Shown here piece by piece: positions 1 to 40,354 of a DNA stretch of 40,354 nt. The stretch is from Synergistaceae bacterium. GTDB taxonomy: Bacteria; Synergistota; Synergistia; Synergistales; 79-D21. The stretch spans positions 1 to 40,354 of the forward strand of contig JAJUIT010000003.1 in NCBI GenBank assembly GCA_029267465.1, given 5' to 3'. Within the stretch, counting starts at the first letter, position 1. The number at the start of each line of letters is the position of its first letter. The translations under genes and the position numbers were made by a program. The notes under the pieces are model-generated. The model worked only from the letters and a program-made list of their open reading frames with translations, was not told the origin of the DNA and made no database searches.

Positions 1-63
1 GGCGGCGGGGGCGGCGGCGGTTCTGGAGGCGGCGGAGGCGGCGGGGGCGGCGGCGGCTGGTAA
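1..63 (+). CDS. C-terminal end of a protein with a poly-glycine tail (GGGGGGGSGGGGGGGGGGGW*), 5' truncated by window edge
   Basis: Frame 1 reads GGC GGC GGG ... GGC TGG TAA; only the tail is visible so the frame is inferred from the in-frame stop at 61-63. Confidence 0.5.
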   Translation, partial: GGGGGGGSGGGGGGGGGGGW

Positions 64-73
64 ATTGATCACC

Positions 74-102
74 TTGGCACCCTGCTCTTGTTGCAGTACC
101 AT
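74..102 (+). promoter_or_regulatory. Candidate sigma70-type promoter TTGGCA-17 nt-TACCAT for the small Cys/His protein
   Basis: TTGGCA at 74-79, TACCAT at 97-102; overlaps inverted repeat GTACC-N7-GGTAC (96-112). Confidence 0.35.
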
Positions 103-141
103 AAAACGGTACACCAGAAACCCAACAAGGGAGGGATAACT

Positions 142-327
142 TTGCCAAAGCTGGGCTGGCCGCATCCGGATCACGAGAACCATCTTTGCTATTACCAGAA
201 CATGGGGATGGTGGAAGCCGACCTGGAGAACTACAAGGAATTGGTCAAGGACGGCAAATTCGTCTGCACACACTGCGGACGGGTTGCAAAAGAGGCCAAA
301 AGCCTCTGCAACCCCGTCGCCCTGTAG
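142..327 (+). CDS. Small Cys/His-rich (zinc-ribbon-like) conserved protein, about 61 aa
   Basis: TTG start at 142 preceded by GGGAGGG; motifs HPDHENHLC, CTHCGR, LCNP; the track start at 88 lacks an obvious RBS. Confidence 0.7.
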   Translation: MPKLGWPHPDHENHLCYYQNMGMVEADLENYKELVKDGKFVCTHCGRVAKEAKSLCNPVAL

Positions 328-350
328 CGTATCGAGCAAGTGAAAGGCAA

Positions 351-388
351 GGGCCGGGGGGCCTAAAGGCCCCCCGGCCCTCTTTTTT
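351..388 (+). terminator. Rho-independent terminator
   Basis: Perfect 13-bp stem GGGCCGGGGGGCC / TAAA loop / GGCCCCCCGGCCC followed by TCTTTTTT. Confidence 0.93.
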
Positions 389-399
389 GGGAAAAGGAC

Positions 400-2040
400 T
401 CAGACCTTGAAACAGCTCCCGCCGATGAACTCCCTCAGGATCGAATTGTTGGGAACGTCTTCCGCCGGCAGGAAAGGGGCGTAGCGCAACAAGTCCAAAA
501 GCCTCTGGGCTTCGCCGAAAACCGGAGATTCCTCCCGAATCCGCCTGAGCAGGGGCTCGGCATACCCCTTCAGTACGGATAGCTCGTAGACCAGGGCGGA
601 GTTGAACATCGCGTCGGCCCGCTCCTGGTAGGGGAAGATGTGGCGCGCCGCCCCCCGGACCACGGAAGGCCACTGGAGGAGAGTTGCCTCGGGTTTCTTC
701 CCCCTTGTCCGGTAATCCCTGACCAGGCGCCTCAGAAGGCGGTTGTCCGTCGTGCTGGTCCGGTTGTGGCGATCCAGGTTGACCCCGGTGAGCGGAGACA
801 GGTACAGGAGGAATTTTTCAGAATCCGGCACACCAGGTCCCACCTGATCGTTCAAGCCGTGGATCCCCTCGATGATCAGGATTTCTCCGGGTTCTAGAAG
901 CAGATCCGGGCCGCTTTCCCGGGTCCCGTTCAGGAAATCGAAACGGGGAAGGCGCACCGACCGGCCTTCCAGCAGGGTTTCGATGTGCGAATTCAGCAGT
1001 TCCAGGTCCAAAGCCTCGATGGCCTCGAAGTCGTAGTTGCCCTCGGCGTCCCGCGGGGTTTTGCTTCGCTCCAGGAAGTAGTCGTCCATGAAAAGGATTT
1101 TCGTTCTTTTCCCGCATACGGCCAGCTGGATCGACAGTCGATGGGCGGTCGTTGTTTTTCCCGATCCGGAAGGACCCGCGATGCAGACCATCCGGCAGTT
1201 CTGCCTGTACGCCACGGATTCCGCGATCCGGTTCAGGCGCTGAGAGTGAAGAGCCTCCGAGATCAGAACCAGCTCGGTCCCCCTCCCCTGGGCGACCGCC
1301 CGGTGCAGGCCTTCCATGGTGCTGATTCCCAGGATGTCCAGCCAGCCGGCGTATTCGAGGAAGACCTCGGAAAGCTGCTTCGGGGGCTGAAACGGCGGGA
1401 GTCCCGCCGGGGAGGCCACGGTCGGGAAGCGGAGCACCATCCCCGGGGAGTGCAGCACGAGATCGAACACCGCCACGGCGCCCGTCGACTGGGTCAGCGG
1501 GCCGTAGAAAAAGCCGTTCCGGTCCCCGATCCTGTAGGTTTCGACCGGGTCGATGCCGATCCATCTCAACAGTTCCGCCTTCTCCCGGTTTCCCTGCGCT
1601 TCGAAGAGCGTCCTCGCCCTGTCCAGGGAGAGCACTTCCCTCACGATGGGGCGATCGGCCTTCACCAGTTCGCCCATCTCCTGCCGGACCGCCTCGACCT
1701 GTTCCCCTGTCAGTGTCTCCCCCGGAATTTCACAGTAATAACCGTCGCTGAGAGAGTGGCGGACCAGCACTTCCCGTCCAAGCGCATTTCTGCAGGCCAG
1801 AACGAGAAGGAACGTGAGCGTCCTCCGGTAGACTTCCTTTCCCTCGAAGCAGGAGGTATCGACAAACGAAACCGTGCAGTCCTCCGACACCTCCCAGCAA
1901 AGGGGACGAAGGTAGCGGTTGACCCGCCAGGCCACGATGTTGCCCGGTTTCCTCCCGTCCCTCGACAGGACGTCGATACCGTTCAGCGGCCCGTCGCTCT
2001 GAAATGAACCGTTCCCCTCCTCCGTGACCGTGAAGACCAT
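400..2040 (-). CDS. Nucleoside kinase, uridine kinase-like P-loop domain with ThrRS-like N-terminal region
   Basis: Walker A GPSGSGKTTTAHRL, MDDYFLERSKTPRDAEGNYDFEAIEALD and LPRFDF typical of the uridine kinase family; 546 aa. Confidence 0.85.
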   Translation of the reverse strand: MVFTVTEEGNGSFQSDGPLNGIDVLSRDGRKPGNIVAWRVNRYLRPLCWEVSEDCTVSFVDTSCFEGKEVYRRTLTFLLVLACRNALGREVLVRHSLSDGYYCEIPGETLTGEQVEAVRQEMGELVKADRPIVREVLSLDRARTLFEAQGNREKAELLRWIGIDPVETYRIGDRNGFFYGPLTQSTGAVAVFDLVLHSPGMVLRFPTVASPAGLPPFQPPKQLSEVFLEYAGWLDILGISTMEGLHRAVAQGRGTELVLISEALHSQRLNRIAESVAYRQNCRMVCIAGPSGSGKTTTAHRLSIQLAVCGKRTKILFMDDYFLERSKTPRDAEGNYDFEAIEALDLELLNSHIETLLEGRSVRLPRFDFLNGTRESGPDLLLEPGEILIIEGIHGLNDQVGPGVPDSEKFLLYLSPLTGVNLDRHNRTSTTDNRLLRRLVRDYRTRGKKPEATLLQWPSVVRGAARHIFPYQERADAMFNSALVYELSVLKGYAEPLLRRIREESPVFGEAQRLLDLLRYAPFLPAEDVPNNSILREFIGGSCFKV

Positions 2041-2052
2041 CTGCCCGCCTCC

Positions 2053-3630
2053 TCAGAACTGAAAATCGAGGACGTACCGGTAGGGCTTTTCCAGCTGGAA
2101 ATGCCGGACACTTTTCGCCGTGTGGGAAAACCTCAGCACCGCCTGGCCTGCCGATTCCACCAGGACCACCGAGACTTCCTTCCCGTAGGGGGAAGGCAGG
2201 CCAGGGAGCGTGGCGGCCGGCAAGGCCCCGAAAGAAAGCTCAACCAAGCCGGGCTTCACCAGGACCCTAGGTTCCGAAACCCGGTCGAGGTCCACGACAG
2301 CGCGGATTTTCCTGCCGTCCTTGTTCCATCGGACAGCGGTGATCCGAGCCGCCGCTGGAACGGCGGATTGCGCCGTTGAGGGAGGAACCGGCCTGACGTC
2401 CGCCGATGCCGGTTTGACAGGAACGGGGTCCGGTTTTGCAGGCTGGGAGGGTTCTCCCGCCGACTGGGGTGCCATGTCCGGGGAAACCGGCTTGATGGCG
2501 ATGGGAACCGGTTTCAGCGGTTGGGGACTTCCGCCCGCCGACTGGGGAGCATTGTCTGCCGAAAGAACCGCTGTTTCAGCCCCGCTGGGCGGGGCGGACG
2601 GCTCGGAGGGCTTCTTTTCCGTGGCCGGGGCAGCCACCAGTACGGGCAGCTCGCCCGGGTCCCCGGTTTCCACCGTGAGCTCCGGGATTCCCGCCCACTC
2701 GTGGAACGAGGCATCATAATTCCTCACGTTCCCGTATCCAAGCATCAAAAGGACCCAGGTCACGTAGGCCGACCGAACCCCGGCCGTGTCGTAAACGATG
2801 ATCTCGTCTTCCGGCGCCAGATTAGCTTTCCCGAAAAGGGCCCTCAGGTCCTCGTCAGGCAAAAGGAGACCGTCCCGGCCAATCAGGTTGTTGTAGGGAA
2901 CGAGGATCGCCCCCGGGAGATGCCCTCCCCTCTTCTCGCTGAAGTACCTGGCCCCCTTGTACTCTTCGAGGGTCCGGACATCGAGCAGCTTCGCAGACCC
3001 CATTCGTTCGCGAATGTGCTCGACCGTCGCCAGCAGATCGTTCCGGAAGGATTTCAGCACGAAGTTCGCCGGGCGCGGCTTGGGATACTCCTTCGTCACC
3101 GGAAGGCCCGCGGACCGCCAGGCGGGCCATCCGCCATCGAGGACGCGGACTCCCGTCACGCCCGCCATTCGAAGCGCGAGAGCGACAAAACCTTCCTGGC
3201 CCCAACTTCCAGGCTCACCGTAGACGATGACCGGGCGGTTTCCGTCGATCCCCAGGGCCCCGATTCGCGCCGCCAGGGATTTGGGCGCCAGAATCGTCGC
3301 CCAGCCACGGCTTCCGGGAAGGCCTTTCATCGAGCAGAAAGACTGCCACTCCGCGTTCACCGCCCCTGGAATGTGCCCGCCGCTGTAGAGAGAAGCGGGA
3401 CGGGCGTCGAGAAGCACGACCCCCCGCGTGTTGTCCCTGAGCCAATCCACGGAGACAAAAAAGGCTTCCCGCCCCGTTGCCCCTCCGGGCAGCTTCGCGG
3501 CGGGTGCCTTGGCATTCGCCGCAGCCTTCGGGGAAACCGACTTGGCAGGGGCCGCGAAGCAACTTCCTCCAAAAGCCAGGACAAGCGAAAGGGACAGCAG
3601 CAACGGTATCGCCTTCATCTTCCACTTCAA
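2053..3630 (-). CDS. Exported tandem rhodanese-fold protein with C-terminal AMIN-like domain
   Basis: N-terminal signal peptide; two rhodanese-like domains (LLDARPASLYSGGHIPGAVN; LLDVRTLEEYKGARYF...GGHLPGAI); Pro/Ala linker; AMIN-like C-terminus (ITAVRWNKDGRKIRAVVDLD...YVLDFQF). Confidence 0.8.
   Translation of the reverse strand: MKWKMKAIPLLLSLSLVLAFGGSCFAAPAKSVSPKAAANAKAPAAKLPGGATGREAFFVSVDWLRDNTRGVVLLDARPASLYSGGHIPGAVNAEWQSFCSMKGLPGSRGWATILAPKSLAARIGALGIDGNRPVIVYGEPGSWGQEGFVALALRMAGVTGVRVLDGGWPAWRSAGLPVTKEYPKPRPANFVLKSFRNDLLATVEHIRERMGSAKLLDVRTLEEYKGARYFSEKRGGHLPGAILVPYNNLIGRDGLLLPDEDLRALFGKANLAPEDEIIVYDTAGVRSAYVTWVLLMLGYGNVRNYDASFHEWAGIPELTVETGDPGELPVLVAAPATEKKPSEPSAPPSGAETAVLSADNAPQSAGGSPQPLKPVPIAIKPVSPDMAPQSAGEPSQPAKPDPVPVKPASADVRPVPPSTAQSAVPAAARITAVRWNKDGRKIRAVVDLDRVSEPRVLVKPGLVELSFGALPAATLPGLPSPYGKEVSVVLVESAGQAVLRFSHTAKSVRHFQLEKPYRYVLDFQF
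2400..2570 (-). repeat. Imperfect tandem duplication in the Pro/Ala-rich linker of the rhodanese-AMIN protein
   Basis: Repeated protein units APQSAGGSPQPLKPVPIAIKPVSPDM and APQSAGEPSQPAKPDPVPVKPASADV; approximate bounds. Confidence 0.6.
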
Positions 3631-3672
3631 AGGGGAACCCTCCTTCGGGTTGGTTTCTCGAACCGGCTTTTT

Positions 3673-3700
3673 ATCATATACCGTGCCCCACGCAGGTCAA
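3673..3700 (-). promoter_or_regulatory. Candidate sigma70-type promoter for the rhodanese-AMIN / nucleoside kinase pair
   Basis: On the minus strand TTGACC-16 nt-TATGAT, upstream of the 3630 start. Confidence 0.5.
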
Positions 3701-3869
3701 ACAAGGGCCATTTTACGGATGCGCAAACCGGAGGAGGGGCGGCGGTCTGAACAGTAGACCACCAAGGTGCATTTTGGTTCGACATTTTTTGCCTGTTTTC
3801 GCCCAATTGAGGCCAAATTATCCCGAATTGACTGCCCAATATCTTAATATTCAGACACCCCAAAGCCCC

Positions 3870-3898
3870 TTGCGTGCTCTTCCTGTTCAAGGTATAAG
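3870..3898 (+). promoter_or_regulatory. Candidate sigma70-type promoter for the GntR-led operon
   Basis: TTGCGT at 3870-3875, 17-nt spacer, TATAAG at 3893-3898; RBS AAGGAGG follows before ATG 3931. Confidence 0.6.
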
Positions 3899-3930
3899 TG
3901 CACTGGGCGGTCCACGCAAGGAGGAATCCC

Positions 3931-4632
3931 ATGGAAACCAAAAAAGTCAAGCCGACCCGGATCTACGAAAAGGTCGTAGAGGAGCTCAAGGATCTGATCT
4001 CTCGGGGTGAGCTGAAGCCCGGAGATCCGCTTCCGCCGGAACGGCAAATGATGGAAGACCTCGGCGTTAGCCGCAGCTCGCTGAGGGAAGCGTTCCGCGT
4101 CCTGGAGCTGATCGGCCTCATCGAGAGCGTTCCCGGAAAGGGGCGTTTCGTCAGGAGGCCCGTGACCGAGACCGGAGAATCCCGCAACATCCCGCTGGAA
4201 GGAGCCGCCGTGCTTGAGCTGATGGAGGCCCGGCGGATCATCGACCCCGCTATCGCCGCGGAAGCCGCGAAGCGTGCCCTGCCCTCCGACCTCACGAAGC
4301 TCCGCCGCATCCTTTCAAGAACGGAGCAGAACCTGGAATCGACGAGCCACCGCGCCCAGAACGACTTCGACTTCCACCTTGCCCTTGCCGAGGCAACCCA
4401 CAACTTTATCTTCGTCAACATCGTCAAGATGACCTTCAATCTCATCATGGCAGCCCACGACCGGATATACAGCCGCCTGACGGACAAGCAGGCGTTCCTC
4501 AAGGAACATACCGGGCTTTACACCGCCATCGTTGACCACGACGCGAAGCTGGCGGGAAAAATCGCGGGAACCCACATCGAGCGGGTCTACCACACCCTGC
4601 AGGAAAGCATCTCCCTGGAAGACCGGGGATGA
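3931..4632 (+). CDS. FadR-subfamily GntR transcriptional regulator
   Basis: wHTH YEKVVEELKDLISRGELKPGDPLPPERQMMEDLGVSRSSLREAFRVLELIGLIE plus helical FCD domain (DFHLALAEATHN); start at ATG 3931 after AAGGAGG. Confidence 0.92.
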   Translation: METKKVKPTRIYEKVVEELKDLISRGELKPGDPLPPERQMMEDLGVSRSSLREAFRVLELIGLIESVPGKGRFVRRPVTETGESRNIPLEGAAVLELMEARRIIDPAIAAEAAKRALPSDLTKLRRILSRTEQNLESTSHRAQNDFDFHLALAEATHNFIFVNIVKMTFNLIMAAHDRIYSRLTDKQAFLKEHTGLYTAIVDHDAKLAGKIAGTHIERVYHTLQESISLEDRG

Positions 4633-4674
4633 TCTGGCGAACCGAACCAAACAATGTCAAGGGAGGGAAGAAAC

Positions 4675-5232
4675 ATGAGAGAGAAAATCGTGGAGCTGCT
4701 GCCGGAAATCAACTGGATCACGGATCCGAAGCTGCGTGAGCAGGTCATCGACACGTACGTGGATGCCCTGAAAACCGGCGGCTGGGAGCCGGAGGACATG
4801 GCCAAAATCCCCTTCACGCTCCTGATCCCCAACTGCCCCGCTTCCTACCTGACCCACACGAGGGGCGTGACGCGCGTCTGCAAGAGAGTCTACGAGGAGT
4901 TCAACGCGCTTTACAAGGACGAGGGCGGCTTCCAGCTGGACCATGACAAGCTCATGGCCGGAGCGATCCTTCACGACGTGGGCAAGCTCGTCGAGTACGA
5001 GAAAGCTCCCGACGGCTCAACGGTCAAATCACAGATGGGCAAGGACCTCCGCCATCCCTTCTCCGGAACCGTGCTGGCCCTTCGCAACGGCATTTCCACC
5101 GAGATCGGCCACATTATCGCCAATCACGCCCACGAGGGTGACGGAACCCTCCGGAGCCCGGAGGGCGTCGTTGTCAACAAGGCCGACTTTGTGAACTTCG
5201 AAACCATCAAGTCGTTTTTGGGCATGAAGTAG
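4675..5232 (+). CDS. HD-domain phosphohydrolase-like protein
   Basis: Contains HDVGK (AILHDVGKLVEYE) and downstream HIIANHAHEGDG; ATG 4675 after GGGAGGG. Confidence 0.8.
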   Translation: MREKIVELLPEINWITDPKLREQVIDTYVDALKTGGWEPEDMAKIPFTLLIPNCPASYLTHTRGVTRVCKRVYEEFNALYKDEGGFQLDHDKLMAGAILHDVGKLVEYEKAPDGSTVKSQMGKDLRHPFSGTVLALRNGISTEIGHIIANHAHEGDGTLRSPEGVVVNKADFVNFETIKSFLGMK

Positions 5233-5266
5233 GCTGTTCACAAACTTTCACGGGAGGTGCAACGCC

Positions 5267-6544
5267 ATGGGCAAGACGATGATCCAAAAGATCATCCAGA
5301 GGGCTTCCGGCAAGGAAGTCCAGGTAGGCGACCGGGTCTGGTGCAAGATCGACCTTTCCACGGCCCGGGATTTCGGGGGTCCCAACTGCGTCCTGCAGTT
5401 TGACGAAGTGACCGAAAAGGGGAAGGTCTGGGACCCCGACAAGATCGCCTTCACCTTTGACCTTCAGGCCCCAGCTCACGCCGAAAAGGTGGCCAACAAC
5501 CAGAAGATCATCCGGGATTTCGCCAAGCGCCAGGGCATCACGAAGGTGTTCGACGTCAACTGGGGAATCGGGCAGCACGTTCTTCTCGAGAACGGCCTCG
5601 TGAAACCCGGTGACGTCATCCTCGGGACCGACAGCCACATGAACCTGCTGGGCGGGGTCGGGGCATTCGCGACGGGCGTTGGCAACACCGACATCGTGGC
5701 CTCCTGGATCAACGGGACCCTTTGGTTCCGAGTTCCGGAAACGATGAAGATCACGGTCAACGGTTCCTTCGCCAGGGGAGTCTGCATGAGGGATTTCCTC
5801 ACCTTCCTCGTGGGCAAGCTGGGTGCTGACGGCATGTTCTTCAAGGCCGTGGAGTTCTACGGCGAAACCATCGAGAAGAGCTCCCTGGCGGACCGGATCA
5901 CCCTTTGCTCCATGGTCACCGAGATGAGCGGCAAGGTGGGACTCATCATGCCGAACGGGGAAGTCCTGGACTGGCTGGTCAAGCGGGCCGGAACGGAAGT
6001 CCTGGACCGCGTGCAGACGTTGAAGGCCGATCCGGATGCCGTTTACAGCGAAGATCTCCACTTCGACGTGACCGGTCTCGAACCGATGGCCTCCTGTCCC
6101 GATGCGCCGGACAACGTGAAGACGGTGCGTGAAGCCGCGGGAGCCCACATCGACCAGGTTCACATTGGTTCCTGCTCCAACGGCCGGTTCGAGGACATCG
6201 CGGCGGCTTTCGAAGTCTTGAAAGCGGCGAACTTCCAGATTAGCGACAGTGTCCGGACCATCATTACCCCGAGCACCCGGGAAGTCATGAAACAGTGCGC
6301 CGAGGCGGGATTCATCCAGAAGTTCCTCGAGGCGGGAGTCATCTTCACGAACCCGACCTGCAGCCTCTGCACGGCGGAACACTACGGCGTGCTTCCGGGA
6401 GGCGACGTGGGCGTTTCCACCACGAACCGGAACTTCATCGGCAAGGTAGGCAAGGGAAGCCACACCTACCTCGTGAGCCCCATGACGGCGATGGCCTCCG
6501 CGGTGAAGGGCGTTCTCACCGACCCGCGGGACATCCTGAAATAG
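5267..6544 (+). CDS. Aconitase/LeuC-superfamily hydro-lyase large subunit (divergent paralogue 1)
   Basis: GTDSHMNLLGGVGAFATGVGNTD, IGSCSNGRFEDI, NPTCSLCTAEHYGVL, STTNRNFIGKVG; Fe-S ligand cysteines retained. Confidence 0.9.
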   Translation: MGKTMIQKIIQRASGKEVQVGDRVWCKIDLSTARDFGGPNCVLQFDEVTEKGKVWDPDKIAFTFDLQAPAHAEKVANNQKIIRDFAKRQGITKVFDVNWGIGQHVLLENGLVKPGDVILGTDSHMNLLGGVGAFATGVGNTDIVASWINGTLWFRVPETMKITVNGSFARGVCMRDFLTFLVGKLGADGMFFKAVEFYGETIEKSSLADRITLCSMVTEMSGKVGLIMPNGEVLDWLVKRAGTEVLDRVQTLKADPDAVYSEDLHFDVTGLEPMASCPDAPDNVKTVREAAGAHIDQVHIGSCSNGRFEDIAAAFEVLKAANFQISDSVRTIITPSTREVMKQCAEAGFIQKFLEAGVIFTNPTCSLCTAEHYGVLPGGDVGVSTTNRNFIGKVGKGSHTYLVSPMTAMASAVKGVLTDPRDILK

Positions 6545-6571
6545 GCGACTGGTTTTAAGGAGGGACAGACC

Positions 6572-7099
6572 ATGGAACAGAACGTCCTGCGCGGAAAGGC
6601 CTGGGTCTTCACCGATGACGTCGACACGGACCTGATTTACCACAACAAGTACCTGGCCGAAACCGACCCCAAAAAGATGGCCCAGTACTCGTTCGAGTAC
6701 TATCCCGGCAAGGAGAAGTTCGCCAAGGAGGCCAAGCCCGGCGACTTCGTCGTGGCGGGCCGCAATTTCGGAACGGGCTCCAGCCGCGAACACGCGGTTT
6801 ACTGCCTCAAGGAACTGGGAATCCCGGTCGTCCTGGCGGAATCCTTCGCCCGGATCTACTACCGCAACGCCATCAACAACGGCTACCCTGTTCTTTTCGT
6901 CAAAGGCCTGAGCGACGCGATCAAGGAAGGCAAAGTCAAGGACGGGGACGAACTGGAAGTGAACATCGCAACCGGCGAGATCAAGGACCTGACCAACGGC
7001 AACACCTTCCACGGAGACGCGGTCACGGACCTTGAAAAGGACATCATGGCCAGCGGCGGCCTGATCGAGTACCTCAAGGCCCAGGCGGCCAAGAAGTAG
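6572..7099 (+). CDS. LeuD-type hydro-lyase small subunit 1
   Basis: DDVDTDLIYHNKYLAETDP, GRNFGTGSSREHAVYCLKELG, FARIYYRNAINNGYP. Confidence 0.92.
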   Translation: MEQNVLRGKAWVFTDDVDTDLIYHNKYLAETDPKKMAQYSFEYYPGKEKFAKEAKPGDFVVAGRNFGTGSSREHAVYCLKELGIPVVLAESFARIYYRNAINNGYPVLFVKGLSDAIKEGKVKDGDELEVNIATGEIKDLTNGNTFHGDAVTDLEKDIMASGGLIEYLKAQAAKK

Positions 7100-7114
7100 G
7101 GAGGGGAAGGACTC

Positions 7115-8371
7115 ATGGGCATGACGTTTGCTGAGAAGGTTCTCGGCAAGGCAGCGGGCTACGCGGTCAAGGCGGGAGACGTCGTCACGGTTGAACCCCA
7201 TTTTTGCATGAGTCACGACAACGCAGCCCCCATCGCCAAGACGTTCAAGAAGATCGGGGTTCCCAAGGTCTGGAAACCGGATCACCTGGTCTTCATCCTG
7301 GATCACGCGATTCCGGCGCCGACGGACGAGCACGCCGTAAACCACAAGGAGATCCGGGAGTTCGTCGAGGAACAGGGCATCCCCCACTTCTTCGACGTCA
7401 CCAGCAAGGGAGGCGTCTGCCACCAGAAGATGTGCGAGGAAGGGTTTGCGCTGCCCGGTCTCATCATCATCGGCAGCGACAGCCACACCTGCACCTACGG
7501 GGCCTACGGGGCCTTCTCGACCGGGATCGGCCGCAGCGAGATGGCCGCGGCCTGGGCCACCGGCAAGATCTGGTTCCGGGTTCCCGAATCCCTCAAGATC
7601 ACCGTGAAGGGCAAGTTCAACAAGGGCGTTTCGGCCAAGGACCTGATCCTGAAGATCATCGGCGACATCAAGGCTGACGGCGCGGACTACATGTCCGTCG
7701 AATTCCACGGCCCGGCGATTTCCGAGATGAGCCTCGCCGAAAGGATGACCCTATGCAACATGGGCATCGAGATGGGCGCGAAGAACGCCGTCTGCCCCCC
7801 GGACGAAAAGGTCCTGGAGGCCATCAGGGGAATCGAGAAGACGAATGAATGGGAAGCGATCTGGGCCGACGAGGACGCCGTATACGCCAAGGAGCTGACT
7901 TACGACCTGGGCGAACTGGTCCCCTGCGTCGCGAAGCCCCACACCGTCGACAATTACGCCTCGATCGACGAAGTGAAGGGGACGAAGATCCACCAGGCGT
8001 TTTTGGGCAGCTGCACCAACGCCCGGATCGAGGACCTGCGCCTGGCCGCGGAAATCCTGAAGGGGAAGGAAGTGGCGGTCCGGACCATCGTCATCCCGGC
8101 CTCCTGGAGGGTCTACCGCCAAGCCCTCGACGAGGGCTTGCTCGAAACCTTCCTTGATGCCGGCTGCGTCATCACGAACCCCGGCTGCGGCCCCTGCATG
8201 GGCAACCACGAGGGCATCCTGGCCCCGGGTGAAGCCTGCATCTCGACTGCCAACCGCAACTTCAAGGGACGCATGGGGAACAAGGACAGCTTCATCTACC
8301 TGGCCAGCCCCATGACCGTCGCCGCCTCCGCCCTGAAGGGCGAGATCGCCGACCCGCGGGAGGTGCTGTAA
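7115..8371 (+). CDS. Aconitase/LeuC-superfamily hydro-lyase large subunit 2
   Basis: GSDSHTCTYGAYGAFSTGIGRSE, LGSCTNARIEDL, NPGCGPCMGNHEGILAPGE. Confidence 0.93.
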   Translation: MGMTFAEKVLGKAAGYAVKAGDVVTVEPHFCMSHDNAAPIAKTFKKIGVPKVWKPDHLVFILDHAIPAPTDEHAVNHKEIREFVEEQGIPHFFDVTSKGGVCHQKMCEEGFALPGLIIIGSDSHTCTYGAYGAFSTGIGRSEMAAAWATGKIWFRVPESLKITVKGKFNKGVSAKDLILKIIGDIKADGADYMSVEFHGPAISEMSLAERMTLCNMGIEMGAKNAVCPPDEKVLEAIRGIEKTNEWEAIWADEDAVYAKELTYDLGELVPCVAKPHTVDNYASIDEVKGTKIHQAFLGSCTNARIEDLRLAAEILKGKEVAVRTIVIPASWRVYRQALDEGLLETFLDAGCVITNPGCGPCMGNHEGILAPGEACISTANRNFKGRMGNKDSFIYLASPMTVAASALKGEIADPREVL

Positions 8372-8373
8372 CC

Positions 8374-8874
8374 ATGAAGATCCAGGGGAAGGTCTGGAAA
8401 TACGGGGATGATGTGAACACGGACGTCATCTTCGCCGGGAAGTACACCTACACGATCAAGGATCGCGCCGAGATGGCCAAGGTCGCCCTGGAGGACCTGG
8501 ATCCGGAATTCACGAAAAACGCCCAGGCAGGCGACATCATCGTCGCCGGGAAGAACTGGGGATGCGGCTCCAGCCGCGAGCAGGCCGTCACCTGCCTGAA
8601 GGAGCGGGGCATCGGCGCCATCATCGCCAAGGGCTTCGCCCGGATCTACTACCGCAACTGCCTGAACGAGGGCCTGCCGATCATCGTGTCGCCCGAAGCC
8701 GTCGACGCGATCAACGCCGGCGAAACGGTGGAGATCGATTTCGACGCGAGCGAGATCAGGACCGCCGGCGGGAAGGTCTTCAAGTTCCCGCCCTACCCCG
8801 AGTTCGTCCGGGGCCTCATCGAGGACGGCGGGCTGATCCCCCACGTGAAAAAATCACTGGGAATTTCCAAGTAA
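8374..8874 (+). CDS. LeuD-type hydro-lyase small subunit 2
   Basis: DDVNTDVIFAGKYTYTIKD, GKNWGCGSSREQAVTCLKERG, FARIYYRNCLNEGLP. Confidence 0.92.
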   Translation: MKIQGKVWKYGDDVNTDVIFAGKYTYTIKDRAEMAKVALEDLDPEFTKNAQAGDIIVAGKNWGCGSSREQAVTCLKERGIGAIIAKGFARIYYRNCLNEGLPIIVSPEAVDAINAGETVEIDFDASEIRTAGGKVFKFPPYPEFVRGLIEDGGLIPHVKKSLGISK

Positions 8875-8880
8875 GCCCGA

Positions 8881-8905
8881 GGGCGCGGGGGGACCTCCCG
8901 CGCCC
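8881..8905 (+). other. GC-rich intra-operon hairpin between hydro-lyase small subunit 2 and the IDH-like gene
   Basis: GGGCGCGGG (8881-8889) pairs with CCCGCGCCC (8897-8905); no U-tract. Confidence 0.7.
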
Positions 8906-8941
8906 CGTTGAAACCACCAATTCAAGGGAGGGTAAAGCCGT

Positions 8942-10192
8942 ATGGATATCCGCAACGTTCTGAGAGTGAAAGAGATCAAGCCCCGCTACAAGGTCGCGTA
9001 CATCCCCGGAGACGACTCCGGTTTCGATGTCATGGAAGGCGCCATGATCGTGCTCCAGGCCATGGACAAGGCGTTCGGCCTGCCGATCGACTGGGTGCGG
9101 GCCGACATGGGCTGGTGCATGTGGGCAAAATCCTGCCAGGAATATCCCGAAGGCGACCCGAGGCGCAACACGGTTCCCGAGGAAACGAAGCAGATCCTCC
9201 GGGAGAGCGACGCCGCCCTCATGGCCGCCATCACTTCGAAGGCCGGCGTGAAAGGTTTCAAGTCCGCCATCCTGCAGATGCGCCAGCTCTTTGACCTTTA
9301 CATCAACCTGCGTCCCGCAAAGTCAATGCCCGGGATCACCTGTCCCCTGAAAGGCGACCCGAAGATCGACATCGTCATGTTCCGCGAGAACACCGAGGAC
9401 CTCTACGCGGCCGTCGAGTTCCGACCGACCCCGAAGGAACACTTCGATATGCATCCCGGCATGGCCCGCTTCAAGGACAAGGAAGAAGTCGCCGTTTCCT
9501 GGAAGGTCTTCTCCAAGGAAGGCTGCGAGCGCATCATCCGCGCCGCCTTCGAGTACGCCAAGGCCACCGGCCGGACCAAGGTCGTCTGCGCCACCAAGGC
9601 CAACGTCATCCGCGCCACGGACGGCATGTTCAAGGAGATCTTCCTGAACATGGCGAAGGAATACCCTGAAATCCAGGCCATCGACGAGAACGCCGACGCC
9701 ACCGCCATGTGGCTCATCAAGAACCCCCAGGATTACCAGGTCATCGTTACGCCGAACGTCTTCGGGGACATCCTCTCCGACGAGGCCAGCCAGCTCGTTG
9801 GCGGTATGGGATTCGCCCCCAGCGGCAACATCGGGAAGGACTTCGCCCTCTTTGAACCCAGCCACGGTTCCGTGCCGAAGTACGCCCACCAGTACAAGAT
9901 CAACCCCTGCGGCCTTCTGAACGCCGCCACCATGATGCTCGAGTACCTCGGCCTCGAAGAGGCCGCCAGGAAGCTCGAGGCCGCAATCAGCGCGGTCCTC
10001 GTTGAAGGCAAGGACCTGACCTACGACGTGTTCCGCGACAACGGCGATCCGGACTGGGAGAAGAAGGCCGTCTCGACGCTCGACATGGCCCGTGCCATCG
10101 CCCGAAAGATCCTTCCGGACTACGACAAGCACGATGCCGAAATCTCCGCGAAAGCGAAGGAGATGTGCGCCTGGGAGCACCTGCCCCAGTAA
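8942..10192 (+). CDS. Isocitrate/isopropylmalate dehydrogenase family enzyme, isocitrate dehydrogenase-like with NADP-type residues
   Basis: YIPGDDSG, QLFDLYINLRP, FRENTEDLYAAVEF, TPNVFGDILSDEASQLVGGMGFAPSGNIG, FEPSHGSVPKYAHQYKINP. Confidence 0.9.
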   Translation: MDIRNVLRVKEIKPRYKVAYIPGDDSGFDVMEGAMIVLQAMDKAFGLPIDWVRADMGWCMWAKSCQEYPEGDPRRNTVPEETKQILRESDAALMAAITSKAGVKGFKSAILQMRQLFDLYINLRPAKSMPGITCPLKGDPKIDIVMFRENTEDLYAAVEFRPTPKEHFDMHPGMARFKDKEEVAVSWKVFSKEGCERIIRAAFEYAKATGRTKVVCATKANVIRATDGMFKEIFLNMAKEYPEIQAIDENADATAMWLIKNPQDYQVIVTPNVFGDILSDEASQLVGGMGFAPSGNIGKDFALFEPSHGSVPKYAHQYKINPCGLLNAATMMLEYLGLEEAARKLEAAISAVLVEGKDLTYDVFRDNGDPDWEKKAVSTLDMARAIARKILPDYDKHDAEISAKAKEMCAWEHLPQ

Positions 10193-10214
10193 GTGCGGCA
10201 TTAGCGGACCCCGA

Positions 10215-10241
10215 GGGGCCCACTGCGCCGCGGTGGGCCCC
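10215..10241 (+). other. GC-rich intra-operon hairpin between IDH-like gene and citD
   Basis: GGGGCCCAC (10215-10223) pairs with GTGGGCCCC (10233-10241), extended inner pairing; followed only by TTTC. Confidence 0.7.
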
Positions 10242-10281
10242 TTTCGCATCGCAGAACGAAAACGCGAAGGAGGTTGCAACC

Positions 10282-10557
10282 ATGAAAACCGCACAGGCCG
10301 GAACCGTGGAATCCATGGACTGCCTTGTCACGGTTTCCGAAGCCGAGCCGGGTACGGGGCTTGTCCTCAACCTGGCCGGATCAAGCGTGGCCCGGTTCTC
10401 GAAGGCCATGGAAAAGGCTGTCCGCGAAACGCTTGAAGGCCTCGGGATCCGGGACCTGGCCGTCAGCGTGCAGGACAACGGGGCCCTGGACCTCGTTCTG
10501 AAGGCTCGGCTCGAAGCCGCGGTCGCCCGGCTGAAAGAAGGGGGCGAATCGGCATGA
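10282..10557 (+). CDS. citD: Citrate lyase-type acyl carrier protein (gamma subunit)
   Basis: AGTVESMDC resembles the prosthetic-group attachment region GTLESGD of CitD; DNGALDLVLKARLEAAVAR; starts at ATG 10282 after AAGGAGG. Confidence 0.88.
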   Translation: MKTAQAGTVESMDCLVTVSEAEPGTGLVLNLAGSSVARFSKAMEKAVRETLEGLGIRDLAVSVQDNGALDLVLKARLEAAVARLKEGGESA

Positions 10558-11441
10558 GGCTCCGCAGAACGATGCTCTACCTTCCCGGGAACAATCCCAA
10601 CATGCTTCTTCGCGGCCATCTTTTCGCTCCCGACGGGCTGATCCTGGATCTGGAAGACGCGGTCGCGGTCCGGGAGAAGGACGCGGCCCGCGTCCTGGTC
10701 AGGGACGTCCTGAAGCGCGGGGAGTTCGGCTCCTGCGAGGTCACCGTCCGAATCAACGGGCTGGACACCGAATACTGGAGAAAAGACCTGGAGATGCTGG
10801 TCCCGCTGGGCAGGCTGGACGGGGTGCGGGCTCCGAAGGTCGACGACGCCGCCACGGTCCGGCTCCTGGACGAAGCGCTCAGCGAGATCGAAGAGAAAGC
10901 CGGGATCGAGGTCGGCAGGATCAAGATTTTCTGCCTGCTCGAAACGGCGAAGGGGATCTTCAACACCTACGACATCGCCACGGCCTCTCCGCGAGTGGCG
11001 GCGGTCATCCCGGGAGGCGAGGACTTGACCGCAGACCTTCGCACAAACCGTTCTCCCGAGGGAACCGAGCTCGAAGGAATCCGCAGGTCCGTGATCGTGG
11101 CCGCCCGTGCTGCGGGCGTTGACGCCCTGGACACGGTGTTCCCGAGGATCACCGACGACGAGGGGCTGAGGCGGGAAACGGAATTCATCAAGCAGCTCGG
11201 CTTTGACGGAAAGAGCGTGATCCATCCGAACCAGATCCCGATTATCCACGACGTCTTCACTCCCACGGAAAAGGAGATCGAGCGGGCGCAGAAGATCGTG
11301 GCGGCCGCGAAGGAAGCCGCAGAACGAGGGCTGGGAGCCGTCCAGGTGGACGGACGGATGGTGGACGCCCCCGTGGTGAAGCGGGCTCTCTTCACGCTCA
11401 CCCGGGCGGGGCTCCTGGAGGAGGGAACCGAGCATGCCTAA
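10554..11441 (+). CDS. citE: Citrate/citramalate lyase beta subunit (CitE-like)
   Basis: RRTMLYLPGNNPNML, DGLILDLEDAV, LLETAKGI, KSVIHPNQIPI; ATGA overlap with citD. Confidence 0.9.
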   Translation: MRLRRTMLYLPGNNPNMLLRGHLFAPDGLILDLEDAVAVREKDAARVLVRDVLKRGEFGSCEVTVRINGLDTEYWRKDLEMLVPLGRLDGVRAPKVDDAATVRLLDEALSEIEEKAGIEVGRIKIFCLLETAKGIFNTYDIATASPRVAAVIPGGEDLTADLRTNRSPEGTELEGIRRSVIVAARAAGVDALDTVFPRITDDEGLRRETEFIKQLGFDGKSVIHPNQIPIIHDVFTPTEKEIERAQKIVAAAKEAAERGLGAVQVDGRMVDAPVVKRALFTLTRAGLLEEGTEHA

Positions 11442-12984
11442 AAACATCCTTGGACGCGAGATTCCAGAATTCATCGAAGGGTACGGGGAAACCCAACCCT
11501 TCATGGGAGCAAGTGCGCGAAAACCCGAGGGGAACAGGGCCGGCCCGAAACTTCGTGCAACTTTTGGCGACTGCACCAGCAAGGTCATCCCCGACCTGAA
11601 GGCCGCCATCGCCGCTTCCGGCCTGAAGAGCGGCATGACCGTGTCGTTCCACCACCACCTCCGTAACGGCGACTACGTGGTCAACGCCGTCATCGATGCC
11701 TGCGCCGAAATGGGCATCCGGGACCTGACCCTCTTCCCGACCGCCCTCTTCGGGGTTCACAAAAAATTGATCGAACACATCAAGAGCGGGGTCATCCGGC
11801 GGATCATGGGATCGGTCAATGGCCCGATCGGACAGATGGTTTCGGAGGGCGGGATGGACGTCCCCGTGGTCCTTCGCAGTCATGGAGGGCGTCCCAGGGC
11901 TGTCGTCTCGGGGGATGTGAAGATCGACGTGGCCTTCATTGCCGCACCCACCGCCGATGCCTACGGGAACATCTGCGGCTCCCAGGGGAAATCGGCCTGC
12001 GGCTCCCTTGGCTACGCCTTCACGGACGCGATGTACGCCGACTGCGTCGTGGCCGTGACGGACAACCTGGTCCCCTTCCCTGCCGCCCCGGTTTCCATCC
12101 CGCAATACTACGTCGATATCGTTGCCGTCATGGACAGCATCGGCGACCCGGCGGGCATCGTTTCCGGCACGACGAGAATCACCCGGGACCCCCTGCGCCT
12201 CCTGATTTCCAAGTACGCTTCCCGCCTGATCGAGGCCAGCCCCTACTTTAAGGACGGGATCAGCTTCCAGACCGGTGCCGGCGGCATTTCCCTTGCGGTC
12301 ACCGCATTCATGAAGGAAGCCATGAAAAAACGGGGAGTGCGGGGCAGCTTCGGTCTGGGCGGCATCACGGGGTACTTCGTGGACCTGCTCAAGGAAGGCT
12401 ACGTCGAGAAACTCATGGACGTCCAGTCCTTTGACCTCGAGGCCGTGAAATCCATCGCCGAGAACCCCAACCACATCGAGATTTCGGCTGACTGGTACGC
12501 TAACCCCTGGAACGCCGGAACGGCGGTCAACATGCTCGACGTGGTCATCCTGGGCGCCACGGAGATGGACCGGGACTTCAACGTCAACGTCAACACCGAG
12601 GCCGACGGCGCGCTGCTGCACGGGATCGGCGGACACCAGGACACCGCAGCGGGGGCCAAGCTCACCATCATCAGCCAGCCCCTGCTCCGGGGACGCATCC
12701 CCTGCGTGGTGGACAAGGTCTATTCGGTCACGACGCCCGGGGAAGTTGTGGATGCCCTGGTCACCGAGTACGGCGTCACGATCAACCCGCGGAGGCAGGA
12801 CCTCATCGACGCCTGCAAGGAGGCCGGGAACGTTCCCCTGGTCTCCATGGACGAACTCATCGCCCGGGCCCACGAGATGTGCGGACCCGCGGACCCCGTG
12901 GAAACGGAGGACCGCATCATCGGCGTCATCGAGTGGCGGGACGGAACGGTCATCGACGTCGTCCGGCAGTTGAAGAAAAAGTAA
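11434..12984 (+). CDS. citF: Citrate lyase alpha subunit (CoA-transferase subunit, CitF-like)
   Basis: SFHHHLRNGDYVVNAV, GSVNGPIGQMVSEG, APTADAYGN, GGHQDTAAGAKLTII; overlaps citE by 8 nt. Confidence 0.92.
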   Translation: MPKNILGREIPEFIEGYGETQPFMGASARKPEGNRAGPKLRATFGDCTSKVIPDLKAAIAASGLKSGMTVSFHHHLRNGDYVVNAVIDACAEMGIRDLTLFPTALFGVHKKLIEHIKSGVIRRIMGSVNGPIGQMVSEGGMDVPVVLRSHGGRPRAVVSGDVKIDVAFIAAPTADAYGNICGSQGKSACGSLGYAFTDAMYADCVVAVTDNLVPFPAAPVSIPQYYVDIVAVMDSIGDPAGIVSGTTRITRDPLRLLISKYASRLIEASPYFKDGISFQTGAGGISLAVTAFMKEAMKKRGVRGSFGLGGITGYFVDLLKEGYVEKLMDVQSFDLEAVKSIAENPNHIEISADWYANPWNAGTAVNMLDVVILGATEMDRDFNVNVNTEADGALLHGIGGHQDTAAGAKLTIISQPLLRGRIPCVVDKVYSVTTPGEVVDALVTEYGVTINPRRQDLIDACKEAGNVPLVSMDELIARAHEMCGPADPVETEDRIIGVIEWRDGTVIDVVRQLKKK

Positions 12985-13017
12985 GGGAAGAAGGAACGGA
13001 ACACCGGTGAAAAACAG

Positions 13018-13043
13018 GGGGAGGCGGCGAACACCGCCTCCCC
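13018..13043 (+). terminator. Bidirectional hairpin terminator between convergent genes
   Basis: GGGGAGGCGG (13018-13027) / CCGCCTCCCC (13034-13043); TTTCGTT on plus side, TGTTTTT on minus side. Confidence 0.7.
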
Positions 13044-13049
13044 TTTCGT

Positions 13050-13583
13050 TCACGGGCGGGGGAAAAACCAGATCGCCCAGAGGTTGCCGAGAAAATGGTA
13101 AAGAATGGACGGAGCGATGTCCCCGTGTCTCAGCCGGAGCGCTCCCATGACCAGCCCCGGGAAGAAGGTGAGCAGGTAGAAGGGGTCGGACCGGAACACC
13201 AGGTGGGAGAGGGCAAAGAGGACCGAAGCGCCCAGGACGGCCAGCAACGGGGAAAGAACCCGGGCCAGCAGCGTCTGGACCCAGCCCCTGAAAAACACTT
13301 CCTCGGAAACCGCGGCAACAAGACCGGCAGAGGCGAAGGACACGACGACCCGGAAGGGCACGACCCGCGGCCAGTCCTGGGAGGGCCAGCCCACGAAAAC
13401 CGCCGCCGTCAGAGGAGCCAGGGTCAGGGTTGACGCGATCAACGACTCGGCGATCGCCCGCCTGCCGGGGCGCAGCGCCAGTCCGTATCGCTCAAGCGGT
13501 TCTTGCCGGGCCATGGCCCAGAGGTAGGGTCCGAACAGCATCACGGCCACGGCGACAAGAGGTCCAAGCATGCCCGGAATCAC
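13050..13583 (-). CDS. CPBP/CAAX-type (glutamic-type) intramembrane protease
   Basis: Motifs SEEVFFRGW, FALSHLVF, ILYHFLGN; multiple TM segments; GTG start overlaps the stop of the upstream Lgt-like gene (GTGA). Confidence 0.88.
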   Translation of the reverse strand: MIPGMLGPLVAVAVMLFGPYLWAMARQEPLERYGLALRPGRRAIAESLIASTLTLAPLTAAVFVGWPSQDWPRVVPFRVVVSFASAGLVAAVSEEVFFRGWVQTLLARVLSPLLAVLGASVLFALSHLVFRSDPFYLLTFFPGLVMGALRLRHGDIAPSILYHFLGNLWAIWFFPRP

Positions 13584-14368
13584 CGGTTTTTCCTCCCCTC
13601 CCGGCTGCCAGCCCTGATTCGTGAAAGCGAGAATCCCAGCCAGAGAACGCCGAGCAGGAAAACCCCCAACCCCCAGGCCCTTGCCGAGGGCTCATCAAAA
13701 ACACCGTCCCCCCGGAACGGATCGACGACCAGGCGGACAAGCCCGTATCCGGCAAGAAATCCCGGCCAGAGGACCGCGACAGCAGGTCGTTCTTTTCCTG
13801 CAGAACCCAACTGGTTTTCGGTCCAGGCCAGAAGGGAAAGGAGCAGCACTCCCCCGGCCGATTCGTACAGCTCCGTCGGGTGCCTCAAGATCCCCGGGGG
13901 ATCGAAGGGGAAATGCACCGCCCAGGGCACCGCGGCCAGCTTCCCGTAGCAGCAGCCGTTCAAGAAGCACCCCCAGCGCCCCAGGGCAATGAGAGCCGCG
14001 GCCGGCAGGCTCGCGGCTTCAGCCAGGGACCAGAGGGGAATTTCCCTTTTCCTGAGAACAATCCAGGCCGTAAGCCCCCCGCCAAGGATGGCGGGAAGGG
14101 CGGAAAGTCCTCCTTCCCAGGGGCGCAGCAGCTTTTCCGGGTGCGCCGCGCTGGCCTCCCATTCAACCAGGATGTTTCCCAGGCGCGCCCAAACGAGGAT
14201 CCCCAGGAACCCCCAGAACAGGACAACGCGGACGTCCTCGTCTTCCAGACCGTAAAGCCGGACAGCACGCTTTCGGGTCCAGGTGAGGGCAAGCGCCAGG
14301 ACCAATGCCCAGATCACGGTATAGGTGTCGAGGACTGCGCTCCCCATCCTGAACAGCACTGGATGCAT
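13580..14368 (-). CDS. Prolipoprotein diacylglyceryl transferase family protein (Lgt-like, GRWGCFLNGCCYG variant)
   Basis: GRWGCFLNGCCYG, HPTELYES, GYGLVRLVVDPFRGD; start assigned to ATG 14368 (MHPVLFRMG). Confidence 0.85.
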   Translation of the reverse strand: MHPVLFRMGSAVLDTYTVIWALVLALALTWTRKRAVRLYGLEDEDVRVVLFWGFLGILVWARLGNILVEWEASAAHPEKLLRPWEGGLSALPAILGGGLTAWIVLRKREIPLWSLAEAASLPAAALIALGRWGCFLNGCCYGKLAAVPWAVHFPFDPPGILRHPTELYESAGGVLLLSLLAWTENQLGSAGKERPAVAVLWPGFLAGYGLVRLVVDPFRGDGVFDEPSARAWGLGVFLLGVLWLGFSLSRIRAGSREGRKNR

Positions 14369-14415
14369 CCGATCCCCCCAGGTCCAGCCGCGGAAAGTTT
14401 CGACCGGTGCGGATA

Positions 14416-14445
14416 TTGTACCCTTTTCCCGGGGAAGGCTATACT
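14416..14445 (+). promoter_or_regulatory. Candidate sigma70-type promoter for the subtilase-T2SS operon in the divergent intergenic region
   Basis: TTGTAC (14416-14421), 18-nt spacer, TATACT (14440-14445). Confidence 0.55.
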
Positions 14446-14487
14446 GAAACTTGGCAGGGAGTTCAGCTCGCCCCGGGAGGGATCGAT

Positions 14488-16302
14488 TTGCGACACTGTT
14501 CCATGAAAAGATTAACGGCATTGACGGTGGCGGTCGTTTGCCTTGTCTTCACCCTGGCGGCGTGGACCGGCTTTTCGAAAAGCGGAGATGCCGGGGAAAG
14601 ACTTCCCCGGGGAGCCTCGTTCGTCCCGGACGAAATCCTCGTCCAGCTCAAACCCGGCTACCGGCTGGAAACCGTGCTTTCAGCCCTCCCCATGCAGCTT
14701 GTCGCGGAGGAACCCGGGAAACCCGCACCTCGCGGCCTTGCGAGGCTGAAGATCCCGCGGGGAGAGACGGTCATGAACGCGGTATCGCTTCTGAAAGGGA
14801 AAGAAGGCGTCCTCTTCGCCCAGCCCAATTACGTCTACCGGGCCGCCGTTTTCCCGGACGACCCCAGCTACCCCAACCAATGGGCCCTTCCGAAAATCGG
14901 GGCCCCGACCGCCTGGGACCTGGCCACCGGCAGTTCGGACGTCCTCGTCGCCGTCCTCGACACGGGGGTTGACCTCAGCCACCCGGACCTTGCGGGCAAC
15001 CTCTGGACAAACCCGGATGAAATTCCCGGAGACGGCCTGGACAACGACGGCAACGGGTACGTCGACGACGTCCACGGCTGGAACTCGTCCGCCAATTCCG
15101 CGGATGTCCAGGACGATTTCGGGCACGGCACCCACGTCGCCGGAATCATCGGCGCCGTGGGCAACAATGGAACGGGCGTCGCCGGCGTGAACTGGAAAGT
15201 CGGGATCATCGCCGTCAAGGCAAACAAGGGGGACAGCTTCACCACGCTGGATCTCGCCAGGGGAACCGGCTACGTCACGGCCCTCAGGACGGGCAAGGGC
15301 CTGCCGATCGTGGCCGTCAACGCTTCCCTGGGAGCCGCCGTGTCCGAGGATCCCCTGCTGAACCAGGCCATCATAAATGCCGGCGAGGCAGGCATCCTTT
15401 TCGTCGCGGCTGCCGGCAACGACAACAGCGACAACGACCGGACGCCCTTCTACCCCTCCAGCCTGTTCAGGCCGAACGTGCTGTCGGTCGCCGCCACGGA
15501 CGAGAACGATGCCCTCGCGATCTTCAGCCTCCTCACTAACGAGGGCTCGAATTACGGACGACGGACCGTTCACCTTGGAGCCCCCGGCAAGTACATCGAG
15601 AGCACCTACTACTTCATAAGTACAAGCGCCGATACCCCGAGCGGTTATGAGAGACTAAGCGGGACCTCGATGGCGGCACCCCACGTGACCGGCATCCTGG
15701 CCCTCCTGAAGGCCCAGGATCCGAGCCGGGACTGGATCGCCCTGAAAAACAGGGTGCTTTCTACGGGAACCCCCTTGTCCGGCCTATCCTCGAAAACCAT
15801 AACGGGACGGCGCCTCCTGGCGGCCGGGGACGGTGCCTTAGGCGCCCTGACCGGAAGCGGCCAGACGGTGAAGTCCCGCCTTCGGCCCATCCCCGACAGC
15901 CTGGACCTGGAACAGGGAACGTCGCTGGACCTTGCCGCCCTGAACATCTCCGGGGAAGAATCCCTGGGGGACCTCCCCGTTTCGATCACCCGAAACGGAG
16001 CTTCCTACGGGACCCTCACCCTGAGGGACAACGGGACCGGGTTCGACCAGGCAGCGGGAGACGGGATCGCTTCCGCGACCTGGACGGTCCCCTCGTCGGC
16101 GAACAGCACCTACGTCTTCGCCTTCCCGGACGGGAACCTGACGGTGACGGTCGATCTCGCTGAAGAACCCCCCGCCCCGTCCGGCGGAGGCGGAGGGGGC
16201 GGCTGCAGCGCGGCCGGCGGCCTGGGACCGTTTTTCTTTCTCTGCATCCCAGCCGCACTCTTCGCCCTGAAAAGGAAGAAACCCGCGCCGCCTGACCGAT
16301 GA
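14488..16302 (+). CDS. Subtilisin-like S8 serine protease with signal peptide, propeptide and C-terminal sorting-type tail (Synerg-CTERM-like)
   Basis: Catalytic blocks VLDTGVDLSHPDL, GHGTHVAGII, SGTSMAAPHVTG; tail SGGGGGGGCSAAGGLGPFFFLCIPAALFALKRKK; TTG 14488 after GGGAGG, alternative ATG 14503. Confidence 0.92.
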   Translation: MRHCSMKRLTALTVAVVCLVFTLAAWTGFSKSGDAGERLPRGASFVPDEILVQLKPGYRLETVLSALPMQLVAEEPGKPAPRGLARLKIPRGETVMNAVSLLKGKEGVLFAQPNYVYRAAVFPDDPSYPNQWALPKIGAPTAWDLATGSSDVLVAVLDTGVDLSHPDLAGNLWTNPDEIPGDGLDNDGNGYVDDVHGWNSSANSADVQDDFGHGTHVAGIIGAVGNNGTGVAGVNWKVGIIAVKANKGDSFTTLDLARGTGYVTALRTGKGLPIVAVNASLGAAVSEDPLLNQAIINAGEAGILFVAAAGNDNSDNDRTPFYPSSLFRPNVLSVAATDENDALAIFSLLTNEGSNYGRRTVHLGAPGKYIESTYYFISTSADTPSGYERLSGTSMAAPHVTGILALLKAQDPSRDWIALKNRVLSTGTPLSGLSSKTITGRRLLAAGDGALGALTGSGQTVKSRLRPIPDSLDLEQGTSLDLAALNISGEESLGDLPVSITRNGASYGTLTLRDNGTGFDQAAGDGIASATWTVPSSANSTYVFAFPDGNLTVTVDLAEEPPAPSGGGGGGGCSAAGGLGPFFFLCIPAALFALKRKKPAPPDR

Positions 16303-16913
16303 GCCGCGTGGGACAAAATCCCGGAAAGGGTTTTACCCTGGTCGAGGTTCTCGTGGCCATCGGTTTGATGGGCCTGGTGTCGGCGCTCGCCCTCGGGCCT
16401 TTGGCTGCTTTGACCGTAAGGCTGGAAGCGCTTCGGGCGCAGTATGCCGAAGAAGCGGCCCTTTCGTCGGCGCTTTCAGGCATCGCCGCGGACTGCCGGC
16501 AAATCCTCCCTCAAGGGGGAGATGCCCCCTTCCGGACGATCCGGAGAGAGGTCCTCGGGGGGGGCAGGAAAGATGTTCTCCTGGTCTGGACAGGGGCCCC
16601 CCTTTCCAGAAACCAGCCAGCGGCTACCGAGGTTTTTTCGATCGCCGACACCGGCCCCTTCCGGGAGCCGATCCAGCCGGGGCTGTACCGCTGGACCCTG
16701 GCGGGGACCCTCCCCGCGGACGTCAGCCCGGAGCGCCTGGACCCCAGGAAGGCGACCCTCCTGGTGAAAGGGGCGGATCGCTTTTCCGTCTCGGTGTTTG
16801 ACGGCAAGGAATGGGTCGAAGATTATTCCGGACCGGTTCCCCCGGGAGTGGCGCTTGGAATCTCAAGAAGGGGGGTCGAGGCCTCCCATGTGGACACGGT
16901 GCTTTCCTTCTAG
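16299..16913 (+). CDS. gspJ: Type II secretion pseudopilin, GspJ-like
   Basis: Prepilin motif GKGFTLVEVLVAIGLMG; ATGA overlap with the subtilase stop. Confidence 0.75.
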   Translation: MSRVGQNPGKGFTLVEVLVAIGLMGLVSALALGPLAALTVRLEALRAQYAEEAALSSALSGIAADCRQILPQGGDAPFRTIRREVLGGGRKDVLLVWTGAPLSRNQPAATEVFSIADTGPFREPIQPGLYRWTLAGTLPADVSPERLDPRKATLLVKGADRFSVSVFDGKEWVEDYSGPVPPGVALGISRRGVEASHVDTVLSF

Positions 16914-17817
16914 CGGGAGGCGGCAGGGCTTCGTCCTCGTCGCCGTCCTGATGGCTGTGGCTGTGCTCGTGACGGGAGCGCTCGCCTTTGCCTGGTTTTC
17001 CAGGATGGAGGTCCGCAAGGCGGAAGCTCTCGCCTTCTCGCTCGAGGCCCGAAGCCTGGCTGAAACCGCCGTATGGGAAATGAAACGGGGGCTTGTCCTG
17101 GATTCGAACGGCTCGGATTCCCTCCTGGAACCCTGGTTCGGGACCTGGCCCCTTCCGGTGGAGGGAAACATCGCCGTTCTCGTGCGCCTGGTTCCGAAAA
17201 ACGACGCGTTGCCGGTGAATTCGCTTTTTCTCCCGGACGGGATCACCCTGAGGCGCGAGTTGGAGATCCCCTGGCAAAGGCTCTGGGAGGAGCTGAAAAG
17301 ACCGGAGCTCGCCGAAGACCTGCTGGATTTCCTTGACAGGGACACGACCCCGAGAGCCGGGGGCCGCGAAGATCCACCCTTTCTCAACCGGCCCCCTTCT
17401 TCCCTGGAGGAGTTGCGCCTTTTCCCGGGCATTGACGAAACGCTCTACAGCGGGAAGAATGAAAAAATCCCGAAAGGGTTGGAGGATTTCCTGACCGTCC
17501 ACAGCGATGGGCGGATTAACGTCAACGTCGCGGCTCCCGGAGTCCTGGAGCTCCTCGACCCGACCCTCACCCCGGCCGTGGTCCGGGAGATCCTCGAAAG
17601 GAGAAACGGGGACCCCCTGTCCGGATGGAACGACCTCTCCGCTCTTCCGGGATTCCCCGCGGGGCTGGAACCGCGGCTTTCGGGTCTTCTGTCTTTCGCC
17701 AGCTCGCATTTTCTGGCACAGATCGAGGTTCGAAAGGGAAACCTCGTTCGACGTTTCGAGGCCGTGCTTCTCAAAAAGGAAAACCGCTGCACGGTCATCG
17801 CCTGGAAGGAGATGTAG
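16888..17817 (+). CDS. gspK: Type II secretion protein GspK-like
   Basis: RRQGFVLVAVLMAVAVLVTGALAFAWF leader followed by a large C-terminal domain with LEELRLFPGIDETLY; ATG 16888. Confidence 0.8.
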   Translation: MWTRCFPSSGRRQGFVLVAVLMAVAVLVTGALAFAWFSRMEVRKAEALAFSLEARSLAETAVWEMKRGLVLDSNGSDSLLEPWFGTWPLPVEGNIAVLVRLVPKNDALPVNSLFLPDGITLRRELEIPWQRLWEELKRPELAEDLLDFLDRDTTPRAGGREDPPFLNRPPSSLEELRLFPGIDETLYSGKNEKIPKGLEDFLTVHSDGRINVNVAAPGVLELLDPTLTPAVVREILERRNGDPLSGWNDLSALPGFPAGLEPRLSGLLSFASSHFLAQIEVRKGNLVRRFEAVLLKKENRCTVIAWKEM

Positions 17818-17823
17818 CGGGGC

Positions 17824-18906
17824 ATGAAAGCCGAATTGACGGGTGGAAAACTCCCCTGCCGTTTCGTCACCCCGGAAGAAATGTCGTTCCATCCCTTTTC
17901 CTTCCCCTTCAGCGATCCGGCCCGCATCCGCCAGGCCCTTTTGCTGCAGCTCGCTTCCCTGATGGGGGAGGATTCGAAGCGGTTGCACCTGTGCCCGGTG
18001 GTTTTCCAGAGAGAAAAGGAAAGGACCCGGGGAGTTGCTCTGGTCTATCCGGATGACCTGGACAAGGGGCTGGAAAAAGGCGGAGAAACGCGCCTTTTTC
18101 CGGCTCCCCTAGCTTTCGGTGCGGCCCTCGACGGTTCAGGCCTCGGTGTTTGGGCCGACGAAAGCCACGTGTCGGCCGTCCTCTGGCGGGAGGGGATCCC
18201 AATCCTTTACCGCTGCGTTTCGCGGGCCGAGGCCGAACCCCAAGAGGTGATCGAATGGGTTCGGTCCTCTTCGGGAGAATCGGATTTCCCCGTCTTCCTC
18301 TTGGACAGCCGCGTCCTTCCCGATGCGGCGGAGCGCCTGGAGGCAGAGGCCCGGCGGACCTGGGCCGCCTTCCCTGCCCTCGCCCCCCTGGACCTTTCCC
18401 CCCGGCGCATGGAATCAGCCCTGCGGATCGAGCACCTTTCGGCCAACCTCAAACCCGCCCTTTCCGCCGGCCTGGTCCTGGGAATTCTCTTTTTGGCCGC
18501 TTCCGCCCTTTCCGCCCTTTCCGCCCAAAACCGTCTCGAAGCCTATGAAACGGCCTCCATCCGGCTTTACCGCGAGGTCTTCGACCCCACCGGCCCCGTT
18601 CGCGACCCCCTGAGCCAGGCTAAAGCCCGCCTGGCCGCCGTTTCCGGTACGGAGGAAAACGACGGGCTGATCCAGGTTTTCGCCATGCTGGGACGGGCCT
18701 GCCAGAAATCCGGTGAGGGGATCGTTCTCGATACGCTGCGATACTCCCAGAGACAGACGGAATTGACCGGCAAGGGACCATCCGTGGAGGCCGTCCGGGC
18801 CTTCCAACAGGCCCTGGAAGCCGGGGAAACTTCGCTCGAGGATCTCCAGCAGCTTCCCGCGGGACAGTACCGCTTCAAAATCATCGTCAGGGGGAAAAAC
18901 CAGTGA
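17824..18906 (+). CDS. gspL: Type II secretion GspL/PilM-like assembly protein
   Basis: Position after gspK and single TM near residue 220 preceding a periplasmic domain; weak sequence-level recognition. Confidence 0.6.
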   Translation: MKAELTGGKLPCRFVTPEEMSFHPFSFPFSDPARIRQALLLQLASLMGEDSKRLHLCPVVFQREKERTRGVALVYPDDLDKGLEKGGETRLFPAPLAFGAALDGSGLGVWADESHVSAVLWREGIPILYRCVSRAEAEPQEVIEWVRSSSGESDFPVFLLDSRVLPDAAERLEAEARRTWAAFPALAPLDLSPRRMESALRIEHLSANLKPALSAGLVLGILFLAASALSALSAQNRLEAYETASIRLYREVFDPTGPVRDPLSQAKARLAAVSGTEENDGLIQVFAMLGRACQKSGEGIVLDTLRYSQRQTELTGKGPSVEAVRAFQQALEAGETSLEDLQQLPAGQYRFKIIVRGKNQ

Positions 18907-19418
18907 AGACGCCCTGGAAGGAGCTCATCGCCCGGCTTGGTCCATCCGCTTCCGGGGACGAGGCCATCCAGCGGAGGACGCGGATCTTGGCCATGGCGGT
19001 CCTGGTCTTTTTCCTCTGGGGAACCGGTTTGCTCCTCCTTGACCGTGCCCGTGAAACCGAAAACCGCATCGCCCTGGCGGCGGCCCGATTCTCCAGCCTG
19101 GCGAAAACCTCCCAGGCCTACCGGGCCCTTGTGCCCTCCCGCGCCGCGGGGAAAGCCATCAGCAACCCGGCGGATCCTCTTGCCGCTGCCTCGGAAGCGA
19201 TCGACCGGCTGCAGGTCAAGGATCGCCTGAAAAGCCTTTCAAGCTCCAGCCGAGGGGTTTCCATCGAACTGGAGGGACTCGGACAAAAGGAAACCCTTTC
19301 TTTGATCCGAGAGTTGAAGAAAGCCCGGCTGGCCGTTACCGCCGCCGAGATTCGCGCCCTGCCGCTTGGCGGGAAGAGGAGCCTTTCCGTGACCCTGCTT
19401 TTGGGAGGACAGCCATGA
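18903..19418 (+). CDS. gspM: Type II secretion GspM-like protein
   Basis: Single N-terminal TM, coiled/ferredoxin-like C-terminus, overlaps the GspL-like gene (GTGA). Confidence 0.6.
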   Translation: MKTPWKELIARLGPSASGDEAIQRRTRILAMAVLVFFLWGTGLLLLDRARETENRIALAAARFSSLAKTSQAYRALVPSRAAGKAISNPADPLAAASEAIDRLQVKDRLKSLSSSSRGVSIELEGLGQKETLSLIRELKKARLAVTAAEIRALPLGGKRSLSVTLLLGGQP

Positions 19419-20017
19419 ACCGCCCTCGGATCTCGGCCATAGGAACCACACTCGCCCTGCTCGCGGCTTTTCTCCTGGGAGCTTTCTGGGCTTTTCCCTG
19501 GGACCGGCTGGCGGAAACGATTCTTGAAGAAGCCTCGCGAAAAGCGACAGCCGCAGGATTTCGTCTGGACCAGGGAACCGTGCGGACGAACTCCCGCTTT
19601 CCCCTTGAGGTTGAGATCCGGGAGGTTTCGCTGGCGAACGTCCTGGGCTCGGTTCGGGCTCCTTCGGTCAAGGTCCGGCTGAAGCCTCTCGTCTTTCTTA
19701 CCCGGATGGCAGCGGGCCTGAAACTCGAAAGCCAGGCAGCCCGGCTCGAGCTTCCAGGGAGCCGACCCCTGGCCCTGACAGGGATCAAGGCTGATTTGGA
19801 TTTCTCCCGTTCGGAAGCCCGGATTCGCACCCTTTCTGTCGGTGGAGACCTGGGCCTTTCAGGAACGCTGACCTGGTCTTTCAACAGAAAACGGCTCTCC
19901 TTCACGGACCTGTCGATCCGGGCCCCCGAGAGCCTGGACCCCGGGTTGAACCTTCTCCGCTTCTCCATCGGCCTCCGGCCCGAAGGAAGCGGTCAGTGGA
20001 GGCTGAGAGTTCCATGA
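19415..20017 (+). CDS. gspN: Type II secretion GspN-like protein
   Basis: N-terminal TM and LPGSRPLALTGIKADLDFS; position in operon. Confidence 0.55.
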   Translation: MNRPRISAIGTTLALLAAFLLGAFWAFPWDRLAETILEEASRKATAAGFRLDQGTVRTNSRFPLEVEIREVSLANVLGSVRAPSVKVRLKPLVFLTRMAAGLKLESQAARLELPGSRPLALTGIKADLDFSRSEARIRTLSVGGDLGLSGTLTWSFNRKRLSFTDLSIRAPESLDPGLNLLRFSIGLRPEGSGQWRLRVP

Positions 20018-20895
20018 GACTGACTCGGCTTGATTGGGCTTTTCCATGGAGGCTCCTTTACAGGATTTTGGCCGCCTTTCTTTGCGGCGTCCTTTTCGCC
20101 AGGCTCTCCGGCCTGTTTCTGGACGGCTTCGCCGCGAAACGGCGTTTCGAGCGGGCCCTTCGATCCGATCCCGCCGCCGCTCAACTGGAAGACAGAAGCT
20201 CCCTGGAGAACGATCTCGAAGCCTTCCTTGGGCGCAATCCATTCTCTCTTGAAGGAGAGGACCCCTCAACTCGTGGCCTGTCCGGGGAAATCCGGCTCCT
20301 GGGTACCTTCCCTCCCCTGGGAGCCCTTTTCGCGGTGAACGGAAGTACCAGGGCGGTCCTGGCGGGCCAGAAAATCGTGGGCGAAACCCTGAAAAAAATC
20401 GAGGGAACGCGCGCCGTCCTTGAAGGACCCGGCGGGACCCGCGTCCTTGAAGTTCTCTATGCGGGAGTGGGGGGGGACTCCCCCGCTTTTGTTCCGCCGC
20501 CTGCCTTTCCCACGGGAAGGGAACCGCGAGGCGTCTTCGACCCGAAACGGGGAATCCGGGGACCTTCCAACGGGCAGGAGGGAACCATCGAAAGGGACCT
20601 GATCAACAAACTCCTGATGGATCCCTACCAGGAACTGAACCGGGTCCGATTCCGACCGAAGATCGGGGAGGACGGAACCGCCCGGGGAATCGAGGTCCAG
20701 TGGCTTCATAAAGACAGCCTGCTTTCGGCCGTCGGAATCCGTTCCGGGGACGTCATCCATTCGCTGAACGACATTCCCATCCGAACGACCGCGGATATCG
20801 TGAACGCCATCAACTCCCTGCTGAACAGCGACCGGTTCGTTGTGTCCTTCTTCCGGGAAGGGACGGACTCGCAGGTCGCCTACTCGGTAAAATGA
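20014..20895 (+). CDS. gspC: Type II secretion GspC-like protein with PDZ domain
   Basis: N-terminal TM; C-terminal VQWLHKDSLLSAVGIRSGDVIHSLNDIPIRTTADIVNAINSL PDZ-like motif; ATG 20014 overlaps gspN stop. Confidence 0.8.
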   Translation: MRLTRLDWAFPWRLLYRILAAFLCGVLFARLSGLFLDGFAAKRRFERALRSDPAAAQLEDRSSLENDLEAFLGRNPFSLEGEDPSTRGLSGEIRLLGTFPPLGALFAVNGSTRAVLAGQKIVGETLKKIEGTRAVLEGPGGTRVLEVLYAGVGGDSPAFVPPPAFPTGREPRGVFDPKRGIRGPSNGQEGTIERDLINKLLMDPYQELNRVRFRPKIGEDGTARGIEVQWLHKDSLLSAVGIRSGDVIHSLNDIPIRTTADIVNAINSLLNSDRFVVSFFREGTDSQVAYSVK

Positions 20896-21233
20896 AGGAA
20901 AAGAGAACATTCCGCCGGGGAGGCTTCACCCTGCTGGAAGTGTTAGTCGCTGTTTCAATCATGGGCCTTGCGGCGGCCGGAGCCCTGAGACTGGTCTTTC
21001 TTTCGGAGAAAGCCCTGGATGAAGCCCGCCAGAAACGTCTTTTCATCGAGGAAGTTTCACGGCTGCGTCTCGACCTGCTTTACGGAAGGGCCCCGGACAA
21101 CGGCAAAAGCGGCGACCTGTTCTGGGAAACACGCCGCGTTAGCCGCCCTTTTCTGGACAACCGCTGGGATATCCGGTACAGGACGGTGTCGGTCAAATCC
21201 AAAACCCGCACCATGGAACTGATACTTCCCTGA
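20892..21233 (+). CDS. Type II secretion pseudopilin, GspI/H-like
   Basis: RRGGFTLLEVLVAVSIMGLAAAGALR prepilin motif; 113 aa. Confidence 0.75.
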   Translation: MKEKRTFRRGGFTLLEVLVAVSIMGLAAAGALRLVFLSEKALDEARQKRLFIEEVSRLRLDLLYGRAPDNGKSGDLFWETRRVSRPFLDNRWDIRYRTVSVKSKTRTMELILP

Positions 21234-21247
21234 GGGAGGGGATTCTC

Positions 21248-23218
21248 TTGCACCGTAAGCGTCATCCATTCATATCCTTCATCCTGTTTCTCGTCATCGT
21301 GGCTGCCGGAACGTCTGTCGGCGGACCCTGCCGGGGCCAGACCCCCCAGGACGAAGGCAGCCTCGTCGAAGCCGCAAGGGCAATGCGAAACTCGGGATCC
21401 GTCCAGTTCAATTTCCGGGACCTGGATCTCGGCACCTTTATCCGGTTCATGTCAGAGCTGCTGCAGGAGAACATCCTCATCGATCCTACCGTGAAGGGGA
21501 CGGTTACGGTGGTTTCGCCGAGAGCCCTCAGCCTGCCGGAGGCCCGACAGGCGATGCTCTCGGTCCTGGAAATGAACGGACTTTCGCTCCAGCGAACGGG
21601 AACGTACAGCAAGGTCGTTCCAGCATCCAAGGGCCAAAGCACCGATTACGCCGTCCGGAAGGGAAGGGTGGGCCCGGGGTTTGGGGAGAGCTTTGTCACA
21701 CAGATCGTTCCGCTGGATTACGTTTCCGCGTCCTTCGTTGCGGATGGGATCAAAGCCGCCATGAGCGGCGAGGTGGGAGTCGCCCCCATGGCCAGCGGGG
21801 CCAAGGTCCTCCTCATGGGGAAAGCGACGGCGATCCAGAAGGCGCTGGGAGTCATCAACGCCCTCGATGCCGCCGACAGCCTGAAGAACAGCAGGACCGT
21901 CGATATTCGGAACACCACTCCCTCCTCCCTTGCTTCCCAGTTGACAGCGATGGCCAAAGACCCGGCTTCCCCCCTGGCCGGGCTTTTGGCCGTTCCCGAC
22001 GACGCTTCGCGCAAACTCGTCCTGATCGGGGAAAAACGCGTTTTCGGCGAAGCCCAGAAAATCATCCGGGAGCTGGATATCCCTGCCCGCGCAGGGCAGT
22101 ATCACGTGGTCCCGCTGAAAAACACCGACGCAAGAATCATGGCCGAGAAACTGAGCACGATTCTTTCCACCGCCTCAAAGCTTCAGCCTGACCAGAAAGG
22201 GGCCCTCCCCGCCAGCGTTGTGGCGGACCCGGGGACGAACAGCCTGATCTTCGTGGCGGAAGACGCAACCGCGAGAAACATCGAGGCGATCATCCAGAAG
22301 CTCGACATCCAGCCCAAGCAGGTTTTTATCCGGGGCCTCATCGCCGAGGTCAACATGACCCGGCTGAACAACGCCGGGATCGACTGGGCCACCTGGGGAG
22401 GAGCCATCACCGGCGACGCCGTGCTGGCCGGCCAGGCCGCGCTGGGCAACCCGACGGGAATCCCCTCGGAGTTCGTCAACTGGTTCCGGGACCTGACCCG
22501 GGTTGAGGAAAAGGAATACGACAAGAACGGGAACCTGGTCACCACGACGAAATACGAGGGGAAATCGCTCATCTACGCCACGATCAACATGCTGAAGAAA
22601 TACGACGCCATCAACGTGCTATCCATGCCGAGGCTTCTTTGCACCGACAACATGGAAAGCGAGCTGCAGGTCGGCCAGGTGATCCCCCAGCTCAAATCGA
22701 AGCTGGCGGATACGACCAACCCGAGCGCCGTCCAGAACAGCTACGATTACAAGGACACGGGACTCATCCTGAAGGTGACCCCCCACGTGCGAAGCGGAAA
22801 CCTGGTCGCCCTGGAGATCGACCAGACCGTGGAAGACGTTCTCACACCCATGACCGTGAACACCCCCACCACGTCCAAGCGCCAGATCAAGAGCAACGTC
22901 ACCGTCGGGGACGGACAGACCATCGTCCTTGGCGGGCTCATCAAGGAATCCGAAAAGTCCGTCAAGTCGAGGGTTCCAATCCTGTCCTACATCCCTCTCC
23001 TCGGGGACTTCTTCAAGAGCGCGGCAAAATCGCGCGAGAAGATCGACCTGTTGATCTTCCTGACGCCCCAGATCCTCGAGACCCCTGAAGAGGCGAGCCT
23101 TCTGACGAATCAGATTTCCAATTCGTCGGGCGACGTGGAAACCCAGCTGACCGAGATGGAGCGCCTCTATAAACAGAAGAACGACGCCCTTTACAGGCAG
23201 GGAGTGAAAAACCAGTGA
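21248..23218 (+). CDS. gspD: Type II secretion secretin GspD
   Basis: Signal peptide, N-domains, VTVGDGQTIVLGGLIKESEKSVKSRVPILSYIPLLGDFFKS secretin signature; TTG start after GGAGGGG. Confidence 0.95.
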   Translation: MHRKRHPFISFILFLVIVAAGTSVGGPCRGQTPQDEGSLVEAARAMRNSGSVQFNFRDLDLGTFIRFMSELLQENILIDPTVKGTVTVVSPRALSLPEARQAMLSVLEMNGLSLQRTGTYSKVVPASKGQSTDYAVRKGRVGPGFGESFVTQIVPLDYVSASFVADGIKAAMSGEVGVAPMASGAKVLLMGKATAIQKALGVINALDAADSLKNSRTVDIRNTTPSSLASQLTAMAKDPASPLAGLLAVPDDASRKLVLIGEKRVFGEAQKIIRELDIPARAGQYHVVPLKNTDARIMAEKLSTILSTASKLQPDQKGALPASVVADPGTNSLIFVAEDATARNIEAIIQKLDIQPKQVFIRGLIAEVNMTRLNNAGIDWATWGGAITGDAVLAGQAALGNPTGIPSEFVNWFRDLTRVEEKEYDKNGNLVTTTKYEGKSLIYATINMLKKYDAINVLSMPRLLCTDNMESELQVGQVIPQLKSKLADTTNPSAVQNSYDYKDTGLILKVTPHVRSGNLVALEIDQTVEDVLTPMTVNTPTTSKRQIKSNVTVGDGQTIVLGGLIKESEKSVKSRVPILSYIPLLGDFFKSAAKSREKIDLLIFLTPQILETPEEASLLTNQISNSSGDVETQLTEMERLYKQKNDALYRQGVKNQ

Positions 23219-24696
23219 GCGAAACGGGCTTCGACCCCGAGGAAATCCTTTCTCTCATCCCGGAAAACCTGAGCCTCGACACCCTCCGGGGGGCCGGAGT
23301 CCTTCCGCTGCGCAGGGAGGGAGACTCCCTGGTGCTGGCCGTCTCGTCCCTGGAAACCTACGGCAACGCCCAGCTCCTCTCCCGGTCCTTCGAAGGGAAA
23401 ATCCGGATCGAGATCGCCGATCCCGCCCTGATGAACGGGCTTTTTGACCGCCTGTACACCCTTCGGAGCCGGATCGCCTCGGACGACCTCGAAGCCATCG
23501 AAGGAGTCCTGGACCTGGACACGGTGGCCCGCGAGGACATCCAGAGCGACTCGGTCTCCGCACCGGTGATCCGCCTCGTGAACAGCCTTCTCTTTGAAGC
23601 CGTGAAGGAGAGGGCGACGGATATCCATGTCGAACCCTTCGAGGACCGCTGCGAGATCAGGTTCCGGGTGGACGGCGTCCTCCACGAAAAGCTGAGCCTT
23701 CCGAAAACCCACCAGGCCCCCCTGACGACCCGGATCAAGGTCATGGCCCGCATGGACATCTCTGAACGGTTCTCTCCACAGGACGGGCGGATCGGCATAT
23801 CCGTGGGCGGCCGCTCCGTGGACATCCGGGTCGGATCGGTGCCCACCCGGCATGGAGAAAGGCTAGCTCTCAGGCTCCTGGACAAGAGACAGGGGCTTTT
23901 AACGCTGGACCAGCTCGGCATGCCGGAAAAAAGCAGGGCGGCCCTGGAGGGAATGGTTTCAAGGCCGTACGGGATGATCCTCCTGACCGGCCCCACGGGG
24001 TCTGGAAAGACGACGACCCTTTACGCCATCCTGCAAAAACTCGCTCGGCCCGAGGTGAACATCATCACCGTCGAAGACCCGATCGAATACGACCTGCCGG
24101 GTGTCGGGCAAATCCAGGTGAACGAAAAGGCCGGGGTCACGTTTGCCTCCGCCCTCAGGGCCATCCTGAGACAGGATCCAGACATCATCATGGTGGGCGA
24201 AATGCGGGATTTCGAAACCGCTCACATGGGAGTCCAGGCTTCCCTGACGGGCCATCTCGTGCTGTCGACCCTCCATACCAACGACGCCCCCAGCGCAGTC
24301 GTAAGGCTGGCGGACATGGGAGTGGAATCCTACCTGGTGGCAGGCTCACTCCTGGGAGTCGTGGCCCAGCGCCTTGTCCGGCGCACCTGCCCATCCTGCT
24401 CGGCCGAGGCTGAAGCCCCTCCCCCCTTTCGGAAAGCGGGGATCGAAACCGTCCAAAGGGGCACCGGCTGCGAGCAATGCCTGGGAACCGGTTATTATGG
24501 CCGCTTCGGCCTTTATGAACTGCTGGTGATGGACGACTCCCTCAGGGAAGCCGTTTCGAAAGGCGCCTCCTCTTCAAAAATCCGGGAACTCGCCAGGGAA
24601 AGGGGATTCAAAACCCTCTGGGAGGCGGGACTGAAAAGGGTACGGCAGGGCCTGACTACCCCCGAGGAACTGATCCGGGCGGTCGGGGAGGCTTAA
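23215..24696 (+). CDS. gspE: Type II secretion ATPase GspE
   Basis: Walker A GPTGSGKTTTLYAIL, DPDIIMVGEMRDFETAHMGVQASLTGHLVLSTLHTND, CPSC...CEQC zinc motif. Confidence 0.97.
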   Translation: MSETGFDPEEILSLIPENLSLDTLRGAGVLPLRREGDSLVLAVSSLETYGNAQLLSRSFEGKIRIEIADPALMNGLFDRLYTLRSRIASDDLEAIEGVLDLDTVAREDIQSDSVSAPVIRLVNSLLFEAVKERATDIHVEPFEDRCEIRFRVDGVLHEKLSLPKTHQAPLTTRIKVMARMDISERFSPQDGRIGISVGGRSVDIRVGSVPTRHGERLALRLLDKRQGLLTLDQLGMPEKSRAALEGMVSRPYGMILLTGPTGSGKTTTLYAILQKLARPEVNIITVEDPIEYDLPGVGQIQVNEKAGVTFASALRAILRQDPDIIMVGEMRDFETAHMGVQASLTGHLVLSTLHTNDAPSAVVRLADMGVESYLVAGSLLGVVAQRLVRRTCPSCSAEAEAPPPFRKAGIETVQRGTGCEQCLGTGYYGRFGLYELLVMDDSLREAVSKGASSSKIRELARERGFKTLWEAGLKRVRQGLTTPEELIRAVGEA

Positions 24697-24700
24697 ACCG

Positions 24701-25861
24701 ATGCCGAGATTTCGCTACACAGCATACGACGTTCAGGGGAAGCCGGTGACGGGAGAGCTGGAAGGAATCAGCGAGGGCTCCGCGGTGCAGGCCCTTCGGA
24801 AGGAGGGGCTGGTTCCCGTGGAGCTTCGCGTGCTGGCGGACCGGCACGGGGCTTCCCGAAAAAGGGGGGAACAGGTTCCTCTCGAAGACCATTTGCTCTT
24901 CTGCAGGAGCCTTGCCGGTTACCTGAGAGGCGGCTTAACCCTGAGCCATGTCCTGGTCCTTTTGGGGAAACAGTCCCCGAGCGAAAGCCTGCGGGAACTT
25001 TACAGCGGCCTGAAGGCGGAAGTCGAGGCGGGAAAGAGCCTGGGAGCGGCGATGCGGGAATCCCGACGATTCAGGGGGGACCTGGTTGGGATGGTGGAAT
25101 CCGGGGAACGGAGCGGATCCCTTCCCCAGGTCCTGGACAGAGCCGCCCGCCTTTACCGGCTGGAAATCAGCCTGCGCAGGCGGGTGCGAAGCGCGCTCAC
25201 CTACCCCCTCGTCATGTTCGGGGTCGGAACGGTCGTGGTGGTTTTCCTTCTGACCTATGTCGTTCCGAAGCTTTCGGCCCTTTTTGCCGACATGGGAGAA
25301 AGCCTTCCGCTTCCAACAAGGCTTCTGCTCTGGCTGTCTGCCTTTCTAAAATCCGCAGGAATCCCTCTCCTCCTCGCAGCGACGGCATTCCTGCTATTCC
25401 TGGGACGAAAAAGATCCCTGCTTTCGAGACTCCCGTTCAGGGGCTTGAAGGAACGCATCACCTTATCCCTGGTCTTTTCGCACCTTGCGACTCTCCTGGA
25501 TTGCGGGATCCCTCTTGTCCAGGCCCTTTCAATGGTCGCCCCGATGGATCCGGCCCCGGGAAGATGGGATTCGGTCTCGGAGAGAATCCGGAAAGGGTAC
25601 CGGCTTGGACAGGCTCTCCACGACGAAGGTTCCTTCCCGGAAGACGCCGTCTACATCGTCCAGGTGGGAGAAGCCGGTGGGGAGCTGTCCGAAGCCCTCC
25701 AGCAGGTAGCGGACAACAGCTGGGAAATCGCCGAAAACCGAATGGCGCGGCTGGCTGACCTCGTCGAACCGGCAATGGTCCTCGCCCTTGGCGCGATCGT
25801 GGGATTTGTCGTCGTTGCCATCCTCCTGCCGATCTTCGATCTGTCGTCTCTCATCCGGTAA
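24701..25861 (+). CDS. gspF: Type II secretion inner-membrane protein GspF
   Basis: RYTAYDVQGKPVTGELEG, MVESGERSGSLPQVL, VGEAGGELSEALQQVA. Confidence 0.96.
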   Translation: MPRFRYTAYDVQGKPVTGELEGISEGSAVQALRKEGLVPVELRVLADRHGASRKRGEQVPLEDHLLFCRSLAGYLRGGLTLSHVLVLLGKQSPSESLRELYSGLKAEVEAGKSLGAAMRESRRFRGDLVGMVESGERSGSLPQVLDRAARLYRLEISLRRRVRSALTYPLVMFGVGTVVVVFLLTYVVPKLSALFADMGESLPLPTRLLLWLSAFLKSAGIPLLLAATAFLLFLGRKRSLLSRLPFRGLKERITLSLVFSHLATLLDCGIPLVQALSMVAPMDPAPGRWDSVSERIRKGYRLGQALHDEGSFPEDAVYIVQVGEAGGELSEALQQVADNSWEIAENRMARLADLVEPAMVLALGAIVGFVVVAILLPIFDLSSLIR

Positions 25862-25896
25862 AACGAATGAAAAACAAAACCAAGGAGGTCCTTCTT

Positions 25897-26325
25897 GTGA
25901 GAGAAAAACGCAGAAGCGGTTTCACCCTTGTGGAGATTCTCGTCGTGGTGGTGATCCTGGGGCTGCTGGCCACCCTGGTGGTCCCCCGGGTTGTGGGAAG
26001 GGGAGAAGAAGCCAAGCGAACCGCGGCCCTCGTGCAGATCCGGTCAATCGAGCAGGCCCTGGAACTCTACAAGCTCGATAACGGCTTCTACCCCTCCACG
26101 GAGCAGGGACTCGAGGCCCTCGTGACGCGGCCTTCAGGAACGCCTGAACCGCAGAATTACCGGGACGGCGGCTACATGAAGAAGATCCCCCTGGATCCCT
26201 GGGGGCGGCCGTACATCTACCGCTGCCCGGGAGAACACGGGGAAACGGACATCCTCTCCCTCGGCCCGGACGGAGAGGAAGGCGGGGAAGGAAAGAACCG
26301 GGACATTACCAACTGGGAGGAATGA
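25897..26325 (+). CDS. gspG: Type II secretion major pseudopilin GspG
   Basis: RRSGFTLVEILVVVVILGLLATLVVPRV, LDNGFYPSTEQGLEAL, PLDPWGRPYIY; GTG 25897 after AAGGAGG preferred over track start 25867. Confidence 0.95.
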   Translation: MREKRRSGFTLVEILVVVVILGLLATLVVPRVVGRGEEAKRTAALVQIRSIEQALELYKLDNGFYPSTEQGLEALVTRPSGTPEPQNYRDGGYMKKIPLDPWGRPYIYRCPGEHGETDILSLGPDGEEGGEGKNRDITNWEE

Positions 26326-26363
26326 TTCCTCCCAAGAAAAGGCTAGCCTCTTTTCTGGTGTTT

Positions 26364-27311
26364 TCAGCGCTGGATTGAGATTCCCAGCAACCAGACCCAG
26401 GCGGGGATCGAAACCACGGAGAAAAGGGTGCTGGCCACGATGACTTTCGCCGCGTACTCTGCATCCATCCCCAATGAATCCGCGATCACGAAATTGTTGA
26501 CGGCCGCGGGCATGGCGCAAACCAGCACGACAGCCTGCAAGACCGACCGCTCCACCGGCCAGGGAAGAAACGCCAGCCAGACGATTGCCGGCGAAAGGAA
26601 AAGCCGAACCAGGACATCGGCCCATGTCCGTGAAATAACCTCGAAGAGATGTTCGACCTTCAGGGAGGCCCCCAGTGCAATCAAGGCCACGCCGCTGGCC
26701 ATCCCCCCGGTGATCTTCAGCGCTTCGTCCAGCGCTTCCGGCAGGCTGCCCACCCCCGAAAGCGCCAGGGCGACTCCGGCTATGCAGGAAAGGAGAAGGG
26801 GATTTCTGGAAAGCCCAAAGACCGTTTTTTTCAGGGAATCGCGGCTGATCCCGCCGGATACGGCCACCTGGGCCCAGGTCAGGGTGATGAGGTGGTACCC
26901 TACCATGCACACGGCGAAGAAAAGCCCGAGGGCCCTGGCGCCGACATCCCCCATCGCCAGGGTAACGGCCGGAATTCCCATGTAAACGTTGTTCGAGCGG
27001 ACGGAAACGAGAACCGAAACGGCGCGCCGGCGTGGGTCCTTGTGGTAGAGGGAAGCCAGCAGCCAGGCGACCGCCGGAGTCAGGATGAACGAAAGATGAA
27101 CGGCCAGGAAAAGATTCGGTGAGGAAAAGGCATCCTTTCCAACGGACAGGGTGGATCGGAACAGCAGGGCCGGAAGGCCGATCCAATACAAAAGATCGTT
27201 CAGCTGGGAAATGCTTTCCTCTCGAATGAGGCCCCTCCTCCGGGCGATCCACCCCGCCGCCATCACGAGGACCAGGGGAGCCACGATCTTGATTCCGTGC
27301 AAGAGACTCAC
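26364..27311 (-). CDS. AEC-family (auxin efflux carrier-like) transporter
   Basis: About 10 TM segments; RSNNVYMGIPAVTLAMG, MPAAVNNFVIADSLGMDAEYAAKVIVASTLFSVVSIPAWVWLL. Confidence 0.88.
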   Translation of the reverse strand: MSLLHGIKIVAPLVLVMAAGWIARRRGLIREESISQLNDLLYWIGLPALLFRSTLSVGKDAFSSPNLFLAVHLSFILTPAVAWLLASLYHKDPRRRAVSVLVSVRSNNVYMGIPAVTLAMGDVGARALGLFFAVCMVGYHLITLTWAQVAVSGGISRDSLKKTVFGLSRNPLLLSCIAGVALALSGVGSLPEALDEALKITGGMASGVALIALGASLKVEHLFEVISRTWADVLVRLFLSPAIVWLAFLPWPVERSVLQAVVLVCAMPAAVNNFVIADSLGMDAEYAAKVIVASTLFSVVSIPAWVWLLGISIQR

Positions 27312-27378
27312 CGCCGTTTCCAGGTTGCGCCGCCACCGACTATTCTACCCCACCTTGCGGTAGACTAAGGGTGAAGAG

Positions 27379-29658
27379 GTGATCGGAACGGTGCTGCGCA
27401 AACCCCGGAAGAAAATCGAAGAGCTGCTGAAATGGATTGAATCCCGTCCCGGCGAGGTGGCCGTGTGGAGAACCTTTCCCCCCCAGCCTCCCACTTTCGG
27501 GACATGGCCAACCCTGGACGCCCGCCTGATGAATGCCCTGGCCTTGCGGGGGATTCAACGGCCCTACGTTCACCAGGCCGAGGCCATGGACGCGGCCCTC
27601 CGGGGCAAAAGCGTGGTGGTCGTCACCCCGACGGCCTCGGGCAAAACCCTTTGCTACAACGTGCCGGTCGTCCAGTCGATCCTCGAGAACCCCGCCTCCC
27701 GGGCCCTGTACCTCTTCCCGACGAAAGCCCTGAGCCAGGACCAGCTTGCGGAGCTCTACGCCCTGCTGGAGGCCGTTGAAGCCGACATCGCCTGCTTTAC
27801 CTACGACGGGGACACCGCCCCCAGCGCCCGGGCAAAAGTCCGGACCGCGGGGCACATCGTGATCACGAACCCCGACATGCTCCACACGGGGATCCTTCCC
27901 CATCACACGAAGTGGGTCAAGCTTTTCGAGAACCTCCGCTACGTCGTCCTCGACGAGATGCACGGCTACCGGGGGGTGTTCGGTTCCCACCTGGCGAACG
28001 TGATCCGCCGCCTGAAGAGAATCTGCGCTTTCTACGGCTCCAGCCCCACGTTCATCTGCTCCTCGGCCACCATTTCCAACCCCCGTGAACTGGCGGAAGC
28101 GCTCCTGGAGGAACCGGTGGAGCTGGTCACAAGAAACGGGGCCCCCAGGGACGAGAAACACATCCTGATCCAGAATCCTCCGCTGGTGAACCGGTCCATG
28201 GGGATCCGGGGCTCCTCCCTGGACGAGACCGCTGCCATCGCCACTGAAGCTTTGGCCAACAACATCAGCACGATCGTGTTCACCCGAAGCCGGACGAACG
28301 TGGAGCTGCTTTTGCACCGAATCCGGACGAGCCTGAAGGCGCGGTCCCTCCCCGAAAACCAGGTCGCGGGCTACCGGGGCGGCTACCTCCCCAACGAGCG
28401 CAGGGCCATCGAGAAGGGACTCCGGAGCGGGCAGATCCGGGGCGTCGTCAGCACGAACGCCCTGGAGCTGGGGATCGACATCGGCTCCCTTGAGCTCGCG
28501 GTTCTCCACGGCTACCCGGGAAGCATCGCCTCGGCCTGGCAGCAGATGGGACGGGCAGGAAGGCGCCAGGGAACCTCCGCGGCCGTGCTTGTGGCCTCGT
28601 CTTTCGCCCTGGACCAGTTTTTGGCCTCCCAGCCCTCCTATTTCTTCGGCGCCTCTCCCGAGCGTGCGCGGGTGAATCCGGACAACCTCTACATCCTGGT
28701 GAACCACGTCAAGTGCGCCGCGTTCGAGCTCCCCTTCCGGGAAAAGGACCTCTTCGGAAAGGCGGAAGTTTCCGAAATCCTGGAATACCTTGAAGAACAG
28801 CGCGTCCTCCACCGGGCCGAAGGCCGATACCACTGGCAGGCGGATTCGTTTCCTGCCGAGGGATTTTCCCTCCGCAGCGCCACCAGCGAGAACGTTGTCA
28901 TTCTCGATGTTTCCGATCCGGCGCGGCACACCGTGGTGGGAGAAGTGGACCGGCCCAGCGCTCCCATGCTGGTCCACCCGGAAGCCATCTACTTCCACGG
29001 GGCGAAGGCCTACCAGGTCCTGGAGCTGGATTTTAAAGGCATGAGGGCGCTCGTCAAGCCGGTGGAAGCGGAATATTACACGGATGCGGACCTGGCCGTC
29101 CGCCTCGAGGTCCTCGATGAATTTGAGCACGCCGAACCCTGGGGATGGGGGGAAGTCCTCTTTGCCTCGCGGCCCACGGTGTACAAGAAAATCCGCCTCT
29201 CCACCCAGGAGAACGTGGGATACGGGCACATCCACCTGGACGAGGAGCAGATGCACACCACCGGGGCCTGGCTGACGCTGCCGGACAGCCTTTCCTGGGA
29301 AAGCTGGGGACCGGACAGGAAGAGTTCCGCCCTTGCCGGACTGGCCCATCTCCTTCGGGCCACGGCCCCCTTGTTCCTGATGTGCGACCGTGGGGATCTC
29401 CAGGTACACGGCATGGTGAGGGATCCCCACTTCGAGAGGCCAACCCTTTACCTGGCCGACAACTTCCCCGGAGGAGTCGGACTGGCCGAGGCCGCCTTCA
29501 CTCTCCGCAAGGCCCTGCTCGATTCCGCCTGGGAGGCTCTCGTTTCCTGCCCGTGCGAAAAGGGCTGCCCGGCCTGCGTTGGGGCCTTGGGTTCGCAGAT
29601 CGGTTCCAAGGAAGCTACCCGGGCGCTTCTTTCCTCCCTAAGGGGGATCCCCGCTTGA
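27379..29658 (+). CDS. DEAD/DEAH-box helicase with C-terminal Zn-binding region (YprA/MrfA-like)
   Basis: PTASGKTLCYNVPV, LDEMHGYRG, SSATISNP, QMGRAGRRQG; C-terminal CPCEKGCPACVG. Confidence 0.92.
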   Translation: MIGTVLRKPRKKIEELLKWIESRPGEVAVWRTFPPQPPTFGTWPTLDARLMNALALRGIQRPYVHQAEAMDAALRGKSVVVVTPTASGKTLCYNVPVVQSILENPASRALYLFPTKALSQDQLAELYALLEAVEADIACFTYDGDTAPSARAKVRTAGHIVITNPDMLHTGILPHHTKWVKLFENLRYVVLDEMHGYRGVFGSHLANVIRRLKRICAFYGSSPTFICSSATISNPRELAEALLEEPVELVTRNGAPRDEKHILIQNPPLVNRSMGIRGSSLDETAAIATEALANNISTIVFTRSRTNVELLLHRIRTSLKARSLPENQVAGYRGGYLPNERRAIEKGLRSGQIRGVVSTNALELGIDIGSLELAVLHGYPGSIASAWQQMGRAGRRQGTSAAVLVASSFALDQFLASQPSYFFGASPERARVNPDNLYILVNHVKCAAFELPFREKDLFGKAEVSEILEYLEEQRVLHRAEGRYHWQADSFPAEGFSLRSATSENVVILDVSDPARHTVVGEVDRPSAPMLVHPEAIYFHGAKAYQVLELDFKGMRALVKPVEAEYYTDADLAVRLEVLDEFEHAEPWGWGEVLFASRPTVYKKIRLSTQENVGYGHIHLDEEQMHTTGAWLTLPDSLSWESWGPDRKSSALAGLAHLLRATAPLFLMCDRGDLQVHGMVRDPHFERPTLYLADNFPGGVGLAEAAFTLRKALLDSAWEALVSCPCEKGCPACVGALGSQIGSKEATRALLSSLRGIPA

Positions 29659-30845
29659 GCGACCGGATGTCGAGACTGCGCCGGATGATGGGACCCCCGG
29701 CAGAGGAGAGGGAAACCCTCAAGCCGGAAAGCGTTTCGAATCTCCCGGAGGGAGGAACGTGGGCGGCCCCCGGCGTGTATGTCCTGGAAACCTCCCACCC
29801 GCTTGAAGAGCCTTACGGTGCCGCCACCTTGGCCGGACTTCCCCTCGCCGCCGAACGGCTTTCCCCCTGGGGAGGGGCGAACCCGCCCTGTTTCCTGGAC
29901 CTGGAAACGACCGGACTGGCGGGAGGGACGGGAACCTACGCGTTCCTCGCGGGAATCGGGACGCTGGAGGGCCCTTTCCTGGCCGTCCGGCAGGTGTTCC
30001 TCCTGAGCCCCTCCAGGGAGACGGAATGGCTTGAAACCGTGGACCGGCTCATCCCCCGCAAGGCCGGTTTCGTCACCTACAACGGCCGCCGGTTCGACCT
30101 GCCGCTGCTGCAGACGCGGGCGATCCTCTCCAGGAGAGGGCCCTTCCGCCCGGGAAGCGCCCACTTGGACCTTCTTGGCATCGCCCGGAGCCTTTGGAGG
30201 TGCAGCCTGCCTTCTTGCAGGCTCGGGGAGGTGGAGCGGTCCATCCTGAAGGTCCAAAGGGAAGCCGAGGACGTCCCCGGCTGGCAGATCCCTTCTCTTT
30301 ACGCGGAATTCCTCCGAACGAAAGACGCGGCCCCCCTGGCCGGCGTCTTTCTCCACAACCGCCTGGACATCCTCTCCCTGGCGGCCCTCAAAACCCACCT
30401 GGGAAGGATCCTGGCAGGAGAAATCGACCGCGGACAGGAATGCCTGCTCGCCGGGGACCTCTGGGCCGCCCGGGGAGAGTGGGAGAAAGCAGTGAAGTTC
30501 TGGACGAACGCCCTGGAGGGTTCCGAAAGCCACGGAGAAGCGCTGCTGCGCCTGGCCTCCCGGGCTAAGGCGGAAAGACGCTGGGAGACGGCCGTTGAAC
30601 TCTGGGAACAGTCCCGGGAAGCCTGCCGCTCTTCCCTTTCTGTCCTGGAGGAACTGGCCAAGGCCTACGAGCACCGGCTAAACCGGCTCGAGGATGCCCT
30701 CTCCCGGGCCGAGGAAGGTCTCCGGCACCTGGACTCCCGAAGGGGGCTCAAGGGCGTCGCCTGGCTTCCGGAAAGGCAGGCATGGCTTCACCGGATTGCA
30801 CGACTGAAGAAAAAAATTGATGCGCAAAAGGTGAACTTTCGGTAA
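29655..30845 (+). CDS. RNase H-like 3'-5' exonuclease with TPR-like C-terminus (YprB/MrfB-like)
   Basis: PCFLDLETTGLAGGTGTYAFLAGIG, YNGRRFDLPLLQTR, HNRLDILSLAAL; starts TTG 29655 overlapping the helicase stop or ATG 29667, not the track start 29145. Confidence 0.85.
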   Translation: MSDRMSRLRRMMGPPAEERETLKPESVSNLPEGGTWAAPGVYVLETSHPLEEPYGAATLAGLPLAAERLSPWGGANPPCFLDLETTGLAGGTGTYAFLAGIGTLEGPFLAVRQVFLLSPSRETEWLETVDRLIPRKAGFVTYNGRRFDLPLLQTRAILSRRGPFRPGSAHLDLLGIARSLWRCSLPSCRLGEVERSILKVQREAEDVPGWQIPSLYAEFLRTKDAAPLAGVFLHNRLDILSLAALKTHLGRILAGEIDRGQECLLAGDLWAARGEWEKAVKFWTNALEGSESHGEALLRLASRAKAERRWETAVELWEQSREACRSSLSVLEELAKAYEHRLNRLEDALSRAEEGLRHLDSRRGLKGVAWLPERQAWLHRIARLKKKIDAQKVNFR

Positions 30846-30893
30846 AATAAACCATATCGTCCCGCTCTTTTTCAGGAAAAGGAGGAACAAGCC

Positions 30894-32276
30894 ATGGACG
30901 TACCGTCTCATATCTTCAGGGAATACGACATTCGCGGACTGGCGGAGGAGGAACTGAACACCAGGAACGTACGGGCGATCGGGCACGCTTTCGGGACGAT
31001 CCTCCGAAGAAACGGCGTCAGGCTCGCCACCGTCGGCGGCGATGTCCGGGCCTCATCCCCCCGCATCATGGCCGACATCACCTGGGGACTGAATGCGGCG
31101 GGCCTGGATGTCACCGATCTCGGGACCGTGATGACACCGACCTTCTATTACAGCCTCTATTCGGAAGGCGTGGGCGGCGGGGTCATGGTGACCGGGAGCC
31201 ACAACCCCAAGGAGTTCAACGGGTTGAAGCTGGCTCTCGGAAAGGCCACCCTCTGGGGCCCGGAGATCCAGGAAGTCCTCTCCATCATCCGAAGTGACGG
31301 GTTCTTCACCGCCCCCAGGCCGGGCAGCGTTGGGCACGCCGACATCAAGCCCGCCTACCTCGACATGCTGGCTCAGCGCCTGAAGCTGGGTCCCCGCAGG
31401 CTCAAGGTCGTCGCCGACGCGGGGAACGGTACCGCCTCCCTCTTCATCGAACCCTTCCTCAGGCAGCTGGGGGTCGAATACACCCTGCTGTACGCAATCC
31501 CTGACGGCCGCTTCCCCAACCACCACCCCGACCCGGTCAAGCGGGAAAACCTCGCGGACCTGATCCGGACAGTCCGGGAAACAGGGGCCGACCTGGGGAT
31601 CGGCTTCGACGGGGACGCGGACCGGCTGGGTGTGGTCGACGAAAAAGGCGAGGTCATCTGGGGGGACATCCTGATGGCCCTCTACTGGCAGGAGATCCTC
31701 CCCAAGCACCCGGGGGCGGAGGCCATCGTGGAGGTCAAATCCTCCCAGGCGCTCGTGGACGAAATCGTGCGCCTGGGCGGCAAGCCCGTGTTCTGGAAAG
31801 CCGGGCACTCCCTCATCAAGGCGAAGATGCGGGAAATCGGGGCCCTTTTCGCAGGGGAGGTTTCCGGACACATGTTCTTCGCCGACGAGTTCTTCGGCTT
31901 CGATGACTCGTTCTATGCGGCAGGGAGACTGATGCGCATCCTCTCCAACACGGACAAGTCTCTTTCGGAACTCGTCGCACCGATCCCCCGCTATTACAGC
32001 ACGGCCGAAACGAGGATCAACTGCCCCGACGAGATCAAGTTCGGGGTCATCGATTCCATCCGGGAGACGGTCCTGAAGGAGTACGAGGCCATCACGGTGG
32101 ACGGGGTCCGGATCATCTACCCAGAGGGGTGGGGACTCGTCAGGGCGAGCAACACCCAGCCCGTCATCGTGGCCCGGGTCGAGGGGCGCACTCCCGAAGC
32201 TCTTGAAGCCTACATGGCCGATCTCAAGGCGCGGATCCTCTCAGCGGGGGTCGGCGAATTCGAATGGGAGTTCTAG
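30894..32276 (+). CDS. Phosphomannomutase/phosphoglucomutase
   Basis: FREYDIRG, VTGSHNPKEFNGLK, GIGFDGDADRLGVVDEKG, EVSGHMFFADEFFGFDD. Confidence 0.95.
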   Translation: MDVPSHIFREYDIRGLAEEELNTRNVRAIGHAFGTILRRNGVRLATVGGDVRASSPRIMADITWGLNAAGLDVTDLGTVMTPTFYYSLYSEGVGGGVMVTGSHNPKEFNGLKLALGKATLWGPEIQEVLSIIRSDGFFTAPRPGSVGHADIKPAYLDMLAQRLKLGPRRLKVVADAGNGTASLFIEPFLRQLGVEYTLLYAIPDGRFPNHHPDPVKRENLADLIRTVRETGADLGIGFDGDADRLGVVDEKGEVIWGDILMALYWQEILPKHPGAEAIVEVKSSQALVDEIVRLGGKPVFWKAGHSLIKAKMREIGALFAGEVSGHMFFADEFFGFDDSFYAAGRLMRILSNTDKSLSELVAPIPRYYSTAETRINCPDEIKFGVIDSIRETVLKEYEAITVDGVRIIYPEGWGLVRASNTQPVIVARVEGRTPEALEAYMADLKARILSAGVGEFEWEF

Positions 32277-32278
32277 CC

Positions 32279-33025
32279 ATGACGCGGATCGTGGCGTTCA
32301 ACGGAAGCCCCCGGGGGAAAAACAGCCGCACCCAGATCCTGGTCGAGGCCTTCCTGGAGGGAGCCCGAAGGGCCGGGGCGGAAACTGAGACAGTCTTTCT
32401 GGCGGAACACTCGATTCTCCCCTGCGACGAGTGCATGAGCTGCCGCGTTTTGAACAACGGGGGAGAATGTGCAAGGGGGGACGAAGGTCCGGCCCTGCTG
32501 GAAAAGGCGCTGAATGCCGACACGGTCCTGTTTGCCACTCCGCTGATCATGGATTCCATGTCCGGGATCCTGAAGACGTTCCTCGAACGATGGCTGCCCC
32601 TCGTCGACAGCCGCTTCCAGGCCCGGCACGGCCAGGGGACGATGCCGGGCAGGGCTGCCCGCATCCCCGACTGGATCATTCTTTCCACGTGCAGCTTCCC
32701 GGAGCAATTCCACTTCCAGGCCATGAGCCGCACCTTCCGGGAGCTCTCGAAGCGGTTCGGCAACCGCATCGCCGCGGAAATCTACCGGGGAGAGGCGGAT
32801 CTTTTCGGCCGTCTCGGACAGATGTCCCACCCCGAAGTCCTTGAGCCTTACCTGGACCTGGTGAGATCCGCGGGATCCGAATTCGTGAAAAACGGGGGCC
32901 TTTCGGCGGACACCGCGGAACTCCTCGACCGGCCGCTCATCCCTTACGAACAGTACGTTGCGGAGGGAAACGCGGCCTGGGACCGGATTCTGGAAGGAAC
33001 CTGCCGGATCGACGAAACCCCCTGA
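32279..33025 (+). CDS. NAD(P)H-dependent FMN/flavodoxin-fold oxidoreductase with Cys motif
   Basis: IVAFNGSPRGKNSRTQILVEAFLEGARRAGAE, CDECMSC, ATPLIMDSMSGILKTFLER. Confidence 0.88.
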   Translation: MTRIVAFNGSPRGKNSRTQILVEAFLEGARRAGAETETVFLAEHSILPCDECMSCRVLNNGGECARGDEGPALLEKALNADTVLFATPLIMDSMSGILKTFLERWLPLVDSRFQARHGQGTMPGRAARIPDWIILSTCSFPEQFHFQAMSRTFRELSKRFGNRIAAEIYRGEADLFGRLGQMSHPEVLEPYLDLVRSAGSEFVKNGGLSADTAELLDRPLIPYEQYVAEGNAAWDRILEGTCRIDETP

Positions 33026-33056
33026 GTTCCCGGGGACCCCTTGCCCCCCCGCTTCA

Positions 33057-33065
33057 TGGTATACT
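33057..33065 (+). promoter_or_regulatory. Candidate extended -10 element for the first EamA transporter
   Basis: TGGTATACT (TGn + TATACT), no good -35. Confidence 0.35.
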
Positions 33066-33099
33066 TGTGGGCACGATTCCAGGATCGGGGGGAACAGGT

Positions 33100-33990
33100 G
33101 TGGCCTCAGCCCGAACGCGGATCCTGATTGCCGACGCCGGCATGCTGTTTGTTGCTGCCCTCTGGGGTGTCGGCTACCCGGTGAGCGATGCCCTCCTTGG
33201 TCGGATCGGCCCTCTCTGGCTTTTGGCCCTGCGCTTTTCCGCGACATCGGCGATTCTTCTGGCCCTGTTCGGCTCCCGGCTGAAACGGCTTGACCGCAGG
33301 CAGTTCCTCCATGCCTCGGGCGTGGGGCTCGTCCTGGCAGCCACCTACATCCTTCACATCTACGGACTGGTCTACACCACCGGGGGGAAGCAGGCCTTTA
33401 TCGTCGGGACAAACGTCGTCATGGTTCCCTTTCTCATGGCCCTGCTCTACAGGAAATGGCCTGGCTGGATCGCCGTTTCGGCCGCTTCGGTCACTACGGC
33501 CGGACTTTTGATCATGGCCTTCTCCCCCAATATCTCCCTGAACCTCGGCGATGCGATTTCCCTCGCCCTGGCCCTTCTGGTCGCCATCCAGGTCATCTTT
33601 GTCGGCTACTGCGCCCGGCGCATGGATCCCATCGCCCTCGCCTCCGTCCAGATGCTCGTGACCTGCGCCTGTCTCCTGCCGCTTGCGCTGCTTCTCGAAC
33701 CCTTTCCCTCCGCGGCGGCGCTGGGACAATCCTGGAAAGGAATCCTGTTTTTGGCTGCCGGTCCCACGGTGTTTGCCTTCGTGGTGCAAAGCCTGGCCCA
33801 GCGGCACGCCCCGGAGACCCATGCCGCCATCCTCCTGGCGATGGAAAGCCCCTTCGGTTACCTCGTTTCGATCGCCATGGGCATTGACACCTGGAGCCTG
33901 CAGTTTGCAGCGGGGGGCACCCTGATCCTGGCGGGAGTCTTCCTCTCCGAGTGGGAAACCTACCGGAAGAAAGGAACAGGCATTCCATGA
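33100..33990 (+). CDS. EamA/DMT-family transporter
   Basis: 10 TM pattern; AALWGVGYPVSDALL, ESPFGYLVSIAMG; GTG 33100 after GGGGGGAACAG preferred. Confidence 0.9.
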   Translation: MASARTRILIADAGMLFVAALWGVGYPVSDALLGRIGPLWLLALRFSATSAILLALFGSRLKRLDRRQFLHASGVGLVLAATYILHIYGLVYTTGGKQAFIVGTNVVMVPFLMALLYRKWPGWIAVSAASVTTAGLLIMAFSPNISLNLGDAISLALALLVAIQVIFVGYCARRMDPIALASVQMLVTCACLLPLALLLEPFPSAAALGQSWKGILFLAAGPTVFAFVVQSLAQRHAPETHAAILLAMESPFGYLVSIAMGIDTWSLQFAAGGTLILAGVFLSEWETYRKKGTGIP

Positions 33991-35147
33991 CCGGCTTTCT
34001 CCGCTTCCTATCCATTGCCCTCGGCGTGTACGCCCTCACGAACGTCTACATCCTGCGCCGGGCCTTTCAGGGCCTGGCTGGCCTCGGATGGCCCGAAAGC
34101 CTCCTTCGGCTTCTCCTGCTTTTCTGGGTCCTGGCCTTTCCGGCCGGAAGGATCTCAGAACGGGTTCTCCCCTGGGCGGGTTTCTCCAGGTTTCTCGTGC
34201 TGACGGGGTCCTTCTACCTCGGGGTGATGGCTACCTCTCTTTTCCTTTTCCTCGGGTGCGATGTTGCCCTTTTGGCCGGAAGGGCATTCCCCGCAATGCC
34301 CCTTTTCGGGCACAGCGGGCCGGTTCCCGTATCCATCCGGAGGGGAGTGCTCCTTTTCGTGGCCCTTGCCACCACCGTGATCGTGATTGCCGGAACCCTC
34401 AACTCCCTTTTTCCCAGGACGCGGGAAGCCGTGGTCGAGTTCTCGCGGGGCTGGGGGAAGCCGCTGCGGGTGGTTTATTTCTCGGATCTCCACATGGGAC
34501 CGCTCGTGGGAAACGGGCGGGTCAGGGACCTGGTGAAACGGGTTAACGCCCTGAAACCCGATCTCGTCCTGCTCGGGGGAGACATCGTGGATGAAGACGT
34601 GTCCAGGCTGGCGGAAGAAAAGATGGCGGAAGCCCTCGGCCAGCTCTCCCCGCGCATCGGCTGCTTCGCGGTGTCGGGCAACCACGAATATTACGCGGGA
34701 GAGAAAGAAGCGGTATCCTATCTGGAGAGCGCGGGAATCCGGGTGCTTCGGGACGAGGCTGTCACGGTCGAGGGGCGTCTCGTGATCGCGGGCAGGAAAG
34801 ACCGGGCCTCGGTCCGGTTCGGGGAAAAGCGAAAGCCGCTTCTGGAACTCCTGAAGGAGGTGCCGGGGAACTTGCCCGTGCTCCTTCTGGACCACCAGCC
34901 GGTGAGCCTGAAGGAGGCAGAAGCGGCCGGAGTCGACCTTCAGCTGTCCGGGCACACGCACAACGGACAGCTTTTTCCCTTCAACCTGGTGACTGGACGC
35001 CTCTTCGAAGTCAGCCGGGGCTGGAAGGTCCTGGGGAGGACGACCGTTCTTGTTTCCAGCGGCGTGGGCACCTGGGGCCCACCCATGAGGACCAGCGCCG
35101 CCCCGGAAATCTGGTTCCTGGAGCTTCGCTTCCCCGGCGAATCCTGA
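33987..35147 (+). CDS. Membrane-anchored metallophosphoesterase (YaeI-like)
   Basis: VYFSDLHMGPLVG, LLGGDIVDED, SGNHEYYAG, LSGHTHNGQLFP; N-terminal TM segments; ATGA overlap with transporter. Confidence 0.93.
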   Translation: MTGFLRFLSIALGVYALTNVYILRRAFQGLAGLGWPESLLRLLLLFWVLAFPAGRISERVLPWAGFSRFLVLTGSFYLGVMATSLFLFLGCDVALLAGRAFPAMPLFGHSGPVPVSIRRGVLLFVALATTVIVIAGTLNSLFPRTREAVVEFSRGWGKPLRVVYFSDLHMGPLVGNGRVRDLVKRVNALKPDLVLLGGDIVDEDVSRLAEEKMAEALGQLSPRIGCFAVSGNHEYYAGEKEAVSYLESAGIRVLRDEAVTVEGRLVIAGRKDRASVRFGEKRKPLLELLKEVPGNLPVLLLDHQPVSLKEAEAAGVDLQLSGHTHNGQLFPFNLVTGRLFEVSRGWKVLGRTTVLVSSGVGTWGPPMRTSAAPEIWFLELRFPGES

Positions 35148-35177
35148 CAACAACGGAAGTTTCAAGGAGGGGACACC

Positions 35178-35384
35178 ATGGAAAATCTCTACGCCCTTTT
35201 CCGCGTCTCCGGCGCGGCCGCCGTCTTTTTCCTTGCGAGCGCCGCCGCCAGCGGGTTCTGGGGATCGGCAGTCAGGAAACGACTCGGGCCGCAGGGTGCG
35301 ATGAAGCTCCATCGGGGACTCGGCCTGGCAGGCGTCGTCTTTGGAGCCCTTCACGCACTGATCTACTGGGTCTTTCTCCGGTAG
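35178..35384 (+). CDS. 68-aa two-TM membrane protein with H-x13-H
   Basis: ATG 35178 after AAGGAGG; MENLYALFRVSGAAAVFFLASAAASGFWGSAVRKRLGPQGAMKLHRGLGLAGVVFGALHALIYWVFLR. Confidence 0.75.
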   Translation: MENLYALFRVSGAAAVFFLASAAASGFWGSAVRKRLGPQGAMKLHRGLGLAGVVFGALHALIYWVFLR

Positions 35385-35397
35385 GGCCGCTCCTCCG

Positions 35398-36261
35398 ATG
35401 AAAAAGCACCACCTAGCCCTTCTCTCCTTCCTTTCTCTCCTTGTCTTCTGGGGTTCGGGTTTTTTGGCCATCCGTATCGGCCTGGAGGGATTCCCTCCGT
35501 TCTTCTTCATGGCCTCCCGTTTCCTGATCGGCGGATCCCTCCTCTTCGCCGTGCTGGCCGCCCGGGGGTACCGGCTGCCGAGACCCCGGGAGTGGGGATT
35601 CGCCTTTCTCGAGGGCCTGCTTTTGATGGTGGGAGGAGGCGGAGCCCTCGCCTACGCCCAGCGTTCGATCGGGTCGGGCTTGGCCGCGGTGGGGATCGCC
35701 ACCGTTCCGATCTGGACCGCGCTCTTTTCCGGCCTTTTCGGCCAGTGGCCAAGCCGGATGGAATGGGCCGGGATCGGCATCGGGTTCGCCGGGGTCCTCC
35801 TGCTGAACCTGAAAGGGGAACTTCGGGCGGATCCTACCGGAGCCCTCCTGCTTTTCACGAGTGCGGTCACCTGGGCGTTCGGCTCCATCCTGAGCCGCCG
35901 CCTTCCCCTGCCAAGGGGACTCATGGCCGCGGCTTCCGAAATGCTGGCAGGAGGGCTGGCGTTGATTCCCCTCGGGTATTTCCTGGGGGAACGCCTCACG
36001 GGGCTGCCGCCGCTGCGGCCGCTCTTGGGACTCCTTTACATCGCGATCCCCGGATCCGCCATCGCATTCGGGGCTTACACCTACCTCCTTCAGAACGTCC
36101 GTCCCGCCCTCGCAACGAGCTACACTTACATCAACCCCGCCATCGCCCTGGGGCTCGGCGTCCTGCTGGCGGGTGAACGAATCACCCGAACCGAGATCGC
36201 CGCGGTCGGGGCCATTCTCTGCGGCATCGCGGTGATCGTCCTCAGTCGCAAGCAGCGATGA
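35398..36261 (+). CDS. EamA/DMT-family transporter
   Basis: LVFWGSGFLAIRIGLEGFPPFFFMASRFLIGG, TSYTYINPAIALGLGVLLAGERIT. Confidence 0.93.
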   Translation: MKKHHLALLSFLSLLVFWGSGFLAIRIGLEGFPPFFFMASRFLIGGSLLFAVLAARGYRLPRPREWGFAFLEGLLLMVGGGGALAYAQRSIGSGLAAVGIATVPIWTALFSGLFGQWPSRMEWAGIGIGFAGVLLLNLKGELRADPTGALLLFTSAVTWAFGSILSRRLPLPRGLMAAASEMLAGGLALIPLGYFLGERLTGLPPLRPLLGLLYIAIPGSAIAFGAYTYLLQNVRPALATSYTYINPAIALGLGVLLAGERITRTEIAAVGAILCGIAVIVLSRKQR

Positions 36262-36328
36262 GCTCCATCCGGCAAAAGGCTTAAGGTTCTGTTTTTTCGG
36301 AGGCACTCCCAGAACTGGAAAAGGAGGA

Positions 36329-38011
36329 ATGAACTTGATGCTCAGGAACACCCCCGAAGCGATCTACGATCTCACGCTCGACCTGGTAAAAATCCCGAGC
36401 TTCTCTGCCACGCCGGGCGAGCGACTCTGCGCTGACCGGATCTGCGAACACCTTTCCACGCTTTCGGCGTTTCGGAAGCACCCCGAAGACCTCCGCCGGA
36501 TCCCGGTTCCCGGCAGCCCCCACGGAAGCACGGCGATCATGGCCCTCGTCCGGGCAGAGCCTCCCACCCCCAGGACCGTTATCCTGGAAGGGCACTTCGA
36601 CGTCGTCGATATCGAGGTTTACGGCCCCCTGAAGGATGTCGCCCTGGATGCAGAGGCCTGCACCCGCCGCATGAAGGAAATGCCCCTTCCCGAGGAAGCC
36701 CGCCGGGACCTCGAGTCGGGCAACTACCTCTTCGGGCGCGGGGTCATGGACATGAAGTTCGGCCTGGCGATGGCCATGTGTCTCCTGGCCGAAGCCTCGG
36801 AAAATCCCGGGGCCTTCGGGGTGAACCTCATGCTGATGGCCGTCCCGGACGAGGAAAACAACTCCGCCGGGATGCGGGCCGCGCTCAGCGCCCTTGCTGG
36901 CGCCCAGGACGAGGGACTGGACCTGCTGGGCTGCATCATGGTGGAACCTTCCGACCCTGGTTTTATCGGCGGCAACGGCCGCGTCGTATCTTTCGGGACG
37001 GTGGGAAAAATCATGCCGTTCGTCCTGGTCATGGGCAAGGAGGCCCATGGGTCGGAATACTTCGACGGCATCAACGCCAACCTGATCCTGGCGCACCTGA
37101 ACCTCCTCCTGGAGGGAAACCCGGAGCTGGCGGACATCAAGGGAGAGGAGCACTATCCCCCCATGGCCTGCCTAAAGCAGAAAGACCTCAGGGAAGCCTA
37201 TTCCATCACCCTCCCGGAACGCGCCTGCGCTTACTACAGCCTGATCACCACCTGCCACACGCCGGAAAGCCTGCTTGCCCGGATCGATGAAGCCGCGGCC
37301 GAAGCCCTCCAGAGAAGCGCGGAGCACCTGGACCGGTGTAAACGGGCCTTCGCGGAGCGGGCGAACCTGCCGGGGTGGCCTCCCACCCCGAGAGGCCGGG
37401 TCATTCGGTACGCGGACCTTTTTGAATCGGCGAAGAGAGCTTTCGGGGCTGCCCTGGAAACGCACCTGAAGGATTTCCTCGAGAACCTGCCCGGCTCGAT
37501 GGACGAACGGGAAAAAGGAATCGCCCTGGTGAACGAGGTCCTGACGATCTCGGGGGAAAAGGGGCCCCTGGCGGTGACGGGCTTCATGCCTCCCTTCTAC
37601 CCCTACCGGACCAATTTCCGGGCCACCGAAAAGGAGAGGGTCTTCGCGGCCATCGGGGATGCCGTCGTGGAGGAAGCCAGGAAAACGTTCGGAGAAACCC
37701 TGCACAAAAACGAGCATTTCGGAGGAGTTTCTGACCTGAGCTACCTGGGATTCCAGGGAAATCCCGCCGACTTGGAGGCGCTTCGCCAGAACCTGCCCGG
37801 CTGGGGGATTCTCTACGGCCTCCCCGTGGAAGACCTGCTGAAACTGGATATCCCTGCCCTGAACATCGGCCCTTCCGGCAAGGATGCCCATAAAATGACC
37901 GAGCGCCTGGAACTGGGGTATTCCCTGAGGGTCGCTCCGAAACTCCTGCGGTCGGCCGTCGTCCGGCTCGGTTCATACGGATGGGAAGGAGGAGACAGGG
38001 CCCATGACTGA
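36329..38011 (+). CDS. M20-family metallopeptidase, RocB-like
   Basis: LVKIPSFSATPGE, LEGHFDVVDIEVYG, YLFGRGVMDMKFGLAM, VPDEENNSAGM; start could be TTG 36335 or ATG 36338 given the AAGGAGG at 36321. Confidence 0.9.
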   Translation: MNLMLRNTPEAIYDLTLDLVKIPSFSATPGERLCADRICEHLSTLSAFRKHPEDLRRIPVPGSPHGSTAIMALVRAEPPTPRTVILEGHFDVVDIEVYGPLKDVALDAEACTRRMKEMPLPEEARRDLESGNYLFGRGVMDMKFGLAMAMCLLAEASENPGAFGVNLMLMAVPDEENNSAGMRAALSALAGAQDEGLDLLGCIMVEPSDPGFIGGNGRVVSFGTVGKIMPFVLVMGKEAHGSEYFDGINANLILAHLNLLLEGNPELADIKGEEHYPPMACLKQKDLREAYSITLPERACAYYSLITTCHTPESLLARIDEAAAEALQRSAEHLDRCKRAFAERANLPGWPPTPRGRVIRYADLFESAKRAFGAALETHLKDFLENLPGSMDEREKGIALVNEVLTISGEKGPLAVTGFMPPFYPYRTNFRATEKERVFAAIGDAVVEEARKTFGETLHKNEHFGGVSDLSYLGFQGNPADLEALRQNLPGWGILYGLPVEDLLKLDIPALNIGPSGKDAHKMTERLELGYSLRVAPKLLRSAVVRLGSYGWEGGDRAHD

Positions 38012-39722
38012 AAACACCGTGTTCGACAACCTTCCCTCCTCGGCGGAAGCGGTGTTCGACTGGAAGTGGGGCCAGGCTGAACCTTACTACGCCGAGCTTT
38101 CTACCCGCCAGCTGAAGGAAGAGTCGATTCCGGGCTGGCTGACCGACTGGACCCGTGTTTCCTCCCTCATCGGGGAGGCCCTGGAAAAACTCCACGTGGC
38201 CACGACCTTGGACACCGCGGACAAGGATCTCGAACACCGCTACCACGCGTTCCTGGAAGAGATGCTCCCTCCCCTGGAAGCCGCAGAACAAAAGCTCAGG
38301 AAGAGGCTGCTGGAATCGGGCTTTGAAACCGAAAGCCTTCAGGTCCCCCTTCGCGGCCTCAGGGCGGATGCCGAACTTTACCGGGAGGAAAACATCCCCC
38401 TCCTTGTGGAGGAGCAGAAACTCGATTCGGAGTACGCCCGCATCGCCGGGGCCCAGACGGTGGTCTGGAAGGGGGAAGAAAAGACGCTCCAGCAGATGCA
38501 GCCTCTTTACCAGGAAACGGACAGGTCGGTCCGTGAGTCTGCCTGGCGTCTCGTGGCCGAAAGGCAGCTTCAGGACCGGCAGGCAATCGGAGATCTCTGG
38601 GGCCGGTTTCTCGATCTCCGGCTTGAAATTTCCCGCAACGCCGGCTTCTCGAACTACCGCGATTACCGATGGAAGGCCCTGCACCGTTTCGACTACACCC
38701 CCGCCGATTGCAGGAGATTCCGGGATGCCATCGAATCCGAAGTGGTCCCGGCCGCGACGGCCCTTTACGAGGCCCGCCGCAGAAAGCTTGGCCTGGACCG
38801 CCTGCGCCCGTGGGACCTTTCCGTCGACCCCCTGCTGCGGCCGCCCCTTCGCCCCTACTCAGGGGCCGAGGCCCTTGAATCGGGGGTCGAGTCCGTTTTC
38901 AAAGCCCTTGATCCCACGCTGGCCGAAGCCTTTTCCCGCATGCGCCGGTGGGGATCCCTCGACCTGGAAAGCCGAAAGGGGAAAGCACCAGGCGGGTACT
39001 GCACCTTCTTTGCGGTCGAGAAAAAACCCTTCATCTTCATGAACGGGGTTGGACTGCACGACGATGTTCAAACCCTCCTCCACGAGTCCGGGCACGCCTT
39101 CCACTTCATGGAAACGGCCCGCTGGCCCTGGACCCTCCAATGGAACGTGGGGGTGGAATTCGCGGAAGTGGCTTCCATGGCGATGGAGCTTTTGGCCCTG
39201 CCGTTTTTGCCAGCGGCAAAAGGGGGATTCTACCGGACGGAAGACGCCGAACGGGCCCTAACGGAACACCTTGAGTCCGTCATCACTCTCTGGCCCTACA
39301 TCGCCGTCGTGGACGCCTTCCAGCACTGGGTTTACGACAATCCCGAACAGGCCCGGGGAATGGAATCCTGCGATGAGGAATGGGAACGTCTCTGGAGGCG
39401 CTTCATGCCGGGAATCGATTACTCCGGCTTCGAGGAAACCCTCAAAACGGGCTGGCAGCGGAAACTGCACATCCACCAGATTCCTTTCTACTACATTGAA
39501 TACGGGATGGCACAGCTCGCTTCGGTTCAGATCTGGAAGAACTCGCTGAAAGATCAAAACCGAGCGCTGGCCGACTACCGGAAAGGACTTTCCCTGGGCG
39601 GGACGGTTAGCCTGCTGGATCTTTATGCCGCCGCGGGGGCCCGTTTTCGTTTCGACCGGCCGGCCCTCAGGGAAGCCGTGGACCAGGTCATGGGAGTTCT
39701 CCGCCAACACGGCACGGTTTGA
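38004..39722 (+). CDS. M3-family oligoendopeptidase (PepF-like)
   Basis: Zinc motif LLHESGHAFHFMET; overlaps M20 gene by 8 nt. Confidence 0.93.
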   Translation: MTENTVFDNLPSSAEAVFDWKWGQAEPYYAELSTRQLKEESIPGWLTDWTRVSSLIGEALEKLHVATTLDTADKDLEHRYHAFLEEMLPPLEAAEQKLRKRLLESGFETESLQVPLRGLRADAELYREENIPLLVEEQKLDSEYARIAGAQTVVWKGEEKTLQQMQPLYQETDRSVRESAWRLVAERQLQDRQAIGDLWGRFLDLRLEISRNAGFSNYRDYRWKALHRFDYTPADCRRFRDAIESEVVPAATALYEARRRKLGLDRLRPWDLSVDPLLRPPLRPYSGAEALESGVESVFKALDPTLAEAFSRMRRWGSLDLESRKGKAPGGYCTFFAVEKKPFIFMNGVGLHDDVQTLLHESGHAFHFMETARWPWTLQWNVGVEFAEVASMAMELLALPFLPAAKGGFYRTEDAERALTEHLESVITLWPYIAVVDAFQHWVYDNPEQARGMESCDEEWERLWRRFMPGIDYSGFEETLKTGWQRKLHIHQIPFYYIEYGMAQLASVQIWKNSLKDQNRALADYRKGLSLGGTVSLLDLYAAAGARFRFDRPALREAVDQVMGVLRQHGTV

Positions 39723-39811
39723 CCGGAAAAGATTTTCGGTTTATCGTTTCATTGTATGGAATTCGATCGTTTTCAAGTTTCGGTTCAATTTGACCAAAGG
39801 AGATGAACGAA

Positions 39812-40354
39812 ATGGTTTTCGACGAAAAGGCCTGTGCCCGGTGCCGGGCGGATTTCCCTTCCCTTTCCAGGGTTCATAACGGTTTCCCGCTAGCCTACCT
39901 GGACGGACCCGGTGGAACCCAGGTGCCGCAGAAGGTGATCGATGCCGTTTCCTGGTATTACAAGACCTGCAACGCCAACACCCACGGGATGTTCATCACG
40001 ACCAACGAGTCTGATGCCGCCATCCAGGAAACCCGCGAAACCGTCGCGGCTTTTCTCGGCGCTCCCGACTGGCGGTGCATTTCCTTCGGCCACAACATGA
40101 CGACGCTGAACTTCTCCCTGAGCCACGCGCTGGTCCGCGAAATGAAACCGGGCGACGAGATCGTCATCACCGAACTCGATCACGAGGCCAACCGGGGTCC
40201 CTGGCTAAACCTCGCCGAACGGGGCATCATCGTGAAGGAGGTCAAGCTGCTGTCCTCGGGCCGGCTGGATTACACCGACATGGCAGCAAAGATCACGCCG
40301 AGGACCCGCCTCGTTGCCATGGGATTCTCTTCCAACGCCCTCGGCACCATCAAC
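39812..40354 (+). CDS. Class-V aminotransferase / cysteine desulfurase-like protein, 3' truncated by window
   Basis: AYLDGPGGTQVPQKVIDA, NANTHGMF, FGHNMTTLNFSLS, DEIVITELDHEANRGPW, LVAMGFSSNALGT; ATG 39812 after AGGAG. Confidence 0.88.
   Translation, partial: MVFDEKACARCRADFPSLSRVHNGFPLAYLDGPGGTQVPQKVIDAVSWYYKTCNANTHGMFITTNESDAAIQETRETVAAFLGAPDWRCISFGHNMTTLNFSLSHALVREMKPGDEIVITELDHEANRGPWLNLAERGIIVKEVKLLSSGRLDYTDMAAKITPRTRLVAMGFSSNALGTIN

Follow-up and report, generated by a model that had tools for sequence, protein, structure and literature searches.

An lgt-mrtS gene pair beside a type II secretion operon in a Synergistaceae bacterium, a candidate module for C-terminal lipoprotein processing

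The window, a 40,354-nucleotide stretch of a Synergistaceae contig, carries an Lgt-family diacylglyceryl transferase gene (lgt, 13580..14368, minus strand, ATG start), assigned from PF01790, its predicted fold and alignments, and mrtS (13050..13583, minus strand, GTG start), which encodes a Synerg-CTERM-type glutamic intramembrane protease of the CPBP (Rce1-like) family (NF040589, PF02517). The lgt stop and the mrtS start share four nucleotides (GTGA, 13580..13583, minus strand), which makes translational coupling likely. A short intergenic region (14369..14502) separates the pair from a divergent operon and may place both units under shared control. This operon begins with the presumed substrate, a secreted subtilase (14503..16302, plus strand) with a signal peptide, an S8 domain (PF00082, 169.6 bits) and a C-terminal sorting tail. 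The subtilase ORF reaches back to a GTG at 14407, but the ATG at 14503 is the likely start because the signal peptide begins directly after it. The Synerg-CTERM-type tail, SGGGGGGGCSAAGGLGPFFFLCIPAALFALKRKKPAPPDR (16180..16299, plus strand), has its Cys codon at 16204-16206; the ortholog from the relative G009 ends in a tail of this kind. The original prediction of an Lgt-family gene and a CPBP gene overlapping by 4 nt and divergent from a secreted subtilase was borne out by the ORF coordinates and by the PF01790, PF02517 and PF00082 matches, and the subtilase C-terminus that it quoted (Gly run, Cys, transmembrane helix, basic residues) agrees letter for letter.

What had been missed is that the subtilase heads a type II secretion system (T2SS) operon, with eleven T2SS genes after it (16299-26325), the first of which overlaps the subtilase stop (ATGA). 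All on the plus strand, these comprise a pseudopilin in the gspJ position, gspK, gspL, gspM and gspN (16299..20017, NCBIfam), a PDZ protein in the gspC position and then a pseudopilin (within 19996..26325), gspD (21248-23218), gspE (23215-24696), gspF (24701-25861) and gspG (25867-26325). T2SS_L_SYNERG scored above its cut-off, T2SS_M_SYNERG and T2SS_N_SYNERG just below theirs, and T2SS_GspK below. The block from citF over mrtS-lgt to the subtilase and gspJ...gspG is syntenic in G009 (locus L103), where an additional tail protein lies 3' of gspG (L103 3799-5560). Within the genus, the subtilase, T2SS, lgt and mrtS form a single conserved block. Elsewhere in the window, positions 5267-12984 hold a citrate metabolism cluster encoding two aconitase-family proteins, an isocitrate/isopropylmalate dehydrogenase, a CitE-like lyase and CitF (citrate lyase alpha). 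A secreted protein with two rhodanese domains (2053-3630) carries at its N-terminus the sole lipobox-like match in the window, which more probably marks cleavage by signal peptidase I.

MrtS matched PF02517 and the NCBIfam equivalog NF040589, named 'Synerg-CTERM system glutamic-type intramembrane protease', the latter at 216.7 bits against a cut-off of 130, and the CPBP motifs EExxxR, FxxxH and HxxxN are all intact in its sequence. For the window tail, no curated Synerg-CTERM tail model was among the matches listed up to E=10. A profile built here from nine tails recovered six tails in the source genome, three of which lay outside the profile and scored E values of 4e-11, 9e-10 and 7e-9. In the phylum-wide count, five tails were scored in the source genome, and 139 of 188 genomes carried tails at E<=0.001. 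When no Cys was demanded in G009, a Cys stood directly after the G/S run in seven of eight tails, the eighth appearing non-coding. The tail is therefore not a chance feature, since a profile lacking them finds other source-genome tails and the Cys recurs in those seven of eight. In fetched tail loci, again with no Cys demanded, it followed the G/S run in 27 of 29, these loci having been chosen by a Cys-containing profile. MrtS with its Synerg-CTERM tail is an already named, known system.

The Lgt matched PF01790 at 141.7 bits (cut-off 24.9) and the prolipoprotein Lgt equivalog TIGR00544 at 107.1 bits, under its cut-off of 118.9. Its predicted fold (pLDDT 91) had a single significant PDB match, E. 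coli Lgt (5azb, E=1.8e-10, TM-score 0.79). The window protein, whose signature is GRWGCFLNGCCYG, keeps the equivalents of E. coli Y26, R143, G154, R239 and R246 in alignments and lacks H103, N146 and E151. Throughout the Synergistales Lgts, which form one clade in the Lgt tree (100/100), the phosphatidylglycerol-site residues R143 and R239 and also Y26 are kept, the HGGL motif is lost, and N146 and E151 have become Cys; the Lgts of outgroup families f11 and f12 are still canonical. A role in lipobox peptide binding has been proposed for HGGL (PMC4728403), and the altered active site would fit a changed peptide partner. Counted against a changed partner are the wide distribution of the GCC motif and the occurrence of N146C and of other residues at H103 in distant Lgts (PMC13251419). 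Y26, H103, R143, N146, G154 and R239 are essential in E. coli Lgt (PMC13251419), and the missing H103 and N146 were counted against action on the tail. A plasmid search for relatives returned distant Lgts, canonical where inspected. The GCC-type signature was also tried as a marker of C-terminal Lgts and rejected: an Lgt was found in 76 of 80 pattern loci, from many phyla, and a myxosortase above cut-off in only 9 of 49 GCC-pattern genomes, all titled Deltaproteobacteria or myxobacteria. The GCCYG motif, put forward earlier as such a marker, was found in Clostridia, Bacteroidetes and further groups that have no myxosortase above cut-off.

The PF01790 search found one Lgt over cut-off in the source genome, so that the window Lgt is not, as first supposed, additional to a housekeeping copy. 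LspA was not found in this genome (93.6% complete) with PF01252, nor with a profile built from 14 LspAs of the Synergistota, which picks up the known positives and turned only one presumed negative into a positive (G040). It was likewise not found by these searches in the four other members of the genus (g1), in all five g7 genomes, or in g30, g31 and g36. With LspA gone in this genus, lipidation of the tail is therefore probably the only job remaining to its Lgt. It is unlikely that this protein is instead an ordinary N-terminal prolipoprotein Lgt whose adjacency to mrtS is incidental, as might be suggested by the single Lgt in nearly every genome of the order, by the housekeeping-like yidC-jag neighbourhood in much of the order, and by the presence of LspA in 103 of 139 Lgt-positive genomes. 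The five LspA-free genera just named and the loss of HGGL argue otherwise, as does a lipobox test, which gave 1 of 353 genes in G009 (a 400 kb sample) against 1 of 388 in G010, which has no Lgt. The same test gave 0 of 358 in the LspA-positive G020 and 1 of 242 in G025, and it recovered six of eight known E. coli lipoproteins from three control regions, one of them picked as lipoprotein-rich. Lipobox proteins are thus at background level in the sampled Synergistota, since rates in Lgt-positive genomes are no higher than in G010. N-terminal lipobox proteins seem very rare in the sampled loci of G009, G020, G025 and G002, even where LspA is present.

It could also be supposed that the Lgt lipidates an N-terminal lipobox Cys and that MrtS replaces LspA as signal peptidase, since Lgt and an intramembrane protease have been kept where LspA is absent. 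This is very improbable: lipobox proteins are too few against the 1 to 36 C-terminal tails of each LspA-free genome that keeps Lgt and MrtS, and it is a C-terminal tail that the homologue MrtX was shown to cut (PMC11980579).

An assignment of the Lgt to the tail Cys was favoured by its distribution. Lgt, MrtS, LspA and tails were scored in 183 genomes of the order, and the co-occurrence of Lgt, MrtS and tails, for which a survey had been proposed, was found across this set, LspA-minus genomes included. All four were present in 92 genomes, Lgt, MrtS and tails without LspA in 24, and none of the four in 36. Among the 76 LspA-minus Synergistales, counts (both, first only, second only, neither) were 24/11/3/38 for Lgt and MrtS (Fisher 2e-8) and 31/4/4/37 for Lgt and tails (Fisher 1e-12), both values being uncorrected for kinship, and 26/1/9/40 for MrtS and tails. 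Eight genera retain Lgt, MrtS and tails in LspA-free form (g1, g7, g24, g30, g31, g36, g46 and g47), and in six others neither the three enzymes nor tails are present (g2, g11, g28, g29, g34 and g39). The lgt gene typically follows yidC-jag in the order, lies against mrtS in g1, and in two g41 genomes it and mrtS diverge, 231 and 331 bp apart. Since LspA is present in most Synergistales, service of the Lgt to the tails cannot be shown there; their single Lgt may, and probably does, serve both the N-terminal and the tail pathways.

Several departures from co-occurrence are incomplete assemblies. The firmest exceptions, which count against the proposed role of Lgt, are G006 and g8. G006, of the same genus and 91% complete, has three strong Synerg-CTERM tails and no Lgt, MrtS or LspA was found in it; one assembly gap could remove both Lgt and MrtS. 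The Aminobacterium-like g8 (G029-G031) has Lgt without MrtS or LspA, and two of its three genomes are without tails. Its Lgt is the longest branch in the Synergistales clade (1.17), which would fit relaxed constraint. In G029, which is without MrtS, LspA and tails, the Lgt lies behind yidC-jag (L144 1498-2274). Outgroup Synergistota with a canonical Lgt have GGGCSA tails and a CPBP protease of about 100 bits to MrtS, below the cut-off (L237 16956-19998 and G002:C3:131102-131560), possibly a further Mrt subtype.

A comparable pair was found outside the phylum. In the pattern-scan locus L298 ('Deltaproteobacteria bacterium'), a second Lgt gene overlaps that of a myxosortase-family protease (Mrt_core 113 bits, cut-off 100). 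The order at L298 371-6568 (G206:C15) is lgt1, a probable N-terminal lipoprotein, ileS, lspA (identified from its motifs), lgt2 and the myxosortase. At this locus, enzymes for N- and C-terminal lipoproteins share one neighbourhood. The second group was taken as 46 genomes of the phylum-level group of G206, and myxosortase-type matches were obtained in 40 of these (37 above cut-off, three strong partial or lower). An Lgt lay immediately upstream on the same strand in 39 of the 40, at a hit-to-hit spacing of 347-591 nt, and the 40th gene lies at a contig end. A further Lgt was present elsewhere in 37 genomes with the pair, and no Lgt was found beside the other CPBP genes of the group (0 of 33). 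The MYXO-CTERM model at E<=0.01 matched 14 of the 46 genomes, all eight Myxococcales-type controls and no other control. That such tails were found in just part of the second group counts against the proposed pathway. This second occurrence of the Lgt-Mrt pairing, in another phylum, also argues against an incidental adjacency of an ordinary Lgt to mrtS. A single Mrt-linked Lgt clade was considered and rejected, as L298 lgt2 falls far away from the Synergistales clade. For the same reason, the pairing has probably arisen independently and more than once.

Taken together, the locus is suggested to carry out the processing steps of a C-terminal lipoprotein pathway in which Lgt would lipidate the tail Cys and MrtS would cut, a reading given a probability of roughly 0.7 from sequence comparisons. 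The subtilase would cross the inner membrane by Sec and be held by its C-terminal helix (N-out/C-in), so that the tail Cys would sit on the outer surface of that membrane. Lgt could then move diacylglyceryl from phosphatidylglycerol onto this Cys, MrtS would cut C-terminal to the lipidated Cys and release the helix, and the neighbouring T2SS would export the tailed protein. C-terminal cleavage by MrtX was shown in Myxococcus, and in E. coli, an Lgt-bearing host, MrtX likewise cuts the tail, with the invariant Cys required (PMC11980579). T2SS dependence of MYXO-CTERM proteins has been reported, and Lgt is a candidate only, an Lgt-like step having been proposed for an acyltransferase that 'remains unidentified' (PMC11980579).

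MrtS might alternatively need no partner and act on a Cys tail without lipid, or it might be a transpeptidase, with Lgt in some other operon role; for MrtX, Guo 2025 (PMC11980579) left room for cleavage without prior modification, or for modification of the substrate by MrtX itself. This is considered quite unlikely, as it would leave unexplained both the retention and pairing of Lgt with Mrt in LspA-free lineages and the duplication of Lgt beside Mrt in another phylum. Lgt is thus most likely the lipid transferase of the tail, because it co-occurs with the tails without LspA and is paired again in the second phylum. The original interpretation is supported in part: its mechanism, Lgt and then the CPBP protease, receives strong, if indirect, backing from the LspA-free Lgt/MrtS/tail genomes and from the phylum-wide Lgt-myxosortase pair, lipidation and cleavage being the steps that we infer.

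MrtS was already known as the Synerg-CTERM protease and Lgt as the suspected acyltransferase of the sister MYXO-CTERM system. What is new is a genome with one Lgt and no LspA, an Lgt that tracks MrtS and tails even without LspA and is lost with them, and the Lgt-myxosortase gene pair in an unrelated phylum-level group. Which acyltransferase serves MYXO-CTERM-type sorting has been raised as an open question (PMC11980579), and the lgt-mrt pairing puts a specific gene forward. LspA-free Synergistota are natural test organisms, and lgt-mrt is a compact gene pair to express. A wider proposal, of a complete mirror image of the N-terminal lipoprotein pathway, is moderately favoured: in LspA-free Synergistota Lgt would have been wholly given over to the C-terminal Cys of proteins exported by the T2SS, MrtS being their peptidase; a second phylum would have acquired, independently, an Lgt paralogue dedicated to its myxosortase; and Lgt would serve generally as the acyltransferase for Cys-type C-terminal sorting signals in bacteria. 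If true, the role of Lgt, a proposed antibiotic target, would be widened from N-terminal to C-terminal lipidation.

Among known systems, the locus shares with Synerg-CTERM/MrtS an equivalog protease match, a three-part tail with Cys and the same phylum; the published descriptions found include no acyltransferase, whereas the window has one in the operon and a T2SS adjoining. Rhombosortase, of the GlyGly-CTERM system, is a rhomboid serine protease, unlike MrtS, and no Lgt is known to take part in that system. GlyGly-CTERM nevertheless resembles the present case in having a C-terminal anchor tail on T2SS-exported surface proteins (PMC3237569, PMC11980579). MYXO-CTERM/MrtX of Myxococcus xanthus has in common a CPBP protease, a Cys tail, T2SS export and a proposed Lgt-like step (PMC11980579), and the window differs in the linkage of lgt to the protease gene and in the absence of LspA. 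Compared with the N-terminal Lgt/LspA pathway, the window genome is without LspA, the sampled relative has no visible lipobox substrates, and H103, N146 and E151 of the Lgt are replaced; the Lgt fold (5azb), the catalytic Arg pair and the logic of lipidation followed by cutting are alike, with the Cys on the C-terminal side.
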